A stretch of DNA of 64,000 nt from Phytoamicus setariae (GTDB lineage: Bacteria; Pseudomonadota; Alphaproteobacteria; Rhizobiales; Rhizobiaceae): NCBI RefSeq assembly GCF_016722925.1, contig NZ_JAEQNC010000008.1, positions 186,001-250,000 of the forward strand. The letters are read 5' to 3'. The translations under genes were made by a program, and so were the position numbers. Under the pieces are notes generated by a model. The model was given only the letters and a program-made list of their open reading frames with translations, was not told the origin of the DNA and searched no databases. Shown piece after piece: positions 1 to 64,000 of the stretch. Numbering within the stretch: position 1 is the first letter of the stretch; every line of letters begins with the position of its first letter.

Positions 1-370
1 GCCGGGAGGCGTAGAGTTCATCGGCGACCATGCTGGCCACGCGACCGCCCATCGATTTGCCGCCGATGATCAACGGGGTTTTTGCATCAAGAGCCGCAAT
101 CGCTGCCAGGTACTCTCCCTTCAGAGTTTCTGCTTTCGGTGGAGGCTTGCGCGTGCCGGCGTTTCGGCGGGCTGCCATGTAGCCGAACTCAAATCGCGCG
201 ACGCGAAAACCGGTAGCAACAAGCGCTGCGGTAGCGGCAGTCATCGCTGCCGAATCCATCGGCGCGCCTGCACCATGCGCGAGCAGGATTGTCACGCGAG
301 CATGATCGAGTCCATCAACGAGAAACATTTGATGCAAAAGGCTCTCCATCGCTAAAAACTTACCGTTCAT
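1..370 (-). CDS. Alpha/beta hydrolase (KANL3/Tex30-like), partial, runs off the left edge
   Basis: The minus-strand frame translates from the window edge as a small alpha/beta hydrolase. An oxyanion-region motif (LLAHGAGAPMDS) is followed by EFGYMAARR and then the nucleophile elbow GGKSMGG, whose Ser is the presumed catalytic residue. This pattern is typical of the dienelactone-hydrolase-like KANL3/Tex30 family found in many Proteobacteria; the substrate is unknown. The acid and His of the triad lie beyond the window. Two in-frame ATGs fit the start (first base at 370 or 349); neither has a strong ribosome site, so 370 is given as the longest. It is followed downstream by debris of an integrase. 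Confidence 0.7.
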   Translation of the reverse strand, partial: MNGKFLAMESLLHQMFLVDGLDHARVTILLAHGAGAPMDSAAMTAATAALVATGFRVARFEFGYMAARRNAGTRKPPPKAETLKGEYLAAIAALDAKTPLIIGGKSMGGRVASMVADELYASR

Positions 371-412
371 CAGGCCCGTGACAATCTTGGTCGCAGCAAT
401 GCCCTGGACGTA

Positions 413-1185
413 TCACAAACCGGCTGCCTTGGTGAGATTAATCCTGAACCGGTCGGGTCGGCGCTGATACTTGCGCGTCATTTCTGCCGATGCATGCCCA
501 AGCTGCTTTTGCACATAGCGTTCGTCGACCTCGGCCGACGAAGCGAGACCCGCGCCTAGCGAATGGCCGGCAAATTTCTGCGCTCGTTCGGCTTCGCTGA
601 GATCACCGCGCACGCCCGCCGCCAGCGCTGGGCGCTTTACCAGCTTTGCCACTTCCTGATCATGCAGGCGATCGGGGCCGACAGCCTTGCCTTGCCCGGT
701 CACGCGGCGAAAAATCGGGCCATGGTGAATTTTTGCGAGTTTGAGCCAAGTCTGGACGGCAACAACCGGGCAGGTGGCATCGGATGAGCCACGACCAATC
801 TCGACTTCGCGCCACCCAGTCTTTTCCCGGATCGTGAGCGGAATGCCCTTATCCAAAATCTCGATCCAGCCCGAACAATCGTCGGTTTGGTCGCGACTGA
901 CGTCAAGGTCGACGATTTCAGAGCGTCGTAAGCCGCCGGCAAATCCCACAGCAGCATGGCGCGATCCCGCAAGCCTCGCAGAGTGCCACGGTCGAGCGTT
1001 TCAAGCATGGCCAGGATGTCTTCTGGCAGCACGGCTTCCTTCTGGCGGGGAGGGGATGCATGCGTGTTGCGGATACCGGCGAGCACGGTTGCAATATGCC
1101 GATCCTTCCGGTCCAACGACAAGCCGCGCTGGGAAAAATTCCAGATGAGCGAGGACAGCCGCCTTTCGATCGTCGCCACCGAATT
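413..1185 (-). pseudogene. Tyrosine recombinase (phage-type integrase), frameshifted and inactive
   Basis: Two overlapping frames together give one integrase. The upstream frame holds the SAM-like core-binding part (TIERRLSSLIWNFSQRG, then KDRHIATVLAGIRNTH, EAVLPEDILAMLETLDR, LRGLRDRAMLLW). The catalytic part continues in another frame from about position 950 (GFAGGLRRSEIVDLD). Near 945-955 one base appears to be missing. The first catalytic Arg is present (GLRRSE). The second-Arg box reads HSLGAGLAS where the family has HSLRAG, so that Arg is replaced by Gly. The late His and the Tyr nucleophile remain (LGHASAEMTRKYQRR). The 5' end is lost near 1185-1200, where an unrelated remnant begins. 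It is therefore dead on two counts, frameshift and active-site loss. No att site could be identified nearby. Confidence 0.85.
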
Positions 1186-1218
1186 CGGTTGCTGCTCGCC
1201 CGGAGTTACTCCCCCCCG

Positions 1219-1353
1219 AAGCCGGGCGCGCCTTACACCTATGTGACGACGAAGCACTTCCTTTGCGCATTCGGCTTCGACACGCTGCGTGACCTTCCGG
1301 ACATCGGGGCGATGGAGGATGCAGGACTGTTGAGCCGCCGGCCGATAGAGTGA
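1219..1353 (+). pseudogene. ScpB-like C-terminal remnant
   Basis: A short plus-strand stretch ending in TGA translates as KPGAPYTYVTTKHFLCAFGF followed by DTLRDLPDIGAMEDAGLLSR. From memory of the family this matches the second winged-helix end of segregation/condensation protein B (ScpB), in which a YxTTxxFLxxFGL segment is followed by LxDLPxxxxLxxAGLL. Nothing ScpB-like precedes it; it is cut off at the point where the inverted integrase remnant begins. I read it as a leftover of a plasmid- or element-borne scpB-like gene. Family identity rests on about 40 residues. Confidence 0.55.
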
Positions 1354-1880
1354 AAGGTATCGGGCGCAGCACTATTACGCCTGTAGGTGGCATAGAGGTC
1401 AAAGCGTCAGCGACGGTTTCCGCGGCTGATTTCAAGGGGGCACAGACTTCCGTTTGGGTGTCGTGCTCTACGACGGCGATGCAGTTCTCCCCTTTAGGGA
1501 CCGCCTCTGCGCCGCGCCGCTCTCAGGCCTTTGGAGCTAGGCAATCTGGCTACCGAAACCATCATCAATTAGGACCTCCGTTCGAATTCCCTGAAAGCGG
1601 GCTCAGGCTGCGGAGCTGACTTCCGCATTGGCCAGCTTGGCTTGGTACGAAGTACCTCAACCACAGGATTGTTGGTCGTGGTTCCGTTCCTCTCACGCGA
1701 TATTGCCTAGGTCGGTTTTCCACCATCGAACCAAAGGCCGGGCCACGACAGTTCCGCCTATTTCACAATTGCTAAGTTGTGCAGAAGATTCCTTCCGCTT
1801 CTGTGCGGAAAATAGAAACTCATTTCTCGTTTCATAGCATCATATAATACATAAAAAATATAGAAAATATGTTTTAAGGA
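1354..1880. other. Non-coding stretch, no supported gene
   Basis: About 530 bases between the scpB-like remnant and the first ABC transporter gene. Open frames here are short, with no recognisable domain or ribosome site. The last 100 bases are clearly AT-richer (runs around 1840-1870) and probably carry the promoter of the downstream operon. I see no tRNA, repeat or attachment site. Confidence 0.5.
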
Positions 1881-1887
1881 TTTGGCA

Positions 1888-2730
1888 ATGGCAATTGAAA
1901 CTGTTGACCCGCACGACGGGTGGATGTCGAATTCCCGTTTGCCGGACGGAGCTGTGGCCGGCACTCTGCGTTTGCTGGAGCCGGTGTTTCGCAATTGTCT
2001 GGCGATCGCCCTTTTCCTTCTGCTTTGGGAACTGGCCCCACGCGTCGGCTTGATCAACCGGACGTTTCTGCCACCCTTTTCCGAGATCATCGTCAAGGGC
2101 GTCGAGTATGCGTGGTCCGGCCAATTGCTGCCGCAGATACTGGTGAGTGTCGGCCGGGCGGCAGGCGGGTTTAGCTTGGGCGTCGTGACCGCGGTTCCAC
2201 TTGGGATATTGCTCGGTTGGTACAGGCCGCTTGAAGCCTACCTCAACCCGCTGCTGCAACTGCTGCGCCAGACCAATCCGGTGTCGCTCTTTCCGGCCTT
2301 CATCTTGTTCTTCGGGATCGGATATTTCACAAATGTGGCGATCATCTATTGGGTGGTGGTCTGGCCGATCCTGCTCGGCACGACGAGCGGCGTGCGCTAT
2401 GTCGACCCATTGTTGGTTAAATACGCACGCTCCGTGGGACTCTCCGACTGGCAACTGCTTCTCAAGGTGGTACTGCCGTCGTCAGTGCCATCGATCATCA
2501 CGGGCATGCGGCTGGCAGTCACCTATTCTTTCCTGATGCTTGTCGTTTCGGAGATGGTCGGGGCGTCGAGCGGCCTTGGCTACATGATCGTCAATGCTCA
2601 ATACTTGCTGAGCATTCACCTCCTCTATGTCGGCGTCATCGTCCTTGCCCTCCTGGGCATCGCCAGCAACTGGCTTCTGGTTGGGCTGGAACGCCGCCTG
2701 ACCTCATGGAAGCAGGACATCAATCCCTGA
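1888..2730 (+). CDS. ABC transporter permease, nitrate/sulfonate/taurine (SsuC/TauC) type
   Basis: Inner-membrane subunit of an importer, about 280 residues as usual for SsuC/TauC. Several hydrophobic segments begin near residue 30 (NCLAIALFLLLWELAPRVGL). The permease-ATPase coupling loop is visible as the EAA-type motif around KYARSVGLSDWQLLLKVVLP. An in-frame TTG lies 6 bases upstream, but AAGGA at 1876-1880 is correctly spaced for the ATG at 1888. It is first in a three-gene set with a periplasmic binding protein and an ATPase. The substrate cannot be read from the sequence; taurine, sulfonates, nitrate and pyrimidine-like compounds all use this class. Confidence 0.9.
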   Translation: MAIETVDPHDGWMSNSRLPDGAVAGTLRLLEPVFRNCLAIALFLLLWELAPRVGLINRTFLPPFSEIIVKGVEYAWSGQLLPQILVSVGRAAGGFSLGVVTAVPLGILLGWYRPLEAYLNPLLQLLRQTNPVSLFPAFILFFGIGYFTNVAIIYWVVVWPILLGTTSGVRYVDPLLVKYARSVGLSDWQLLLKVVLPSSVPSIITGMRLAVTYSFLMLVVSEMVGASSGLGYMIVNAQYLLSIHLLYVGVIVLALLGIASNWLLVGLERRLTSWKQDINP

Positions 2731-2792
2731 ACCAAAACCATTCCGGCAAGCGCTAACCTTCCACGTCGGCCGGCAACCAAGGAGATGAATAA

Positions 2793-3839
2793 ATGAAATT
2801 CAACGTCACGAAAATCCGGGCGACCCTGGCAACGGTCTCCGTCGCCGTCATGCTATCCACATCTGGCCTTGCCCAGGCCGCGGAACTGCAAACCGCCAAG
2901 ATCTTCTATCCCGGAGCTTTCGGCTGGGCTGGGGGCTTCGAACTTGTCGAAGTTGCCGATGCCAAGGGCTTCTTCAAGAAGCACGGCATCGACGCACAAT
3001 TGACCACATTGCCGTGGGATCAGTACACCGTCGCACTTGATAGCGGTGCCATCGATTTTGCGCCCTATGCGGATTATGCCTACTTCATCAATGTCTACGA
3101 CAAGGGCGTCAAAGCCAAGGAGGTCGTGTCCTCGACGCTACCTTTCGATCCGCGCAATGCTGGAGATGCGCTTGTCGTCGACGCAAGTGGCCCAATCAAG
3201 AGTGGCGAGGACTTGAAGGGCAAGAAAATCGGCACAGTCAATCCGAGTTTTTCGGGCGTTTGGTTCGTGCTGGATTGGTTGGGAAAGAAGGGGATAACCA
3301 AGGACGACGTGACAATCGTTACCATTCCTCAGGCGCAGCTCGAGCAGGTGCTGAAACAGGGTGGCGTCGATGCCATCATTGCCTATTCGCCGTTGGATGC
3401 CGAACTTCGCCGCCGCAAGGATGAAGGGTTTCGCGAGTTGTTCCAATGGACCGACGTTGCCGGCAGGCCGGTACTGCGCGGCGGCACAATGGCGTCCGAA
3501 AAGACCATTGCGGAACGGCCTGATCTGGTGAAGGGTTACGTAGCGGCCATCGCAGAAGCTGCGGACTGGGCGAATGGGCATCCGGCTGATGTCGTCAAGC
3601 TCGGCATTGAGCGCGGCCGTATTGCCGCCGATCTCGCTCCCTACATCTATACCCGTGACGGCAAGGGTGACTACAGCACGCTTTCATGGTCGACGCATGG
3701 CCTGAATAAAGAGGCAGATATTGCTTTCTGGCTTGATGTGGTCGAACGCGCCGGCATCGTGCCGAAGGGCAGGCACAAGCCTTCGGATTTCTATACCAAC
3801 GAGTTCAATCCCCACGCCGACAAGACAGCGTCGAACTGA
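2793..3839 (+). CDS. ABC transporter substrate-binding protein, NMT1/SsuA-like
   Basis: Periplasmic binding protein of 348 residues. A cleavable signal peptide ends around residue 29 (STSGLAQAAEL). The mature protein opens with the family layout: ligand-facing FYPGAFGWAGGFELVEVADA, then KGFFKKHGIDAQL and a PWDQYTVALDSGAIDFAPY segment. Domain 2 begins near DLKGKKIGTVNPSFSGVWF. SsuA/TauA/NMT1-fold proteins bind small anions, thiamine precursors or pyrimidine derivatives. A ribosome site (AAGGAG) precedes the ATG. It lies 62 bases after the permease and 77 before the ATPase, so the three form one operon. Ligand unknown. Confidence 0.88.
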   Translation: MKFNVTKIRATLATVSVAVMLSTSGLAQAAELQTAKIFYPGAFGWAGGFELVEVADAKGFFKKHGIDAQLTTLPWDQYTVALDSGAIDFAPYADYAYFINVYDKGVKAKEVVSSTLPFDPRNAGDALVVDASGPIKSGEDLKGKKIGTVNPSFSGVWFVLDWLGKKGITKDDVTIVTIPQAQLEQVLKQGGVDAIIAYSPLDAELRRRKDEGFRELFQWTDVAGRPVLRGGTMASEKTIAERPDLVKGYVAAIAEAADWANGHPADVVKLGIERGRIAADLAPYIYTRDGKGDYSTLSWSTHGLNKEADIAFWLDVVERAGIVPKGRHKPSDFYTNEFNPHADKTASN

Positions 3840-3856
3840 AGCCAGTTGAAGAGGAG

Positions 3857-3880
3857 CCGCGTCCGGCAGCCTGGACGCGG
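3857..3880 (+). other. Intercistronic hairpin between binding-protein and ATPase genes
   Basis: A perfect 8-bp inverted repeat (CCGCGTCC / GGACGCGG) with an 8-base loop follows the binding-protein stop codon and has no U-run. In ABC operons such a hairpin often protects the upstream mRNA or partly stops transcription, giving more binding protein than ATPase. That role is inferred. Confidence 0.5.
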
Positions 3881-3916
3881 TCCCGTCTCTTAACGATCCA
3901 CGCGAAAGATCCTCCC

Positions 3917-4729
3917 ATGAGCAGCGCCATCAGCATTCAGAATGTCGGTAAGACCTTCACGGTCGCCGGCGGCCCGGAAAACCACGGTAAGCCGCAAACC
4001 TTCACGGCGCTTGCCGATATCAATCTGGACGTCAGGGCCGGTGAGTTCGTTTCTGTCGTCGGGCCCAGTGGCTGTGGCAAATCCACTCTGCTGGATCTAC
4101 TTGGTGGGCTTGCGACCCCCTCGTCCGGAAAAATCCTGATCGACGGCCAGCCGATCAAGGGGCCGGCGCTCGATCGTGGCATCGTCTTTCAGCAGTACGC
4201 GCTCTTTCCGTGGAAATCGGCGCTCAAGAACATTGAATTCGGCCTGGAGATCAAAGGCGTCGCGAAGACCGAGCGCAGTCGCATCGCGCTGCATTTTCTC
4301 GACATGGTCGGCTTGTCGGAATTTGCCGACCGCTATCCGCACGAACTGTCCGGTGGCATGAAGCAGCGCGTCGCGATTGCCCGCAGCCTGGCCTACGATC
4401 CCGGGGTACTGCTGATGGACGAACCGTTCGCCGCGCTCGACGCCCAAACCCGCGAAACCTTGCAGGAGGAGCTACTGCGGATCTGGGAGCGGTCTGGCAA
4501 GACCATTATCTTCATCACCCATGGCATCGAGGAAGCGATCTACCTCGGCCAGCGCGTTGCGGTCATGTCGGCCAAGCCTGGGCGGATCAAGGCAATCCTA
4601 GACATTCCTTTCAAATCTAGGACCAGTGAGAACGATCTGCGCTCGACACCGGAATTTGCGGCATTGCGCCATCAGGTCTGGGGTCTCTTGCACAGTGGCG
4701 CAGCCCAGCATGCCGCCAGGGCCGCATGA
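3917..4729 (+). CDS. ABC transporter ATPase, SsuB/TauB type
   Basis: Cytoplasmic ATPase of 270 residues that should power the permease and binding protein just upstream. Walker A is GPSGCGKST, the Q-loop region FQQYALFPW, the signature LSGGMKQR, Walker B VLLMDEPFAALD, and the switch His lies in FITHGIEEA. The length and the post-switch segment (QRVAVMSAKPGRIKAILDIP) are typical of the nitrate/sulfonate/taurine subfamily rather than the sugar subfamily, since no TOBE extension is present. Residues 18-28 carry a small insertion (AGGPENHGKPQ) before the first beta strand. The operon ends here and meets the convergent LysR gene 60 bases later. Confidence 0.92.
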   Translation: MSSAISIQNVGKTFTVAGGPENHGKPQTFTALADINLDVRAGEFVSVVGPSGCGKSTLLDLLGGLATPSSGKILIDGQPIKGPALDRGIVFQQYALFPWKSALKNIEFGLEIKGVAKTERSRIALHFLDMVGLSEFADRYPHELSGGMKQRVAIARSLAYDPGVLLMDEPFAALDAQTRETLQEELLRIWERSGKTIIFITHGIEEAIYLGQRVAVMSAKPGRIKAILDIPFKSRTSENDLRSTPEFAALRHQVWGLLHSGAAQHAARAA

Positions 4730-4789
4730 GACCTGCAAAGGCTTCTCCGTTTTCGTCATGAACACCGTCGCGCCATTGGCGCCGATCTC

Positions 4790-5689
4790 TTAACCTCGGC
4801 TGCGCGAACAGACCTCTCGAAGGCACTCTCGCAGCCATCGATGGCCCGGATCTGCGTCCAGCCGGGGATGCCAGAGCATCGACACCGTGAACTCCGGCAT
4901 CGGAAATGGCAGCGCAAAGCTATGCATGCCAGCGCGGAGGTGTTGGGTATGCTTTTCGGCCACGGTAGCGACAAGGTCGGTAGAGCGGCAAAGAGAAAGG
5001 GCGGTTGAATAGCCATCGACGATCGTTGCAACGTCGCGCTCCAATCCAAGGTGCAAAAGAGCTTCGTCGATTGGACCCTTTGCAAGGCCGCGCCGCGAGA
5101 CTGACACATGCCTGTTCGCGGCGTACAGCGGGGCTGTGATCTCACTGTCAGCCAACGGGTGCGTAGCGCGTATGACCCCGATGAACCTATCGCGGAACAG
5201 GGCCTGGGAACGCACCTCCGGACTTGTCGCCTTGCCGACAACACCGGTTTCGAGATCGACCGTACCTTCGCGCAAGGGAGCACTGTCCTTGTTTGGCTTC
5301 TGCACAAAGCGAAGCTGGACGCCTGGGGCTTCCTTCTGGATGCGGGCAATCAGGCTCGGGCCGAAGTTTTCAACGAACCCATCACTGGTACGCAGTGTAA
5401 ACGTCCGCACGAGACGACCGAGGTCAAGTCTTTCTGCTGGACGCAGGACCGCCTCGGCCTCGTCCACAATCCTGCCGACCCGCTCGCGCAGCTCAATGGC
5501 CCGCGGTGTCGGAACGAGTCCGCGACCAGCCCTTACCAACAATGGATCACCTGTCGTCTCGCGCAGCCGGGCCAGTGCCCGGCTCATGGCGGATGGGCTT
5601 AACCGCAGTCGGTAGGCGGCACGCGCCACGCTGCCTTCTGCAAGCAGGACATCGAGGGTGAAGAGCAGGTTGAGATCGGGTTTGGACAT
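4790..5689 (-). CDS. LysR-family transcriptional regulator
   Basis: 299 residues. The N-terminal winged helix-turn-helix is clear (NLLFTLDVLLAEGSVARAAY, then LSPSAMSRALARLRE). The rest is the two-lobed effector-binding domain, with the start of lobe one at RTFTLRTSDGFVENFGPSLI. The closest style is the NodD/SyrM/PcpR-like branch with an N-terminal KPDLNLL. It is transcribed away from the 14-TM efflux gene; in such pairs the regulator usually controls its neighbour, and two dyads lie in the shared intergenic region. The effector is unknown. Confidence 0.9.
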   Translation of the reverse strand: MSKPDLNLLFTLDVLLAEGSVARAAYRLRLSPSAMSRALARLRETTGDPLLVRAGRGLVPTPRAIELRERVGRIVDEAEAVLRPAERLDLGRLVRTFTLRTSDGFVENFGPSLIARIQKEAPGVQLRFVQKPNKDSAPLREGTVDLETGVVGKATSPEVRSQALFRDRFIGVIRATHPLADSEITAPLYAANRHVSVSRRGLAKGPIDEALLHLGLERDVATIVDGYSTALSLCRSTDLVATVAEKHTQHLRAGMHSFALPFPMPEFTVSMLWHPRLDADPGHRWLRECLREVCSRSRG

Positions 5690-5760
5690 GCGTCTTCATA
5701 GCACGCATATCGAATGATGTGGCGTCTAACGCACGAATACAATGCAAACGATGCGTATTC
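5688..5760. promoter_or_regulatory. Probable LysR operator region with two dyads
   Basis: Between the divergent lysR and MFS genes there are two perfect 6-bp dyads: ATGCGT-N9-ACGCAT at 5688-5708, overlapping the lysR start codon, and GAATAC-N14-GTATTC at 5735-5760. The first has the size expected of a LysR binding site and would let the regulator repress its own gene. Assignment is by position and symmetry only. Confidence 0.45.
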
Positions 5761-5827
5761 CGCCATCTATTGCGAGGGACTACGCTTCTTGCAGCCTCAT
5801 ATCAGGGGCGATTTGAAAGGAAGCATC

Positions 5828-7273
5828 GTGACGGAAGTGGCTACGGACCAGCAAGGCAATGGAGGTACACCGCTAAGTCCAACAGCGCGTTGGGCGCTAT
5901 CGGCGCTGTCGATCTCGATGTTTCTGTCATCACTCGGCACAAGCATAGCCAATGTTGGATTGCCCACGCTGGCCGAAGCGTTCGATGCCTCGTTCCAGCA
6001 GGTACAGTGGGCTGTTCTGGCCTATCTTCTGTCCATCACCACGCTGATCGTCAGCGTTGGCCGGCTGGGCGATATGATTGGCCGGCGACGGCTGCTGCTT
6101 GCCGGGATAGGCCTCTTCACCGCCGCATCGGTCGCCGCAGGGGTTGCACCTGCATTGTGGGTGCTTGTTGCCGCCAGGGCCATGCAAGGGGCGGGTGCAG
6201 CCATCATGATGGCAATGACAATGGCCTTTGTGGGTGAGATCGTCCCGAAGGCGAAGACAGGGACCGCAATGGGGCTTCTCGGAACCATGTCTGCGATTGG
6301 CACGGCCGTTGGCCCATCCCTGGGCGGGCTACTGATCGCCAGCTGCGGTTGGCGGGCAATCTTTCTTGTCAATCTTCCGCTCGGAATCCTGGCATTTTTC
6401 CTGGCTCTGACAAAACTGCCGAACGACGGCTTGCCGAACAAGGGGCGAACCAGCTTCGACACCGCCGGCACGCTCCTGCTTGCTCTTACACTCGCCGCAT
6501 ATGCACTGGCCATGACCACGGGCGGGGGCAGCTTCGGACCACAGAACATGGCCCTGCTTGTGGCCGCCGCCGTTGGTCTAGCCACCTTTGTATTTGTCGA
6601 GATGCGAGTGGCGTCGCCTTTGATCCGCCTGGCGATGCTGCGCGAGACGAGCCTGATCGTGGGCCTGGCGACAAGCACAATGGTCTCCACCGTGATGATG
6701 GCGACTTTGGTGGTGGGTCCCTTTTACCTTGTCCGTGGCCTCAGCCTCGATGCCGCCGCCGCTGGGCTCGTCTTGTCGGTTGGCCCGTTTGTCGCCGCGC
6801 TGACTGCCGTCCCGGCCGGCCGCATTGCCGATCGCCTCGGCGCACAAAGGGTGCTGGTGGCAGGCCTCATCTTCGTGTTGATAGGCTGCCTGTTTCTCTC
6901 GATTTTGCCAGAGACGCTCGGCGTTCCCGGCTACGTTGTACCCATCTCCGTCATCACGTTCGGCTATTCGCTTTTTCAAACCGCCAACAACACATCTGTC
7001 ATGAGCGACGTTCGGGCGGATCAACGTGGCGTGGTTTCCGGATTGCTCAATCTGTCTCGTAATCTGGGACTGGTCACCGGCGCGTCCGTGATGGGCGCTG
7101 TCTTCTCGTTTGCCTCGGGTGGAGCAGACGTAACGACTGCCACGGCGGTGGTCGTGGCACCGGCCATGCGTACAACATTCACAATCGCGACGGCGCTTAT
7201 TTCAGTGGCGCTCGCAATTGCGGTCGCAGGGCATACATTCGTGACAATGCGCTCCGCTCGCGACGTTTCCTGA
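5828..7273 (+). CDS. MFS efflux transporter, DHA2 (EmrB/QacA) 14-TM family
   Basis: Inner-membrane drug:H+ antiporter-like protein. Fourteen hydrophobic stretches fit DHA2. The TM2-3 loop motif A is GRLGDMIGRRRLL, and TM5 holds the antiporter motif region GTAMGLLGTMSAIGTAVGPSLGG. The reading frame is open from 5714, but a GTG at 5828 has AAAGGAAG just upstream and gives 481 residues with a short cytoplasmic N-terminus; I prefer it. It is divergent from the LysR gene, which probably controls it. Exported compound unknown. Confidence 0.88.
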   Translation: MTEVATDQQGNGGTPLSPTARWALSALSISMFLSSLGTSIANVGLPTLAEAFDASFQQVQWAVLAYLLSITTLIVSVGRLGDMIGRRRLLLAGIGLFTAASVAAGVAPALWVLVAARAMQGAGAAIMMAMTMAFVGEIVPKAKTGTAMGLLGTMSAIGTAVGPSLGGLLIASCGWRAIFLVNLPLGILAFFLALTKLPNDGLPNKGRTSFDTAGTLLLALTLAAYALAMTTGGGSFGPQNMALLVAAAVGLATFVFVEMRVASPLIRLAMLRETSLIVGLATSTMVSTVMMATLVVGPFYLVRGLSLDAAAAGLVLSVGPFVAALTAVPAGRIADRLGAQRVLVAGLIFVLIGCLFLSILPETLGVPGYVVPISVITFGYSLFQTANNTSVMSDVRADQRGVVSGLLNLSRNLGLVTGASVMGAVFSFASGGADVTTATAVVVAPAMRTTFTIATALISVALAIAVAGHTFVTMRSARDVS

Positions 7274-7443
7274 GGACCAACGCCGTCCATCTTCCAAGCT
7301 GCGCCTCCCTTTCAAATGGGCGGCGCAATCGGCATAAATAAGTAAAATCTAAATTAAATAGGCGATTGCATGGGGGTGCGCTAGAATGAGCCGGATCGCT
7401 GGTATCCCAGCCCTGGGATGGCGCATGCTTTGTTGGAAAACCG

Positions 7444-9216
7444 ATGAAACAGAGACTTGCCGCAGTGCTGGCGGCAGATATGGCAGGCTATAGTCGGCTG
7501 ATGGAGGCCGATGAAGCAGGTACGCTCGCCCGCCTCAGAACGCACCGTATTGAGTTGATCGATCCCGCCATCGCAAAGAACGAGGGCCGGATCATCAAAA
7601 CGACGGGTGACGGTATGCTGGTCGAATTCCAGAGCGTGACCGACGCCGTGAAATGCGCCGTGGAAATCCAGCAGCGCATGAAAAGGCGCAATTCGGATGT
7701 GCCTCAGGATCGGCGGATCGAATTCAGGATCGGCGTCAATCTCGGCGATATCATTTTCGACGACGGTGACATCTTCGGCGATGGCGTCAATATCGCCGCT
7801 CGCGTCGAACAATTGGCCGATGTGGGGGGCATATGCATCACCGCCGCGGTGGCAACGCAGATTGCGGATCGTCTCGAAGTCCCCATAGAGCATCTGGGCG
7901 AGAAGATGCTGAAGAACATCAGTCGTCCCGTCCATCTTTATAGGGTTGGGCTCGAGGAGGCCGTGCTGCAGCCTGCGTCGGAAGGCAAGGATACGAAGCG
8001 GGCCGTTTCGAAACCCACAATCGTCGTCCTGCCGTTCGACAATATGAGCGGCGATCCTGAGCAGGAGTTTTTCGCCGATGGCTTGACCGAAGACATTATC
8101 ACCGCACTGTCCCGCCGCCACGAGCTCTTCGTCATCTCGCGCAACTCCAGCTTCGTCTACAAGAACCAGCCCGTGAACGTGCGTGAGGTCGCCGAGAAGC
8201 TGGGGGCTCAGTATCTGGTGGAAGGCAGCGTCCGAAAAAACGCAGACAGGGTGCGTGTCACGGTCCAGCTCATCGACGCGATCAATGATGCCCATATCTG
8301 GGCGGACAAGTACGACCGAAAACTGGACGACATTTTTGCCATTCAAGATGAGGTAACGGCGGCGATTGCAGCCACGCTGCCCGGGCGCGTCGAGGCGGCC
8401 CAGCGAGATCAGCTGGCTCGCACCAAGCCTGCGAACATGGCCGCATATGAGTGTGCGCTCGCAGCCAAGGTGCTGCACCACCGAGGCACTGTCGCCGACA
8501 ACGAGCAGGCTCAGACCCTGATAGAGCGGGCCGTCGCGCTCGACCCCGGATATGCTCACGCCCACGCCTGGCGGGCGTGCATCCTCGGGCAAGCGTGGGT
8601 CCATGGCTGGTGCGAAGACAAAGACACCGTCTGGTCCAATATTGTTGCCGAGCTGGAACGGGCGCTAGCGCTCGACGACAATGACGCCGACGTCCATCGT
8701 ATTCTTGCGGCCGTGAACGTGAACAACAACGAACTGACGACGGCGCGCTATCACCAGGAGCGTGCCCTTTCCCTCAATCCCAATTACGACCTGGTGGTGG
8801 TCCAGCAGGGCGAGCTGTTGACGTGGCTTGGGCGACCGGACGAGGGGGTTGAGTGGATTCGCAAGGCAATGCGGCTCAACCCGCATCATCCCGAACGGTT
8901 TTGGAGCCATCTCGGAAAAGCCTATTTCGCCGCGCGGCAGTATGGCGATGCGATCGAGGCTTTCATGCACCTTTCGGCAATGGACGACGTCCAGCATGCT
9001 TTCGCCGCGGCCTGCTATGGCTGGCTAGGCGACGACATTGCTGCAGCTGCGCATATCAAGAAGGTCAAAGCACTCAATCCCGATTTTGACATCGAAGTCT
9101 TCCTCGCCACGCTGCACTATGCAAAGGAGTCCGACGCGCAGCACATCCGTGAAGGGCTTGTCAAAGCTGGCGCGGGCGACTGCTTGGCAGAAACGAACGA
9201 CCTCGCCGCACAATAA
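7444..9216 (+). CDS. Class III adenylate cyclase with TolB-like domain and TPR repeats
   Basis: 590 residues in three parts. Residues 1-170 are a class III cyclase catalytic domain: the two metal-binding Asp are in AADMAGYSRL (D12) and TTGDGMLVEF (D56), and the transition-state Asn/Arg pair lies in GDGVNIAARVEQ (N116, R120), so it looks active. Residues about 195-315 match the TolB-N/FlgO-like domain that often follows such cyclases (VVLPFDNMSGDPEQEFFADG, then LVEGSVRKNADRVRVTVQLI). The remainder is TPR-like (YAHAHAWRACILG, NPNYDLVVVQQGELL, HPERFWSHLGKAYFAARQYG). There is no membrane segment. Rhizobia carry many such cyclases. The input signal is unknown and the gene appears monocistronic. 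Confidence 0.9.
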   Translation: MKQRLAAVLAADMAGYSRLMEADEAGTLARLRTHRIELIDPAIAKNEGRIIKTTGDGMLVEFQSVTDAVKCAVEIQQRMKRRNSDVPQDRRIEFRIGVNLGDIIFDDGDIFGDGVNIAARVEQLADVGGICITAAVATQIADRLEVPIEHLGEKMLKNISRPVHLYRVGLEEAVLQPASEGKDTKRAVSKPTIVVLPFDNMSGDPEQEFFADGLTEDIITALSRRHELFVISRNSSFVYKNQPVNVREVAEKLGAQYLVEGSVRKNADRVRVTVQLIDAINDAHIWADKYDRKLDDIFAIQDEVTAAIAATLPGRVEAAQRDQLARTKPANMAAYECALAAKVLHHRGTVADNEQAQTLIERAVALDPGYAHAHAWRACILGQAWVHGWCEDKDTVWSNIVAELERALALDDNDADVHRILAAVNVNNNELTTARYHQERALSLNPNYDLVVVQQGELLTWLGRPDEGVEWIRKAMRLNPHHPERFWSHLGKAYFAARQYGDAIEAFMHLSAMDDVQHAFAAACYGWLGDDIAAAAHIKKVKALNPDFDIEVFLATLHYAKESDAQHIREGLVKAGAGDCLAETNDLAAQ

Positions 9217-9312
9217 GGTCTCCACTTCCGCTTCGTCATGAACGGATATGCGATCGTAGTGCTTTCGCAAGGAGAAGGCTTTCGCGACGCTCTAGGAATG
9301 CGACGGAAGGCC

Positions 9313-10206
9313 CTACGCCAGGGCCCGGCCGGAGCGACCGCGCCGAAAATCTGATGGCGAAACGCCAGCTAAGCGGCGAAAGGACTTGCTAAAAGCGCTC
9401 AATGAGCCGAAACCGCTGTCCATCGCGATATTCAGCACACTCGCGTCATCCTCCATCAGCAGCGCCTGTGCATAGCTCAACCGCAGCAGGTTGACGTAGG
9501 CGTTCAGCGTCATTCCGGTCGTTCGGCGAAATGCGTTCATCGCGTATTTGGGGTGCAGACCGACCTTGGCGGCAATATCCGTTGCACCGATCTCATCGCG
9601 AAAGTTTGCGGCGATGTAGCCGCACATGGCCTGGACTACGCGTGATGACTGGCTGTGCAACGCACTGACATTTTGTTCAGCGGCCAGTTTTCCGGCGACC
9701 ATACGATAGGAGTCAAACCGCACCCGATCGAGTCGCAGCAGCAACTCGTCCACGGCGTGCTGCGATTTCATTGCATCCTTCGAGCCCACATAATCGAACC
9801 AGCGGGGAAAATTCTCGTAGTCCGCCGCTCCCGTTACGCGCGACACCAGGGTGGCGCCCCCCATCAGGCGATGAGGCACATCGGGTGGTAGCTGCAGCCG
9901 GAAGAAATAGACCAAAGGCAAATGGGCTCCGGCGTAAAGCGCATCCTCACTGCTCCAGTCCATCTGGTGCGGCAGCCCACCCCAAAACAGCGCCAAGTCC
10001 CCCTCCGAAAGGGATACGTCGTGACCAGCCATCCGATAGCGAACCGAACCGCGCATGATGAAGTTGACCTCGACCTGCGCATGCCAGTGTGGAGAAGCCA
10101 TCGCGACTGGATGGCGGTGGAACATGTGCAGCACCGTCGGTGTCGATTCAATCGTGCTGGCGCGGGGGCGCCAGCGAATTATTTCCGGAATCTTACTTTC
10201 GGACAA
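9313..10206 (-). CDS. AraC-family transcriptional regulator (MelR-like)
   Basis: 297 residues. The N-terminal cupin-like sensor domain shows HWHAQVEVNFIMRGSVRYRM and SLSEGDLALFWGGLPHQM. The C-terminal double helix-turn-helix covers about 195-290 (IAAKVGLHPKYAMNAFRRTT and IAMDSGFGSLSAFSKSFRRL, ending SPSDFRR). The arrangement resembles MelR and other carbohydrate-responsive AraC regulators. It is divergent from the sugar-type ABC operon starting at 10356, which it most likely activates in response to the transported compound. Confidence 0.9.
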   Translation of the reverse strand: MSESKIPEIIRWRPRASTIESTPTVLHMFHRHPVAMASPHWHAQVEVNFIMRGSVRYRMAGHDVSLSEGDLALFWGGLPHQMDWSSEDALYAGAHLPLVYFFRLQLPPDVPHRLMGGATLVSRVTGAADYENFPRWFDYVGSKDAMKSQHAVDELLLRLDRVRFDSYRMVAGKLAAEQNVSALHSQSSRVVQAMCGYIAANFRDEIGATDIAAKVGLHPKYAMNAFRRTTGMTLNAYVNLLRLSYAQALLMEDDASVLNIAMDSGFGSLSAFSKSFRRLAGVSPSDFRRGRSGRALA

Positions 10207-10355
10207 CTCGACCTTCCCTTCCTGTGAGACACGGCCTTTGGGATGGATAACCTATCAATGCACGAACCGTGCGCAACGGGGAAAACACAACCAGCGTCGA
10301 GAATCGAAAAACTGCGCGCGAAACAACGACAACGTCATGGGAGGACGGCTTCAAG
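10207..10355. promoter_or_regulatory. Divergent promoter region between araC-type regulator and ABC operon
   Basis: 149 bases separate the two starts and must carry both promoters and any AraC-type sites. I see no convincing direct-repeat operator by eye. A purine-rich GGGAGGA at 10339-10345 is the only ribosome-site candidate for the binding protein start at 10356, at rather long spacing. The frame is open further upstream (to 10269), but that would bury the signal peptide. Confidence 0.5.
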
Positions 10356-11585
10356 ATGGGAATCTCATACACTGCAACACTGGGTGCTGCCGCGATCATG
10401 CTTGCGACCAACGTATCGGCGGGCGAGATTGTCTTCAATTCGGACATGTCTTGGCCGCAGTCCAAAAAAGCGCTCGAGCGTATCGTCGATGGCTTTCAGA
10501 AGGCCAATCCAGGTATCACGGTAAAGGTCAACTACTTCGACAACGAAGGATATAAATCCGCGATCCGGAACTTCCTGACCGCCGATGCGCCCGATCTCGT
10601 CAACTGGTTCGCAGGCAATCGCATGGCGCCCTTCGTCAAGGCGGGGCTGTTCGAGCCGGTCGATGATGTCTGGGCAGCCAACGGGCTCGACGAATCCCTG
10701 AAATCCGCTGCTTCGTCGATGACCATGGATGGCAAGAAATGGGGTGTTCCCTACACCTACTACCAGTGGGGCATCTACTACAGGAAGGACATCTTCGCGG
10801 AACACGGCCTGACGCCGCCGAAGACCTGGGACGAATTGATCGCCGCTTGCGAGAAACTCAACGCGGCGGGGATCAAGCCCTTCGCCATCGGCACCAAGGC
10901 GCTCTGGCCTGCAGCTGGCTGGTTCGACTATCTCGACCTGCGCGTCAACGGCTACGAATTCCATATGGATCTCACAAGCGGCCGCGCGTCCTATACCGAC
11001 CCGAAGGTCAAGGCTGTGTTCGACAAGTGGGCGGAGCTGGTGAAGCCGGGATACTTCATCGACAACCACGCCGCCCTCGACTGGCAGGACGCCATCCCGC
11101 TGATCGTGCAGGGCAAGGCGGCGATGTACCTGATGGGCAATTTCGCCGTGGCAAACATGAAAGAAGGCGGGTTGACCGAGGATCAGCTCGGATATCTGCC
11201 ATTCCCCGAAATGACGCCCGGCGTACCACGCGCCGAAGACGCACCGACCAATACGATCCATATTCCGGCCGCCGCCAAGAACAAGGAGGACGCGAAGAAG
11301 TTCCTCGCTTACCTCGCGCAGCCGGAAGTGCAGGCGGAGGCCAACGTTATCCTCGGTCAGCTCCCCGTAAACAGCAAATCCAAGCGTCCTGACGATGTCT
11401 ACCTGCAGGCCGGCTTCGAATTGCTTTCCTCGGCGCATGGCCTGGCCCAGTTCTACGACCGTGACGCGCCCGCCGATATGGCCAAGGTCGGCATGGAAGG
11501 CTTCCAGGAGTTCATGGTCAAGCCGGATCGGATCGACGGCATTCTGGCTAATCTCGAGAAAATGCGCGGGCGTGCCTACAAGTAA
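10356..11585 (+). CDS. ABC transporter substrate-binding protein, family 1 (carbohydrate)
   Basis: About 409 residues from the preferred start, which places a signal peptide at the N-terminus (SYTATLGAAAIMLATNVSAG). The mature part has the family-1 sugar-binding pattern: ERIVDGFQKANPGITVKVNY, APDLVNWFAGNRMAPFVKAG, then GVPYTYYQWGIYYRKDIF and MYLMGNFAVANMKE. Paired permeases of MalF and MalG type and a MalK-type ATPase follow. The ligand is presumably a sugar, polyol or glycoside. The embedded two-domain dehydrogenase in the same operon argues for a sugar that is oxidised and then reduced. Confidence 0.9.
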   Translation: MGISYTATLGAAAIMLATNVSAGEIVFNSDMSWPQSKKALERIVDGFQKANPGITVKVNYFDNEGYKSAIRNFLTADAPDLVNWFAGNRMAPFVKAGLFEPVDDVWAANGLDESLKSAASSMTMDGKKWGVPYTYYQWGIYYRKDIFAEHGLTPPKTWDELIAACEKLNAAGIKPFAIGTKALWPAAGWFDYLDLRVNGYEFHMDLTSGRASYTDPKVKAVFDKWAELVKPGYFIDNHAALDWQDAIPLIVQGKAAMYLMGNFAVANMKEGGLTEDQLGYLPFPEMTPGVPRAEDAPTNTIHIPAAAKNKEDAKKFLAYLAQPEVQAEANVILGQLPVNSKSKRPDDVYLQAGFELLSSAHGLAQFYDRDAPADMAKVGMEGFQEFMVKPDRIDGILANLEKMRGRAYK

Positions 11586-11665
11586 TGTCCTCCCAAGCGC
11601 AGGGGAGCGGCCAAGCGGTCGCTCCCTTTCTCACTCCATGACCTGATGCAGCCGCGGATGAAAAC

Positions 11666-12586
11666 GTGACCGACAAGACTTTGGGCGCATTGCCTCAATC
11701 GCGCTGGTGGAAAAGAAGCCAGCGCAAGCTGGCGCCATGGATTTTCATGGCACCTGCATGCATCGTCTTCGCGGTCTATGTGATCGCGCCTATCTTCCAG
11801 TCCATCTGGATCTCTTTCTACGATTGGGACGGGATCGGGGTCAGCACGTGGGTCGGGCTCGGCAACTATGCCGAACTGTTCCACGACGATACTTTCTACA
11901 CGGCGATCGGAAACAACCTGATCTGGCTCGTCCTGTATTTCCTGGCGTTGCCCGCCGGCCTGCTCCTGGCAATCTTCCTTAACCAGACGGTGACGGGCGT
12001 CCGTCTCTATAAGTCGCTGTTCTTCTTTCCATTCGTCATCAGCCAAGTCGTCGTCGGCCTGATCTTTTCCTGGTTCTACGCGCCTGATTTCGGTCTGCTA
12101 TACCGGCTTATTCGCACACTCACCGGTGCCGAGGTCGCGATCCTGGCCGACGAGCGCTACGTCACCTATGGGATCATCGCAGCCGGGCTCTGGCCGCAGA
12201 TCGCCTATTGCATGATCCTCTACCTTGCCGCCCTGAATACGGTGTCGAAAGAACAGATCGAGGCAGCGCGCATCGATGGAGCGAAGGGCTGGCGGATGCT
12301 CTTGCACATTGTGCTGCCGCAATTGATGCCGGCGACCTTTATCGCGATCGTCGTCACCATCATCGGCGCGCTGCGTTCCTTCGACTTGATTTCCATCATG
12401 ACGAAAGGCGGTCCCTACGGCACCAGCACGGTGCTGTCCTACTTCATGTACGAGCAGGCGCTCTCGGAATACGGCTTCCGCATGGGGTACGGCGCGGCAA
12501 TCGCTGTCGTCTTGTTCCTGATGATGATGGCGCTCATCTCGGGCTTCGTGTGGCGCATGATGCGCGACGGCAAAGTGGGGCACTAG
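11666..12586 (+). CDS. Carbohydrate ABC transporter permease, MalF/UgpA type
   Basis: 306 residues, with a GTG start at 11666 that is the first supportable codon in frame. Six transmembrane segments start near residue 25 (PWIFMAPACIVFAVYVIAPI). The coupling-loop EAA motif is EQIEAARIDGAKGWRMLLHI followed by VLPQLMP. It forms the heterodimeric channel with the next gene, whose ATG comes one base after this stop codon. Confidence 0.9.
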   Translation: MTDKTLGALPQSRWWKRSQRKLAPWIFMAPACIVFAVYVIAPIFQSIWISFYDWDGIGVSTWVGLGNYAELFHDDTFYTAIGNNLIWLVLYFLALPAGLLLAIFLNQTVTGVRLYKSLFFFPFVISQVVVGLIFSWFYAPDFGLLYRLIRTLTGAEVAILADERYVTYGIIAAGLWPQIAYCMILYLAALNTVSKEQIEAARIDGAKGWRMLLHIVLPQLMPATFIAIVVTIIGALRSFDLISIMTKGGPYGTSTVLSYFMYEQALSEYGFRMGYGAAIAVVLFLMMMALISGFVWRMMRDGKVGH

Positions 12587-12587
12587 A

Positions 12588-13436
12588 ATGTTTCCGACAC
12601 CTGTCCAGCGTCGTTCCGCCTTCGCCCAATGGCGTTATGCGATCGTGGTTCCCGTAACGCTCGTCATTTGGCTCCTGCCACTGATCGGCGTCGCGGTCAC
12701 CTCACTGAAGCCGGCCGGCGACCTTGCCGCCGGGAATTACTTCGGTCTCCCTTCTCATCTGGCTTTCGAGAACTACGCGGCCGTCTTCCACAACTCGCCG
12801 ATCGGTCAATACATACTCAATTCCTTCAAGGTGACGATCCCCTCGGTCGTCGGTGCACTCTGCCTGTCGCTGCTCGCCGGTTTCGCGCTCGCAGTCTATG
12901 ATTTCAGGTCGCGGCTGTTGATATTCTTCCTTTTTGTCGCGGGCAATTTCGTGCCGTTCCAGATCCTGATGGTGCCGGTGCGCGACCTGACGCTGAAACT
13001 CGGCATGTATGACACGATCGGCGGGCTGATTGCCTTTCACGTGGCCTTTCAGACCGGTTTCTGCACCCTCTTCATGCGCAATTTCATCAAGGCGCTGCCA
13101 GTCGAGTTGATCGAGTCGGCACGCGTGGAGGGCGTTTCGGAGTTCCGTATCTTCTGGCACATCGTGCTGCCGTTGATGCGCCCTGCGATCGCGGCACTTG
13201 CGGTGCTCGTCTTCACCTTCGTCTGGAACGACTATTTCTGGGGCCTGGTGCTCGCCCAGGGCAGCCACGCCTTGCCGGTGACCGTGGGACTCTACTCGCT
13301 CAACGGGCAATGGGTTGCGGTGTGGAACCTGATTTCGGCCGCCTCTCTCATCGCCGCGCTTCCGCCGGTCATCATGTTCTTTCTCATGCAACGTCATTTC
13401 ATCGCCGGCCTCACCATGGGCGCGACGAAGGGCTGA
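12588..13436 (+). CDS. Carbohydrate ABC transporter permease, MalG/UgpE type
   Basis: 282 residues, six predicted transmembrane segments beginning at VVPVTLVIWLLPLIGVAVTS. The coupling motif is PVELIESARVEGVSEFRIFW followed by HIVLPLMRPA. The family's conserved FMRNFIKALP segment precedes it. It is separated by one base from the partner permease and by 17 bases from the downstream fusion enzyme, so all are co-transcribed. Confidence 0.9.
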   Translation: MFPTPVQRRSAFAQWRYAIVVPVTLVIWLLPLIGVAVTSLKPAGDLAAGNYFGLPSHLAFENYAAVFHNSPIGQYILNSFKVTIPSVVGALCLSLLAGFALAVYDFRSRLLIFFLFVAGNFVPFQILMVPVRDLTLKLGMYDTIGGLIAFHVAFQTGFCTLFMRNFIKALPVELIESARVEGVSEFRIFWHIVLPLMRPAIAALAVLVFTFVWNDYFWGLVLAQGSHALPVTVGLYSLNGQWVAVWNLISAASLIAALPPVIMFFLMQRHFIAGLTMGATKG

Positions 13437-13453
13437 ATCTGGAGTTCGATATT

Positions 13454-15496
13454 ATGGAAACATCTGAAACGCCGAAGATCCGCTGGGGGATCCTTGGTCC
13501 TGGAAACATTGCCAAGGCGTTTACGCAGGGAATCGCGCATTCCCAAACCGGGGAATTGGTTGCGATCGGCACCCGCAACCCCGGCAAGCCCGGATTGGCC
13601 GACGTATTCCCAGGTGCACGTATTCTCGAAGGCTACGACGCACTGCTGGCCGACAATACCGTCGATGCCGTTTACATAGCGACCCCGCATCCCACGCATG
13701 CGCAGTGGGCCATTAAGGCGCTGGAAGCCGGCAAGCACGTCCTCGTCGAGAAGCCCGTCGGACTGACCGCGTTTGAAGCCGGCGCCATGGTCCATGCCGC
13801 CCGCAAGGCCGGCAAGTTCCTCGGGGAAGCCTACATGTACCGGGTCCATCCGCAGACGTTGCGGCTCGTCGAACTGGTCGCAAGCGGCGCCATAGGCGAC
13901 GTGCGGCTGATCAAGTCCAGTTTCGGCTTTGCCATGCCCGCCGTTTTGCCGGAACACCGCCTCTATTCCAGCGATCTCGCTGGCGGCGGCATCATGGATG
14001 TCGGCGGCTATCCGGTCTCGATGGCCAGGCTCATCGCCGGGGCGGCTGTTGGAAAACCCTTTCTCGATCCAGACTCTGTTGTGGGCAGCGCCCATCTCGG
14101 TCAAACCGGTGTCGACGAATGGGCATCCGCCATATTGCATTTCGACAACGGCATTGTGGCCGAAGTGTCGTGCTCGGTCTCCGTCGCCCAGGACAATGTG
14201 CTGCGCATATTTGGCAGCCAGGGGCGGATCGAGGTCGATGACTTCTGGTTTGCCAGCGGCAAGCAAGGCGGCGTTGGCAACATCAGGATCCTGCGCCCCG
14301 ATGGCAGTGCGGAGACGGTTTCCGTTGAGGAGAAAGGCTGGCTCTACGCATTCGAGGCAGATGCGGCCGGTTATGCGATACGGGAGGGACGGCAGGAATT
14401 CGCCTGGCCCGGAATGAGTTGGGCCGACAGCCTTGGCAATCTGCGTGTCATGGACAAATGGCGCTCGGCCGCAGGGCTGGAATTCAGCATCGAAAAGCCT
14501 TCAATGCGCACGACCACGCTTTCCGGGCGCAAGCTGAAGCCGCGCGGCAACCGGATCCCCACGAAGGCGTTGCCCGGTCTGGCGCGCCCGATTTCGAATT
14601 TGGCGCTCGGCTTCGAGGATTTCCGGACCTTTTCCTCGGCCAGCATCCTGCTGGATGCCTTTTTCGAGTATGGCGGCAATCTTTTCGATACTGCCTTCCA
14701 CTACGCCCAGGGCATACCCGAAACGCTGTTCGGTCAGTGGCAGCGCAATCGCGGGGTGCGCGAAGAGATCGTGATCATCGGCAAAGGCGCACACACTCCC
14801 TTTTGCACGCCCGACGCCATCGGGAAGCAGCTTTCCGTATCGCTCGACCGCCTGCAGACCGATCATGTCGATGTTTACTTCATGCACAGGGACAATCCGA
14901 CCGTCCCCGTCGGTGAGTTTGTCGATGCCATGGATGCCGAGTTCAGGGCTGGCCGTATCCGGGGGCCGTTTGGCGGGTCGAACTGGACGCGCGAACGCAT
15001 GGAAGAAGCCATCGCTTATGCCCACAAGAACGGCAAGCAGGCGCCTGGCGTGCTGTCCAACAACTTTTCGCTGGCCGAGATGCTGGTGCCGCTGTGGGAG
15101 GGATGCGTCGCTTCTTCCGATGACGCCTGGAAAGAGTGGTTGACCAGCCGCCAGATGCCGAACTTCGGCTGGTCCAGCCAGGGGCGCGGCTTCTTTACCG
15201 ATCGTGCCGGCCGCGACAAGCGCGACAATCAAGAACTCGTCCGGTCATGGTATTCCGAAGGAAATTTCATGCGCCGCGATCGCGCCGTCGAACTCGCCCA
15301 TCGCCTTGGCAAGCACCCGATCCATGTCGCGCTCGCCTATGTTCTTGCGCAACCCTTTCCCTCCTTCCCGCTGATCGGTCCTCGCACACTGGAGGAATTG
15401 GACGACAGTCTCGAAGCGCTCGCCATCCCGCTTTCGCCAGAGGATCTCGATTGGCTTGCCCGAGGCGCCGTGGCGCTGGAACACAAGGCAGGATGA
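13454..15496 (+). CDS. Fused Gfo/Idh/MocA oxidoreductase and aldo/keto reductase
   Basis: 680 residues from the ATG at 13454. Residues 1-335 are a Gfo/Idh/MocA NAD(P)-dependent dehydrogenase: dinucleotide loop GILGPGNIAKAFT, VYIATPHPTHAQWAIKALEA and the catalytic-Lys motif HVLVEKPVG. A linker (about 340-375, rich in K/R/P) leads to an aldo/keto reductase. Its tetrad appears complete: Asp and Tyr in NLFDTAFHYAQG, Lys in IIGKGAH, His in DVYFMHRDN; the C-terminal cofactor loop is FPLIGPRTLEELDDSLEAL. There is no stop codon or frame change at the join. Both halves are expected to be soluble and cytoplasmic. Position inside the transporter operon says it acts on the imported compound or its glycoside; a coupled oxidation/reduction (epimerisation-like) is an inference. 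Confidence 0.9.
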   Translation: METSETPKIRWGILGPGNIAKAFTQGIAHSQTGELVAIGTRNPGKPGLADVFPGARILEGYDALLADNTVDAVYIATPHPTHAQWAIKALEAGKHVLVEKPVGLTAFEAGAMVHAARKAGKFLGEAYMYRVHPQTLRLVELVASGAIGDVRLIKSSFGFAMPAVLPEHRLYSSDLAGGGIMDVGGYPVSMARLIAGAAVGKPFLDPDSVVGSAHLGQTGVDEWASAILHFDNGIVAEVSCSVSVAQDNVLRIFGSQGRIEVDDFWFASGKQGGVGNIRILRPDGSAETVSVEEKGWLYAFEADAAGYAIREGRQEFAWPGMSWADSLGNLRVMDKWRSAAGLEFSIEKPSMRTTTLSGRKLKPRGNRIPTKALPGLARPISNLALGFEDFRTFSSASILLDAFFEYGGNLFDTAFHYAQGIPETLFGQWQRNRGVREEIVIIGKGAHTPFCTPDAIGKQLSVSLDRLQTDHVDVYFMHRDNPTVPVGEFVDAMDAEFRAGRIRGPFGGSNWTRERMEEAIAYAHKNGKQAPGVLSNNFSLAEMLVPLWEGCVASSDDAWKEWLTSRQMPNFGWSSQGRGFFTDRAGRDKRDNQELVRSWYSEGNFMRRDRAVELAHRLGKHPIHVALAYVLAQPFPSFPLIGPRTLEELDDSLEALAIPLSPEDLDWLARGAVALEHKAG

Positions 15497-15530
15497 AAAA
15501 TGTCCGTAAACGAGAGACAGGGAGGGTTGC

Positions 15531-16595
<1,065 letters not shown>

Positions 16596-16870
16596 GCCTT
16601 CATTGCCCCCGAAACAAGCTTGGCTCAAATTTCGTGCCTGTCGGTCTGTTGACGCGAGGAGGGATTTTCACGCTTCAATTGTCACGGAACGTGCCGATAA
16701 TTCTGAATGCCCTCGTTGAGGAGCCAGTCACAAGGCAAATTCAGGACCGTAAGCGGATCATCCAGGCTGTTGCCCGGGCGCCATAAGGCGCTGCTGCGCG
16801 CCGGCCGGGCGATCCTTCAGCACCTTCCCACTCAAAGGGAGCCGAGCGAGCACTTACGTGGCAATGCGAT

Positions 16871-18202
16871 CTAAAGAGCAAAATCCGCGGCAGTAAGGTC
16901 AACGCGCCCGCTCAGGTCGATCTGAAAATCGGACACCTTGTCGCCGTCAATATCGCCGGAGATCAAGGTATGCGAGCCGTTTCCGGTCCCCTGCTGATCC
17001 CAGGTCAGTTGACCCTTAACGCCGGTGAACCCGTGCCCTTCAGCAGCGACGAACGAAAAGTTGCCCTCGCCGGAGACGCCGCCATTGGCATCTATGCTTG
17101 ACAGATCTATCTTGTCACTGAGATGGATGAAGTCTGTGATAAGATCTCGGGTCGAGGCGGTCTTGCCCATTTCGGAGACTGAGTCGAACTCGAAATAATC
17201 CTTTCCGCCGCCGCCGCTGAGAATGTCAGGGCCTTTGCCGCCGATGAGATTATCGATGCCGGCCCCGCCCACCAGCTCGTCGTTACCATCGCCCCCCGAT
17301 AGCGTGTCGTTGCCTCCTGCTCCGCGCAGGACGTCATTACCGGCATCACCGAGCACAACGTCGTCACCGGTGCTGCCAACGAAATGATCGTCGCCGACAT
17401 CGAAAGAGAATATTTCGACTGAGGAATATTCGTCGCCCTTGGCCTCGCCAAGGTTTTTGGTCGGATCGATGAGATTGACCGTGCTCTCTGTGGTGAGCCT
17501 GACCGTGTCGGTACCGGCACCACCAATGATGACGTCTGCGCCGGCTCCGCCGTTCAGCACGTCATTTCCATCCTTGCCGAGCAGCGTGTCCTCGCCGTCG
17601 CCACCATCGAGATTGTCGTCGCCGGTGCCGCCATTGAGGAAATCGTCGCCATTGGCGCCGGTCAAGGCGTCAGCACCGTCGCCGCCGAGAATGAAGTCAT
17701 CCCCGTTTCCGCCCCAGGCGAAATCATCTCCGCCATAGGCATGAATGACATCGTCACCGTCAAAACTGAGGAGCTGGTCAGCAATTGCAGTGCCCTGGAT
17801 ATCGTCACTTTCCGACAGCAGCGCGGCGGCGATGGTGGCTGCACTGAAGGCGGAGGCGGGGACGTTAACGTTGAATAGCGAATTGAACATGGATCCGCTT
17901 GTCGGCAGCGTGGAAATTTCGATCGAATAGACCTGGGTTGCGGTGGAGGAGCCTTCACCGAAAATGACTTTGTCAAACAGACCTTCCAATTGCCCCGGAA
18001 AAGCCTGCGACTGCGTGACATTTTCTCCGCTGAGTTGAGTAAACAGAACAGCGCTGCCGTTGCGCAACTGCACCACCGCCGGGTTAAAGGGATCGTTCTG
18101 GCCAGCGCTCAGAATGGACGTTCCCTGCGCTTTTGCGAGATCGAGCGCTTCCAGGATACTCCTCGAAACGCCGCCGACAATGTAGTGCTGAACGATTGCC
18201 AT
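16871..18202 (-). CDS. RTX (hemolysin-type Ca-binding repeat) protein, probably secreted
   Basis: 443 residues from an ATG with AGGAGAAGGC directly upstream. The first 150 residues (AIVQHYIVGGVSRSILEALD onward) match no domain I know. Residues about 160-350 carry many nonapeptides of the GGxGxDxLx type (GGNGDDFIL, GGDGADALT, GGTGDDNLD, GGAGADVII, GGDGNDELV), which form a Ca-binding beta-roll. The C-terminus (about 365-443) follows the common RTX/peptidase M10 serralysin C-terminal pattern, including DLITDFIHLSDKIDLSSIDA. These proteins have no signal peptide and leave by a type I exporter using the C-terminal end. No exporter genes lie nearby. Confidence 0.85.
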   Translation of the reverse strand: MAIVQHYIVGGVSRSILEALDLAKAQGTSILSAGQNDPFNPAVVQLRNGSAVLFTQLSGENVTQSQAFPGQLEGLFDKVIFGEGSSTATQVYSIEISTLPTSGSMFNSLFNVNVPASAFSAATIAAALLSESDDIQGTAIADQLLSFDGDDVIHAYGGDDFAWGGNGDDFILGGDGADALTGANGDDFLNGGTGDDNLDGGDGEDTLLGKDGNDVLNGGAGADVIIGGAGTDTVRLTTESTVNLIDPTKNLGEAKGDEYSSVEIFSFDVGDDHFVGSTGDDVVLGDAGNDVLRGAGGNDTLSGGDGNDELVGGAGIDNLIGGKGPDILSGGGGKDYFEFDSVSEMGKTASTRDLITDFIHLSDKIDLSSIDANGGVSGEGNFSFVAAEGHGFTGVKGQLTWDQQGTGNGSHTLISGDIDGDKVSDFQIDLSGRVDLTAADFAL

Positions 18203-18456
18203 GCCTTCTCCTGTCGCTGCGGAATATCGCCGAACAGGCCGAACATAGCCCTCGGCCATCAAGGCCATATTTAGTTTTTGCACTCTCTGATTTGCCAGTC
18301 AACGCACACTAATTGACGACCCGAACCGTAGCAACTCGAAGAAAATCTCCGGGCTTGATGAGGGTGTCTAATCGCACATGGGGTGCCAAGTATTCTGATG
18401 TCTGGTGACGAAACTTCTGTCTTATCTTTTGGTCATTCAGGCGTATATTTGAACGC

Positions 18457-19875
18457 ATGAATAATGATCGGGTGACCGTGCGGCCCCGGAGGTTTTGCCA
18501 ACAGGCAATACGAACCTTCGTTCTGGCACTCATCTGGGGTTCGGCATTCCTGATTTCCGTCGCTTCGACAGCGGGCACGGAACGCGTTGCTTTTATGCTG
18601 CAGCTGAATGGCGCCGTCAGCCCCGCATCCGCCGATTATGTGATCCGCGGCATAAAGCTTGCCGGCGAGCGTCACGTGGCATTGGTCGTTCTGCAGATGG
18701 ACACGCCCGGCGGCCTCGACACGTCGATGCGGGAAATCATTCGCGCGATCCTTGCTTCATCCGTGCCTGTCGCAAGTTTCGTGGCCCCGAGCGGTGCGCG
18801 CGCGGCCAGCGCCGGTACCTACATTCTCTATGCCAGCCACATCGCCGCCATGGCACCGGGCACCAATCTGGGCGCCGCGACGCCCATTGCTCTCGGAGGC
18901 GGCGGAGAAGACGACGGCCGGGATGGTGAGAGCAAGAAACCACAGTCGCGCAGTGCTGCAGAGACCAAGGCAGTGAACGACGCGGCCGCCTATCTTCGGG
19001 GTCTGGCCGAGTTGCGCAATCGGAATGCCGACTGGGCAGAGAAGGCGGTACGTGAAGCAGCCAGCCTTTCATCCACCGCAGCAGAACGGGAGAAGATCAT
19101 TGATTTCGTCGCGGCCACCGTCGATGAGCTGATGGCGAAAGCCAACGGTCGCACGGTGCGGGTGGGTGAAGGGGATATCCGGCTCGATACGACCGGTCTC
19201 ATGGTCCAAAACATCGAGCCTGACTGGAGAACCCGTCTCCTATCGGTCATCGCCGACCCGAACGTGGCGCTCATCCTGATGGTTATCGGCATCTATGGTC
19301 TGATATTCGAGTTTCTCACGCCCGGGGCCGTGATACCGGGGACTGTCGGCGGCATATGTCTCCTGCTCGGTCTTTATGCCCTGGCCATGTTGCCCGTCAG
19401 CTACGCCGGCGTCGGCCTCATCGTCCTTGCGGTTGGCTTGCTTGTCGCGGAAGCGCATGCGCCGAGTTTCGGCGTCCTTGGCCTTGGCGGTGCGGTCGCG
19501 CTTGTCCTGGGAGCAACCATTCTCTTCGATACGGATGTGCCTGAATTGGAAGTGAGCCGGCAAGTCCTGGTTGGCATCGCCATCTCCGCTCTCGCCTTCA
19601 GCCTCATTGTCGTTCGGCTCGCATTCGTAGCGCGCCGGCACGCTGTTGTGACGGGTGCGGAGCAGATGATCGGCATTTCGGGTACAGTTTCCAGTTGGAC
19701 GGACACCAGCGGTTATATCGTCGCCCATGGAGAGCGCTGGAGCGCCGTCTCCGCCGAACGGCTCTCGGCCGGTGACGATGTGAGAGTGATTGCCAGAGAT
19801 GGGCTAACGCTTGAGGTCGCCCGCAATTCCCGCAAGGATCGGCAACCTCTGGAAGGCAGGGAGGAGCGCGCATGA
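18457..19875 (+). CDS. NfeD1b-type membrane serine protease
   Basis: 472 residues. A signal/anchor segment at about 20-40 is followed by a ClpP-fold protease domain (VALVVLQMDTPGGLDTSMRE). The nucleophile Ser is in ARAASAGTYI (S118), and a candidate catalytic Lys in ETKAVNDAAAYL (K171) aligns with the Ser-Lys dyad of archaeal NfeD/1510-N. Four or five membrane helices follow (about 265-400), then an OB-fold NfeD domain (about 415-460, ISGTVSSWTDTSGYIVAHGE). Next to it, and overlapping by ATGA, is a slipin; NfeD1b-slipin pairs are widespread, and in archaea the protease cleaves its slipin partner. Confidence 0.92.
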   Translation: MNNDRVTVRPRRFCQQAIRTFVLALIWGSAFLISVASTAGTERVAFMLQLNGAVSPASADYVIRGIKLAGERHVALVVLQMDTPGGLDTSMREIIRAILASSVPVASFVAPSGARAASAGTYILYASHIAAMAPGTNLGAATPIALGGGGEDDGRDGESKKPQSRSAAETKAVNDAAAYLRGLAELRNRNADWAEKAVREAASLSSTAAEREKIIDFVAATVDELMAKANGRTVRVGEGDIRLDTTGLMVQNIEPDWRTRLLSVIADPNVALILMVIGIYGLIFEFLTPGAVIPGTVGGICLLLGLYALAMLPVSYAGVGLIVLAVGLLVAEAHAPSFGVLGLGGAVALVLGATILFDTDVPELEVSRQVLVGIAISALAFSLIVVRLAFVARRHAVVTGAEQMIGISGTVSSWTDTSGYIVAHGERWSAVSAERLSAGDDVRVIARDGLTLEVARNSRKDRQPLEGREERA

Positions 19876-20645
19876 CCATGCTCGGAGGTTTCATCTTCTA
19901 TATTGTCGCGCTCATCCTACTGCTGGTCATTCTGGCGAACGCGATCAAGATTCTGCGCGAATATCAGCGGGCAGTCGTTTTTACTCTGGGCCGGTTTACC
20001 GGCGTGAAGGGTCCCGGATTGATCCTGCTTGTTCCCTACGTGCAGCAAATGGTGCGGGTCGACCTGCGGACGCGTGTGCTCGATGTCCCCAGCCAGGACG
20101 TCATCTCGCACGACAACGTCTCGGTTCGCGTCAGCGCAGTGATTTACTTCAGGGTCATCGATCCGGAGAAGTCGACGATCCAGGTCGAGGATTTCATGGC
20201 AGCCACGAGCCAGCTCGCTCAAACGACGTTGCGCTCGGTGCTTGGCAAGCACGATCTCGATGAGATGCTCGCGGAACGCGACAGGCTGAACGAGGATATT
20301 CAGAGAATGCTCGACGCTCAAACGGATGCGTGGGGCATCAAAGTTGCCAACGTTGAGATCAAACATGTCGACATCAACGAATCGATGATCCGTGCGATTG
20401 CCCGGCAGGCGGAAGCTGAACGCGAGCGGCGCGCGAAAGTCATCAATGCCGAGGGTGAGCAGCAGGCCGCGGCGAAGTTGGTGGAAGCCGCCGAAATGCT
20501 GGCCAAGCAGCCTTTGTCCATGCAACTTCGCTACTTGAGCACGCTGAACGTCATTGCCGGAGAAAACAGCTCAACGATCATATTCCCATTCCCGATGGAA
20601 CTCGTTCATCTCCTGGCCGGCAGGACGGACCCACCAGGAAAATGA
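19872..20645 (+). CDS. Slipin (SPFH/stomatin family)
   Basis: 257 residues. One N-terminal membrane helix (FIFYIVALILLLVILANAIK), then the SPFH domain with the stomatin signature region (REYQRAVVFTLGRFTGVKGP, DLRTRVLDVPSQDVISHDNV), then a coiled-coil tail (ARQAEAERERRAKVINAEGE) and the hydrophobic C-terminal motif SSTIIFPFPMEL. It should form large membrane-bound oligomers that organise membrane patches. Translation is coupled to nfeD by the 4-base overlap. It ends 14 bases before the convergent amidohydrolase gene. Confidence 0.93.
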   Translation: MTMLGGFIFYIVALILLLVILANAIKILREYQRAVVFTLGRFTGVKGPGLILLVPYVQQMVRVDLRTRVLDVPSQDVISHDNVSVRVSAVIYFRVIDPEKSTIQVEDFMAATSQLAQTTLRSVLGKHDLDEMLAERDRLNEDIQRMLDAQTDAWGIKVANVEIKHVDINESMIRAIARQAEAERERRAKVINAEGEQQAAAKLVEAAEMLAKQPLSMQLRYLSTLNVIAGENSSTIIFPFPMELVHLLAGRTDPPGK

Positions 20646-20659
20646 CGAACGGAGGCGAT

Positions 20660-22156
20660 TTAGGGGAGCGTCGGCTTGTTCCCGGCGAACATTGGATAGG
20701 TAGGAGGGAATATATCCTCGACCCTCGGATGACCCCATGTGCGGTCAGGATACTTCGCCACCAACCCGTCGAATTGTGCCTGAGCGCGTCGGCGGGCTTC
20801 GTTGAGGTCAATACCCGCAACCGCGCCGTCGCACATCGAAAGGCGTCCGTCGACGAAGACGGCGCGCGTCACGCGACCGGTTGCGCCGAAGATAAGCGAT
20901 TGCACGGGATCCACGGTCGGGGCGAAGCGCGGGTCGCTCAGGTCGAAGATCGCGATGTCGGCTTTGGCGCCCGGCTGCAGCCGGCCGAGATCGGGACGAC
21001 CGAGAGCGTCCGCGCCGCCCGTCGTGGCCGCGTCAAAGACCTCCGAGGTCGCCAGTCCTGCCGCTCCGCCTTCCGCGATCCGCCCGGTCATCAGGGCAAC
21101 GGCCATGTTCAGTACCATGTCGGGTGGCGCGGTGTCGGTGCCCATGCCGATGCGGATACCGAGATCACGGCAGCGGCGGAAGGATCGCAACATCCCCCCA
21201 TCGCGCGCATAGACCAGCGGGCAATGGGCAATGGTAACACCATGCGCTGCATAGAGATTGAGGTCCTCGGGCTCCGCCTCCACCGCATGGGGGGCGATGA
21301 GCCGCTCATTCAGAAGACTATGTCGGGCAAGCCATTGCGGGCCGGTGGTACCGTGCAGTTGCTGGACCGTCTGCCGTTCCATCTTGCCTTGCGCCATATG
21401 CAGCCGGACCGGCAGGCCCATTTCCGACGAGGCGGCCATGGTTCGCTGTAGAAGCGGCAGCGTGCAGGTCTCCACGCGGTCAGGCGCCAGCATCGCTTGC
21501 ACCAGGCCCTCGTGCTGTCCCGCCACCCGCTCGGCAAAGGCAATGGCGTCATCGAGCCCGTGCAGGCCGCGCGCCTCGTCGAAGACCGGCTTCAGCACGC
21601 CGGGCGCCTCGCAAACCATGCCGCCGGATCGATAGGCGGGACCTAACCAGACGCGCAGGCCGAGTTCGCCGGCGGCTTCGGCGGCGGCTTCGAATTCGGC
21701 TGATGTCTCGCCCCACTCACGATAGAACAGCGAGGCAATCGGCAGGGCGGTTGTGATGCCGCTCAGCAGCAACTGGCTGAAGGCAAAGCGCTTCTGGAAG
21801 GCCAGTTCCTCGGGTGAATACATTTCGTAGGGTCCGCGTTCGACATAGCTGCGCGGCCAGACGCGGCCGGTGGCCCAGCCGGGATCGTAGTCGACGGTCA
21901 ACAGCGTTGTATCGAGGTCGGAAAGCGCGTCGAGATCGATGAACCCGGGCGAGACCAGCATGTCGCCAAGCTCGATACGTCGGGCGACCTCACCGGGAAA
22001 GCGAGCCCCGACATAGAGGACCTGGGCACCCTCAATGACGATTTCGCCGTCCCGCAGCAAGCAGTGACGCCCATTGGCGTGCGCGACGATCCAGCGGGCA
22101 GCGAGCGCGGTGCGGCCAGACGGACGGGCGCCGAGGGTGAGGGCGGACAGGTTCAT
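20660..22156 (-). CDS. Amidohydrolase-superfamily protein lacking the N-terminal HxH
   Basis: 498 residues from the ATG at 22156. The fold is recognisable as the ATZ/TRZ or cytosine-deaminase-like amidohydrolase class. After strand 1, where active members have HxH, this protein has LVSPGFIDLDALSDLD. Later metal-site elements remain: HMAQGKMERQTVQQLHG, TIAHCPLVYARDGGMLRSFR and the Asp in GMGTDTAPPDMVLNMAVALM. The C-terminal beta-sandwich motif (LGRLQPGAKADIAIFDL) is intact. Either metal binding differs or this is a subfamily with another chemistry. It is the last gene of the minus-strand catabolic operon. Confidence 0.82.
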   Translation of the reverse strand: MNLSALTLGARPSGRTALAARWIVAHANGRHCLLRDGEIVIEGAQVLYVGARFPGEVARRIELGDMLVSPGFIDLDALSDLDTTLLTVDYDPGWATGRVWPRSYVERGPYEMYSPEELAFQKRFAFSQLLLSGITTALPIASLFYREWGETSAEFEAAAEAAGELGLRVWLGPAYRSGGMVCEAPGVLKPVFDEARGLHGLDDAIAFAERVAGQHEGLVQAMLAPDRVETCTLPLLQRTMAASSEMGLPVRLHMAQGKMERQTVQQLHGTTGPQWLARHSLLNERLIAPHAVEAEPEDLNLYAAHGVTIAHCPLVYARDGGMLRSFRRCRDLGIRIGMGTDTAPPDMVLNMAVALMTGRIAEGGAAGLATSEVFDAATTGGADALGRPDLGRLQPGAKADIAIFDLSDPRFAPTVDPVQSLIFGATGRVTRAVFVDGRLSMCDGAVAGIDLNEARRRAQAQFDGLVAKYPDRTWGHPRVEDIFPPTYPMFAGNKPTLP

Positions 22157-22226
22157 AAGTATCAATACTCCACGATTGTAGCGTCTTCGGCTATCGCGTT
22201 TGGCGCGCAATGGTAACGACGCGGTA

Positions 22227-22964
22227 TTAACGGGCCGGACCCGCCGCTCCCACCTGATCGCCGGTCTTGTCGCGGGGAAAGGCATAGGCTCCAACCTTCG
22301 AAGTGCGAAAGCCTCCACCCGCCAACGCCTCGGCCAGCTTCACCGCCGCTGTCACGCCGTCGATTACCGGTACTCCAGTCTCGCGCGACAGCCAGTCACA
22401 CAGTTCCGCCATACCCGCGCAACCAAGCACGATGGCATCCACTCCGTCCTCGCGAAGCGCGGCGCGAGCTTCTGCCAAAAGCCGTGTTCGCGCCGTTGCC
22501 GGGTTGGCTTCCAGCGCCAGGACCGGCAGGTCGACGGCGCGCACCCGACGGCAGCGCGCCGCGGCACCATAATGCGCAATCAGGTCTTCGATCACGGGTA
22601 CCGAGCGCGGCAACGTTGTGATGACCGAAAACCGCGCCGCCACCGTCACTGCCACCTGAACCGCCGCCTGGCAGATGCCGATGACGGGGCCAGAAGCCAC
22701 CTCGCGCGCGGCGGCAAGCCCTGGATCGTCGAAGCAGGCGATCACATGCGCCGATGCCCCTCGCGCCTCGGCGGAACGAATGGCTGCGAGCATCGCGGGC
22801 ACGGCCATGGCCTCATCTGAGTAGCCCTCGATGGAGGCGGGGCCGCCGATGGATGTCACCGCCTCGATCACGGTGCCCTCGGCCCGAGCCGCTTCGGCCG
22901 CGTGGGCGATCTGGGCGGTCATCGAGGCGGTGGAATTGGGGTTGATCACATGGATACGGATCAC
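22227..22964 (-). CDS. Asp/Glu/hydantoin racemase-family protein
   Basis: 245 residues. The start VINPNSTASMT is typical of hydantoin racemase and related enzymes. The two catalytic Cys are present: C77 in IACFDDPGLAAARE and C182 in IVLGCAGMAELCDWL. Active members use the Cys pair to move a proton at a carbon next to a carbonyl (hydantoins, Asp, Glu; maleate isomerase is a relative). Its stop is 70 bases before the amidohydrolase start and its start overlaps the flavin-reductase stop (ATGA). Substrate unproven. Confidence 0.88.
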   Translation of the reverse strand: MIRIHVINPNSTASMTAQIAHAAEAARAEGTVIEAVTSIGGPASIEGYSDEAMAVPAMLAAIRSAEARGASAHVIACFDDPGLAAAREVASGPVIGICQAAVQVAVTVAARFSVITTLPRSVPVIEDLIAHYGAAARCRRVRAVDLPVLALEANPATARTRLLAEARAALREDGVDAIVLGCAGMAELCDWLSRETGVPVIDGVTAAVKLAEALAGGGFRTSKVGAYAFPRDKTGDQVGAAGPAR

Positions 22965-23617
22965 TTTGCAGCCCTTTCTGATCTGGGCGTCACCTGTGCA
23001 ACCTCGTAAGGCCAGAGTGAATCAGGCTTCTTCATTTCGAATTGACGGTCGGAGGTGATGTAATTGTCGGCATGCAGGCGTGCGATCGGCTGATAGGTTT
23101 CAGGGTTTACATATCTTCCTGCAGCATCAAGGCACCGGTCATGGACATGCATGTGGACGACCTCGCCGATAATCAGCGCACGCTTGTCATAATCGATGAT
23201 CCGTTCGACCCGACATTCGAAGCTGCATGGGCTTTCGGCAATGCGGGCGACGTCGATCTGCTTGCAGGGGAGGGGCGTCAGCCCAGCGAAAGCCAGTTCG
23301 TCCACATCCGCGGTGAAGTTTACCGCGCAGACGATCATTGCCTCGGCGATGGACATGTCGACCATGTTGACGACGAATTCGCCGGTGCGGCGAATGTTGC
23401 CAACGGTATCCTTCTCGTCGCCGTTGCCGCGATACTGGATGCCAAGGACGACCAGTGGCGGCTCGTGCGAGAAGACGTTGAAGAAGCTCATCGGGGCAGC
23501 GTTGTTATGTCCTGCAAGCGAACGGGTTCCGACCAGGGCGATCGGCCGTGGGCCTATGAAATTCGTCAGCATCCGGTAGCGGTCAGGGCCGGGAAGTGTG
23601 GTGAAGTCGACGTTCAT
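22961..23617 (-). CDS. Flavin reductase-like (FMN-binding split-barrel) protein
   Basis: 218 residues from the ATG at 23617; the frame is open upstream, but that part lies inside the neighbouring gene. The split-barrel flavin-binding pattern is visible: RYRMLTNFIGPRPIALVGTR, then NNAAPMSFFNVFSHEPPLVV and KDTVGNIRRTGEFVVNMVD. Family members supply reduced FMN to monooxygenases or bind FMN for other reactions; no monooxygenase gene is in the cluster. It lies between two metabolic enzymes with almost no gaps. Confidence 0.85.
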   Translation of the reverse strand: MNVDFTTLPGPDRYRMLTNFIGPRPIALVGTRSLAGHNNAAPMSFFNVFSHEPPLVVLGIQYRGNGDEKDTVGNIRRTGEFVVNMVDMSIAEAMIVCAVNFTADVDELAFAGLTPLPCKQIDVARIAESPCSFECRVERIIDYDKRALIIGEVVHMHVHDRCLDAAGRYVNPETYQPIARLHADNYITSDRQFEMKKPDSLWPYEVAQVTPRSERAAK

Positions 23618-23619
23618 GG

Positions 23620-24804
23620 TCAGACCGTCCTCGACGGATTGCTCGCCTCGCCTGCAACCACCGCACCCCGGCGCACGACACACCGGCCCACGGGACGTCG
23701 GCAAAGCGCGTCACCTGCATTCTGCGCCGCGATCATCACGAAATCGGCGCGGGCGCCGGCGCGAAGGCCGTAGTCGGCAAGACCGATGGCGCGGGCTGCA
23801 GCTTCGGTCGCGCAGCCGATGGCGCGGCGGAAATCCTCGTCGGTGTTCCAGTCGAAGCGGTAGGCGGTGAGGAAAGCGCGCTCCAGCATGTCGCCATTGC
23901 CGAAGGGCGACCAGGAATCGCGGATGCCGTCGGACCCACAGCAGACCGTCACCCCGATCTCGGTCAGCCGCTCCACGGGCGGGACCGCAACGTCGGCGGG
24001 GGCAGACGTCATCAGTGAAATCCGGAGATCGGCCAAACGCTGCCCGATCTGGTCCAATCGCGCCTCGGGGATCATACCGAGGCAATAGGCATGCGAGATC
24101 ATCACTTTGCCGGCAAGGCCAGATGCCTTGGTATGGTCGGCGATGCGCTCGATCTGCCATGCGCCGAGAGCGCCCTTGTCATGCAGGTGGATATCAACGC
24201 CCGCGCCTTTTTCGACGGCAAGATCGAAGATGAAGCGAAGCTGCCCCTCGGGGTCGCCATCGATCCCGGCCGGATCGAGGCCGCCGACGGTTTCCACGCC
24301 CATGTCGATAGCCTGCCGCATCAGGTCCGCGGTGCCGGGGCGGCACAATAGGCCTTGCTGCGGAAAGGCAACGAATTGCAGGTCGACCCTGTCGCGCCAC
24401 GTCTCGCGCAGCCGCAGCATGGCCTCGACATGTGAAAGGCCCATGTCGGGCGCCACATCGATATGCGAACGAACGGTTGTAGTGCCATGCCGCAACATCT
24501 CCGAAAGTAGGCGAGAAGCGCGCTCCTCGGGCGGAGTAGTATTCGAGGACAGAATACGGCGTTCGTTGTCGATGTAATCGCGCAGGCGTCCCGCACGACG
24601 GCCGGACTGCCAGCTTTCGCCCCAAAGCGTCTTGTCCAGGTGGACATGCGGTTCGACAAAAGCCGGCAGGACCAGCCGCCCGTCACCGTCGACAGCGTCA
24701 GGGGCCGTGATGCCGGGGCCAATGGCTTCGATCCGGCCGCCGGTGCAGCGTATGCCGATGGTCTCGCCGTCGATATTCCGCAGGTTGGTGTAGGTGGTGG
24801 TCAT
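23620..24804 (-). CDS. Amidohydrolase, cytosine deaminase (CodA)-like
   Basis: 394 residues. The metal ligands of the deaminase/amidohydrolase fold are all visible: HVHLDK (H53, H55), VDIHLHDKG, ISHAYCLGM and the Asp of CGSDGIRDSWSPFGNGDML. That last motif (SDxxRDxWxPxGxGDM) is characteristic of the CodA group acting on cyclic amidines or imides such as cytosine, isoguanine or creatinine. The stop lies 2 bases from the next start. It is probably the main ring-opening or deaminating enzyme of the operon; substrate unknown. Confidence 0.9.
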   Translation of the reverse strand: MTTTYTNLRNIDGETIGIRCTGGRIEAIGPGITAPDAVDGDGRLVLPAFVEPHVHLDKTLWGESWQSGRRAGRLRDYIDNERRILSSNTTPPEERASRLLSEMLRHGTTTVRSHIDVAPDMGLSHVEAMLRLRETWRDRVDLQFVAFPQQGLLCRPGTADLMRQAIDMGVETVGGLDPAGIDGDPEGQLRFIFDLAVEKGAGVDIHLHDKGALGAWQIERIADHTKASGLAGKVMISHAYCLGMIPEARLDQIGQRLADLRISLMTSAPADVAVPPVERLTEIGVTVCCGSDGIRDSWSPFGNGDMLERAFLTAYRFDWNTDEDFRRAIGCATEAAARAIGLADYGLRAGARADFVMIAAQNAGDALCRRPVGRCVVRRGAVVAGEASNPSRTV

Positions 24805-24823
24805 GCTTGCCCTCGATTATTCT

Positions 24824-24848
24824 GGCGCGGCGCCTTGCGGGCCGCGCC
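24824..24848 (-). other. Intercistronic hairpin after the binding-protein gene
   Basis: An 8-bp perfect GC-only inverted repeat (GGCGCGGC / GCCGCGCC) sits between the binding-protein stop and the amidohydrolase start. It probably stabilises the upstream transcript or partly stops transcription, lowering enzyme levels relative to the binding protein. There is no long U-run on the minus strand. Confidence 0.45.
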
Positions 24849-24858
24849 GTTTAACTTG

Positions 24859-25908
24859 TCAGCCTTTGAGGCGGGTCCAGATCTTGTCACGCAGATCGCG
24901 GGCCTTGGGGCCGCAGTCCTTCGTCGGGACCAGCCGGCTGGAATATTCGGCAGGCATGTTGATTGCTTCCATCTTCCGCCACTGTTCGCTCAGGAACTCG
25001 TCAGACTTGATCGCATTGGCATAGGCGATGGCGTTCGACACCGCAGCCGCATTTTCGGGCGCCATCATCCAGTTGATGAAGATCTTTGCATTCTCGGGAT
25101 GCGGGGCATTGGCGGGAACCGCGAAGTTGTCGCGGAACATCGGCGTGCCTTCCTTCGGGTAGATGAAGCGGATCGTGTCGCGCTGTGCCGTGGCGCGGGC
25201 CGTCGCGCCGTTCCATAGATGATGCATCGCCACTTCGCCGGCGGCCATGCGGTCGACCGTGGTGTCGGAGCTATAGAGTTTCAGCTTCGGCTTCTGCGCC
25301 TCCAGCAGCTTGAGAATGCGGGCGGCGTCCTCGTTGCTTTCGGTGCATTGCGGGATGCCGAGGTAGAGCGAGGCAGCCGTGATTTCGTCGCTCGCTGTAT
25401 CAAGCGCGGCGATCTTGCCTTCCAGTTCCGGGCGCGGCTCGAAGTATTCCTTCCACGTCGGCTCCAATACACCGCCCGGAACCTGAGCACTGTCATAGGC
25501 AAGGCCGGTCACGCCCCAGAGATAAGGCGCAGAATATTCATGCTTCGGATCAAAATCCGGGTTCTTGAACGCGTCCTTCATGTGGACGTAGTTCGACATC
25601 TTGCTGGTGTCGATCTTCAGCAGCAGCCCGTCCTTGATCAGGCCGGGGATCACATAGTCGCTGGGTACGATGACGTCGTATGACGCCCCGCCGGACTGGA
25701 GTTTCGCCAGCAGCGTTTCGTTGCTGTCGAAGCCGTCGAGGATTACCTTGATTCCGGTTTCCGCCTCGAACTTCGTCAAAAGTTGCACGGGGTAATAGTC
25801 GGTCCAGTTGTAGAAAAAGAGCGTCTTTTCCGTTTCCTGCGCCGCTGCGGGCAACGCAAGAAGGGCTAGTGCAGCAAGTGCAGCACCAAAGCGGAATTTC
25901 GAGGTCAT
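24859..25908 (-). CDS. ABC transporter substrate-binding protein, PotD/PotF-like
   Basis: 349 residues, signal peptide ending near AAAQETEK (about residue 23). The mature start FFYNWTDYYPVQLLTKFEAE resembles the polyamine-binding class (YNWxDYxxP). Further PotD-type landmarks are YDVIVPSDYVIPGLIKDGLL and PYLWGVTGLAYDSAQVPGG. Relatives bind spermidine, putrescine or other cationic and N-rich solutes. With the enzymes downstream, an N-heterocycle or modified amine is as likely as a polyamine. Confidence 0.9.
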   Translation of the reverse strand: MTSKFRFGAALAALALLALPAAAQETEKTLFFYNWTDYYPVQLLTKFEAETGIKVILDGFDSNETLLAKLQSGGASYDVIVPSDYVIPGLIKDGLLLKIDTSKMSNYVHMKDAFKNPDFDPKHEYSAPYLWGVTGLAYDSAQVPGGVLEPTWKEYFEPRPELEGKIAALDTASDEITAASLYLGIPQCTESNEDAARILKLLEAQKPKLKLYSSDTTVDRMAAGEVAMHHLWNGATARATAQRDTIRFIYPKEGTPMFRDNFAVPANAPHPENAKIFINWMMAPENAAAVSNAIAYANAIKSDEFLSEQWRKMEAINMPAEYSSRLVPTKDCGPKARDLRDKIWTRLKG

Positions 25909-25926
25909 GCCAGTACTCCTTTGGGG

Positions 25927-26700
25927 TTAGCGGCGCAGGCGGCCGAGGAAGAAGGAAAGCGAGACGAGTAGAACGGAGACGACCAGCATAACCGCCGAAA
26001 TCGCGTTGATTTCGGGCGAGATACCGGAGCGTATGGCAGAAAAAATGTAGACGGGCAGGGTGGTGGTGCCGGGCCCGGACAGGAAGAACGAGGTCAGGAA
26101 ATCGTCGAGGCTGGTGACGAAGGCCAGTGTGAAACCCGCCATCACGCCAGGCAACAACATCGGCATCGTGACCCGTCGGAAGGTGCGGAAGTGGCTGGCG
26201 TAGAGATCCTGAGCGGCCTCCTCATAAGTGCCGCTCATGCCATCCAGACGCGCGCGGATCGGCAGGTAGGCGAAGGGGATGCAAAAGGCGGTATGCGCTG
26301 CAATCATCGCACCCAATCCGAGGTGCACGCCCAGTGCCACGAACAACAGCAGCGTCGCGACGGCAACCACGATTTCCGGCAGGATCAGCGGCACATTCAG
26401 CACAGTCTCTGCCGCGCCCCGGCCCATAAAGGCGCGTCGCGTGGAGAGTGCCGCCAGCAGCGCAAGGATCGTCGCTGCCGTTGCCGCAGTGATCGCGACC
26501 ACCAGCGAATTCCATGCCGCAGCCTGGATCGAAGGGTTCACGAGGATGCGACCATACCAATCCAGCGAGGCGTGGGTCCAGATCGTTGCCGTGCGGTTCG
26601 CGTTGAAGCTGTAGACGATCAGCACGAAAACAGGCACGTACAGATAGGCGAGCACCACCAGTGAAATCTCGCGCGTCAGGGGAAAGCGCCTCGGATTCAT
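25927..26700 (-). CDS. ABC transporter permease, PotC type
   Basis: 257 residues, six hydrophobic segments beginning LVVLAYLYVPVFVLIVYSFN. The coupling-loop motif is GTYEEAAQDLYASHFRTFRR followed by VTMPMLLPG. The FTLAFVTSLDDFLTSFF segment is typical of PotC. The start overlaps the PotB-type stop codon by four bases. Confidence 0.92.
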   Translation of the reverse strand: MNPRRFPLTREISLVVLAYLYVPVFVLIVYSFNANRTATIWTHASLDWYGRILVNPSIQAAAWNSLVVAITAATAATILALLAALSTRRAFMGRGAAETVLNVPLILPEIVVAVATLLLFVALGVHLGLGAMIAAHTAFCIPFAYLPIRARLDGMSGTYEEAAQDLYASHFRTFRRVTMPMLLPGVMAGFTLAFVTSLDDFLTSFFLSGPGTTTLPVYIFSAIRSGISPEINAISAVMLVVSVLLVSLSFFLGRLRR

Positions 26701-27578
26701 GCCGGCCTCCTGTTTCGCAGCAGCGCCATGGCGATCATGACGATCAGCATCACCGCCAGGAGGATCACCGAAAGCGAAGCGCCGAAGGGCCAGTTGCGCG
26801 AGGCGCCGAACTGCATCTGGATGATGTTGCCCAGCATCAGCGTCTTGCCACCGCCCAGAAGGGCGGGGGTGACGAAGGCGCCGAGGCAGGGGATGAAGAC
26901 CAGCAGCGATCCGGCCATGATCCCGGGTGCAGCGATGGGCAGCACCACACGACGCAGCGCCCGCTTGCGGGTCGCGCCGAGATCATACGCGGCCTCCAGC
27001 AGCCTCCAATCGAATTTTTCAAACACCGTGTAGAGCGGCAGGATCATGAAGGGCAGGAAGGAGTAGGTCAGCCCGATCGCCACCGCCACGTCATTGTAGA
27101 GCAGTTGCACGGGCCCAAAGGGCGAGATCGCGTTGACGAACTTCGTCACCCAGCCGTCCTCGCGCAGGATGATCAGCCATGCATAGTTGCGGACGAGGAG
27201 GTTCGTCCAGAACGGGATCGTGATCAGCAGCAGCATGGCGTTGCGCCCAGTGCGCGACAGGCCAGCCATCCACAGCGCGACCGGCAGGCCCAGAAGCAGA
27301 CTGAGGATCGTCGTGACTGCGGCCAGTGCGACCGAACGCAGGAAAATCACCAGATAGCTGGCGTTGAGGATCATCGTGCCGTCGAAATCCTCTTCCCAGA
27401 CGAGGCGGATATAGTTTGCCGCCGATGGCGTCGAAGCCCAGTCCACCCCGGCGCTCGAGCCTTTTTCGAGGAAGGAAATCCACCCCATCAATCCGAGCGG
27501 CACGCCGATGAGCAGCAGAATCGTGGCCAGGGCCGGGGTCAGAAGCAAGGTGCGACGCAGGGCGGGGCGTTGCCTCAT
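26697..27578 (-). CDS. ABC transporter permease, PotB type
   Basis: 293 residues with six membrane segments (first: [20 protein letters not shown]). The coupling-loop motif is [20 protein letters not shown], followed by [20 protein letters not shown], a strong PotB-family signature. It overlaps the ATPase gene upstream and the PotC-type permease downstream by four bases each, so translation is coupled. Confidence 0.92.
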
Positions 27579-28642
27579 TGTACCAGCACCTGAAGCGCTT
27601 CGCCGGGTAACGTCAGCCCGACGAGACAGCCTGTCTCGGGCGGCTGTCCAGAGGATTCCGATTGTCGCAGCAGGAATGCACTGCCATCCGGAAGCCCCAG
27701 CTTGTGCAGCATCGACGTGCCCAGATAGGCAGTGTGGATCACCGTCGCATCCAGCGTGCCCTCTCCGGCAGGCACAAGGCGGGCTCGCTCCGGACGGATT
27801 GCGATCGTGACCTTGCCTGGCACACCATGTGTCAACGGCAACACCGCGCCCGCGTCAAGACGGACACCGCCGCCCGGCAATGCTTCGCCCTCCAGCAAGT
27901 TAATGTCACCGATGAAGTCGGCCACGAAACGGTGGGTCGGCTTCTCATAGATAGCGCGGGGCGGACCCATTTGCAGGATGCGCCCGCCCTGCATCACCGC
28001 TACGCGGTCGGACAGGGTAAGTGCCTCTTCCTGGTCATGGGTCACGAACAGGAAGGTGATTCCGGCCTCGGTCTGCAACTGCTTCAACTCGATCTGCATT
28101 TCCTTGCGCAGCTTCAGGTCCAACGCTGAAAGCGGTTCGTCCAGCAGCAGCACGCGGGGGCGTGGCGCCAGGGCGCGGGCCAGCGCCACGCGCTGCTGTT
28201 GTCCACCAGACAGTTCGGCGGGGCGGCGGCGGGCGAAAGCCCCCATCCGCACCATCTCCAGTGCCTCGCCCACGCGGGTGCGGATCGCCTCGCGTGCCAG
28301 GCCCTGTTCCACCAGCGCGAAAGCCACATTGTCCTCGACCGACAGGTGGGGAAACAGGGCGTAGCTTTGGAACACCGTGTTGACCGGACGATGAAACGGC
28401 GGTTCGGCGGTCACATCCTGGCCTTCGATCGAGATCGTTCCGGCATTGGCGGTCTCGAAGCCTGCGATCAGACGCAGGAGCGTGGTCTTTCCGCAGCCGG
28501 AAGGCCCGAGCAGCGTGAAGAATTCGCGCCGCCCAATATCGAGCGACACGTTGTCCAATACGGGGATGGCGTAGATTCCCCTGCCAAAGCTCTTGCTGAC
28601 ATTCCGGATCGAAACCGCAGGGGGAACGGACGCATCTGCCAT
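27575..28642 (-). CDS. ABC transporter ATPase, PotA type
   Basis: 355 residues. Walker [11 protein letters not shown]-loop [11 protein letters not shown], signature LSGGQQQR, Walker [13 protein letters not shown], switch His in [12 protein letters not shown]-terminal TOBE domain (about 275-355) is present as in PotA. It is the first structural gene of the operon and starts 36 bases from a set of three operator-like dyads. Confidence 0.93.
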
Positions 28643-28677
28643 GCTTGCCTCTCGTTTGGTTTAGGCAAGCGTCCTAT

Positions 28678-28735
28678 ATTGCATACGATATTGTCAATAT
28701 GTGTATGCGATATATGGGCAATAATTGTATGCAAT
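28678..28735. promoter_or_regulatory. Triple operator-like dyads for the GntR regulator
   Basis: Three related 12-mers lie between the gntR and potA-type genes: ATTGCATACGAT (28678-28689), TGTGTATGCGAT (28700-28711) and ATTGTATGCAAT (28724-28735). The third is a near-perfect palindrome of the ATTGYATRCAAT form, and the first is its partner with one mismatch. Spacing is 22 and 24 bases, about two helical turns, so dimers would sit on one face of the DNA. FCD-type GntR proteins often bind short palindromes with a GTATAC/GTATGC-like core. Confidence 0.75.
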
Positions 28736-28779
28736 CTTTGAAGGTGTTGATTTATCTGGTCAATATGTTCCGGCCTTGA

Positions 28780-29502
28780 TCATTCATTTCGTATCCTTCC
28801 CGCATAGTCGGCCAGAACAGCCCGCACATCGCACTCTTTCTTGACGCCAAGCTGGGCGCGCGAGGCCACTTCTTCGACATGATGTTCCATCAGGTCGGCG
28901 GCCCGTTCCGTATCGCCGGCAAGCAAGGCTTCGACGATATCCCGGTGCTCGCGTGCGCCGCAGTCGGCGGAATGCGGGCGGCCATACATCGCCATGACCA
29001 GTGAACAGCGCGACACCACTTCGTTTATATATCGCTGCAACAGCGTATTGCCCGTCAGCGCGGCAAGATGCAGGTGAAATTCGCCTGCCAGTCGGATCGC
29101 TTCAACCTCGCTCTTCTCCGCAAGCGCCGTCTCTTCGTCGACCATCCGACGCAGCGTCGCAGCCGCTTCCGCATCTATCCGGCCCGCAAGTTCCTTCACC
29201 ATCGCGCGCTCGAGCGCAGCGCGAACGACGAAGACGCCTCGCCCCTCATCCAGCGAGGGGTTCGCGACAAAGGCCCCTCTGTTCGGCTTCAGCTCCACCA
29301 GCCCTTCCACGGCAAGACGGCCCAAGGCTTCGCGTGCGATTGTGCGGGAGGATTGGAAGGCCTCGCCGATCATGTCCTCGGGCAGCCGGACGCCGGGCGC
29401 CAGCCGCTGGTCAAGTATGGCGAGGCGCAGCAACTGATGCACTCTCTCGGTTCGGGTGAGTGGACGGTCGGTTGCGTGAGACGCGTTGTTCTCGGCTATC
29501 AT
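28780..29502 (-). CDS. GntR-family regulator, FCD (FadR C-terminal) subfamily
   Basis: About 240 residues from the Met at 29502; the frame stays open to 29595, and no strong ribosome site decides the start. The N-terminal winged helix-turn-helix is at about 15-75 (ILDQRLAPGVRLPEDMIGEA, RTIAREALGRLAVEGLVELK, NRGAFV). The C-terminal FCD all-helical effector domain carries the metal-site His pattern (GEFHLHLAALTGN, EHRDIVEALLAGD, DLMEHHVEE). It is the first gene upstream of, and in the same direction as, the transporter-catabolic operon, and is probably its repressor; effector unknown. Confidence 0.9.
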   Translation of the reverse strand: MIAENNASHATDRPLTRTERVHQLLRLAILDQRLAPGVRLPEDMIGEAFQSSRTIAREALGRLAVEGLVELKPNRGAFVANPSLDEGRGVFVVRAALERAMVKELAGRIDAEAAATLRRMVDEETALAEKSEVEAIRLAGEFHLHLAALTGNTLLQRYINEVVSRCSLVMAMYGRPHSADCGAREHRDIVEALLAGDTERAADLMEHHVEEVASRAQLGVKKECDVRAVLADYAGRIRNE

Positions 29503-29977
29503 TTCAGGCACAGCTTTCGTTTCTGGACTGCGCCCATAACGGCCATATCCCGCTTGCCGAGGCAAGTGGAAACGGGGCGAAGCAGAACCAAGCATAGCTG
29601 TTGCAAGCGGCGGCCGGACTGAAATGCAGCTCAGATTGATCGCCCTTGGTGGTAAAGCGATGCCCTCCGCTCAAGTTTTTGCTCGCTTTTTTGATCTAAG
29701 CTTGGGAGGTTAAGCACAACGGTAATAAATGGCTGCGCATGAATGTTCTAATGCGAGCATCTCAGGTCCGGGAACTGAGCATTGATGCCAGAGCCTCGGC
29801 GGGCACAGAATCCATTGGGCCGTTCTTTGATGCCCATGCCTCGATTTTCGCCGCCCGAACTCATCGATCGCGCTGACAGGCTGAACAGCTGCTATCGGCC
29901 GGAGTCTGTCGGCGGCCGAACTGGCTGCCGGATGAAAAATGCAATATGGTCCTCCCTCTAAATGTTGGGAGGATGCA
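29503..29977. other. Intergenic region, no supported gene
   Basis: About 475 bases between the divergent gntR and DUF1330 genes. The longest plus-strand ATG frame inside (from 29739, about 45 codons) has no ribosome site and no family resemblance. An AT-richer stretch near 29675-29735 could hold a promoter. No repeat or RNA structure stood out. Confidence 0.45.
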
Positions 29978-30277
29978 ATGGCTGCGTATCTTATCGCCGA
30001 CGTAAACGTAACTGATCACAACGCCTTCGAAGAATATCGCAGGGAAGTTCCGGCAACTGAAGCGCGCTATGGCGGGCGATACCTCGGGCGCGGTGGAGCA
30101 ACCAAAGTGCTTGAGGGCGATTGGGAGCCACATCGCCTTGTGATTGTCGAGTTTCCAGACATGACATCGCTGATGGCTTGGTATGACTCTCCCGAGTACG
30201 CCCGCCTCAGAGCTATTCGCGAACGCTGTGCAACGACGAGAATCATTGCTCTCGAAGGAGTTGCTTTACCCGGCTAG
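29978..30277 (+). CDS. DUF1330 family small protein
   Basis: 99 residues from an ATG preceded by GGGAGGATG. The sequence (AAYLIADVNVTDHNAFEEYR, KVLEGDWEPHRLVIVEFPDM, then WYDSPEYARLRAIRERCATT) is a textbook DUF1330 ferredoxin-like (dimeric alpha-beta barrel) protein. The EFPDMxxxxxWYxSPEY core is the family signature. The biochemical role of the family is not established. It appears monocistronic and unrelated to the nitrate genes that follow. Confidence 0.9.
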   Translation: MAAYLIADVNVTDHNAFEEYRREVPATEARYGGRYLGRGGATKVLEGDWEPHRLVIVEFPDMTSLMAWYDSPEYARLRAIRERCATTRIIALEGVALPG

Positions 30278-30396
30278 GCTCGCGCATCAACGACGATTGG
30301 ACGCTGGACCATCGAGCCTGAACTGGCAGGATTGGGCGACGCTTGAACAATCACGAAAGCCTGTATTTCTTCACTGAAAGCAGATATCAGCCGATT

Positions 30397-31017
30397 ATGC
30401 GCAACACCCCGCCATCGAACTTGTCGTCGCTGGTCGTTCTCGTCATCGACGAGAACAGGATCCGCGCGTCGATTATCGAGGCTGGCCTAAGGGAGGCCGG
30501 CTATGAACAGGTGACGGTCATTCAGGAGATCGACGGGATCGCCAGGCGGATCGCCGAGATCAATCCTGATGTCATCGTCATCGACCTCGAAAACCCGAAC
30601 CGCGATATGCTTGAAAGCATGTTCCAGCTTTCGCGGGCCGTAAAGCGGCCGGTCGCGATGTTTGTCGACAAATCCGACGAAGCCTCGATCGAGGCGGCTG
30701 TCGAGGCCGGGGTCTCCGCCTATATTGTCGACGGCCTGAAGCAGGAGCGCGTCCGGCCAATCCTCAAGATGGCGATCAGTCGCTTCAATGCCTTTGACCG
30801 TCTCGCGCGTGAGCTCGATGAAGCCAAGGGCGCGCTTGAGAACCGAAAGATTGTCGATCGTGCCAAGTCTCTCCTGATGAAATCCCGGGGCATCTCGGAG
30901 GAGGCGGCCTATACGCTGATGCGCAAGACGGCGATGGACCAGAATCGCAAGATCATCGACATCGCGCAGAGCCTCGTCAGTGTCGCCAACATGCTCGATC
31001 CCGGAGGGAAGCCATGA
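30397..31017 (+). CDS. nasT: NasT: ANTAR-domain antiterminator for nitrate assimilation
   Basis: 206 residues from the ATG at 30397; an in-frame TTG at 30343 is possible but less likely. The N-terminal part is a pseudo-receiver domain (LVVLVIDENRIRASIIEAGL; Asp pocket DVIVIDLENPNRDMLES). The C-terminal ANTAR RNA-binding domain covers about 145-200 (ENRKIVDRAKSLLMKSRGIS, EEAAYTLMRKTAMDQNRKI). In Azotobacter and Paracoccus, NasT prevents termination in the leader of nitrate-assimilation operons when NasS releases it. Translation is coupled to nasS by ATGA. Its probable target RNA lies only 1.4 kb downstream. Confidence 0.93.
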   Translation: MRNTPPSNLSSLVVLVIDENRIRASIIEAGLREAGYEQVTVIQEIDGIARRIAEINPDVIVIDLENPNRDMLESMFQLSRAVKRPVAMFVDKSDEASIEAAVEAGVSAYIVDGLKQERVRPILKMAISRFNAFDRLARELDEAKGALENRKIVDRAKSLLMKSRGISEEAAYTLMRKTAMDQNRKIIDIAQSLVSVANMLDPGGKP

Positions 31018-32225
31018 CAACCCGTTTTGACGTCACGGCTGGATTTGTGCCGCTCGTCGACAGCGCCGTGCTCGTCGTTGCCCGGGAGATGGGTTTCGCG
31101 GAGGACGAGGCTGTCGCGCTCTCACTTGTACGTGAGGTCTCCTGGGCAACGATCCGCGACCGGCTGGCTGTCAGACAGTTCAATGCCGCCCACATTCTGG
31201 CGCCCATGCCGATCGCCTGCAATCTCGGGCTTACGGCGCTTTCGCCGCGCATGATCACGCCGATGGCGCTCGGCCTGGGCGGCAACGCCGTGACGGTGTC
31301 GCAGGCGCTCTGGCGGAGGATGTCTGATCACGGCGCGACAACGAATCTTGACCCAGCCACGAATGGAGGAGCGCTCAAGGCGCTGCTCGCGAAAGGCGAC
31401 GGCAAAAGGTTGCGGTTTGCCGTGGTTCATCCGTTTTCGGGCCACAATTATGAATTGCGGTACTGGCTCGCTGCCTGCGGTATCGACCCGGACGTCGATA
31501 TCGAACTCCTGATCCTGCCGCCGCCTGATATGCCGAATGCGCTGCTGCTCGGAGCGATCGATGGCTATTGCGTCGGGGAGCCATGGAATACGGCGGGTGT
31601 ACTTCAGGGCGAGGGGCATATTGCCACCACAAAGGCCGCCCTCTGGCGCTCCAGCCCGGAAAAAGTCCTCGGCGTCAACGCGGATTGGGCGGAAAGTGAG
31701 CCGGAGGCGCTGACGGCGCTGTTGCGCGCACTTTACCGCTCGGCAGTATGGTGCTCCCTGGCTGAAAATCGCGAAGTGTTGGCCGAACTGCTTTCAAGGC
31801 AGGCCTATATTGGCAAGCCGGTTGAATGGATCCGTCCTGCCTTGACCGGGAATTTCCAGATCGGTGATGGTGCGACCCATAGCGTCGGCGAGTTCTTCGT
31901 AACGCAGGCGAAGGCTGCGACCTTTCCGTGGAAGAGCCATGCCCTCTGGCTCTACAGTCAGATGGTGCGATGGGGGCAGGTCGCTCACACGCCGCGGAAC
32001 GCGGATGTCGCAATGAACACCTACCGCCCGGATATCTACCGGACGGCGCTCAAATCCCTTTGCGTTGCATTGCCGAGCGCCAATTCCAAGGTCGAGGGGT
32101 TTCTTACCCAGGAGACGCCGGTGGGATCGACGGGCGCCCTGACGCTCGGGCCTGACGGGTTTTTCGACGGCACGCTGTTCGACCCCGACAAGCTTGATGA
32201 TTACATCGCACAACAGCAACGGTAG
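31014..32225 (+). CDS. nasS: NasS: nitrate/nitrite sensor, NrtA/CmpA-like
   Basis: 403 residues, related to the nitrate/bicarbonate binding proteins NrtA/CmpA but without a signal peptide, so cytoplasmic (start TTRFDVTAGFVPLVDSAVLV). Ligand-binding landmarks: GNAVTVSQALWRRM, LRFAVVHPFSGHNYELRYWL and GAIDGYCVGEPWNTAG. In known NasS-NasT pairs, NasS holds NasT inactive until nitrate or nitrite binds. The overlap with nasT supports the pair as a complex. The gene is followed by the leader and promoter of the nitrate-assimilation operon. Confidence 0.92.
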   Translation: MTTRFDVTAGFVPLVDSAVLVVAREMGFAEDEAVALSLVREVSWATIRDRLAVRQFNAAHILAPMPIACNLGLTALSPRMITPMALGLGGNAVTVSQALWRRMSDHGATTNLDPATNGGALKALLAKGDGKRLRFAVVHPFSGHNYELRYWLAACGIDPDVDIELLILPPPDMPNALLLGAIDGYCVGEPWNTAGVLQGEGHIATTKAALWRSSPEKVLGVNADWAESEPEALTALLRALYRSAVWCSLAENREVLAELLSRQAYIGKPVEWIRPALTGNFQIGDGATHSVGEFFVTQAKAATFPWKSHALWLYSQMVRWGQVAHTPRNADVAMNTYRPDIYRTALKSLCVALPSANSKVEGFLTQETPVGSTGALTLGPDGFFDGTLFDPDKLDDYIAQQQR

Positions 32226-32358
32226 CCTAGCTAGAATGCCGGTTTCTTGTGCAATGCAAAAAACTGCCGACCAAATAATCACCAGGCTCGGCGCTCGACC
32301 AATCCAGTCGTCTCGTTAACGGTTTGATTTTCCTTGAATCGTAGCCAGTATCAAAAAC

Positions 32359-32374
32359 TGGCACGCTGATTGCA
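32359..32374 (+). promoter_or_regulatory. Sigma-54 promoter of the nitrate assimilation operon
   Basis: TGGCACGCTGATTGCA matches the sigma-54 consensus (TGGCAC-N5-TTGCW), with GG and GC exactly 10 bases apart. Transcription would begin near 32385, about 20 bases before the first leader hairpin. NtrC-type activation under nitrogen limitation is expected from this; I could not identify a convincing NtrC site upstream by eye. Confidence 0.85.
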
Positions 32375-32406
32375 TATTCATTCTCAAAGGCATCGAGCCT
32401 GATATC

Positions 32407-32444
32407 GACGTCCAACGACGGGCGTTCTCACAGCAAAGCCGCTG
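32407..32444 (+). ncRNA. NasT-responsive leader: two ANTAR-type hairpins
   Basis: Two tandem stem-loops with six-base loops of the AxxGxx form required by ANTAR proteins. P1 is ACGTCC-(AACGAC)-GGGCGT at 32408-32425; P2 is CAGC-(AAAGCC)-GCTG at 32431-32444, with a short linker. The P2 loop and 3' stem are the same bases as the left arm of the downstream terminator, so forming P2 would block the terminator. This is the arrangement described for NasR/NasT and EutV targets. Confidence 0.82.
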
Positions 32445-32500
32445 AACAGGATTCAAAGCACATGCGCAGGCGTGTGCGATCCCTGCTCAGCGGCTTTTTT
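32435..32500 (+). terminator. Leader intrinsic terminator, alternative to P2
   Basis: The arms AAAGCCGCTGA (32435-32445) and TCAGCGGCTTT (32487-32497) pair perfectly over 11 bp, and a run of six T (32495-32500) follows. A second, inner hairpin (CACATGC-GCAG-GCGTGTG) lies inside. It ends 44 bases before the transporter start. It should stop transcription unless NasT stabilises the upstream P2 hairpin. Confidence 0.87.
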
Positions 32501-32544
32501 CGTTCAACACGTGATGAGGTGGCGCCAGGCGCGTCAAGCAAGCC

Positions 32545-33813
32545 ATGATCGAACCCAATCAAGCACTGCCCTCTCCCCAGGATTCAAACCGCGCGCTTTG
32601 GCTTTCCACCGGCGCCTTCACCATCTGTTTCGCGGTCTGGACGATCTTCTCGATCATCGGGATCCGCATCAAGCAGGAACTCGGCCTGACCGAAAGCGAG
32701 TTCGGCTTGCTGGTTGGAACGCCGATCCTCACCGGCTCGATCGTGCGTGTCGTGCTCGGCATATGGACCAGCCGCTACGGCGGCCGGCTGGTCTACACGC
32801 TGACGATGCTGCTCGCAGCACTCGCGACGTTCCTGCTGAGCTTTGCGCACACCTACCCGCAAATGCTTCTCGCTGGGCTTGGTGTCGGCCTTGCCGGCGG
32901 ATCGTTTGCGGTTGGGGTCGCCTATGTCTCACCCTTCTTCGCCGCTGAAAAGCAGGGTACGGCACTCGGGATTTTCGGCGCCGGCAATGTCGGTGCGGCG
33001 GTGACCAAGTTTCTCGCACCATTTGTGCTGATCGCCTGGGGATGGCAGTCGGTCGCGCAGATCTGGGCGCTTGGTCTCGTGCTGATGGCTGCAGCCTTCT
33101 GGTTTTCAACGACGGATGATCCTGCCTTCCTGGCTCGCAAGGGAAATCCTGGTGCTTCGAAGAGCCTTCTCGAAGAATTCGCGCCGCTCAAGAATGCACA
33201 GGTCTGGCGTTTTTCGCTCTACTATTTCTTCTCCTTTGGCGGCTTCGTGGCGCTCTCGCTCTGGTTGCCGCGCTATCTGGTCGGCGCCTATGGCTTCGAG
33301 CTGGCCACCGCCGGTATGATCGCTGCGGCCTATTCGATCCCCGGCAGCATCTTCCGCGCCTATGGTGGCGCGCTCTCGGATCGCAAGGGCGCGCGTAGCG
33401 TCATGTACGCCGTGTTTGTCGTATCCGCGATCGCGACGCTCATTCTCGCGCTGCCTGCCGCCAGCGCGCAAAGCCATTTTCCGGTGACGATCGCACCGCT
33501 GGCATTCATCGTCATCATCTTCGTCCTCGGCTTTTTCATGAGCCTGGGTAAAGCGGCCGTCTACAAGCACATTCCCGCCTATTACCCCGAGAATGTCGGC
33601 TCGGTCGGCGGCGTGGTCGGGATGATGGGCGGACTGGGCGGTTTCATCCTGCCGATCGCCTTCGGCTACCTCAAGGATGTCACGGGCTTGTGGTCGAGCT
33701 GCTTCCTGCTGCTCTTCGCACTGGTCGTCGTCTCTCTTGTCTGGATGCATTTTTCAATCCGCAGTCTCCAGCGTAGCGAGCCCGCGACGCTGACCTCTGC
33801 CGTGGCGAGCTGA
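32545..33813 (+). CDS. Nitrate/nitrite MFS transporter (NarK/NasA type)
   Basis: 422 residues, 12 transmembrane segments. The first helix region has the typical CFAVWTIFSIIGIRIKQELG. The two nitrate-signature Gly-rich helices are visible at GLAGGSFAVGVAYVSPFF with FGAGNVGAAVTKFLAP, and VGSVGGVVGMMGGLGGFILP. It imports nitrate (perhaps also nitrite) for the reductases downstream. It is the first gene after the NasT-controlled leader and its stop overlaps the start region of nirB. Confidence 0.93.
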   Translation: MIEPNQALPSPQDSNRALWLSTGAFTICFAVWTIFSIIGIRIKQELGLTESEFGLLVGTPILTGSIVRVVLGIWTSRYGGRLVYTLTMLLAALATFLLSFAHTYPQMLLAGLGVGLAGGSFAVGVAYVSPFFAAEKQGTALGIFGAGNVGAAVTKFLAPFVLIAWGWQSVAQIWALGLVLMAAAFWFSTTDDPAFLARKGNPGASKSLLEEFAPLKNAQVWRFSLYYFFSFGGFVALSLWLPRYLVGAYGFELATAGMIAAAYSIPGSIFRAYGGALSDRKGARSVMYAVFVVSAIATLILALPAASAQSHFPVTIAPLAFIVIIFVLGFFMSLGKAAVYKHIPAYYPENVGSVGGVVGMMGGLGGFILPIAFGYLKDVTGLWSSCFLLLFALVVVSLVWMHFSIRSLQRSEPATLTSAVAS

Positions 33814-33827
33814 TGGGAGCCCAGAAC

Positions 33828-36278
33828 ATGACTCAGAAACTCGTCATCATCGGCAATGGCATGGCCCCGGGCCGCATGCTGGAGCATCTGTTGGAGCGGG
33901 CGCCCGGCCAGTATCAGGTCACGATTTTCAACGCCGAGCCGCGCGTCAATTACGACCGTATCATGCTCTCGCCGGTTCTTTCCGGCGAGAAGGAATACGA
34001 AGAGATCATCATTCACGGTGACGGTTGGTATATCAAGCACGACATCACCCTCTACAAGGGCCACAAGATCGTCGCCATCGACCGTGCGGCAAAGACCGTA
34101 ACGTCGGATCACGGCGTGACCGAGAGCTACGACAAGCTGGTGATCGCCACCGGCTCCGTGCCCTTCATCATCCCGGTTCCGGGCAGGGACCTTCCCGGTG
34201 TCATCACCTACCGCGATCTCGACGACGTCCAGGCGATGTTGCTGGCGGCGCAATCGCGCGAGAGGGCTATCGTAATCGGCGGCGGTCTGCTCGGGCTCGA
34301 GGCTGCGGCAGGCCTGGCTTCGCGTGGCATGGACGTCACCGTGCTGCATGTCATGCCGACGCTGATGGAGCGCCAGCTCGATCCGGCTGCTGGCTACCTC
34401 CTGCAAAAGGCGGTGGAGGAGCGCGGCATCAAGGTTGTCACGAAGGCGAACACCAAGGCGATCATCGGTAACGGCAAGGTCGAGGGCATCGAGCTGGACG
34501 ACGGCCGTATCATTCCTGCCACGCTCGTGGTGATGGCTGTCGGCATCAGGCCGAATGTCGGCCTTGCCAAGGATGCGGGTATCGCCTGCAATCGCGGCAT
34601 CGTTGTCGATGCCGGCATGCAGACCTCGGATGGCTCTATCCTGGCTCTGGGTGAATGCGCCGAGGTCGACGGCCAGGTCTATGGCCTGGTCGCACCACTC
34701 TACGAGATGGCGCGCGTTGCCGCCTCGCATCTGGCGGGCGATCGTTCAGCTGCCTTCGTTCATGCCGATACACCGACCAAACTGAAGGTCACCGGTATCA
34801 ACCTCTTCTCGCTCGGCGACTTCGCCGATGGCGAGGACCGTCAGGAAATCGTGCTCCGCGATGCCGCAGGCGGCACATACAAACGCCTTGTGCTGAAGGA
34901 CAACAGGATCATCGGAACGGTTCTCTACGGCGAGACCACCGATGGGGCCTGGTTCAACGACCTGCAGAAGAAGAAGGTCGATATCTCGGATATGCGCGAC
35001 ACGCTTATCTTCGGCCAGGCGTTCCAGGGAGGCACCCCCCTGGACCCTATGGCGGCCGTTGCAGCCTTGCCGGATGATGCGGAAATCTGCGGCTGCAACG
35101 GCGTATGCAAATCCAGGATCACCAACACTATCGTCTCAAAGGGTCTGACGACACTGGATGGCGTTCGCGCCCACACCAAGGCGTCGGCCTCCTGCGGATC
35201 CTGCACTGGCCTGGTCGAACAATTGATGGCCATCACCCTGGGTGATGCCTACAACCCGACCGCGGTTACCCCGGTCTGCGGCTGCACCCATCTTGGCCAT
35301 GACGATGTCCGACGCCTGATCAAGGCGAAGGCGCTCAAGACCATCCCGGCAGTGATGCAGGAGCTGGAATGGAAGACATCCTGCGGCTGCGCGAAATGCC
35401 GCCCGGCGCTCAACTATTACCTCGTCTGTGACTGGCCGGACGAATATGCCGACGACTACCAGTCGCGGTTCATCAACGAGCGAGTACACGCCAACATCCA
35501 GAAGGACGGCACCTATTCAGTGGTCCCTCGCATGTGGGGTGGTGTCACCAACGCCAAGGAACTGCGCGCCATAGCCGACGTCGTCGACAAGTTCGAGATC
35601 CCGTTGGTCAAGGTCACAGGCGGCCAGCGTATCGACCTGCTCGGCATAGAGAAAGAAGACCTGCCGGCAGTCTGGGCGGATCTCGGTCAGGCCGGTTTCG
35701 TCTCGGGACAGGCCTATGCCAAGGGTCTTAGGACGGTAAAGACCTGCGTCGGCTCGGACTGGTGCCGGTTCGGCACACAGGATTCGACCGGCCTCGGCAT
35801 CCGCATCGAGAAATTCATGTGGGGCTCGTGGACGCCGGCCAAGCTGAAGCTGGCCGTCTCCGGCTGTCCGCGCAACTGCGCCGAAGCCACCTGCAAGGAC
35901 ATCGGCGTCATCTGCGTCGATTCCGGCTTTGAAATCCATTTCGCCGGGGCCGCCGGCCTCGACATCAAGGGTACCGAAGTGCTCGGCCTGGTGAAGACCG
36001 AGGACGAGGCGCTCGAACATATCGTCGCGCTGACGCAGATGTATCGCGAACAGGGTCGATATCTCGAGCGCATCTACAAGTGGGCAAAGCGCATCGGGCT
36101 CGCTGAGATCCGCCGCCAGATCATGGACGAAGCGGACAAGCGCCAAGCTTACTATGAGCGCTTCGTCTACAGCCAGAAATTTGCCCAGGTCGACCCATGG
36201 TCGGAGCGCGTCTCCGGCAAGGACAAGCATGAATTCCGCCCGATGGCTTCGGTCGGCTTTGCTGACGCTGCCGAGTGA
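33828..36278 (+). CDS. nirB: Assimilatory nitrite reductase (NAD(P)H) large subunit
   Basis: 816 residues from the ATG at 33828 (GGGAG just upstream; an in-frame ATG at 33813 is also possible). N-terminal FAD/NAD(P)H part: KLVIIGNGMAPGRMLEHLLE, with the NAD(P)H loop AIVIGGGLLGLEAAAGLASR. Two BFD-like [2Fe-2S] regions follow (CGCNGVCKSRI with CGSCTGL; CGCTHLGHDDVRR with CGCAKCRP). The sirohaem/[4Fe-4S] site is formed by CVGSDWCRFG and CPRNCAEATC. It reduces nitrite to ammonium by six electrons, with NirD as partner. Siroheme comes from the cysG gene of the same operon. Confidence 0.95.
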   Translation: MTQKLVIIGNGMAPGRMLEHLLERAPGQYQVTIFNAEPRVNYDRIMLSPVLSGEKEYEEIIIHGDGWYIKHDITLYKGHKIVAIDRAAKTVTSDHGVTESYDKLVIATGSVPFIIPVPGRDLPGVITYRDLDDVQAMLLAAQSRERAIVIGGGLLGLEAAAGLASRGMDVTVLHVMPTLMERQLDPAAGYLLQKAVEERGIKVVTKANTKAIIGNGKVEGIELDDGRIIPATLVVMAVGIRPNVGLAKDAGIACNRGIVVDAGMQTSDGSILALGECAEVDGQVYGLVAPLYEMARVAASHLAGDRSAAFVHADTPTKLKVTGINLFSLGDFADGEDRQEIVLRDAAGGTYKRLVLKDNRIIGTVLYGETTDGAWFNDLQKKKVDISDMRDTLIFGQAFQGGTPLDPMAAVAALPDDAEICGCNGVCKSRITNTIVSKGLTTLDGVRAHTKASASCGSCTGLVEQLMAITLGDAYNPTAVTPVCGCTHLGHDDVRRLIKAKALKTIPAVMQELEWKTSCGCAKCRPALNYYLVCDWPDEYADDYQSRFINERVHANIQKDGTYSVVPRMWGGVTNAKELRAIADVVDKFEIPLVKVTGGQRIDLLGIEKEDLPAVWADLGQAGFVSGQAYAKGLRTVKTCVGSDWCRFGTQDSTGLGIRIEKFMWGSWTPAKLKLAVSGCPRNCAEATCKDIGVICVDSGFEIHFAGAAGLDIKGTEVLGLVKTEDEALEHIVALTQMYREQGRYLERIYKWAKRIGLAEIRRQIMDEADKRQAYYERFVYSQKFAQVDPWSERVSGKDKHEFRPMASVGFADAAE

Positions 36279-36289
36279 AGGAGAACGAA

Positions 36290-36619
36290 ATGAACTGGAT
36301 CGCAATCGGCAAGCTCACCGACATCCCGCTGCGCGGCGCACGCTGCGTAAAGACGCCACAAGGCAAGATCGGCGTGTTTCGCACGGCGGAAAACCAGGTC
36401 TTCGCTATCGAGGATCATTGCCCGCACAAGGGCGGGCCGCTCACCCAGGGTATCGTGCATGGGACCTCGGTTACGTGTCCGCTGCACAACTGGGTGATTT
36501 CTCTCGAGACAGGCGAGGCGCTCGGTGCCGACGAGGGCTCGGTCAAGACCATTTCGCTGGAAGTTCGGGGCGATGAGATCTTCATCGCCCTGGAAGAGCA
36601 ACTGATGGCAGCGGAGTGA
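36290..36619 (+). CDS. nirD: Nitrite reductase small subunit, Rieske-type
   Basis: 109 residues from an ATG with AAGGAGAACGA upstream. The Rieske-like fold keeps its [2Fe-2S] ligands: CPHKGG (C44, H46) and CPLHNW (C63, H66). Many NirD proteins have lost these, so this is the cluster-bearing form. It lies 11 bases after nirB and pairs with it. A 157-bp palindromic element follows before nasC. Confidence 0.93.
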   Translation: MNWIAIGKLTDIPLRGARCVKTPQGKIGVFRTAENQVFAIEDHCPHKGGPLTQGIVHGTSVTCPLHNWVISLETGEALGADEGSVKTISLEVRGDEIFIALEEQLMAAE

Positions 36620-36647
36620 GGATGTCAATGACGGCAACGCGCTTGAT

Positions 36648-36804
36648 ACCCCCCTTTGGCCTGCCGGCCATCTCCCCCACAAGGGGGGAGATCAGCAGAC
36701 GTAGACCCACATTGCCCCAATCGAGCCGCCTATACTTGGCGGGGAGTGCGCTCCATCCAATCTCCCCCCTTGAGGGGGAGATGGCCGGCAGGCCAGAGGG
36801 GGGT
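36648..36804. repeat. Palindromic MITE-like element inside the nas operon
   Basis: A 31-bp arm at 36648-36678 and its inverted copy at 36774-36804 agree at 30 of 31 positions; core of the arm: GGCCTGCCGGCCATCTCCCC. Each end also folds on its own (CTCCCCC...GGGGGAG). The middle is unique and non-coding. Highly similar G/C-run palindromes are common between rhizobial genes. It lies between nirD and nasC, so it must be transcribed through, or it marks a point of reduced read-through. No clear target-site duplication was found. Confidence 0.85.
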
Positions 36805-36835
36805 GCGGCAACACTGACTGCGAGGGAATTGTACC

Positions 36836-39490
36836 ATGCCGCATGAAACCCGCACCACCTGCCCGTACTGTGGTGTCGGCTGCGGCGTCATTGCCAAGGT
36901 CGATGAACATGGCATCGTGAGCGTCAAGGGCGATCCCGACCACCCCGCCAATCTCGGTCGGCTCTGTTCCAAGGGCTCGGCACTGGCCGATACGCTATCA
37001 ATGGATGGTCGTGCGCTTTTTCCGGAGATCCGTGGCGAGCGTGCAGATTGGAATGACGCGCTCGATCTCGTGGCGCAGAAATTCTCGGAAGCGATCGCCG
37101 AGCATGGTCCGGATTCGGTGGCCTTCTATGTCTCCGGCCAGTGCCTGACGGAAGACTATTATGTTGCCAACAAGCTGATGAAAGGCTTCATCGGCTCGGC
37201 CAACATCGACACCAATTCGCGGCTGTGCATGGCCTCATCCGTTGCCGGCCATCGCCGCGCTTTCGGCAGCGACACGGTTCCGGGCACCTATGAGGATCTC
37301 GAACTCGCCGACCTGATCATCCTCGTCGGCTCCAACCTCGCCTGGTGCCATCCTGTCCTTAACCAACGCATCCAGGCGGCAAAGCAGAGCCGACCGGGCA
37401 TGAAGATCGTGACGATCGACCCGCGCCGTTCTGTCAGTGCCGATCTTGCCGACATGCACCTGATGATCCGCAGCGACGGCGATGTGGCGCTGTTCAATGG
37501 GTTGCTCGCCCATCTCGCCTCGTCCTCGGCCTTCGATCACGATTATGTCGCGGCCCACACGACAGGTTTTCCTGATGCGCTCGAGGTGGCGAAAAGCAGA
37601 ACCATTCTCGATATCTCGCAGGAAACTGGGCTCACTGTCGTTGAGTTGCGCGCCTTCTATCGCCTGTTCGAGACGACGGGAAAAGTGGTCACCTGCTACA
37701 GCCAGGGCGTCAACCAGTCTTCCATCGGCACCGACAAGGTCAATGCGATCCTCAACTGCCATCTGGCGACCGGCCGCATCGGCAAGCCCGGCATGGGACC
37801 ATTCTCGCTGACCGGCCAGCCCAATGCCATGGGCGGCCGCGAAGTCGGCGGGCTCGCCAATATGCTGGCCGCCCATATGAACATCGAAAGCGAAGCGGAT
37901 CGCGAGCGTGTCCAGCGTTTCTGGAACGCGCCGACCATCGCCCAGAAGCCCGGCCTCAAGGCCGTCGACATGTTCGAGGCGGTGGCCGATGGCCGTATCA
38001 AGGCACTGTGGATCATGGCGACCAATCCGGTCGTGTCGATGCCGGATGCCGACCGGGTGCGCGAGGCGATCCGCAATTGTCCATTCGTGGTCGTCTCCGA
38101 CATCCAGAAGAACACCGACACCGCAGCGCTTGCCCATGTGCTGCTGCCCGCCACCGGCTGGGGCGAGAAGGATGGAACGGTCACCAATTCCGAGCGGCGT
38201 ATTTCCCGTCAGCGCGGCTTTCTCGATCTGCCCGGCGAGACCCGGCCCGACTGGTGGCACATGGCCGAGGTCGCCAAGCGCATGGGCTTTGCGGGCTTTG
38301 ACTACGCCGGTCCGGCCGAGATCTTTGCCGAACATGCGGCGCTCTCGGCATTCGAAAATGGCGGCAGCCGCGATTTCGACATCGGTGCACGGGCGAACAT
38401 GGGTGCGGATGAATTCGATGCCATGATGCCATTCCAATGGCCGCAGCCACGCGGCATGGCGGCAAGCACGACACGCTTCTTTGCCAAGGGCGGGTTCTAC
38501 ACGCCCGACAGGAGGGCGCGATTTATCGCAGTAAAGTCCGGGCGCGACGATCGCACGGGCTCTGACGCCCCCTTCATCCTCAACACCGGCCGCATTCGCG
38601 ACCAGTGGCACACGATGACGCGGACCGGCAAGGCAGCGCGGCTCTCCTCGCATCTCGCCGAACCCTTCGTCGAGATCAACCCTGCTGACGCGCTCGAACT
38701 GGGCATCTCCAAAGCCGGGCTGGTGCAACTCGAAAATGGCTTCGGCTCGGTCGTCCTGCGGGCGCTGCTCACGGAGCGCCAGCCGCGCGGCAGCGTGTTC
38801 GTGCCAATGCACTGGACCGACGAATATGCGGCCGATGCCCGGATCGGTGCATTGCTCGCGCCGCGCACCGATCCGGTCTCCGGCCAGCCGGCGCTAAAAC
38901 ATGCCGGCGTTCGCGTGCGCCCTGCCGAGATGACGGCGTTCGGCTTTGCGGTCGTCGCGTTCCGGCCGGGGCGTTTCGATGCGCCCTATTGGGGCATGGC
39001 CAAGGCGGAAGGCGGTTGGCGGGTTGAGTTCGGCTTTGATGCCATGCCCGACGATATGGAGGCGTGGTGCCGCGACAGTTTCGGCCTCTCCGATCGGATG
39101 GAGCATCTCGCTTATGCCGACAGCACGACCGGCCAGCAACGCCACGGCTTCTTCGAGGACGATCGCCTGGTACTCGCCTTCTATGCCGCGCCGGAGCCGG
39201 TGGCCGTCTCGCGCGACTGGGCGGTAAAGCAGCTCAGCACCTCGCTTGCGACAGCGCGCGCTCGCTTTGCCATTCTCGCCGGGCGCCCGGGTGCAGGACA
39301 GATGGATCCGGGCGCTACTGTGTGCTCGTGCTTTTCGGTCGGCGTCAACCAGATCGTCGCCGCTGTCGCAGACGGCTGCCGCACGGTCGAGGCCATCGGC
39401 AACGCGTTGAGCGCCGGAACCAATTGCGGCTCGTGCCGCGTCGAAATCAAGGGGATCATCGATGGGTGTCGTCGCCAAGCCGCAGAATGA
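36836..39490 (+). CDS. Assimilatory nitrate reductase catalytic subunit
   Basis: 884 residues, molybdopterin oxidoreductase (NasC/NasA type). The N-terminal [4Fe-4S] site is CPYCGVGCGV with CSKGSALAD. Cofactor-binding landmarks: CMASSVAGHRRAFGSD, SNLAWCHPVLNQRIQAAK, GPFSLTGQPNAMGGREVGGL. The dinucleotide-binding C-terminal domain follows (NTGRIRDQWHTMTRTGKA). The last ~60 residues are a BFD-like [2Fe-2S] domain (CSCFSVGVNQIV and GTNCGSCRVEIKG), as in one-chain NasC enzymes that take electrons from ferredoxin/flavodoxin or an NADH subunit. No separate NasB electron subunit is present. No signal peptide, so cytoplasmic. Confidence 0.94.
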   Translation: MPHETRTTCPYCGVGCGVIAKVDEHGIVSVKGDPDHPANLGRLCSKGSALADTLSMDGRALFPEIRGERADWNDALDLVAQKFSEAIAEHGPDSVAFYVSGQCLTEDYYVANKLMKGFIGSANIDTNSRLCMASSVAGHRRAFGSDTVPGTYEDLELADLIILVGSNLAWCHPVLNQRIQAAKQSRPGMKIVTIDPRRSVSADLADMHLMIRSDGDVALFNGLLAHLASSSAFDHDYVAAHTTGFPDALEVAKSRTILDISQETGLTVVELRAFYRLFETTGKVVTCYSQGVNQSSIGTDKVNAILNCHLATGRIGKPGMGPFSLTGQPNAMGGREVGGLANMLAAHMNIESEADRERVQRFWNAPTIAQKPGLKAVDMFEAVADGRIKALWIMATNPVVSMPDADRVREAIRNCPFVVVSDIQKNTDTAALAHVLLPATGWGEKDGTVTNSERRISRQRGFLDLPGETRPDWWHMAEVAKRMGFAGFDYAGPAEIFAEHAALSAFENGGSRDFDIGARANMGADEFDAMMPFQWPQPRGMAASTTRFFAKGGFYTPDRRARFIAVKSGRDDRTGSDAPFILNTGRIRDQWHTMTRTGKAARLSSHLAEPFVEINPADALELGISKAGLVQLENGFGSVVLRALLTERQPRGSVFVPMHWTDEYAADARIGALLAPRTDPVSGQPALKHAGVRVRPAEMTAFGFAVVAFRPGRFDAPYWGMAKAEGGWRVEFGFDAMPDDMEAWCRDSFGLSDRMEHLAYADSTTGQQRHGFFEDDRLVLAFYAAPEPVAVSRDWAVKQLSTSLATARARFAILAGRPGAGQMDPGATVCSCFSVGVNQIVAAVADGCRTVEAIGNALSAGTNCGSCRVEIKGIIDGCRRQAAE

Positions 39491-40913
39491 GCGTATTGCA
39501 ACACTTGCCTCCCTGCCGGTGTTCTTCGACCTGAAGGGCAAGCCGGTGCTGGTGGCCGGCGGCAGCGACGGTGCTGCCTGGAAAGCCGAACTTCTGGCCG
39601 CCACGGGTGCTCAGGTGCATGTCTTCTGCCCGGACGAGCAACTCTCCGACACTTTCCGGGGCATGTCGAGCCACCTCACGCATCACGACCTTCATTGGGA
39701 CGGCGCATATTTCAAGAGCTTTGCGCTTGCCATCGGCGATTGCGAAAGCGACGAAGAAGCGCGTGCCTTTCATGATCGGGCTGCGGCTGCGGGTGTCCCC
39801 GTCAATGTGATCGACAAGCCCGAGTTCTGTCAGTTCAAGTTCGGCTCGATCGTCAATCGGTCGCCGGTGGTGATCGGGATATCCACGGATGGCGCGGCCC
39901 CCATTCTCGGGCAGGCGATCCGCCGCCGGATCGAGACACTGCTGCCGCAATCACTGAAGTCCTGGGGCCAACTCGCCCAGATGGTGCGCGCCCGTGTCAT
40001 GGAGAACCTGACATCCGTGCAGCGGCGAAATTTCTGGGAGCGGTTTGTCGATCGAGCCTTCGCGGGCAATGAGCCCGAAGCAGATGCCGTACAACGACTT
40101 CTTGCCGATGCCGACCGCATTCGCAGCGATGTCGCACGCCCCGGCCGAGTCACGCTTGTGGGTGCCGGACCCGGCGATGCCGAGTTGCTGACTCTCAAGG
40201 CGGTGCGCGCGCTGCAGGCCGCGGATGTCATCCTGTTCGATGATCTCGTTTCGAATGAAGTGCTGGAGCTTGCCCGTCGCGAGGCCAAGCGCATGCTGGT
40301 GGGAAAACGTGGCGGCCGGGAAAGCTGCAAGCAGGAGGACATTAATGCGACCATGCTGGCTCTCGCCAAGGCCGGCAAGCACGTTGTCCGCCTGAAATCC
40401 GGCGATCCAATGGTCTTCGGCCGCGCGGGCGAGGAAATCGAATTTCTGGAACACGCTGGTATAGTCGTCGATGTCGTGCCCGGCATTACCGCTGCGAGCG
40501 CCATGGCATCGCGGCTCGGTGCATCGCTCACTCATCGTGATCATGCCCAGACGGTGCGCTTTGTCACTGGTCATTCGCGTCAGGGACATCTCCCCACCAA
40601 CCTGGATTGGCGCAGTCTCGCCGATGCCCGGACGACGACGATTTTCTATATGGGTGGCCGGACCGCCGACGAAATCCGGTGCAATTTGCTGACGCATGGC
40701 ATGAACCCGGAAACGCCTGCCGTTGTGATGAGCGCTGTTTCGCGCCCCAACGAGACCCAATGGACCGGGTTTCTTGTCGATCTGCACACGGCTATCGAGG
40801 CGATCGGCGTCGATGAGCCAGTCCTGATTGGCATCGGTTTAGTGTTCTCGAAGCGCCAGCAATCGAACGCCAGGCAACAGGGCTTCGAATTCCCGGAAAG
40901 GGTCGCGCGATGA
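39462..40913 (+). CDS. cysG: Siroheme synthase (bifunctional CysG)
   Basis: 483 residues. Residues about 1-210 are the precorrin-2 dehydrogenase/ferrochelatase (SLPVFFDLKGKPVLVAGGSD; IVNRSPVVIGISTDGAAPIL). Residues about 225-470 are the SAM-dependent uroporphyrinogen-III methyltransferase (TLVGAGPGDAELLTLKAVRA, KRMLVGKRGGRESCKQEDIN, VRLKSGDPMVFGRAGEE). The N-terminal NAD loop reads GGSDGAAWKA instead of the usual GGGxVAxRK. It overlaps nasC by 29 bases, with AAGGGGAT as ribosome site. It supplies siroheme for NirB. Confidence 0.93.
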   Translation: MGVVAKPQNERIATLASLPVFFDLKGKPVLVAGGSDGAAWKAELLAATGAQVHVFCPDEQLSDTFRGMSSHLTHHDLHWDGAYFKSFALAIGDCESDEEARAFHDRAAAAGVPVNVIDKPEFCQFKFGSIVNRSPVVIGISTDGAAPILGQAIRRRIETLLPQSLKSWGQLAQMVRARVMENLTSVQRRNFWERFVDRAFAGNEPEADAVQRLLADADRIRSDVARPGRVTLVGAGPGDAELLTLKAVRALQAADVILFDDLVSNEVLELARREAKRMLVGKRGGRESCKQEDINATMLALAKAGKHVVRLKSGDPMVFGRAGEEIEFLEHAGIVVDVVPGITAASAMASRLGASLTHRDHAQTVRFVTGHSRQGHLPTNLDWRSLADARTTTIFYMGGRTADEIRCNLLTHGMNPETPAVVMSAVSRPNETQWTGFLVDLHTAIEAIGVDEPVLIGIGLVFSKRQQSNARQQGFEFPERVAR

Positions 40914-41212
40914 CGATTTCGATTTTACCGCAATTGTTGCTGTGCGTTGCCGCTGCCTGTTGCTGGCAACGCTTCAGCCTGATCTTTTCTCCGGCCACAA
41001 CGCGTTCACTCTTGTTGTCCCCGATGACTTCCGTTGCCACATCGGTTTTCCTATGCTCGGCAAGCCTGGTCTTCACCGAAACCGGGGTTGCCGCCGGCGC
41101 GCTCCTGGCGGTCATCACAGTCTTGATGGTGTTCACGATTCCGGAAGCGAATTCCGCATTGAAGACCATGGCGGGCGCAACATGCCTGGCCCTTCATGTT
41201 GCTGGGATCTAG
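40910..41212 (+). CDS. Small hydrophobic membrane protein, unrecognised
   Basis: 100 residues whose ATG overlaps the cysG stop (ATGA), so it is translationally coupled to the nitrate operon. Three hydrophobic segments (ILPQLLLCVAAACCW; MTSVATSVFLCSASLVF; TGVAAGALLAVITVLMVFTI). The general plan of three helices with small residues is faintly like the MnhG/PhaG subunits of Na+/H+ antiporters, but no diagnostic motif is present. I do not assign a function. It ends the operon before the convergent LhgO-like gene. Confidence 0.6.
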   Translation: MTISILPQLLLCVAAACCWQRFSLIFSPATTRSLLLSPMTSVATSVFLCSASLVFTETGVAAGALLAVITVLMVFTIPEANSALKTMAGATCLALHVAGI

Positions 41213-41318
41213 GTAGCGGGGTCGCTGACACCTTTCACGTGGCCATAGATATTGCCGAAGGTATGCCGTCGGGTGCCTAGCACCTGCGATTACGAGCGCT
41301 GCATTTTGGATTGTTGAG

Positions 41319-42509
41319 TCATGTATCTCCTTCCGCTTGAACTCCAGATGGGGATGCTGCCGGCGTTGAGATGTGCTGGCGATCATTGCAATTCGCCAGC
41401 CGACACGCATAGTTTGCGATCGCAAGTGAAGCGGTGATGCCCGGTGATTCGATACCGAAGAGATTGATGAGCCCAGGGGCGCCGTATTCCTCGCCCGACT
41501 GGATCATGAAATCTGCCGCTGGCGTGCCCTGGCCGTGAAGCTTCGGCCTGACTCCGCTATAGTCCGGTGCCAGTGCATTCGATGGTAGGCCCGGCCAGTA
41601 GGTGCGTATTGCATCTTCGAATAGCGGCAGGCGTGTTTCGTCGACGCGATAGTCGATGTCTTCCACCCATTGCACATCCGGCCCAAAGCGGGCACGCCCG
41701 GCAAGATCGAGCGTCAGGTGAATCCCCAAGCCGCCATTGGATGGCATCGGATAGACCAGATGCTTGAACGGTGGGCGGGGCGCAAGTTTGAAATAATTCC
41801 CCTTTGCCAGATACTGGCGCGGGATCGCTTTGGCCGCATAGCCCTCGATCGAGGAGGCCACCTTTTGCGCAGACAGTCCTGCGCAGTTGACGACCGTGCG
41901 GCAGGACAGCACCGATTGACCATTCTGGTCTATCAGCAGCGAGACGCCGCGATCCGTTACCTTGCCGGCAACAACCGTGGCACCCAGAATCAGCATGCCG
42001 CCCGTGTTCTCCAGATCGCCCTGATAGCTGAGCATCAGTTCATGCACGTCGACGATCCCCGTCGATGGGGAAAGCAAGGCAGCATGACATTTCAGTTCAG
42101 GCTCCAGTTCTTTGGCCTCCGCACGCGAGAGCATGACAAGATCGGTTACACCGGCACCGATCGCATTCTCGCTGATCTGGTGAAGCTTGGCGATCTGATC
42201 CTCATCGCTGGCGACCAATAGCTTTCCCGGCTGCGCATGGCCGATGCCGCGCTCGCGGCAATAGTCATAAAGGGCGGACTTTCCTTCTACGCAAAGCTGC
42301 GCCTTCAATGACTTGGGCGGATAGTAGATGCCTGCATGAATGACTTCGGAGTTTCGCGAGCTTGTTGCGGAACCGATGATTTTCTCAGCTTCCATTACAA
42401 TGACTTCGCGCCCGGACAGCGAAAGCGCGCGGGCCACCGCAAGCCCCACGACGCCGGCACCGATGACCACGGCGTCGACACGATCTTCGCTATTCGCATT
42501 CCATTCCAT
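41319..42509 (-). CDS. FAD-dependent oxidoreductase, L-2-hydroxyglutarate dehydrogenase-like
   Basis: 396 residues from an ATG with GGAGGGG upstream. The FAD-binding Rossmann motif is VVIGAGVVGLAVARALSLSG. It is followed by SSRNSEVIHAGIYYPPKSLK, the signature of the LhgO/L2HGDH group in the DAO family. A second landmark is the C-terminal YSGVRPKLHG. Members oxidise L-2-hydroxyglutarate to 2-oxoglutarate at the membrane, and related proteins act on glycerol 3-phosphate or amino acids. It appears to stand alone. Confidence 0.88.
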   Translation of the reverse strand: MEWNANSEDRVDAVVIGAGVVGLAVARALSLSGREVIVMEAEKIIGSATSSRNSEVIHAGIYYPPKSLKAQLCVEGKSALYDYCRERGIGHAQPGKLLVASDEDQIAKLHQISENAIGAGVTDLVMLSRAEAKELEPELKCHAALLSPSTGIVDVHELMLSYQGDLENTGGMLILGATVVAGKVTDRGVSLLIDQNGQSVLSCRTVVNCAGLSAQKVASSIEGYAAKAIPRQYLAKGNYFKLAPRPPFKHLVYPMPSNGGLGIHLTLDLAGRARFGPDVQWVEDIDYRVDETRLPLFEDAIRTYWPGLPSNALAPDYSGVRPKLHGQGTPAADFMIQSGEEYGAPGLINLFGIESPGITASLAIANYACRLANCNDRQHISTPAASPSGVQAEGDT

Positions 42510-42793
42510 GTGAAAATTACCCCTCCGCAGGATGATTTCTACACAATAAGGGATTGTCGACAAGTAACCCCGCGGACGGCTTGGCGATGGCGTCGCTCGA
42601 ACCAGCACATAGGCGCTACCGGCATAGTACCTTTGAATGACCGAGCAATCCTATCCCTCGGCAGTCCTAACTTCGCGTATGGAAACATGTGTGCAGCCGT
42701 CCGAATTTTGGGCACATCTCGGCGCGTATGTTACCGTTACGTACTTGCAGTTGTTTAGCATTGTGCAAAGCTTGGTATCCGACCTGAAAGTAA

Positions 42794-42958
42794 GAGCGTG
42801 CCAATGCCATAATCGAGGCGCTCACAACGGCTTTTACCATCGCCTCGGGCCGTCACGTTGCGATCGGTGTGGACGAGGAGCGGTTCGTCGATCCCGCCAA
42901 CCCGCAGGCCGCCGGCAATCGGCGGATTCAGCTCGTGTACATTGGACTGTTGAAGTAA
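42794..42958 (+). pseudogene. OmpA-family C-terminal remnant
   Basis: The plus-strand frame before TAA at 42956-42958 reads HVAIGVDEERFVDPANPQAA then GNRRIQLVYIG. This is the end of a peptidoglycan-binding OmpA-like domain, whose hallmark is DPANPxxxxNRRVxxV. The frame is closed by TAA at 42791, no start codon or ribosome site exists, and the preceding half of the domain is missing. It is a decayed fragment. Confidence 0.65.
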
Positions 42959-42996
42959 CGAAACGCCCGCAGGCGGGCAAACCGGGAGTGTTCCTC

Positions 42997-43677
42997 ATGG
43001 TTCGGAAGTTCAATATTCGCATCCTTGCATTCGCAACAGGCCTGCTGTCCTGCACCGGAGTGGTGCTGGCCCAAGACGCGATCAGCACGCCAGGGCAGAA
43101 GACCATTGGCGCGACCCAAACGAAAATGATTCCCTCGCTGGCCGTTCTCAACTCGGGAGGCGCGACACTCGCCAACGGCAAGCTGACAATGACCAGCATG
43201 TCGGCCAACACAATCGTGTTTGCCGACCGCCCGGTGAGAGCGGCCGGGCATGTGCTGACCTCCGATTTCATCAAGCAGTGGGACGAGGGCAAGGACAGCT
43301 TCGCAACCGACCCGCCCAACGCAACCATCTCGGTACTGAACAGCGATGGAAAAGCGATCGAGGATGCCGTCGTCGTTTTGAACAAGCCGAAGCTTGAGGG
43401 CGGCACCCTGACATTCGACGTTGAGGTTCTGGAAGGTGAACTCACCAGCGCCAACGGCCCGGCTTCGCTCTTTATCGACTGGTTTGCAGCCCGCGGCGGA
43501 ATGGGACGCGTCGGGTTCGTCGGGGGCGTCCGTGCTCCAGTGTGGCGTGGGGGCTGGTACGCGCATCCTGCCGCGGGCTACGGCGCGGCGGTGGCGGCAG
43601 GCGCCGTTATCGGAGCGGCGGCACGGCCCTACTATCCCCCGGCATGCGGTTATTATCCGTATCCGCCATGCTATTGA
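42997..43677 (+). CDS. Exported protein with Gly/Ala/Tyr/Pro-rich tail, function unknown
   Basis: 226 residues from an ATG with GGGAGTG upstream. Signal peptide at about 1-25 (ILAFATGLLSCTGVVLAQDA). The middle (about 60-165) is a beta-rich region without a known name: MTSMSANTIVFADRPVRAAG, VLTSDFIKQWDEGKDSF, FDVEVLEGELTSANGPASLF. The C-terminal 60 residues are Gly/Ala then Tyr/Pro-rich (RPYYPPACGYYPYPPCY), including two Cys. Proteins with this plan occur in rhizobia as hypothetical exported proteins. Possibly cell-surface or periplasmic. Confidence 0.8.
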   Translation: MVRKFNIRILAFATGLLSCTGVVLAQDAISTPGQKTIGATQTKMIPSLAVLNSGGATLANGKLTMTSMSANTIVFADRPVRAAGHVLTSDFIKQWDEGKDSFATDPPNATISVLNSDGKAIEDAVVVLNKPKLEGGTLTFDVEVLEGELTSANGPASLFIDWFAARGGMGRVGFVGGVRAPVWRGGWYAHPAAGYGAAVAAGAVIGAAARPYYPPACGYYPYPPCY

Positions 43678-43918
43678 AACGGTGTGACCGCGATGCCGCT
43701 GGTTTGTAGCCAGGCTTCGTAGAAGTGGGAAGAAGGTGGCGGCAACCTCTGCCGCCGCCTCCGCTGATCTGAGAGGCGATGATCCGGTCGATACCTCGCA
43801 GAGCGATATCAATCCGCTGATGTTCAATGCCACGCGCACTGCCTCGTGTCTTGCGCCAGCGGACGCGCGAGTTTACTGAACTGTTGTTACATCACTCGCG
43901 TTTGCATCGGAGACGAGT

Positions 43919-44686
43919 TTGAAACTTGGTTTTGTAGGTACCGGTGCTATCACCGAAGCAATCATTCGCGGAGCTTTGGCGTCGGAGCTTTCCATTGAGA
44001 CAATTCACATCTCGCCGCGCAATGCCGAGGTTGCCGGGCGATTGGCGCAGTGCTCAGCGCTTGTCCATGTCGGGACTGACAACCAGGCAGTCGTGGACGC
44101 CGCGGAAATCGTCTTTCTAGCAATCCGCCCGCAGATCGCCCGCGAAGTCATCGAGGCGTTGCAGTTCCGACCTGGCCAAAAAGTGGTCAGTCTGATTGCT
44201 GCCGTTGAGATCGACACGCTCCATGAGTGGATTGGTGTGCCTTTGTCGATCACTCGTGCGATCCCCCTTCCGTTTGTCGCCGACCGCAAAGGCGTAACGG
44301 CGGTGTTTCCTCCGGAGAAAGAGGTCGCTGGTTTCTTTGATGCATTGGGGAGTTCTGTCGAGGTCGCGTCCAAGCAAGAATTTGATCTTTTGGGTGCAGC
44401 AAGCGCCCTGATGGGGACCTATTTCGGAATCTTGGAAACAACGGCTCGCTGGCTGGAGCAGAAAGGCATGGCGTACGATCAGGCAAAAGCCTATCTCGCG
44501 CCACTTTTCGTCAGCCTGTCAGAGGCGGCAAGCAAGCCAGGTTCCCCGACATTCGAGCAACTGCGGCTGGAGTATTCGACCAGCGGTGGCCTTAACGAGC
44601 AGGTCCACGAGGATTTCTCTCGAGGTGGCTCTGAAGCGCTGACGACTGCGTTGAACAAGGTTCTGGCCCGCATCGAGGGTCGCTGA
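43919..44686 (+). CDS. proC: Pyrroline-5-carboxylate reductase
   Basis: 255 residues from a TTG at 43919 with GGAGACG just upstream. The NADP-binding start is KLGFVGTGAITEAIIRGALA. The family's second signature, near the C-terminus, reads SLSEAASKPGSPTFEQLRLE, followed by YSTSGGLNEQVHEDF; the usual ProC box (DxVTSPGGTTxxGL) is only partly kept. The enzyme makes proline from pyrroline-5-carboxylate. Divergence in the box suggests a paralogue rather than the housekeeping enzyme. It lies alone, flanked by an exported protein gene and the pseudoazurin gene. Confidence 0.78.
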   Translation: MKLGFVGTGAITEAIIRGALASELSIETIHISPRNAEVAGRLAQCSALVHVGTDNQAVVDAAEIVFLAIRPQIAREVIEALQFRPGQKVVSLIAAVEIDTLHEWIGVPLSITRAIPLPFVADRKGVTAVFPPEKEVAGFFDALGSSVEVASKQEFDLLGAASALMGTYFGILETTARWLEQKGMAYDQAKAYLAPLFVSLSEAASKPGSPTFEQLRLEYSTSGGLNEQVHEDFSRGGSEALTTALNKVLARIEGR

Positions 44687-44693
44687 GACACGT

Positions 44694-44723
44694 GTACCCG
44701 CGTGTGGCATCACCAGCGGGTAC
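44694..44723. terminator. Hairpin between convergent proC and pseudoazurin genes
   Basis: A perfect 8-bp inverted repeat GTACCCGC / GCGGGTAC with a 14-base loop, 7 bases after the proC stop and 20 before the pseudoazurin stop. It fits a shared terminator, although there is no strong T-run on either strand. Confidence 0.5.
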
Positions 44724-44743
44724 AAAGCCTGATTTGTTCAGGG

Positions 44744-45190
44744 TCAGATGCCGGCGGCGGCGATGTCCGCATCCATGCGTTCGCGCGCTTTTTTCGGCAT
44801 CTTGGCAGCCTTGAGGGCGGCAACGTTGGCAGGCGTATCTCCGACCACCACGAGAGCGACCATGCCCATGCCGACGTGCGGGGTGCACTTGATCGCGTAT
44901 GCGCCCGCGACGTCGAAGGTGAATTTCACGGTTTCATTCATCTTGCCCTTGAATGGTGTCGCACCCTCCGGGATGAGGTCCTTGAAGGTTTCGGCATTGT
45001 GCGATTTGTCCGTGGGGATGAACGTGACGGTGTCGCCCTTGGCAACCTTCGTCAGGCTGGGTTCGAACACCATTGCTCCGTCCTTGCCCTTGTTCAGCAT
45101 GTGCACTTCGAAATCGGCCGCCTGCGCTGCCGTAGCCGTGGCGGCGGCCATCGCTGCGATGCCAATCACGAGTTTCGTCAAACGATTCAT
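44744..45190 (-). CDS. Pseudoazurin (blue copper electron carrier)
   Basis: 148 residues. Signal peptide cleaved near AAQA-ADF (residue 24-25). Type 1 copper ligands: His in DKSHNAETF and the C-terminal Cys-x4-His-x4-Met cluster CTPHVGMGM. The N-terminal [19 protein letters not shown] is the pseudoazurin hallmark. In denitrifiers this periplasmic protein donates electrons to copper nitrite reductase, which is encoded 13 kb away at 58061. A TTG-N8-CAA dyad lies 67 bases upstream of the start. Confidence 0.95.
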
Positions 45191-45256
45191 TCTCTTGCTC
45201 CTTCTAAAGATCCGTACTTGATGGACATCAACTTACGCTCTTCCCGAACCGCTTCT

Positions 45257-45270
45257 TTGACTTTCCACAA
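45257..45270 (-). promoter_or_regulatory. Putative NnrR box for pseudoazurin
   Basis: TTGACTTTCCACAA (TTG-N8-CAA) lies 67 bases upstream of the pseudoazurin start, in the gap behind nnrU. The half-sites fit Crp/Fnr-family NnrR binding. One of eight such dyads found in the promoter regions of the denitrification island. Confidence 0.65.
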
Positions 45271-45295
45271 ACAAACGGTCGATGTCGGGCGGGCG

Positions 45296-45982
45296 TCAGA
45301 TCGCCGACGCCATCAACGGATCGACGCCGAAGAAGGCGAGATGGGCGCCGACCAGCAACCAGATGACCACCGTTAAGGTTGTCAGCAAGCCGACAACGAT
45401 CGGCACATCCCAGCGAAGGGAGCGCGGATTGCCGAAAACTTTGGCGAACGGTACGATGCTGGTGCCGTCGATGGCCACTGCCCAACGGCTTCTCAGTCGT
45501 TTCCTGCTTCTGCGTTCCTGCAGAACGATGCCCGCCAGCGAAAACAGTGCGAAGCCGCCGAACAGGATCAAAGACCGCAAATCGCCGTTCGGAAAGACGT
45601 GGCCGAGCGACCAGAAAAAGAAGCCCCACAGCACAGGATGACGGGTGATCCTCACGATCGCGCCAATCTCCTCTCCATCGCGCCTGAGCGTAACTGAAAA
45701 GGGGTTCACGCTGAAAAGGCCCGTCAGAACGAAGAACAGTCCCAGCGGCGCGAACACAAAGGTGATCCACGACTGCCAGGCGGATGGTTGCCAAAGTTCG
45801 ATGTAGTCAGTGTTCATGGCCTCGTGGAAGAGCCAGCCGATCGCCGCCAGTGAAACCAGTGAGTAAGCAGCGAGGTAGGGCCCCCTCCCGAGCAGCCGGA
45901 TAAGCCCGTTGCGCAGCCGCGGTATCGCCGGGATCGAATGCAACGCCACGAATATCAGGAATGCGAGCAACAAGCCGGACAT
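45296..45982 (-). CDS. nnrU: NnrU family membrane protein
   Basis: 228 residues from the ATG at 45982, chosen because GGAG lies 9 bases upstream; in-frame ATGs at 45988 and 45997 are less well placed. Six hydrophobic segments (LLLAFLIFVALHSIPAIPRL at the start). Landmarks of NnrU: ALHSIPAIPRLR, RITRHPVLWGFFFWSLGH, GGFALFSLAGIVLQERRSRK. NnrU is required for full nitrite and NO reductase activity in Rhodobacter; its biochemical role is unresolved. Some resemblance to NnrU/isoprenylcysteine methyltransferase-like proteins is known. Confidence 0.9.
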   Translation of the reverse strand: MSGLLLAFLIFVALHSIPAIPRLRNGLIRLLGRGPYLAAYSLVSLAAIGWLFHEAMNTDYIELWQPSAWQSWITFVFAPLGLFFVLTGLFSVNPFSVTLRRDGEEIGAIVRITRHPVLWGFFFWSLGHVFPNGDLRSLILFGGFALFSLAGIVLQERRSRKRLRSRWAVAIDGTSIVPFAKVFGNPRSLRWDVPIVVGLLTTLTVVIWLLVGAHLAFFGVDPLMASAI

Positions 45983-46004
45983 CGTCATCAACTCCAAATG
46001 CCGG

Positions 46005-46160
46005 CTATTGCTGGAAGAATAGGACGCCTGCGATGACCACGGACGCGGCCACGGCGATGCCTGCGCTATAGCGTTGAAGCACTCCCATCCTGTAAAGCGC
46101 GATCGAGAAGCCCACGATGATGGGGGTGGCGACTGCTAGTCCTGTCTGGGCATCGGTCAT
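46005..46160 (-). CDS. 51-residue membrane protein upstream of nnrU (possible NnrT)
   Basis: MTDAQTGLAVATPIIVGFSI starts 7 bases after AAGGAG, and two membrane helices follow (ATPIIVGFSIALYRMGVLQR; GIAVAASVVIAGVLFFQQ). It is 22 bases upstream of nnrU on the same strand and lies under the divergent TTG-N8-CAA dyad at 46211. Small proteins between norE and nnrU are found in rhizobial denitrification islands; the identity with NnrT is only suggested by position. Confidence 0.7.
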   Translation of the reverse strand: MTDAQTGLAVATPIIVGFSIALYRMGVLQRYSAGIAVAASVVIAGVLFFQQ

Positions 46161-46210
46161 GAGCATGCTCCTTTTCGATGCCGTTATCACCCGTTGAACC
46201 GACACGGTCT

Positions 46211-46224
46211 TTGTCAAAGCGCAA
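46211..46224. promoter_or_regulatory. Putative NnrR box shared by divergent norE and nnrT/nnrU
   Basis: TTGTCAAAGCGCAA (TTG-N8-CAA) lies 51 bases from the norE start and 51 bases from the small-gene start on the other strand. A single dimer bound here could activate both promoters, since the spacing is equal on either side. Confidence 0.7.
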
Positions 46225-46275
46225 AGAAGTCTGTCGCGCGCCACCATAATGCTCTGATGAAAAAGGAGACAGCGC

Positions 46276-46821
46276 ATGGCGGTGATAACGGGCGAAGGCG
46301 AAGCGAGGGGAGAAAGCGGAGACTTGATCCTGTGGATCCTGGTCTGGAGCGAACTGGCCGCTTTCGGCATCCTGATCGCAGGGTTCATGGTGATGTCCTT
46401 TCTTCACCCGGAGAGCTTCTCGATCGCCAAGCTGCACCTCGACGGACGGTTGGCGAGCCTGAACACCATCGTATTGATTGCCAGCGGTTGGTTGGCGGCC
46501 GAAGCTGCACGCGCTGTGTCGGAAAAGAAGCGCCGCATCGCCCTTATCGCTTCCGCCACGCTCGGTTTTGTCTTCGCCGCGGTGAAACTCATCGAATACC
46601 AGGGGGAGTTGCGGTTCATGGGAGACGCGACTTTCAACGCGTTCTTCGAACTTTATTTCCTGATCACCGGGTTTCATCTGGCGCACGTCGTGTTCCTGGC
46701 CCTCGTGATGTTGCTCGTCGCCCGCCGACCGGAGCGGTCCAATGTCACGCTGGTCACCACGGTCTGGCATGTGGTCGACATTGTCTGGCTGGTCATATTT
46801 CCCGTTGTCTACTTGGGGTAA
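46276..46821 (+). CDS. norE: NorE: cytochrome c oxidase subunit III-like nitric oxide reductase accessory protein
   Basis: 181 residues, five hydrophobic segments. Family III heme-copper oxidase subunit pattern, with landmarks DLILWILVWSELAAFGILIA, MVMSFLHPESFSIAKLHL and HVVDIVWLVIFPVVYLG. NorE is not a catalytic subunit; loss lowers NO reductase activity in Paracoccus and Rhodobacter. It overlaps no gene and is 3 bases before norF. Confidence 0.93.
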   Translation: MAVITGEGEARGESGDLILWILVWSELAAFGILIAGFMVMSFLHPESFSIAKLHLDGRLASLNTIVLIASGWLAAEAARAVSEKKRRIALIASATLGFVFAAVKLIEYQGELRFMGDATFNAFFELYFLITGFHLAHVVFLALVMLLVARRPERSNVTLVTTVWHVVDIVWLVIFPVVYLG

Positions 46822-46824
46822 GTC

Positions 46825-47106
46825 ATGGAACGTCGTCAAACCTGGCTGCTTGGCAGCGCCATCGGACTCACGCTCGCCGCCTGCGTGGCAGCGCTGATTG
46901 CCGCCCAGTGGAAGCACGAAGCTGTGCCGGTCGCTGCGCTCGCGATCATACTGGTCTTGACCGTCGTAAAGTCGCGCATCGTCATCCTGGATTTCATGGG
47001 CTTGCGCGGCCTGCGTCCCGGATTGTCGACCGCGCTGCTCGTATGGTCGGCGTTCTTCGCTGTCGCCACCGTGGCGAAAGCGATGGTGCAGCTGTTCGCC
47101 GCCTGA
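46825..47106 (+). CDS. norF: NorF: small membrane protein of nitric oxide reductase cluster
   Basis: 93 residues, three hydrophobic segments (GLTLAACVAALIAAQWKH; ALAIILVLTVVKSRIVILDF; LVWSAFFAVATVAKAMVQLF). The motif KSRIVILDFMGLRGL is the NorF hallmark and is shared with cytochrome oxidase subunit IV-like proteins. It follows norE by 3 bases. It is thought to help NorCB assembly or activity. Confidence 0.9.
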   Translation: MERRQTWLLGSAIGLTLAACVAALIAAQWKHEAVPVAALAIILVLTVVKSRIVILDFMGLRGLRPGLSTALLVWSAFFAVATVAKAMVQLFAA

Positions 47107-47130
47107 TGGCCCTGTCCCTTCTTGGATTTG

Positions 47131-47144
47131 TTTGCATTTTCACA
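47131..47144 (+). promoter_or_regulatory. Putative NnrR box upstream of norC
   Basis: TTGCATTTTCACAA (TTG-N8-CAA) in the 149-base gap between norF and norC, 112 bases before the norC start. The gap implies that norCBQD has its own promoter. Confidence 0.6.
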
Positions 47145-47255
47145 AAGAGGGGCTCCGCGAACTGCGACAAAGCTTGGCCGGCGGCGCATGCGACGCCTTG
47201 CATAGCCTGAAACAATTCGACCCCGCCTTTGACACGGGTATCGAGAGGGAAACCA

Positions 47256-47708
47256 ATGTCGGAACACCTGACAAAAACCGGAGCACGGAACGTCTTCTAC
47301 GGCGGTTCCGCTTTCTTCTTCGCGATCTTCGTCGCGTTGACGGCGCATAGCCACTACTACATCAAAACCACCTCCACGGACGAAACCGCGCTGACGGACG
47401 CGGTCGCGCGGGGCAAGCACGTCTGGGAAAAGAACGCCTGCATCAACTGCCACACGCTGCTCGGCGAGGGAGCGTACTTCGCGCCCGAACTTGGCAATGT
47501 CTGGACCCGCATGGGCGGCGACGAAGACGTGGAGAGCACCCGCGAAACCTTCAAGGCGTGGATGGCGGCGCAGCCGTCCGGCATCGAGGGACGTCGGCAG
47601 ATGCCGCAATTCCATCTGACAGGTCAGGAACTCAACGATCTCTCAGAATTCCTGCGGTGGACGAGCAAGATCAAGACCCAGAAGTGGCCGCCGAATGATG
47701 CCGGCTGA
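47256..47708 (+). CDS. norC: Nitric oxide reductase subunit C (cytochrome c)
   Basis: 150 residues from the ATG at 47256 (GAGAGGGAAACC upstream). One N-terminal membrane anchor (FYGGSAFFFAIFVALTAHSH) is followed by a periplasmic c-type heme domain with CINCH (C62-C65-H66). The axial Met is likely in GRRQMPQFHL. It passes electrons from a periplasmic donor, such as pseudoazurin, to NorB. norB follows after 24 bases. Confidence 0.95.
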   Translation: MSEHLTKTGARNVFYGGSAFFFAIFVALTAHSHYYIKTTSTDETALTDAVARGKHVWEKNACINCHTLLGEGAYFAPELGNVWTRMGGDEDVESTRETFKAWMAAQPSGIEGRRQMPQFHLTGQELNDLSEFLRWTSKIKTQKWPPNDAG

Positions 47709-47732
47709 TATCCAGGGGGAAGGACTACCATC

Positions 47733-49076
47733 ATGAAATATCAAACACAGAAGGTCGCGATGCTGTATTTCTACGGCGCGCTTGGCCTTTTCGTCGCCCA
47801 AGTCCTGTTCGGCGTCCTTGCGGGCACGATCTACGTATTGCCCAACACGCTTTCCGAGCTCTTGCCGTTCAACATCGTACGCATGATCCACACCAACGCG
47901 CTGATCGTCTGGTTGCTCATGGGGTTTATGGGGACGACCTACTATCTGCTTCCTGAAGAAGCCGAGACCGAGCTCTACAGCACCAAGATAGCGATCGCAC
48001 AGTTCTGGATCTTCCTGATTGCGGCTGCCATTGCCGTGGTCGGCTATCTCTTCCACATTCATGAAGGTCGAGAGTTTCTCGAGCAGCCCTTTGTCATCAA
48101 GGTCGGCATCGTCATCGTCGCCCTGATGTTCCTGTTCAACATTACCCTCACTGTCCTCAAGGGACGCAAGACGGTGGTCACGAACATCCTGATTTTCGGA
48201 CTATGGGGCGTGGCGATCTTCTTCCTGTTCGCGTTCTACAATCCGTCCAATCTCGCACTCGACAAGATGTACTGGTGGTATGTCGTCCATCTCTGGGTCG
48301 AGGGCGTCTGGGAGCTGATCATGGCCTCGGTTCTGGCCTTCCTGATGATCAAGCTCAACGGCATCGATCGGGAAGTCGTCGAGAAGTGGCTTTACGTCAT
48401 CGTCGGTCTGGCGCTGTTCTCGGGTATCCTTGGAACCGGCCACCACTTCTACTGGATCGGTGCGCCGGGCTACTGGCAGTGGATCGGCTCGATCTTCTCC
48501 ACTCTCGAAGTCGCTCCCTTCTTCACTATGGTCGTCTTCACATTCGTGATGACCTGGAAGGCGGGTCGCAAGCATCCGAACCGTGCCGCCATTCTCTGGT
48601 CGATCGGTTGCTCGGTCATGGCTTTCTTCGGCGCGGGCGTCTGGGGCTTCCTGCACACGCTGTCGTCGGTGAACTACTACACCCACGGTACCCAGGTCAC
48701 CGCAGCCCATGGCCATCTCGCGTTCTTCGGGGCCTATGTCATGCTGAACCTTGCCGCGATGGCCTATGCTGTGCCCGAAATCAGGGGTCGTGCCCCCTAC
48801 AACCAGATGCTGTCGATGGTGAGCTTCTGGATCATGTGCACGGCGATGTCGGTCATGACTTTCGCGCTAACCTTCGCAGGCGTCCTCCAGGTCCATCTGC
48901 AGCGCGTGCTCGGCGAGAGCTACATGGACGTCCAGGACCAGCTGGCCATCTTCTACTGGATCAGGCTCGGTTCGGGCGTTTTCGTCCTGATCTCGACCCT
49001 GATGTTCCTCTGGGCTCTGTTCGTGCCGGGCAGGGAGCGAATCCCCAACGTCAGCTCCCTGCACGCGGCCGAATGA
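47733..49076 (+). CDS. norB: Nitric oxide reductase subunit B
   Basis: 447 residues, 12 membrane helices. The heme and non-heme iron ligands lie in helix II (RMIHTNALIVWLL), in helices VI-VIII (GTGHHFYWIG with HLWVEGVWELIMAS) and in helix X (HGHLAFFGAYVMLNLAAMAY). The conserved Glu is in the VEGVWELI segment. It reduces 2 NO to N2O at the cytoplasmic membrane. An 11-bp hairpin separates it from norQ. Confidence 0.95.
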   Translation: MKYQTQKVAMLYFYGALGLFVAQVLFGVLAGTIYVLPNTLSELLPFNIVRMIHTNALIVWLLMGFMGTTYYLLPEEAETELYSTKIAIAQFWIFLIAAAIAVVGYLFHIHEGREFLEQPFVIKVGIVIVALMFLFNITLTVLKGRKTVVTNILIFGLWGVAIFFLFAFYNPSNLALDKMYWWYVVHLWVEGVWELIMASVLAFLMIKLNGIDREVVEKWLYVIVGLALFSGILGTGHHFYWIGAPGYWQWIGSIFSTLEVAPFFTMVVFTFVMTWKAGRKHPNRAAILWSIGCSVMAFFGAGVWGFLHTLSSVNYYTHGTQVTAAHGHLAFFGAYVMLNLAAMAYAVPEIRGRAPYNQMLSMVSFWIMCTAMSVMTFALTFAGVLQVHLQRVLGESYMDVQDQLAIFYWIRLGSGVFVLISTLMFLWALFVPGRERIPNVSSLHAAE

Positions 49077-49082
49077 GCCCAT

Positions 49083-49112
49083 GGTCCCGCCGGCTCCCGG
49101 CGGGACCGCTTT
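49083..49112 (+). terminator. Strong hairpin between norB and norQ
   Basis: GGTCCCGCCGG-CTC-CCGGCGGGACC followed by GCTTTT. The 11-bp perfect stem with a three-base loop is a good intrinsic terminator candidate. Since norQ and norD lie beyond, it probably acts as a partial terminator, giving more norCB than norQD. Confidence 0.65.
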
Positions 49113-49136
49113 TCAGACATCAGAAGGATTGGAACC

Positions 49137-49949
49137 ATGGCTTTACTTTCAACATCGGCCGGAAGCACCCGCTTCGACGTGCCCCCTTACGTACCCAACG
49201 GCAACGAATGCCAGCTGTTTGAAACCGCCTGGACCCGCCAACTGCCATTGCTGCTGAAAGGGCCTACCGGATGCGGCAAGACCCGCTTCGTCAGCCATAT
49301 GGCGGCACGCCTCGGCTTGCAGCTTTCCACGGTATCCTGCCATGACGATCTTGCCGCGGCCGACCTGACCGGACGCTATCTGCTGAAGGGCGGCGACACC
49401 ATCTGGGTGGACGGCCCGCTGACACGCGCGGTGCGCGATGGCGGCATCTGCTATCTCGACGAGATCGTCGAGGCCCGGAAGGACGTTGCGGTTGTTCTGC
49501 ACCCGCTGACGGACGACCGACGGATGCTGCCGCTGGAGCGCACCGGCGAACAGATCGAAGCGCCGCCCGGCTTCATGCTGGTCGTCTCCTACAATCCCGG
49601 TTACCAGAACATCCTCAAGGCGCTGAAGCCATCCACCAAGCAGCGCTTCGTGTCCATCGAGTTCGATTTCCTGCCGAAGGCGCAGGAAGTTGCAGTCGTC
49701 TCGGTCGAGAGCGGCCTCGACGAGGCGCGGGTGGCGCCTCTCGTGGAACTGGCGAACCGCCTGCGCAAACTCAAGGGCAACGATATCGAGGAAGGTGTTT
49801 CCACGCGCCTGCTTGTCTATTGCGCGAGCCTCATCGATAGCGGCATGGACAGGCGCGAGGCTATCCGGGCGGCGATCATCGAGCCTCTCACCGACGACCC
49901 CGATGTCAAGACGGCCTTGGCCGAAGTCGCCAACGCCCTGATCGTCTGA
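49137..49949 (+). CDS. norQ: NorQ: MoxR-type AAA+ ATPase for NorCB activation
   Basis: 270 residues. Walker A GPTGCGKTR, then ADLTGRYLLKGGDTIWVDGP, Walker B ICYLDEIVEARKDV, sensor 1 in MLVVSYNPGYQNILK. CbbQ/NirQ/NorQ family. With NorD it inserts or activates the non-heme iron of NorB. norD follows 7 bases later. Confidence 0.95.
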   Translation: MALLSTSAGSTRFDVPPYVPNGNECQLFETAWTRQLPLLLKGPTGCGKTRFVSHMAARLGLQLSTVSCHDDLAAADLTGRYLLKGGDTIWVDGPLTRAVRDGGICYLDEIVEARKDVAVVLHPLTDDRRMLPLERTGEQIEAPPGFMLVVSYNPGYQNILKALKPSTKQRFVSIEFDFLPKAQEVAVVSVESGLDEARVAPLVELANRLRKLKGNDIEEGVSTRLLVYCASLIDSGMDRREAIRAAIIEPLTDDPDVKTALAEVANALIV

Positions 49950-49956
49950 GGCGGCC

Positions 49957-51852
49957 ATGTTCGAATTCCTGGAACTCGAAGAAAGCGTCGGAAAATTCTG
50001 GCACCGGCTCGTCGGTACGACTTCAAGCATGCCGCGCTATGGCGAGCATCAGGTGACGTTCGAAGAGGTGAAGCCGTTCCTGGCCACCTGCTTTCGCGGT
50101 TTCGGCGGAGAGGCCACAGCCCAGCTTGGCCCGGCACATGCAAGAACCGCGACACACCGCCTGAGGCTGCGTCAGCTTGTGGGGCTGGGCGAAGAGAAGG
50201 CCGCTTGGGCGGGCAGGGACGGCGGCGCGGTGATGCTGCCGCCCCAGATCGACATCTTCCCGGACCAGGCACTGAACCGGGACCTCTATATCTGGCTCGC
50301 CGCCTTCATGGCTGCAATGCCGCTGGTGCCCGTGACGGTGGCCGATCCTCTGAACGCCGATCTCAGGGCGCTCGATGCGGCGAAAGCGAGTGTTCGCGCC
50401 GTGTTGAAGGCATTTCCCGGCCTCGACGCCAAATATACAGGCCTTTGCCGGGCGATCCTCAAGGAAAGAACGAGGGGAACTCTACCCCCTGTCGAGCGAC
50501 TGGTTGAAAACCGGATCGTCGGCATGCTCTCGGAGGGGGCGGGATGGCGCGACGAGAATCCGCCGGCGATCTTCCCGAAAGGCGCCCCGGCCGGATACCA
50601 GCGAATGATGATCGTCCCCCTGTGGCCGGGCTACGAACCGCGTTCGGAAGTGTTTTCCGGCGACGGCGACGAGCATCCCGGTGATGCGTCGACAAACGCT
50701 CTCGACGGCGCGGGCAAGTTCCGGGCCGATCGTGACACCAGCCGGTCGACGGGCGAGCGCAGTCCGTTCATCCTCAATCGTTTCGAAAAGATCCTGGCGA
50801 TGGCCGAGATGGTCAATGTCGATCGGCCGACGGATGACAAGGACGACGCCGACAAGGACGCGGCGCGCGATCTCGAGGAAATCAGGCTGGGGCGGAGGAA
50901 GGAGCGCCCATCCTCCAAGTTCCGTTTCGATCTCGACCTGCCGCCCGAGGCAGTCGATCCGGCCTCGATCGATGGCGAAACGACCTATCCGGAATGGAAT
51001 TACCGCAAGGGCGAATACATGCCCTCCTATTGCCGGGTGATTTGCGGCATGGCGGCGATGGAGGTCGCCAGTGTCTCGCATTCGGACGAGGAGAGGGCTC
51101 TCATTCGATCTGTGCGCAAACAGTTCGAAATTCTTCGGCCAAAGCAGGAGGTGCTGAAGGGGCAGCTTGACGGCGCGGAGCTGGACCTCGGCGCCGTCGT
51201 GAGAATGCGGGCGGACCTGATGGCCGGCGGCGAAGGTTCGGACCGGATCCACATGCTGTCGCGACCCCAGGGCCATGATCTGGCCGTGACCACGCTAGTC
51301 GACGTATCCTTGTCCACCGACGCATGGTTCGATGACCACCGCGTGCTTGACGTCGAGAAACAGGCCCTGTCGGTTCTTGCCAATGGTCTGGCGGCCTGCG
51401 GAACCAATCATTCGATCCTGACCTTCACCTCGCGCCGTCGCGCCTGGGTGCGGATCGAGACGGTCAAGGCTTTCGGCGAGGAGATGAGCGGCGATGTCGA
51501 GCGGCGTATCGCGTCCCTCAAGCCCGGATACTATACCCGGATCGGTACGGCCATCCGCCATGCCGCCGCCGGACTGGCAAAACAGCCCAACCGAACCAAA
51601 CTGCTGCTGGTGCTGACCGACGGCAAACCCAACGATATCGATCACTACGAGGGCCGCTTTGCCCTGGAGGACTCCCGGAAGGCGGTCATGGAAGCGCGCC
51701 GGAACGGCGTGTCCGTCTTCGCCGTGACCGTCGACAAGGATGCAAGGAGCTACCTGCCGTCCATGTTCGGCCGCAATGGCTTTGCGATCGTCGGCGATAT
51801 TGCCAAGTTGCCGAGAATGCTTCCTTCCATCTATCGCAGTCTGACACGCTAA
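49957..51852 (+). CDS. norD: NorD: von Willebrand-domain partner of NorQ
   Basis: 631 residues. A long N-terminal helical region (about 1-440) precedes a C-terminal VWA domain with its MIDAS metal site: DVSLSTDAW, the Thr in IGTAIRHAAA, and DGKPNDIDHY. An acidic segment (RPTDDKDDADKDAARDLEEI) lies at about residue 290. It binds NorQ and works on NorCB at the membrane. It is the last gene before the terminator at 51871. Confidence 0.94.
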   Translation: MFEFLELEESVGKFWHRLVGTTSSMPRYGEHQVTFEEVKPFLATCFRGFGGEATAQLGPAHARTATHRLRLRQLVGLGEEKAAWAGRDGGAVMLPPQIDIFPDQALNRDLYIWLAAFMAAMPLVPVTVADPLNADLRALDAAKASVRAVLKAFPGLDAKYTGLCRAILKERTRGTLPPVERLVENRIVGMLSEGAGWRDENPPAIFPKGAPAGYQRMMIVPLWPGYEPRSEVFSGDGDEHPGDASTNALDGAGKFRADRDTSRSTGERSPFILNRFEKILAMAEMVNVDRPTDDKDDADKDAARDLEEIRLGRRKERPSSKFRFDLDLPPEAVDPASIDGETTYPEWNYRKGEYMPSYCRVICGMAAMEVASVSHSDEERALIRSVRKQFEILRPKQEVLKGQLDGAELDLGAVVRMRADLMAGGEGSDRIHMLSRPQGHDLAVTTLVDVSLSTDAWFDDHRVLDVEKQALSVLANGLAACGTNHSILTFTSRRRAWVRIETVKAFGEEMSGDVERRIASLKPGYYTRIGTAIRHAAAGLAKQPNRTKLLLVLTDGKPNDIDHYEGRFALEDSRKAVMEARRNGVSVFAVTVDKDARSYLPSMFGRNGFAIVGDIAKLPRMLPSIYRSLTR

Positions 51853-51870
51853 GGGGTAGAGCGTGCCGGA

Positions 51871-51911
51871 GAAAGGCCCGGTGGAGGTGGACCACCGGGC
51901 CTTTCGTTTTT
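51871..51911. terminator. Bidirectional terminator between norD and cupredoxin gene
   Basis: GAAAGGCCCGGTGG and CCACCGGGCCTTTC form a perfect 14-bp stem, followed by CGTTTTT on the plus strand. It lies 18 bases after the norD stop and 23 before the convergent cupredoxin stop, so it may serve both. Confidence 0.9.
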
Positions 51912-51933
51912 ACATATGGCGAACAGGCAGGAT

Positions 51934-52425
51934 CTACTTTGCGCCGATATCAACCCGCCCATGCATTCCTGCTTCGTAGTGGCCTGGAATGAGGCAAGCG
52001 AAGTCAATGCTTCCCGACTGCCCGAACTTCCAGATGATCTCGCCAGAGCTTCCGGGCGCGAGACGTATGGAATTGGCATCTTCATGATGCATATCAGGAA
52101 ATTCCTTCATCATTTCCCGGTGTTCTTCGAGTTCCTCGGGGCCGGCGAGGATGAATTCGTGATCCGTTTCGCCGTTGTTCCTGAGAAGCAGGCGCAGCGT
52201 CTCGCCGGCCTTCGCAGAGACGATGGCGGGCTCGAACAGCATTCCGCCTTCGGGCGTCTCCTTCATGCTGATCACCACTGTTTCGCTGACGTCCGAAGCA
52301 TCGCCGGGGACCCCAAGCATGACTTCATCCTGCACGGGTGCCACGCCGTGTTGGTGATCGTGAGCGAGAGCGGTTGCGGAGAGCAGTGACAAAGCGAGTG
52401 CCGTCGTCCAAAGCTGTTTCAGCAT
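51934..52425 (-). CDS. Cupredoxin-domain copper protein, exported
   Basis: 163 residues, signal peptide ending near SLLSATALA-HDHQ. The mature protein begins with a His-rich stretch (HDHQHGVAP). Type 1 copper ligands: His in ETDHEFILAG and the cluster CLIPGHYEAGMHG (Cys-x4-His-x4-Met). Differs from pseudoazurin in having a Met- and Glu-rich helix (EELEEHREMMKEFPDMHHED). It is downstream of hemN by 44 bases in the same direction, hence probably in the NnrR regulon. It might carry copper to NirK or donate electrons. Confidence 0.88.
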   Translation of the reverse strand: MLKQLWTTALALSLLSATALAHDHQHGVAPVQDEVMLGVPGDASDVSETVVISMKETPEGGMLFEPAIVSAKAGETLRLLLRNNGETDHEFILAGPEELEEHREMMKEFPDMHHEDANSIRLAPGSSGEIIWKFGQSGSIDFACLIPGHYEAGMHGRVDIGAK

Positions 52426-52469
52426 GTCTATTCCCTTCAATTTCGATGTTCGCGATACGCCGATGACAC

Positions 52470-53819
52470 TCAGGCGGCCTTGCTGAAGGTTCGTTGCGTA
52501 TCGGCCAGATACGCGTCGAACGCAGAGGCCACTGCGCGGATCATGAACCGATTTGCCTCGTCCATCGAGATGACGCCGTCCTTCTCCGTGATGACGCCGT
52601 CCTCGACCATGGCGAAGAGTCTGGCGTTGCCTTGCAGCAGGAAATCCGGCTGGAAGCCGTGGAACACGGATATGGCCGGAACGTCGACCGCGAAGTCGCA
52701 CATCAGCCTTTCGATGACATGGGCGCGCAGCCGGTCCTCGGCGGTGAGCCGATACCCCTTTGCGGTGGCAAGCGATCCCGATGCGACCCGCTTCGCGTAG
52801 AGGCCCGGAGGCACTTCGTTCTGGACGTAGCCGTCATGAAGACGCCCGATTGCCGACGCGCCGAACCCCAAAAGATTCTCGCAGTCGTCGGTGGTGTATC
52901 CCTGAAAATTCCGGCGCAGCTTCCCGGTATCCGAGGCTCTGGCCAGTTCATCATCAGGCAGCGCGAAGTGGTCGAGGCCAATACGCCGGTAGCCCGCCGC
53001 AATCAACGCTTCGGCAATCGCTTCAGCCTGCTCGTTTCGGGCCTCGGCGCCGGGCAGGGCATTCTCGTCGATCAGGCGCTGGTGCTTTTTGAAGGTTGGG
53101 ATATGCGCGTATCCGAATACGGCGAAGCGGTCCGGCCGCATGACCAGAGACGCCCGGACGGTTTCGACGCAGGAATCCACTGTCTGGTGGGGGAGACCGT
53201 AGATGAGGTCGAAATTGATGCGGGCGATGCCGCTGTCGCGCAACAGACGCACGGTAAGGTCAGTGGTCTCCTCGGACTGGATGCGGTTGATTGCCTTTTG
53301 GACAACGGGGTCGAAGCTCTGGACACCGAGGCTCGCGCGGGTCACGCCCGATTCCCCCAGGGCGCTGGCCATATCGGCTGTCAAGGTTCGCGGATCGATC
53401 TCGACGGAAACGTTTGAATCCGGTCTCACAGCGAATCTCCCTCTCAGCCGTTGCATAAGCGCGGCGAACTCGTGGGGTTTGATGATGGTGGGAGTGCCCC
53501 CGCCGAAATGGATTTCCTTGACGTCGAGCGGGGAGGAGGTCGCTTGCGACACCAACTCGATCTCGCGGTGGAGGACATCGAGGTAGTCCAGGATGGGCTG
53601 GTCGCGTTCGGTAATCGTGGTATGGCACCCGCAATACCAACACATGGACCGACAGAACGGAATGTGGAGGTAGAGCGATGTGGCGCCGGCCCCAATGCCC
53701 TTGATCCAATCGACATATTCCGTCGACCCGATCGTATCCGAGAATTTCGGGGCGGTCGGGTAGCTCGTGTAGCGCGGCAGCCGCGCGTCGCCGTATTTGG
53801 TAACGAAGTCGTTTGACAT
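52470..53819 (-). CDS. hemN: Oxygen-independent coproporphyrinogen III oxidase
   Basis: 449 residues from the ATG at 53819 (AAGAGG 8 bases upstream). Radical SAM motif HIPFCRSMCWYCGCH, preceded by the HemN YTSYPTAPKF box. Further landmarks: EIHFGGGTPTII, NFDLIYGLPHQT, IGLDHFALPDDELARA. It supplies heme when oxygen is low, matching the heme demand of NorCB. Two TTG-N8-CAA dyads lie upstream, at 53874 and 53916. Confidence 0.95.
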   Translation of the reverse strand: MSNDFVTKYGDARLPRYTSYPTAPKFSDTIGSTEYVDWIKGIGAGATSLYLHIPFCRSMCWYCGCHTTITERDQPILDYLDVLHREIELVSQATSSPLDVKEIHFGGGTPTIIKPHEFAALMQRLRGRFAVRPDSNVSVEIDPRTLTADMASALGESGVTRASLGVQSFDPVVQKAINRIQSEETTDLTVRLLRDSGIARINFDLIYGLPHQTVDSCVETVRASLVMRPDRFAVFGYAHIPTFKKHQRLIDENALPGAEARNEQAEAIAEALIAAGYRRIGLDHFALPDDELARASDTGKLRRNFQGYTTDDCENLLGFGASAIGRLHDGYVQNEVPPGLYAKRVASGSLATAKGYRLTAEDRLRAHVIERLMCDFAVDVPAISVFHGFQPDFLLQGNARLFAMVEDGVITEKDGVISMDEANRFMIRAVASAFDAYLADTQRTFSKAA

Positions 53820-53873
53820 CCGATTCATCCTCTTTTTTCCAGCAGACAGTATCCGTTGACGAGATGTGTCTCT

Positions 53874-53887
53874 TTGCCTTGGCGCAA
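53874..53887 (-). promoter_or_regulatory. Putative NnrR box for hemN
   Basis: TTGCCTTGGCGCAA (TTG-N8-CAA) lies 55 bases upstream of the hemN start, a distance like those of the norE and nnrR dyads. CGCAA is a full half-site of the type seen at 46211. Confidence 0.65.
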
Positions 53888-53915
53888 ACCAGCGCGCTGA
53901 CAATTTGGAAGGTCT

Positions 53916-53929
53916 TTGCTCCGCGACAA
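53916..53929 (+). promoter_or_regulatory. Putative NnrR box for the DUF2249 operon
   Basis: TTGCTCCGCGACAA (TTG-N8-CAA) lies 80 bases upstream of the first DUF2249 gene (54009) and 42 bases (start to start) from the hemN-side dyad. The divergent pair suggests one box per promoter. Confidence 0.65.
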
Positions 53930-54008
53930 AGTACCGGATGACGACGTCGCCTACCTTCGACACCATCGGCGCATAGCGCTGCGATGATTAAACGTCACAG
54001 GAGACAAT

Positions 54009-54281
54009 ATGCTCAATTCCTCCAACATCCCCGAAGTCGACGTGCGGCTGATACCCCCGCCCCATCGCCATCCGACCATATTCGGCGTCCTTACCGCGCT
54101 GGCACCGGGCGGTGCGATGCATGTGACGAGCGATCATGATCCCCGGCCGCTGCACTACCAGATCGAGACCAGATATCCCGATGAGTTCGGCTGGCTCTAC
54201 CTCGAGCAGGGACCCGAGGTGTGGCGCGTGCAGATCACCCGCGCCGACAGCTCCGGCTGCGATTGCTGCTGCGGGCACTGA
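54009..54281 (+). CDS. DUF2249 protein with Cys-rich C-terminus
   Basis: 90 residues. EVDVRLIPPPHRHPTIFGVL opens the DUF2249 fold, ALAPGGAMHVTSDHDPRPLH and IETRYPDEFGWLYLEQGPEV continue it. The tail ends SSGCDCCCGH, four Cys and a His in ten residues, which could bind iron, copper or zinc. The function of DUF2249 is not established; it occurs repeatedly in denitrifying and NO-stressed bacteria. It opens a four-gene set with little spacing. Confidence 0.88.
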   Translation: MLNSSNIPEVDVRLIPPPHRHPTIFGVLTALAPGGAMHVTSDHDPRPLHYQIETRYPDEFGWLYLEQGPEVWRVQITRADSSGCDCCCGH

Positions 54282-54294
54282 GGTCAACTTAGAG

Positions 54295-55650
54295 ATGCCC
54301 GGGGCTTCGATATCGCGATGGACAATGGCCTATTTCGCGGCCTCGCTCGCCTTCTTCGTGGCGGCGCTGGCGCTGATGGGCTTCGGGTTTGGTATTCCGT
54401 TCCCGGTGATCGATGCTCCGGATACTCTCGTCGTCGTCCACTTGATTGCAGTGGGGTGGCTTGGATTGTTGTTCAGCGGTGCGCTGTTGCAATTCGTTCC
54501 GGTATTGGCGGCCACCCATTTGCGACTGCCGGGTCTTGCGGTGCCAGCTCTTGTCGCGATCGCAGCTGGACTGTCCTTGCTTCTAGCAGGCTTCCTCGTC
54601 CTGGGCGGGCATCTCGATCTCGACCCGGCAGCGATGTTTGTCGGGGGCATTCTTCTCGCCATCGGGTTCCTCTTCCTGATCACCTCGTTTGCGGCGACGA
54701 TCGTTTCCCAGAAGTCATTCGCCGTCTCCGGCTCGCTTGTGCTCGCGGGGCTTTTCGCCCTTGGCGTCACCGCCGTAATGGGTGTCGTGTTTGCCGGATT
54801 GCTGTCGGGCATGGTGGAGGCGCCATTCCTGTCCTCCCTTCTGCCACTTGCCGTGCCATATCATGCCGCATCCGGCACCCTGGGCTGGATGACGCTCGCC
54901 GCCATCGGTGTCAGCTACCGTCTGTTTGCCATGTTCATGCTTTCCCCGGAAACCAAGGGTCGGGACAGGTCGATCTTTGTGCTTGCCGCCAGTGCTCTTG
55001 CAGCACTCTATCTGTCGCTGGTTGTGGTCGGCCTGGATGAACGGCTTTCGGCCGCAACGATGGCGCTCGCCATCGCCCTGGCGCTCGTGCTGATGGTTCT
55101 ATATCTTCGGGATGTGGCCCTGATGTTGAAAGCCCGGCGCCGAAGGCAGCTCGAGCTCAACTCCCTGGCAGGGATGGCAGCATTGGTGTTCTTGGGCGTG
55201 GGCATGGCGTTGCTTGCGAGCAGCACTCTGTTCGGCGACCACTTGCCCCTGGGTCCGACCGCCTTCTACATACTGGGCCTGGGGTGGCTGTCCGGCCTTG
55301 GACTCGCCCAGCTCTACAAGATCGTGCCATTTCTGACATGGCTGGAGACCTATGGTGCCGTGATGGGGAGGTCGCAGGTTCCCAGGGTGCAGGATCTTGT
55401 GGATGAAAGAGGCGCAAAAGTGTGGTTCGTCGTTTACTATCTAAGCGTCTGCCTCGGGGGCGCAGCGATCCTGCTAGGGTGGGAACCGGCCTTCCGTGCG
55501 GCAAGCTGGCTGCAATGTGGGGCAGTCATAGTCCTCTCGGTAGAATATGTCCGGGCGAGGAGACTCGCCTACGCTCCGAGCCACATCAGGCTGCCCACAG
55601 GCACCGTGCGACCGTATCTCATCTGCGCCAAACCCGATTCAAAGGAGTAA
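54295..55650 (+). CDS. Twelve-helix membrane protein of the denitrification island, unknown
   Basis: 451 residues from an ATG with GAG upstream (an earlier in-frame start at 54136 would sit inside the DUF2249 gene). About 12 hydrophobic segments without a charged loop domain. Conserved-looking His positions near helix ends: VVHLIAVGWLGLLFSG, AATHLRLPG, VPYHAASGTLGWMTLAAIGV, FGDHLPLG. The His-in-helix pattern recalls heme-bearing NnrS and heme-copper oxidase subunit I, but I cannot assign a family. 13 bases from the upstream DUF2249 stop, 3 before the next start. Confidence 0.8.
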   Translation: MPGASISRWTMAYFAASLAFFVAALALMGFGFGIPFPVIDAPDTLVVVHLIAVGWLGLLFSGALLQFVPVLAATHLRLPGLAVPALVAIAAGLSLLLAGFLVLGGHLDLDPAAMFVGGILLAIGFLFLITSFAATIVSQKSFAVSGSLVLAGLFALGVTAVMGVVFAGLLSGMVEAPFLSSLLPLAVPYHAASGTLGWMTLAAIGVSYRLFAMFMLSPETKGRDRSIFVLAASALAALYLSLVVVGLDERLSAATMALAIALALVLMVLYLRDVALMLKARRRRQLELNSLAGMAALVFLGVGMALLASSTLFGDHLPLGPTAFYILGLGWLSGLGLAQLYKIVPFLTWLETYGAVMGRSQVPRVQDLVDERGAKVWFVVYYLSVCLGGAAILLGWEPAFRAASWLQCGAVIVLSVEYVRARRLAYAPSHIRLPTGTVRPYLICAKPDSKE

Positions 55651-55653
55651 TCG

Positions 55654-56166
55654 ATGGTAACCGAATTCAAAGAGTTGGATGTTCGCCCGATCCTGGCGAG
55701 TGGGGACGAGCCGTTTCAGGCAATCATGGCGGCCGTGGAGGCATTGGCTCCCGGGCAAGGCCTGACCCTTCTTGCTCCCTTCAAGCCGCAGCCGCTGTTC
55801 TCGGTCATGGAAAAAAAGGGTTTTGCCCATCAGGTCTCCGAGCTTGAGGGAGGAGACTTCGAGGTCAGGTTCCTGCCGCGCGGCACGGAGGTTCTCGCAT
55901 CCGAGGATGCGCTGGCGGCCGATGTCTGGCCAGAGCCAATCCGTGAATTCGATTTTTCGGACCTTGATCCGCCGCAGCCGATGGTCCGCATCCTGTCCGA
56001 ACTTGAGACGATGTCGCCGGGCGAGGTGCTGTTCGTGGTCCTGGCGCGCGAGCCGATCTTCCTTTTTCCGGAGCTGACGAAACGGGGCCACCAATGGGTA
56101 GGAAACTACGACAAAAGCGGCGCGGCATTTCGCATGATGGTGAAGCGAGGGAGTGCTGACGCGTGA
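55654..56166 (+). CDS. Tandem DUF2249 protein
   Basis: 170 residues with two DUF2249 units: residues about 5-75 (ELDVRPILASGDEPFQAIMA, PGQGLTLLAPFKPQPLFSVM) and about 95-165 (EFDFSDLDPPQPMVRILSEL, PGEVLFVVLAREPIFLFPEL). Each ends with the family's KKGFAHQVSELEGGDFEVRF-like turn. There are no Cys here, unlike in the 54009 paralogue. It overlaps by one base with the DUF59 gene (TGATG). Confidence 0.85.
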   Translation: MVTEFKELDVRPILASGDEPFQAIMAAVEALAPGQGLTLLAPFKPQPLFSVMEKKGFAHQVSELEGGDFEVRFLPRGTEVLASEDALAADVWPEPIREFDFSDLDPPQPMVRILSELETMSPGEVLFVVLAREPIFLFPELTKRGHQWVGNYDKSGAAFRMMVKRGSADA

Positions 56167-56453
56167 TGCCGGATGATGCAGGACGACTGACGAAAAGCAT
56201 CCGGGAGGTCTTGCAGGATGTGATCGACCCGGAGATCGGCGGAAGCGTGGTCGACATCGGTCTCATCTACGCTGTCGAAAAGCGGGGTGAAGCCCTCCAC
56301 GTGCTAATGACGACAACGACCCGTGGCTGTCCCGCCGCGCAATTCCTTGTCGACGCGGTCAAGCAGCGCATTCTTGACGCGGGCCTTGCCGACCGGGTGG
56401 AGGTCGAGTTGACCTATGATCCGCCGTGGTCTCCGGACATGATGCGCAAGTGA
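56166..56453 (+). CDS. DUF59/MIP18-family Fe-S assembly-like protein
   Basis: 95 residues. IREVLQDVIDPEIGGSVVDI then GLIYAVEKRGEALHVLMTTT and TTRGCPAAQFL match the MIP18/PaaD/SufT fold, with the single conserved Cys present. Family members help load Fe-S clusters into target enzymes. In the NO-related operon, it may repair clusters damaged by NO. It follows the tandem DUF2249 gene with one base overlap and ends the set. Confidence 0.88.
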   Translation: MPDDAGRLTKSIREVLQDVIDPEIGGSVVDIGLIYAVEKRGEALHVLMTTTTRGCPAAQFLVDAVKQRILDAGLADRVEVELTYDPPWSPDMMRK

Positions 56454-56560
56454 CGGCTGCCTGCCGTTGCCGTTCCAGCCGTGGACACGTTGCTGCCAAT
56501 TGTCACGTGTCGCGATCCTTCAGATTCCACAGCGTAAGCGTCGTTTTCACCCCACTCCAA

Positions 56561-56622
56561 GTTCGTCCAACCAATCGGCTTCGCCTCTTGGGGACGAACG
56601 ATCCTCTCCCACAAGGGGAGAG
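56561..56622. repeat. Rhizobial-type intergenic palindromic repeat
   Basis: Two nested dyads: GTTCGTCC (56561-56568) with GGACGAAC (56591-56598), and CCTCTCCC-ACAA-GGGGAGAGG (56602-56622). The second is a strong hairpin of a sort scattered between rhizobial genes. It lies in the gap between the convergent DUF59 and nnrS genes and may also act as a terminator. The arms differ from those of the element at 36648. Confidence 0.75.
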
Positions 56623-56646
56623 GTAGGGCCCACGCGAAGCCATGGC

Positions 56647-57873
56647 TCATTGCGTTCGGGCTGACGGTTTCCGCCGCGCGACCAGCATCGGTCCGTATTC
56701 GATCAGGTAAAGGCCGAAGGCAGCGAGCCAAAGAATGCCGGCGACGGCGTAAATGGCTGGCGCATGATCGGGCATGAAAGCCGTCGAGGGTCGCGCAAGG
56801 GCGCATGCGAAGATGGCGGCGTAGCTGATGCATGTCGTCACCGACGCGGTGAGCTCCCGCCCGGTGTGACCGCGTGTGGCTCGTGTCATCACCGCCAGCA
56901 TCATCGACGTAATCGTTCCGACCGTCAGCACGTGCAATACGGCGGTGCTTTCCATCAGGCCAAGGGCTGCGGCCGAAATCGCCGCGAATCCCGCCGGGAC
57001 CAAGGCATAGGACAGATGCAGGACGACGACCAGAGGTTCCCGCCACGTGGTCCATCCCCGCCATCTCCAGAGCCGCACACCCTGCAGAAGCGCCGCGGAC
57101 GCAGTGACGCCAGCAGTCAAACTACTCTCGGGCAGCACGATCCAGAGCGCGAACGCCGGAACCGACAGCAGGATCACCGTAAGGTCGAAGCCGTTGTACG
57201 GCACCGGGAAATCCGTCCGTCCGGATTTGTTGAGCCAGTTCCTGGTGAAGCTCGGCAGGATGCGTCCGCCGACGATCACGATCATCATCGTATATGCCGC
57301 AATTGCAAGCCGTTGGGAATAATCGGGTCCACTGCCTGCCAGGGTCTCATAATGGTAGCAGATGTTCGCGACGGTTAGCGCGCCCAGCCCCGCGATCACC
57401 TTCAGGTCGGCCCATTTCCGCCCGGCGACGATCTCCCTGACGCAGACGACGAGGATCGTCGGCAGGAATGCGGCCTCCACCAAAGCGGCTGGCAGGAGCC
57501 CGATCAGGTCGGTGGACACCAGGGCCAGCCGTCCCGCAAACCAAAGCAGAAACAGGACGAGGAGGGGAGGCCCGGAAACCGGTAGCCGCCCGGTCCAGTT
57601 GGGAACGGCCGTCAGGAGGAAGCCCGTCACAATGGCGGAGCCGAATCCGAAGAGCATTTCGTGGCCGTGCCACGCGCTGGCTCCGTAGTCGCCGCCGATG
57701 CCGATGAACCCCATCATCGCCATGATCCACAGGATCATGGCGAGGCAGGCACAAAGCGCGCCGCCGAGAAAAAATGGACGGAAACCATAGGAAAACAGGA
57801 CCGGCCCAGTTGCGGACAGTCCTCGGGGTATCCCGCCTTTCCTGCGTGTCTGTTGAACTATCGCTTCGGTCAT
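56647..57873 (-). CDS. nnrS: NnrS family heme-copper membrane protein
   Basis: 408 residues, about 12 helices. NnrS landmarks: [20 protein letters not shown] at the N-terminus, [48 protein letters not shown] and, near the end, [16 protein letters not shown]. NnrS binds heme and copper and protects cells from NO stress. Its start lies 54 bases from the dyad at 57927. Confidence 0.94.
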
Positions 57874-57926
57874 ATCGCGCTCCTGTCATTTTGATCGAAG
57901 CATAGAGCGCATGCGCATTTTGCTCT

Positions 57927-57940
57927 TTGCGGAAAGGCAA
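57927..57940 (-). promoter_or_regulatory. Putative NnrR box for nnrS
   Basis: TTGCGGAAAGGCAA (TTG-N8-CAA) begins 54 bases from the nnrS start and lies 120 bases before nirK. Its position matches the nnrS promoter better than the nirK promoter. Confidence 0.65.
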
Positions 57941-57969
57941 GCTGCGGGTCGTCGAATTGTGGCGGAATA

Positions 57970-57983
57970 TTGTTTTGGAACAA
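57970..57983 (+). promoter_or_regulatory. Putative NnrR box for nirK
   Basis: TTGTTTTGGAACAA is the most symmetrical of the set (5-bp arms TTGTT/AACAA). It lies 78 bases before the nirK start, as expected if transcription starts near 58025. Confidence 0.72.
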
Positions 57984-58060
57984 AGAGGGTCGGCGTCATC
58001 AGGCATACCGTCATCCTCAATGGAGCGGAGAGAGCTTCGCTCCCAATAAGGAGAAGTCAA

Positions 58061-59197
58061 ATGACCAAGCAGTTCGAAATCACCAGACGCTCGGTTCTCG
58101 CAGGCGCGGCGTTCGCAGGTGCCTTGATGCCAGCTGTTGTCGCCACGGTCGCGAACGCGAACCAGGAAGTTAGCGCCGTCAAGCCAGCTCCAGTCGATCT
58201 GGCAGGGCTCCAGCGGGTGAAGCTGGAACTGGTAAAGCCTCCTTTTGTCCACGCGCACACCCAGAAAGCCGTGGGCGGCCCGAAAGTCTATGAAGTCACG
58301 CTGACGATCGAGGAAAAGAAGCTCGTTATCGACGACGCAGGAACGGAGGTCCATGCCATGACCTTCGACGGTTCGGTTCCCGGTCCCATGATGGTGGTCC
58401 ATCAGGACGATTATGTGGAGCTCACCCTCGTCAATCCAGAGACCAACGAACTCCAGCACAATATCGACTTCCACTCGGCTACAGGGGCCCTCGGGGGCGG
58501 CGCGTTGACAGTTGTAAACCCCGGCGAAAAGGCGGTCATGCGCTTCAAGGCCACTAAGGCGGGTGTCTTTGTCTACCACTGCGCACCTCCGGGAATGGTT
58601 CCCTGGCACGTGACCTCGGGCATGAACGGCGCGATCATGGTGCTGCCGCGCGATGGCCTCAAGGACCACAAGGGCAACGAGCTGGTCTATGATCGGGCCT
58701 ACTATGTGGGCGAGCAGGACTTCTATGTGCCTCGTGACGAAAAGGGCGAATACAAGAAATACGAGACCGTCGGGGATGCCTATGCCGACACTCTCGAAGT
58801 CATGAAAACGCTCACCCCGAGCCATATCGTCTTCAACGGCGCCGTCGGCGCTCTCACAGGCGCCAATGCGCTGAACGCAAAAGTCGGCGAGAAAGTGCTC
58901 ATCCTGCATTCGCAGGCTAACCGCGACACTCGCCCGCATCTCATCGGCGGACATGGCGACTATGTCTGGGCCACCGGCAAATTCGCCAACCCGCCGGAGC
59001 TCGATCAGGAAACCTGGTTCATCCCCGGCGGTGCGGCGGGCGCAGCCTTCTACACGTTCCATCAGCCCGGCATCTATGCCTATGTGAACCACAATCTGAT
59101 CGAAGCCTTCGAGAAGGGCGCTGCCGGTCATTTCAAGGTCGAGGGCGAATGGAACAATGATCTGATGACTGCGATCGTGTCGCCGAACAGTCATTGA
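58061..59197 (+). CDS. nirK: Copper-containing nitrite reductase
   Basis: 378 residues from an ATG with AAGGAGAAG upstream. Tat signal [20 protein letters not shown]. Copper ligands: [12 protein letters not shown] (first type-1 His, then Asp and type-2 His), [18 protein letters not shown] (type-2 His, type-1 Cys, His and Met), and [20 protein letters not shown]. The catalytic second His lies in GGHGDYVW. Periplasmic, it reduces nitrite to NO using pseudoazurin electrons. Confidence 0.97.
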
Positions 59198-59205
59198 CGA
59201 ACAAG

Positions 59206-59235
59206 GCCGCCTGCGCGGACACCCGCGCAGGCGGC
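59206..59235 (+). terminator. Hairpin between nirK and nirV
   Basis: GCCGCCTGCGCGG-ACAC-CCGCGCAGGCGGC is a perfect 13-bp stem, 8 bases after the nirK stop, followed by only weak T content (AATTTGG). It probably stabilises nirK mRNA or partly terminates, so nirV would be made at lower level. Confidence 0.65.
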
Positions 59236-59267
59236 GAATTTGGAGTTTCGTTTGGAAGGAGGCCGCC

Positions 59268-60176
59268 ATGGCGGCCCATAACGCAAGTACCAACGCGGTA
59301 TCGCTGTTTTCCTTGATGCTGCCGACAGTCGTGGCCCTCGGCTTCGCATTCGGCATTGCATCGCAACTCGGACTTGTCGGCACACCTGACGTCGACAGCA
59401 GCCTCGCTCCGCAGACGATTACCATACCAAGGCATGAGTTCTCCTATAGGGCGGACGGCGAGTTCTACAAGGACGGGTTCGCTGTCGACGCCCCCATGGT
59501 TACAGCGCGCGATCTCGGTCCGCTTGTGATCATGAAGTACCAGGTGTCGGAAGCGGAATACGCCCGGTGCGTCAATGAGAGCAAATGCGCTCCGCTGGCA
59601 GCCGCCGATGTTCACGGTGACGATAGGCCGGCCACGGGTGTGAGCTATGACGATGCGGTCAAATACGCTCTATGGCTAAGCGAGATGACGGGCGAGGTCT
59701 GGACATTACCCCGGCACGAAGAGATCGCGTATGCCGCAGCGGATCGTTTCCTGGATGATGCGCTCGGCGTTGATCCGGACAGCAGGAACCCAGCGCTGCG
59801 CTGGCTTGCCGACTACGATCGCGAGACAAGGCGCAAGGCGGAAAGCGACCCGGTGCCGAAGCCGAGGGGGCATTTCGGCGAGAACGAATACGGCTTGGCC
59901 GATTTCGCCGGCAATGTCTGGGAATGGACGTCGACCTGCCAGCGGCGGGTGGATCTGGCTGAAGCGGAAGCGCCGGTGTCGTCGGTTTCCACCTGTGGGA
60001 TCTACGTGACGGTCGGCCAGCACCGCTCTCCGATGAGTTCGTTCGTGCGTGACCCGAAGACGGGCGGTTGTGCAGTCGGCGCACCACCGGCGAATCTTGG
60101 TTTCAGATTGGTCCACGACGACCGATGGATTGCCAACATGCTGATGAAGCTGCGGGACCGCGGCATAATATCCTGA
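59268..60176 (+). CDS. nirV: NirV: SUMF1/formylglycine-generating-like protein
   Basis: 302 residues. One N-terminal membrane anchor (FSLMLPTVVALGFAFGIASQ) puts the C-terminal FGE-sulfatase domain in the periplasm. Landmarks: VIMKYQVSEAEYARCVNESK, PATGVSYDDAVKYALWLSEM, FGENEYGLADFAGNVWEWTS and NLGFRLVHDD. NirV follows nirK in many denitrifiers; the role is unknown. Twelve bases from the stop there is no gene until nnrR. Confidence 0.93.
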   Translation: MAAHNASTNAVSLFSLMLPTVVALGFAFGIASQLGLVGTPDVDSSLAPQTITIPRHEFSYRADGEFYKDGFAVDAPMVTARDLGPLVIMKYQVSEAEYARCVNESKCAPLAAADVHGDDRPATGVSYDDAVKYALWLSEMTGEVWTLPRHEEIAYAAADRFLDDALGVDPDSRNPALRWLADYDRETRRKAESDPVPKPRGHFGENEYGLADFAGNVWEWTSTCQRRVDLAEAEAPVSSVSTCGIYVTVGQHRSPMSSFVRDPKTGGCAVGAPPANLGFRLVHDDRWIANMLMKLRDRGIIS

Positions 60177-60181
60177 GCCTG

Positions 60182-60195
60182 TTGCGCTAGGTCAA
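60182..60195 (+). promoter_or_regulatory. Putative NnrR box upstream of nnrR
   Basis: TTGCGCTAGGTCAA (TTG-N8-CAA) lies 57 bases before the regulator start. Suggests autoregulation of nnrR. Confidence 0.6.
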
Positions 60196-60201
60196 AATGC
60201 G

Positions 60202-60226
60202 GTAATGTACGGTGCGGTAACATTAC
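60202..60226. promoter_or_regulatory. Second dyad in the nnrR promoter
   Basis: GTAATGT (60202-60208) and ACATTAC (60220-60226) form a perfect 7-bp dyad with an 11-base centre. The same stretch holds a direct repeat TGCGGTAA (60198-60205 and 60213-60220), 15 bases apart. It sits between the TTG-N8-CAA box and the start codon, where a repressor would block transcription. Binding protein unknown. Confidence 0.45.
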
Positions 60227-60251
60227 TTTTGACAACGCACCGGAGGCTGAC

Positions 60252-60947
60252 TTGAAGATCGACAAAAGCGTGGTTCGCCGTTTCTCGCTGTTCGACAAAA
60301 TGCCGGATTCCGACCTCGAAGCCCTGCTTGCGCAAGCAACGCCTAGGCGGGCTGCCGCAGGGGAGGCGATGTTCGAACAGGGAGCCGAGGCGACCCACTT
60401 TTTCCTTCTGATCAACGGGCGTCTCAAGGTCACGCAAGTCACGGCCGATGGGCAACAGATCATCGTCCGCGTCGTCCATCCGGGCGATCTCTTCGGATTT
60501 GCAAGGGCCCTGCGGCGGGCTGACTATCCCGGAACGGCGCTGAGCGTGATAGAAAGCCTGGCCTTGACCTGGCCAACCGAGCTCTGGCCGCAGTTTCTCG
60601 ACCGAAGTCCCTATCTGGCGGTGAGTGCTCTGAACACGATCGGACAACGGCTGGATGAGGCCCATACCCGGATTCGGGAGATGTCGACGCAGGAAGTCGA
60701 ACGGCGCGTGGCGCATACCGTCTTGCGCTTGAGCCAGCAGGCCGGACGCACGGAAGATAACGGCGTTCGGATCGACTTCCCGATTACGCGTCAGGACATC
60801 GCGGAGATGACCGGGACGACACTTCACACGGTGTCCCGGATCTTGAGCGCCTGGGAGTCGAACGGCCTTGTCGAAGGGGGGCGTCAGAAACTGCTGGTAC
60901 GCGACTCGGTGCGTCTTCAGGCATTGGCGGACAGTTCAGACTCTTGA
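60252..60947 (+). CDS. nnrR: NnrR: Crp/Fnr-family NO-responsive regulator
   Basis: 231 residues from a TTG start (GGAGG at 60242-60246). The N-terminal cyclic-nucleotide-like beta barrel (about 20-120; FEQGAEATHFFLLINGRLKV) is followed by a dimer helix and a helix-turn-helix (ITRQDIAEMTGTTLHTVSRI). The protein has no Cys at all, which excludes an FNR-type Fe-S cluster and favours the heme/NO-sensing NnrR/DNR group. The recognition helix has HTVSR where FNR has ETISR. It closes the denitrification island. Confidence 0.9.
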   Translation: MKIDKSVVRRFSLFDKMPDSDLEALLAQATPRRAAAGEAMFEQGAEATHFFLLINGRLKVTQVTADGQQIIVRVVHPGDLFGFARALRRADYPGTALSVIESLALTWPTELWPQFLDRSPYLAVSALNTIGQRLDEAHTRIREMSTQEVERRVAHTVLRLSQQAGRTEDNGVRIDFPITRQDIAEMTGTTLHTVSRILSAWESNGLVEGGRQKLLVRDSVRLQALADSSDS

Positions 60948-61049
60948 CAGGTGTTTATTAAACTCCTGATTGCGTGCGCCGAGAATTGCCAACATCACTT
61001 GCGACGATGCCTTGCCAGTGAACCGCGTGGTGCCGGCCTTGCGTTGTCG

Positions 61050-61961
61050 CTAACGCTCGAAAGGTTCGCCCAGAGAGGCGACGCCGTTCAGTTTCAGCAG
61101 GCGGCGGTCGGCCGAGATGATGCCGAGCACGATGATCGTGACGAGATAGGGCAGGCTCGACAGCAGTTGTGAGGGAACGTCCAGCCCGGTTGCCTGGGCT
61201 GCAAGCCCCATCAGTGAGACTGCGCCGAAGAGGCAGGCGCCAAGGAAAATGCGGCCGGTGAGCCACGTCCCGAAGACGACAAGCGCGATGGCGATCCAGC
61301 CGCGCCCGGCGATCATTCCGTCGGCCCACAGCGGTGTGTAGACCACTGCCGCGTAGGCGCCGGCAAAGCCTGCCATCGCACCGCCGAATGCGATGGCCAG
61401 CACCCGGACGGTGATGACGGAATAGCCGATGGCGTGAGCCGCCTTGGGATTCTCGCCGACGGCCCGTATAACGAGGCCGGTCTTGGTATAGGTAAACATC
61501 GCCCAAATGCCGAGGGTCGCGGCGAGCGAAAGCCAAACGACGATGTCCTGGATGAACAGGCCGCCGATGACAGGGATGCTCGAAAGCCCCGGAACAGCGA
61601 TCTTCGAGATGCCCTGGATGGTGAGGGCCTCGTAAGGCTTGCCGAAAAGCGCGGACAGGCCTTGGCCAAGGATGCCGATCGCAAGGCCTGTCGCCACCTG
61701 GTTTGCCCGAAATCCAAGCGCGACAACGGCGAACACGAGGGAAAGGGCGGCGCTGGCAAGGCCGGCGACGACAAAGCCCAGAAGGTGTCCGCCCCCCTGA
61801 TAGACGACGATAAAGGCGAGGACCGCGCCAAACGCCATCAACCCTTCGACACCGAGGTTGAGAACACCGGCCCGCTCCACCACCAGTTCGCCGAGCGCCG
61901 CGAGCAGAAACGGCGTCGCAGCCGCGAGCATGCCGGCAAAGATGAACTCTATGGCGTTCAT
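61050..61961 (-). CDS. ABC transporter permease, nucleoside/BmpA type (YufQ-like)
   Basis: 303 residues from the ATG at 61961 (overlapping the upstream permease stop by 4 bases). About ten hydrophobic segments, start LAALGELVVERAGVLNLGVE, a hallmark of this class. Other landmarks: ALGFRANQVATGLAIGILGQ and IGYSVITVRVLAIAFGGAMA. In bacteria this class (with a BmpA/PnrA lipoprotein) imports nucleosides. Last gene of a minus-strand transporter operon. Confidence 0.92.
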   Translation of the reverse strand: MNAIEFIFAGMLAAATPFLLAALGELVVERAGVLNLGVEGLMAFGAVLAFIVVYQGGGHLLGFVVAGLASAALSLVFAVVALGFRANQVATGLAIGILGQGLSALFGKPYEALTIQGISKIAVPGLSSIPVIGGLFIQDIVVWLSLAATLGIWAMFTYTKTGLVIRAVGENPKAAHAIGYSVITVRVLAIAFGGAMAGFAGAYAAVVYTPLWADGMIAGRGWIAIALVVFGTWLTGRIFLGACLFGAVSLMGLAAQATGLDVPSQLLSSLPYLVTIIVLGIISADRRLLKLNGVASLGEPFER

Positions 61962-63058
61962 GATGGGCTCCGATGGGCGGCGTGCGGCCATTCGAGACGG
62001 TAGCGCACGAAGGCGATGGCGATGAGGTAGGCGAGCAACAGGCTGCCCTGGAAGACGCGAACCGCGGCGATCGGCAGATTTGCCGAGACCATGGCATTGT
62101 CGCCGCCGATGTACAGAGCCGCCATGAACAGGGCGGAGACGACGATGCCGATCGGATGCAGGCCGCCGAGATAGGCGACGATGATGGCTGCATAGCCATA
62201 GCCGGTCGGAATCGAACGTTGCAACTGGCCGAGCGGACCTGCGACTTCGGCAGCGCCGGCGAGGCCGGCTGCAAAGCCGCCGATCAGTAGCGAAAGCCAG
62301 ATCGCCCATCCTTCGTTGAAGCCGGCGTAACCGGCCGCGCGCGGCGCGAGACCGCCGACCTGGAGCTTGTAGCCCATGAAGCTTCGCTGCATGAAGACCC
62401 AGGCCACGACCGACAGTACCAGCGCCAGCAGAAGCGAGACGTTGACGCGCGTGCCGGGGATCAAGATCGGAACCATGGCGTCATACTGGAACATCACGGA
62501 TTGGGGGAAATTGAAGCCGTTCGGGTCCTTCCAGGGGCCGAGCAGCAGGTAGTAGAGGAGTTGCGCCGCCACCAGACTCAGCATCAGCGAAACGAGGATT
62601 TCGTTGGCGTTGAGCCTGACGCGCCAGAAGGCGGTCAACGAGGCCCAGAGCGCACCGCCGACTGCGCCAGACAAAAGCATCGCGGGCCAGATCCACTGAC
62701 CTGTCGCCTGCGGAAACCAGATGGGGATGGCGGAGGCGAAGATCGCGCCGAGAATAAACTGGCCCTCAGCGCCGATGTTGAAGACCTTGGCGCGAAAGCC
62801 GATCGCCAGGCCCTGCGCGATGAGGAGAAGCGGGCTCGCCTTCAACAGGACTTCCGAGAAGGACGCCCAGGAAAGGAAGGGCTCGAGAAGCATCGCATAG
62901 ACGACGGCAACCGGATCGCGGCCCATCAGCATGTACAGCCCGAGATTGAGAATGATGGCCACCGCCAGCGCGACGACTGGCGCGAGCAGCATCGCCGCGA
63001 GCGAGGCGCTTTCCCGGCGTACAAGAGTGGGAATAAAGGGGATGGAGGAGGCTCTCAT
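61958..63058 (-). CDS. ABC transporter permease, nucleoside/BmpA type (YufP-like)
   Basis: 366 residues, about ten hydrophobic segments. Landmarks: SPLLLIAQGLAIGFRAKVFN followed by IGAEGQFILG, which is the permease signature of this class, and GYGYAAIIVAYLGGLHPIGI. It overlaps the ATPase gene by four bases and the partner permease by four, so the three proteins are translated as a unit. Confidence 0.92.
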   Translation of the reverse strand: MRASSIPFIPTLVRRESASLAAMLLAPVVALAVAIILNLGLYMLMGRDPVAVVYAMLLEPFLSWASFSEVLLKASPLLLIAQGLAIGFRAKVFNIGAEGQFILGAIFASAIPIWFPQATGQWIWPAMLLSGAVGGALWASLTAFWRVRLNANEILVSLMLSLVAAQLLYYLLLGPWKDPNGFNFPQSVMFQYDAMVPILIPGTRVNVSLLLALVLSVVAWVFMQRSFMGYKLQVGGLAPRAAGYAGFNEGWAIWLSLLIGGFAAGLAGAAEVAGPLGQLQRSIPTGYGYAAIIVAYLGGLHPIGIVVSALFMAALYIGGDNAMVSANLPIAAVRVFQGSLLLAYLIAIAFVRYRLEWPHAAHRSPS

Positions 63059-64000
63059 GCGTGGGCTTTCTCAGGCGTAGGATGCGCTCCGATCATGTAT
63101 CGGCCGATCTCCTCGGGCTTCGTATCCCGCGTCACAAGCGGCGGGCTGAGGCGGCCGTGATACAGCACCTGGATGGAATCACTGAGTTCGAAAAGCTCTT
63201 CCAGTTCTTCCGAAATGACGAGGATGGCCATGCCTTCATTGCGCAGCGCGACCAGGCGGTTGCGTACGGCGGATGCGGCGCCGATATCGACACCCCAGGT
63301 CGGTTGGGCCACGAACAGCAGTTTTGGGGCCAGCATGATCTCGCGACCGACAATGAACTTCTGGAGATTGCCGCCCGACAGCGTGCCGGCTTCCGCATCC
63401 GGGCCGGGCGTGCGGACGTCGTATTGACGGATGCAGTCGTTGGTGAACGCCGTCGCCTTCGCTTTATCCACGAGACCATGCCGCAAGAGGTTGAGCGGAT
63501 GGGCCGTCAGCAGGCTGTTGAGGACGAGCGACATTTCGGGTACAGCGCCGCGGCCAAGCCGGTCTTCCGGAACAAAGGCAAATCCCAGTTGCCGGCGGGC
63601 GGCGGCATCGAGCCTGCCCACGTCCTTTCCCATCATGAGAATCCGGTCGCTCTGTTCACGTCGCAGCACCGTCTCGCCTGAAATCAACGCGGCAAGCTCG
63701 CTTTGTCCATTGCCCGAAACCCCGGCTATTCCGAGTATTTCGCCGGCACGCACCTGAAGATTAATGCCGGAGAGCGGCACGGCAAAGGGATCGTCGGGCC
63801 GATAGTCGAGACCGATGATCTCCAGCCGCTTTTCCCCGCCGGAGAGCTGCACTGCGGGCATGGGGGGCGGCATGTCGCGGCCAATCATCATGCGGGCAAG
63901 GTCATGGGCATCGTGTTCGCGCGGATCCACATCGCCCGTCACACGCCCGCTGCGCAGGATGGTCGCCCGGTCGCAGATCGCCCGAATTTCCTCCAGCTTG
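63055..64000 (-). CDS. ABC transporter ATPase, nucleoside/sugar type, partial at right edge
   Basis: The window holds about 315 residues, the C-terminal end of the first and all of the second ATP-binding domain of a tandem ATPase (as in YufO/RbsA). Second-domain features: degenerate Walker A GVSGNGQSELAALISG, FVPEDRLGRG, signature LSGGNLQKFIVGREI and the variant Walker B LLFVAQPTWGVDIG. The frame is open to the window edge (preceding residues KLEEIRAICDRATILRSGR), so the start and first domain lie outside. It powers the two permeases downstream. Confidence 0.92.
   Translation of the reverse strand, partial: KLEEIRAICDRATILRSGRVTGDVDPREHDAHDLARMMIGRDMPPPMPAVQLSGGEKRLEIIGLDYRPDDPFAVPLSGINLQVRAGEILGIAGVSGNGQSELAALISGETVLRREQSDRILMMGKDVGRLDAAARRQLGFAFVPEDRLGRGAVPEMSLVLNSLLTAHPLNLLRHGLVDKAKATAFTNDCIRQYDVRTPGPDAEAGTLSGGNLQKFIVGREIMLAPKLLFVAQPTWGVDIGAASAVRNRLVALRNEGMAILVISEELEELFELSDSIQVLYHGRLSPPLVTRDTKPEEIGRYMIGAHPTPEKAHA

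Follow-up and report, generated by a model that had tools for sequence, protein, structure and literature searches.

A denitrification-linked gene cassette of Phytoamicus setariae encoding a predicted HCO-fold membrane protein, DUF2249 proteins and a DUF59 Fe-S factor

The closest described systems each resemble part of the locus reported here. NnrS is a membrane protein of 12 helices for which protection of both iron and Fe-S proteins from NO was earlier proposed. Heme-copper oxidase (HCO) and NO reductase (NOR) proteins have six conserved histidines, including the FeB/CuB and high-spin heme ligands, and TusA sulfurtransferase has a catalytic cysteine. HCO-homology three-unit proteins, said to have been described by Pei et al. 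in Protein Sci in 2014, reportedly have 12 helices, an HCO fold, two conserved histidines and one heme. Throughout, we take COG4309 to be the same family as DUF2249. COG4309 genes were placed in the NnrR/NsrR regulons in 2005 (Rodionov, excerpt of PMC1274295). According to an excerpt of PMC11218638, a haloarchaeal nar operon encodes an Fe-S carrier that contains DUF2249; the same excerpt cites a connection between DUF2249 and the HCO superfamily. In an excerpt of PMC9409073, NnrS is no more than a postulated NO sensor whose role is undemonstrated.

The window (the whole stretch of 64,000 nucleotides that was analysed) contains a cassette of four open reading frames at 54009–56453, ordered D1/TM/D2/D59, within a cluster that reads nor-hemN-[cassette]-nnrS-nirK-nirV-Crp/Fnr:

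46276..51852, + strand: nor genes (norE 46276, norF 46825, norC 47229, norB 47733, norQ 49137, norD 49957)
52470..53966, − strand: hemN-like radical SAM gene (Pfam; called hemN in relatives), divergent from the cassette
53874..53887, no strand given: TTGCCTTGGCGCAA, FNR/NnrR-type box of the TTG-N8-CAA pattern, hemN/D1 intergenic region
53916..53929, no strand given: TTGCTCCGCGACAA, second FNR/NnrR-type box of the TTG-N8-CAA pattern, 93 bases 5' of D1
54009..54281, + strand: D1, single DUF2249 protein (Pfam), 90 aa, tail CDCCCGH, conserved R20, H21, D42 and H43
54295..55650, + strand: TM, 451 aa, predicted 12-helix HCO-fold membrane protein with invariant H49 and H190 (model, alignments)
55654..56166, + strand: D2, tandem DUF2249 with TusA-like second half (Pfam), 170 aa, cysteine-free
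56163..56453, + strand: D59, PF01883 (DUF59/MIP18-like) Fe-S assembly factor (Pfam), 96 aa, Cys56 conserved
56647..57873, − strand: nnrS (Pfam, 5.5e-109)
57911..59197, + strand: nirK, copper nitrite reductase (multicopper oxidase domains in Pfam; nirK name in relatives of like gene order)
59268..60176, + strand: nirV-like FGE-sulfatase domain protein (Pfam), which we take to be nirV by name
60252..60947, + strand: Crp/Fnr regulator, presumed nnrR (name inferred from the equivalent position in relatives)

The genes norB, norQ and norD were assigned by Pfam, NorD through its VWA domain and gene order, and norE, norF and norC from translations and the gene order of relatives. The true start of the hemN-like gene is probably near 53819. 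The preliminary description had reported four tightly spaced genes with gaps of 13, 3 and −1 bases, and the reading frames bore this out: 13 bases separate D1 from TM and 3 separate TM from D2, and D2 and D59 overlap by 1 base with the ATG start of D59 at 56166, or by 4 bases with the GTG start at 56163. The TM start at 54295 is an in-frame start within a longer frame listed from 54136. The single NnrR-type box described earlier is one of two; the NnrR consensus is ctTTGcgnnnncgCAAag in the excerpt of PMC1274295. Such a box occurred within about 400 bp upstream in 34/47 cassettes and in 170/1481 background windows, a difference whose binomial p of 3e-22 is overstated because several loci are near-duplicates. 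In this count near-identical loci were scored separately, the split gene L028 and the two clade III loci were scored as misses, and, for all loci but that of the window, distances were measured to where the profile match starts. The conserved upstream box thus fits predicted membership of the NnrR/FNR regulon.

Sequence searches of Pfam, NCBIfam, PHROGs and the PDB returned no match for TM. COX1 (PF00115) was touched by one of 29 aligned members (6.6e-4), and the window TM itself gave no PF00115 match. This alignment comprised the window and 28 of 31 loci, leaving out L006 and L030 (cut by contig ends) and L028 (in two frames). The predicted model (pLDDT 90.2) has 12 long helices, as the earlier reading of the sequence held, and all 50 PDB matches listed were chains of HCO or NOR entries, the best E-values among them being 6.0e-7 (cbb3) and 6.5e-7 (cNOR). 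Three internal repeats, each a four-helix unit, were detected with hhalign (5.7e-6, 6.1e-5 and 1.4e-3). Unit 1 aligned with HCO helices 9–12 at a profile E-value of 2.1e-5, with H49 over NorB H328, and a competing register (4.9e-4) placed H49 over the NorB helix-6 histidine and H190 over H326, so that the HCO counterparts of the two residues are ambiguous. The profile link between TM and HCO is weak, with an E-value of about 1e-5 from a single comparison.

Histidines at helix ends had been pointed out as a feature of this protein. Two of the six in the window TM, H49 (helix 2) and H190 (helix 6), were invariant in 62/62 relatives (domains longer than 380 residues, E-value 1e-60 or better), and the other four were not conserved. 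As modelled, TM is an HCO homologue that could hold one heme. The HCO fold and the two invariant histidines indicate that it is probably a heme protein, which favours the membrane heme-protein reading put forward initially.

Compared with NorB/CcoN (PF00115), TM shares the fold but keeps two histidines only, and hence is without the FeB/CuB ligand set. Like NnrS (PF05940), TM is a membrane protein of an NO regulon, and nnrS adjoins the cassette; 12 aligned NnrS sequences, however, had six invariant histidines, and no sequence or profile link between TM and NnrS was found, in a profile test of limited sensitivity, as profiles built from few NnrS also missed NorB and CcoN. Membership of TM in NnrS was rejected for want of a profile match. 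The likeness to the HCO-homology three-unit proteins, judged by the definition given above, extends to the HCO fold with 12 helices in the predicted model, the three units, the two histidines and the denitrification context. No Pfam or NCBIfam model matched TM. The system is not entirely new: DUF2249 in NO regulons was already in print, and its HCO link has been cited.

Both DUF2249 proteins matched PF10006 well above the cut-off of 29.5 bits, D1 with 95.5 bits (1.7e-27) and D2 with 113 bits (5.6e-33) over two stretches. The second half of D2 also matched TusA (PF01206; 1.4e-7, 31.7 bits vs. a cut-off of 28.6), and a Foldseek search with the D2 model returned TusA structures 1dcj (8.9e-3) and 3lvj (3.4e-2) at a probability of 1.00, with none at 0.001 or better. 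D2 is like TusA in the fold of this half and unlike it in its cysteines, as there are none in the window protein and none conserved among 43 relatives. Sulfur transfer by D2 was therefore rejected. The conserved histidine of D1 is lost in D2. The CDCCCGH tail emphasised in the preliminary description is present in the window D1, but only part of the D1 relatives carry such a tail and many are without it, and it was rejected as a defining metal site. D1 resembles the COG4309 genes of PMC1274295 in being a rhizobial NO-regulon gene, although TM and D59 go unmentioned in the excerpt of that paper. The pair of a single and a tandem DUF2249 protein in a nitrate respiration cluster is also found in Thermus DrpA/DrpB, but DrpB carries DUF1858, and neither TM nor DUF59 is reported in the excerpt of PMC6282519. 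D59 matched PF01883 (8.5e-13), a family described as Fe-S assembly factors, and its Cys56 was conserved in 46/46. It scored below the NCBIfam cut-offs for SUF-associated, SufT or PaaD equivalogs (TIGR02945, 72.0 bits vs. 143.4; TIGR03406, 68.6 vs. 202.6; TIGR02159, 53.7 vs. 108.15; NF041868, 71.2 vs. 180).

Of the 398 genomes that made up the sample of the window's phylum, 57 carried TM relatives. Among 45 clade I loci the core TM-D2-D59 was nearly constant, with D2 in 43 and D59 in 44, and D1 lay directly upstream in 21. The possibility, raised at the outset, that these genes occur singly therefore failed for the clade I core and held elsewhere: D1-type DUF2249 genes occurred without TM in 22 genomes, and D2 and D59 were absent near clade II TM genes in 8/8 longer flanks, which means that not every TM comes with the Fe-S helper. 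More distant TM genes (L083, L085, L089 and L094) also have a DUF2249-like neighbour, and in two Sulfurovum loci D59 lies next to TM. The four-gene cassette is also present on pSymA of Sinorhizobium meliloti 1021 (687402–690102), for which searches by locus tag found no expression data on the cassette genes.

In the order sample, 12 genomes with TM were compared with 237 without, by counts whose Fisher values ignore kinship among genomes. A tandem DUF2249 gene was present in 11/12 vs. 1/237, nnrS in 12/12 vs. 115/237, nirK in 8/12 vs. 41/237 and norB in 5/12 vs. 33/237. The suggested link to nor and nir held in these frequencies, but most genomes with nirK (41/49) or norB (33/38) were without TM, which makes TM accessory. 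Four of the 12 had neither nirK nor norB by the queries used, two of them (G161 and G185) with weak TM matches. The phylum subsample set 37 TM-bearing genomes (of 51 newly found; at least 90% complete) against 43 without TM, picked by handle number and not matched by family. Here nirS or nirK was found in 27/37 vs. 11/43 (all matches), or 25 vs. 8 (strong matches), and 10/37 TM-bearing genomes had neither. TM is tied to NO production (nirK or nirS) more strongly than to nor, and a strict nor-only role was dropped given the low norB count in the order sample.

Our preferred explanation, to which we give a probability of roughly 0.4, is that TM, D2 and D59, with D1 as an optional single-DUF2249 partner, form an accessory unit under NnrR/FNR control that guards iron from self-made NO. 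TM would be a three-unit HCO homologue that lost the binuclear site and kept one histidine pair, with H49 and H190 most likely ligating a single heme. D2 would act as a cysteine-free tandem DUF2249/TusA-like adaptor at the cytosolic face, where D59 would serve as the Fe-S assembly factor, and the unit, if its products form a complex in this topology, would shield the cell's iron and its Fe-S proteins against NO made by its own nitrite reductase. Further points in its favour are the haloarchaeal Fe-S carrier, the conserved cysteine of D59 and the DUF2249-like or D59 genes beside distant TM genes. Weighing against it are the weak profile link to HCO, the missing sequence link to NnrS and its description as a postulated sensor, the TM-bearing genomes in which neither nirK nor norB (order sample) or neither nirK nor nirS (phylum subsample) was found, and the clade II loci that have no D2 and D59. 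The earlier reading, of a membrane metal- or heme-protein with a cofactor-loading or repair set for NO stress, is in this sense partly supported.

Two other explanations appear unlikely to a similar degree. The cassette might be a sensory or regulatory unit in which D1 and D2, like Thermus DrpA/DrpB, pass on a nitrate, nitrite or NO signal and TM is a membrane heme sensor. The DrpA/DrpB architecture and mutant phenotype (excerpt of PMC6282519) are consistent with this, as are Crp/Fnr-type genes in 28/51 TM flanks (one member Pfam-checked) and a divergent hemerythrin-DUF2249 gene beside TM in 7/8 clade II loci with longer flanks (the one member checked in Pfam scored 28.4 bits, just below the 29.5 cut-off), but the cassette itself contains no transcription factor or kinase, D59 is left unexplained, and D2 does not have the D1 histidine. 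Alternatively, TM, D2 and D59 might help to assemble NirK, NirS, NOR, Nap or cbb3 oxidase. The excerpt of PMC6282519 describes DrpAB double mutants whose nitrate reductase is produced but is barely active; the family description of PF01883 and the Sulfurovum loci, where TM-D59 lies beside a molybdopterin oxidoreductase gene, probably napA, point the same way. Against this, no single client emerges, since nirK or nirS accompanies TM depending on the genome and norB is infrequent, and most nirK- and norB-bearing genomes of the order sample cope without TM.

Somewhat more doubtful is a membrane-anchored repair of NO damage, in which the helix 2/6 heme of the HCO-fold TM would gather NO or electrons and D2 would couple it to D59 for the rebuilding of nitrosylated Fe-S clusters at the membrane, the site of NO formation. 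We know of no heme in oxidases in the pocket between these helices. It is improbable that the cassette encodes a transporter for small molecules and its TusA-fold partner, comparable to TsuA-TsuB for thiosulfate: the D2 model matches the TsuA-TsuB complex as well as TusA (weak E-values, probability 1.00), but the predicted fold of TM is that of HCO and D2 offers no conserved cysteine. Least credible is catalysis by TM as an NO reductase or oxidase, for which the fold and the presence of TM in nirK genomes with no norB match at 1e-40 (G005, G023 and G179) could be cited, but such an identity was rejected because the FeB/CuB ligands are missing, with only two histidines invariant and no PF00115 match for the window TM.

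An unannotated membrane protein of predicted HCO fold is here tied to NO-producing nitrite reductases, which is relevant to the question of how denitrifiers withstand the NO they make. Since the cassette is carried on pSymA, the role of DUF2249 and HCO-like proteins in denitrification becomes directly testable in the model symbiont S. meliloti 1021.

The four open reading frames reported in the preliminary description were recovered at window positions 54009-56453 on the forward strand, encoding D1 (single DUF2249), TM (a 12-helix membrane protein), D2 (tandem DUF2249), and D59 (MIP18-like). The cluster order is norEFCBQD, a cupredoxin gene, a hemN-like gene, D1-TM-D2-D59, nnrS, nirK, a nirV-like gene, and a Crp/Fnr regulator, where nirV, nnrR, norE, norF, and norC are presumed names, in part borrowed from same-order relatives (S. 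meliloti LMB1; a plasmid whose record is labelled Roseateles sp. XES5). TM is a "hypothetical protein" in the records of both relatives, and D59 is not in the gene table of LMB1, which is incomplete. S. meliloti 1021 pSymA carries norBQD, hemN, D1, TM, D2, D59, nnrS, nirK, and nirV in the order of the window, and tblastn placed TM in 112 plasmid records (50 Sinorhizobium, 41 Rhizobium). The plasmid of locus L097 (NZ_CP084753.1), labelled Roseateles, a betaproteobacterium (organism unverified), carried the complete rhizobial nor-cassette-nirK gene order, pointing to either between-class transfer or a mislabelled record. Two other window ORFs, 42637-43677 (346 aa) and 44702-45376 (224 aa), had no Pfam match at 0.01.

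Screening of bacterial and archaeal genomes yielded 31 TM loci, and further genome searches added more. Among 45 clade I loci, D2 lay directly downstream of TM in 43 and D59 in 44; the exceptions were L030, truncated at a contig end and lacking both, and L031, which lacked D2. D1 was directly upstream of TM in 21/45. Within the window's order (249 genomes sampled), TM was found in 12, with weak or partial matches in G161 and G185, and tandem DUF2249 genes, scored as two matches within the same frame at E 1e-5 or better, occurred in 11 of these 12 vs. 1 of the 237 genomes without TM. Genome G190 carried norB, a DUF2249 gene, and nirK on one contig (G190:C5:54795-61153) with no TM match anywhere in the genome; D1 and the TM-D2-D59 core are therefore separable in nature.

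Two FNR/NnrR-type boxes (TTG-N8-CAA) were located between hemN and D1 in the window. Such a box lay within ~400 bp upstream of 34/47 cassettes vs. 170/1481 background windows, a count over non-independent loci that include several near-identical pairs. Of the 34 cassettes with a box, 31 had one starting 78-190 bases from the estimated gene start. The excerpts of two studies of NnrR targets in rhizobia (PMC6710368, PMC4064527) name hemN and nnrS, not the four-gene cassette. Separately, the nirK ORF apparently starts too early (window 57911-58061), as a Tat-like signal begins ~150 bases downstream; TTG-N8-CAA boxes at 57927 and 57970 fall between the ORF start and this signal.

The AlphaFold2 model of TM, built with 29 sequences, contained 12 long helices (mean pLDDT 90.2). 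Foldseek returned 59 PDB matches at E 0.001 or better, and the best 50 of these were chains of heme-copper oxidase (HCO) or NO reductase structures. The cbb3 oxidase (6.0e-7) and cNOR (6.5e-7) ranked highest, and TM-scores by query length were 0.56-0.72. The protein comprises three mutually similar four-helix parts (hhalign 5.7e-6, 6.1e-5, 1.4e-3). Part 1 best matched HCO helices 9-12 (2.1e-5), placing H49 over NorB H328, and a second register (4.9e-4) placed H49 over the NorB helix-6 histidine and H190 over H326; with two competing registers, the pairing of single histidines is ambiguous. H49 and H190, which occupy equivalent positions in parts 1 and 2 (a counterpart histidine is absent from part 3), were invariant in 62/62 relatives, as were F14, G54, G62, Q66, P69, V70, G92, G163, G197, M213, F214, G330, L340, I343, F346, W349, and G358. 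TM did not qualify as an HCO proper or as an NnrS, and both assignments were rejected. Pei et al. 2014 reportedly described three-unit proteins of HCO homology with two histidines and one heme. TM fits this description in its HCO fold, three repeats, and two invariant histidines. An excerpt of PMC11218638 cites Pei et al. 2014 for a DUF2249-HCO superfamily link.

Among the small proteins, D1 retained R20 (28/28), H21 (27/28), D42 (28/28), and H43 (28/28), and its cysteine tail was limited to part of the family. By Pfam, D2 resembles TusA in its second half, and TusA was the best Foldseek match of the D2 model (pLDDT 88.0, pTM 0.58) at an E of only 8.9e-3; no conserved Cys or His was found across 43 sequences. 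D59 is a PF01883 member with Cys56 in 46/46 sequences, and it scored far under the cut-offs for both SufT and PaaD.

In the order sample, genomes with TM vs. those without carried nnrS in 12/12 vs. 115/237 (p 2.4e-4), norB in 5/12 vs. 33/237 (p 0.022), and nirK in 8/12 vs. 41/237 (p 3.5e-4), with kinship ignored throughout. Arguing against a tight link, TM was absent from 33/38 genomes with norB and 41/49 with nirK. Genomes with DUF2249 but no TM had nirK or norB in 14/22 vs. 43/215 of the remaining genomes without TM. Across 398 genomes sampled from the phylum, TM was present in 57, and 37 genomes with TM were compared with 43 TM-free controls that were not family-matched. nirS (E below 1e-100) was found in 21/37 vs. 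2/43, norB (E below 1e-60) in 14/37 vs. 6/43 (the TM group gave three weaker matches in addition), and nirK or nirS in 27/37 vs. 11/43 when every nirK match down to E 1e-30 was counted (p 2.3e-5), and in 25/37 vs. 8/43 with weak nirK matches excluded (p 9.4e-6), both p values again ignoring kinship. Neither nitrite reductase was present in 10 of these 37 genomes with TM, a further result against tight linkage.

Other TM forms had other neighbors. D2 and D59 were not matched in the fetched stretches of 17 clade II loci (L058-L074), nor in eight with longer flanks (L075-L082). A hemerythrin-DUF2249 gene, whose domain calls rest on the single member L078 with a DUF2249 score just below cut-off, stood divergently beside TM in seven of these eight (L076-L082); L075, on a short contig, had none. 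At the more distant loci L083, L085, L089, and L094, a D2-related DUF2249 gene was adjacent to TM and co-oriented with it, and D59 was absent. The hemerythrin-domain gene family (DUF2249 sub-threshold in the member checked) was seen near TM at 11 loci outside clade I (L076-L084, L089, L094), divergent in L076-L082 and on the TM strand in the other four, and is a second partner set of TM homologues. In clade III (Sulfurovum MAGs L032 and L034), a distant TM (22-23% identity) and D59 lay beside a large molybdopterin oxidoreductase, probably napA, with no DUF2249 match in the fetched stretch. A rubrerythrin-like gene and a nosR-looking 4Fe-4S gene recurred in the flanks of L008, L011, L026, L027, and L088.

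No description of TM or the cassette was found in the literature searched, which took in few subscription journals. NnrS, another HCO-like protein, reportedly protects iron metabolism from NO. In an excerpt of PMC9409073, it is a postulated NO sensor whose role is not demonstrated. A maturation role for the cassette is less likely than protection, as is a sensor role, which would follow the analogy of the Thermus DUF2249 proteins DrpA and DrpB. The factor common to TM hosts is NO production rather than a single enzyme. The two TM histidines may bind heme, the gene order would be consistent with a protein complex, and the co-occurrence may point to protection; in our judgement, a protective role best fits a putative membrane heme protein combined with an Fe-S assembly factor.
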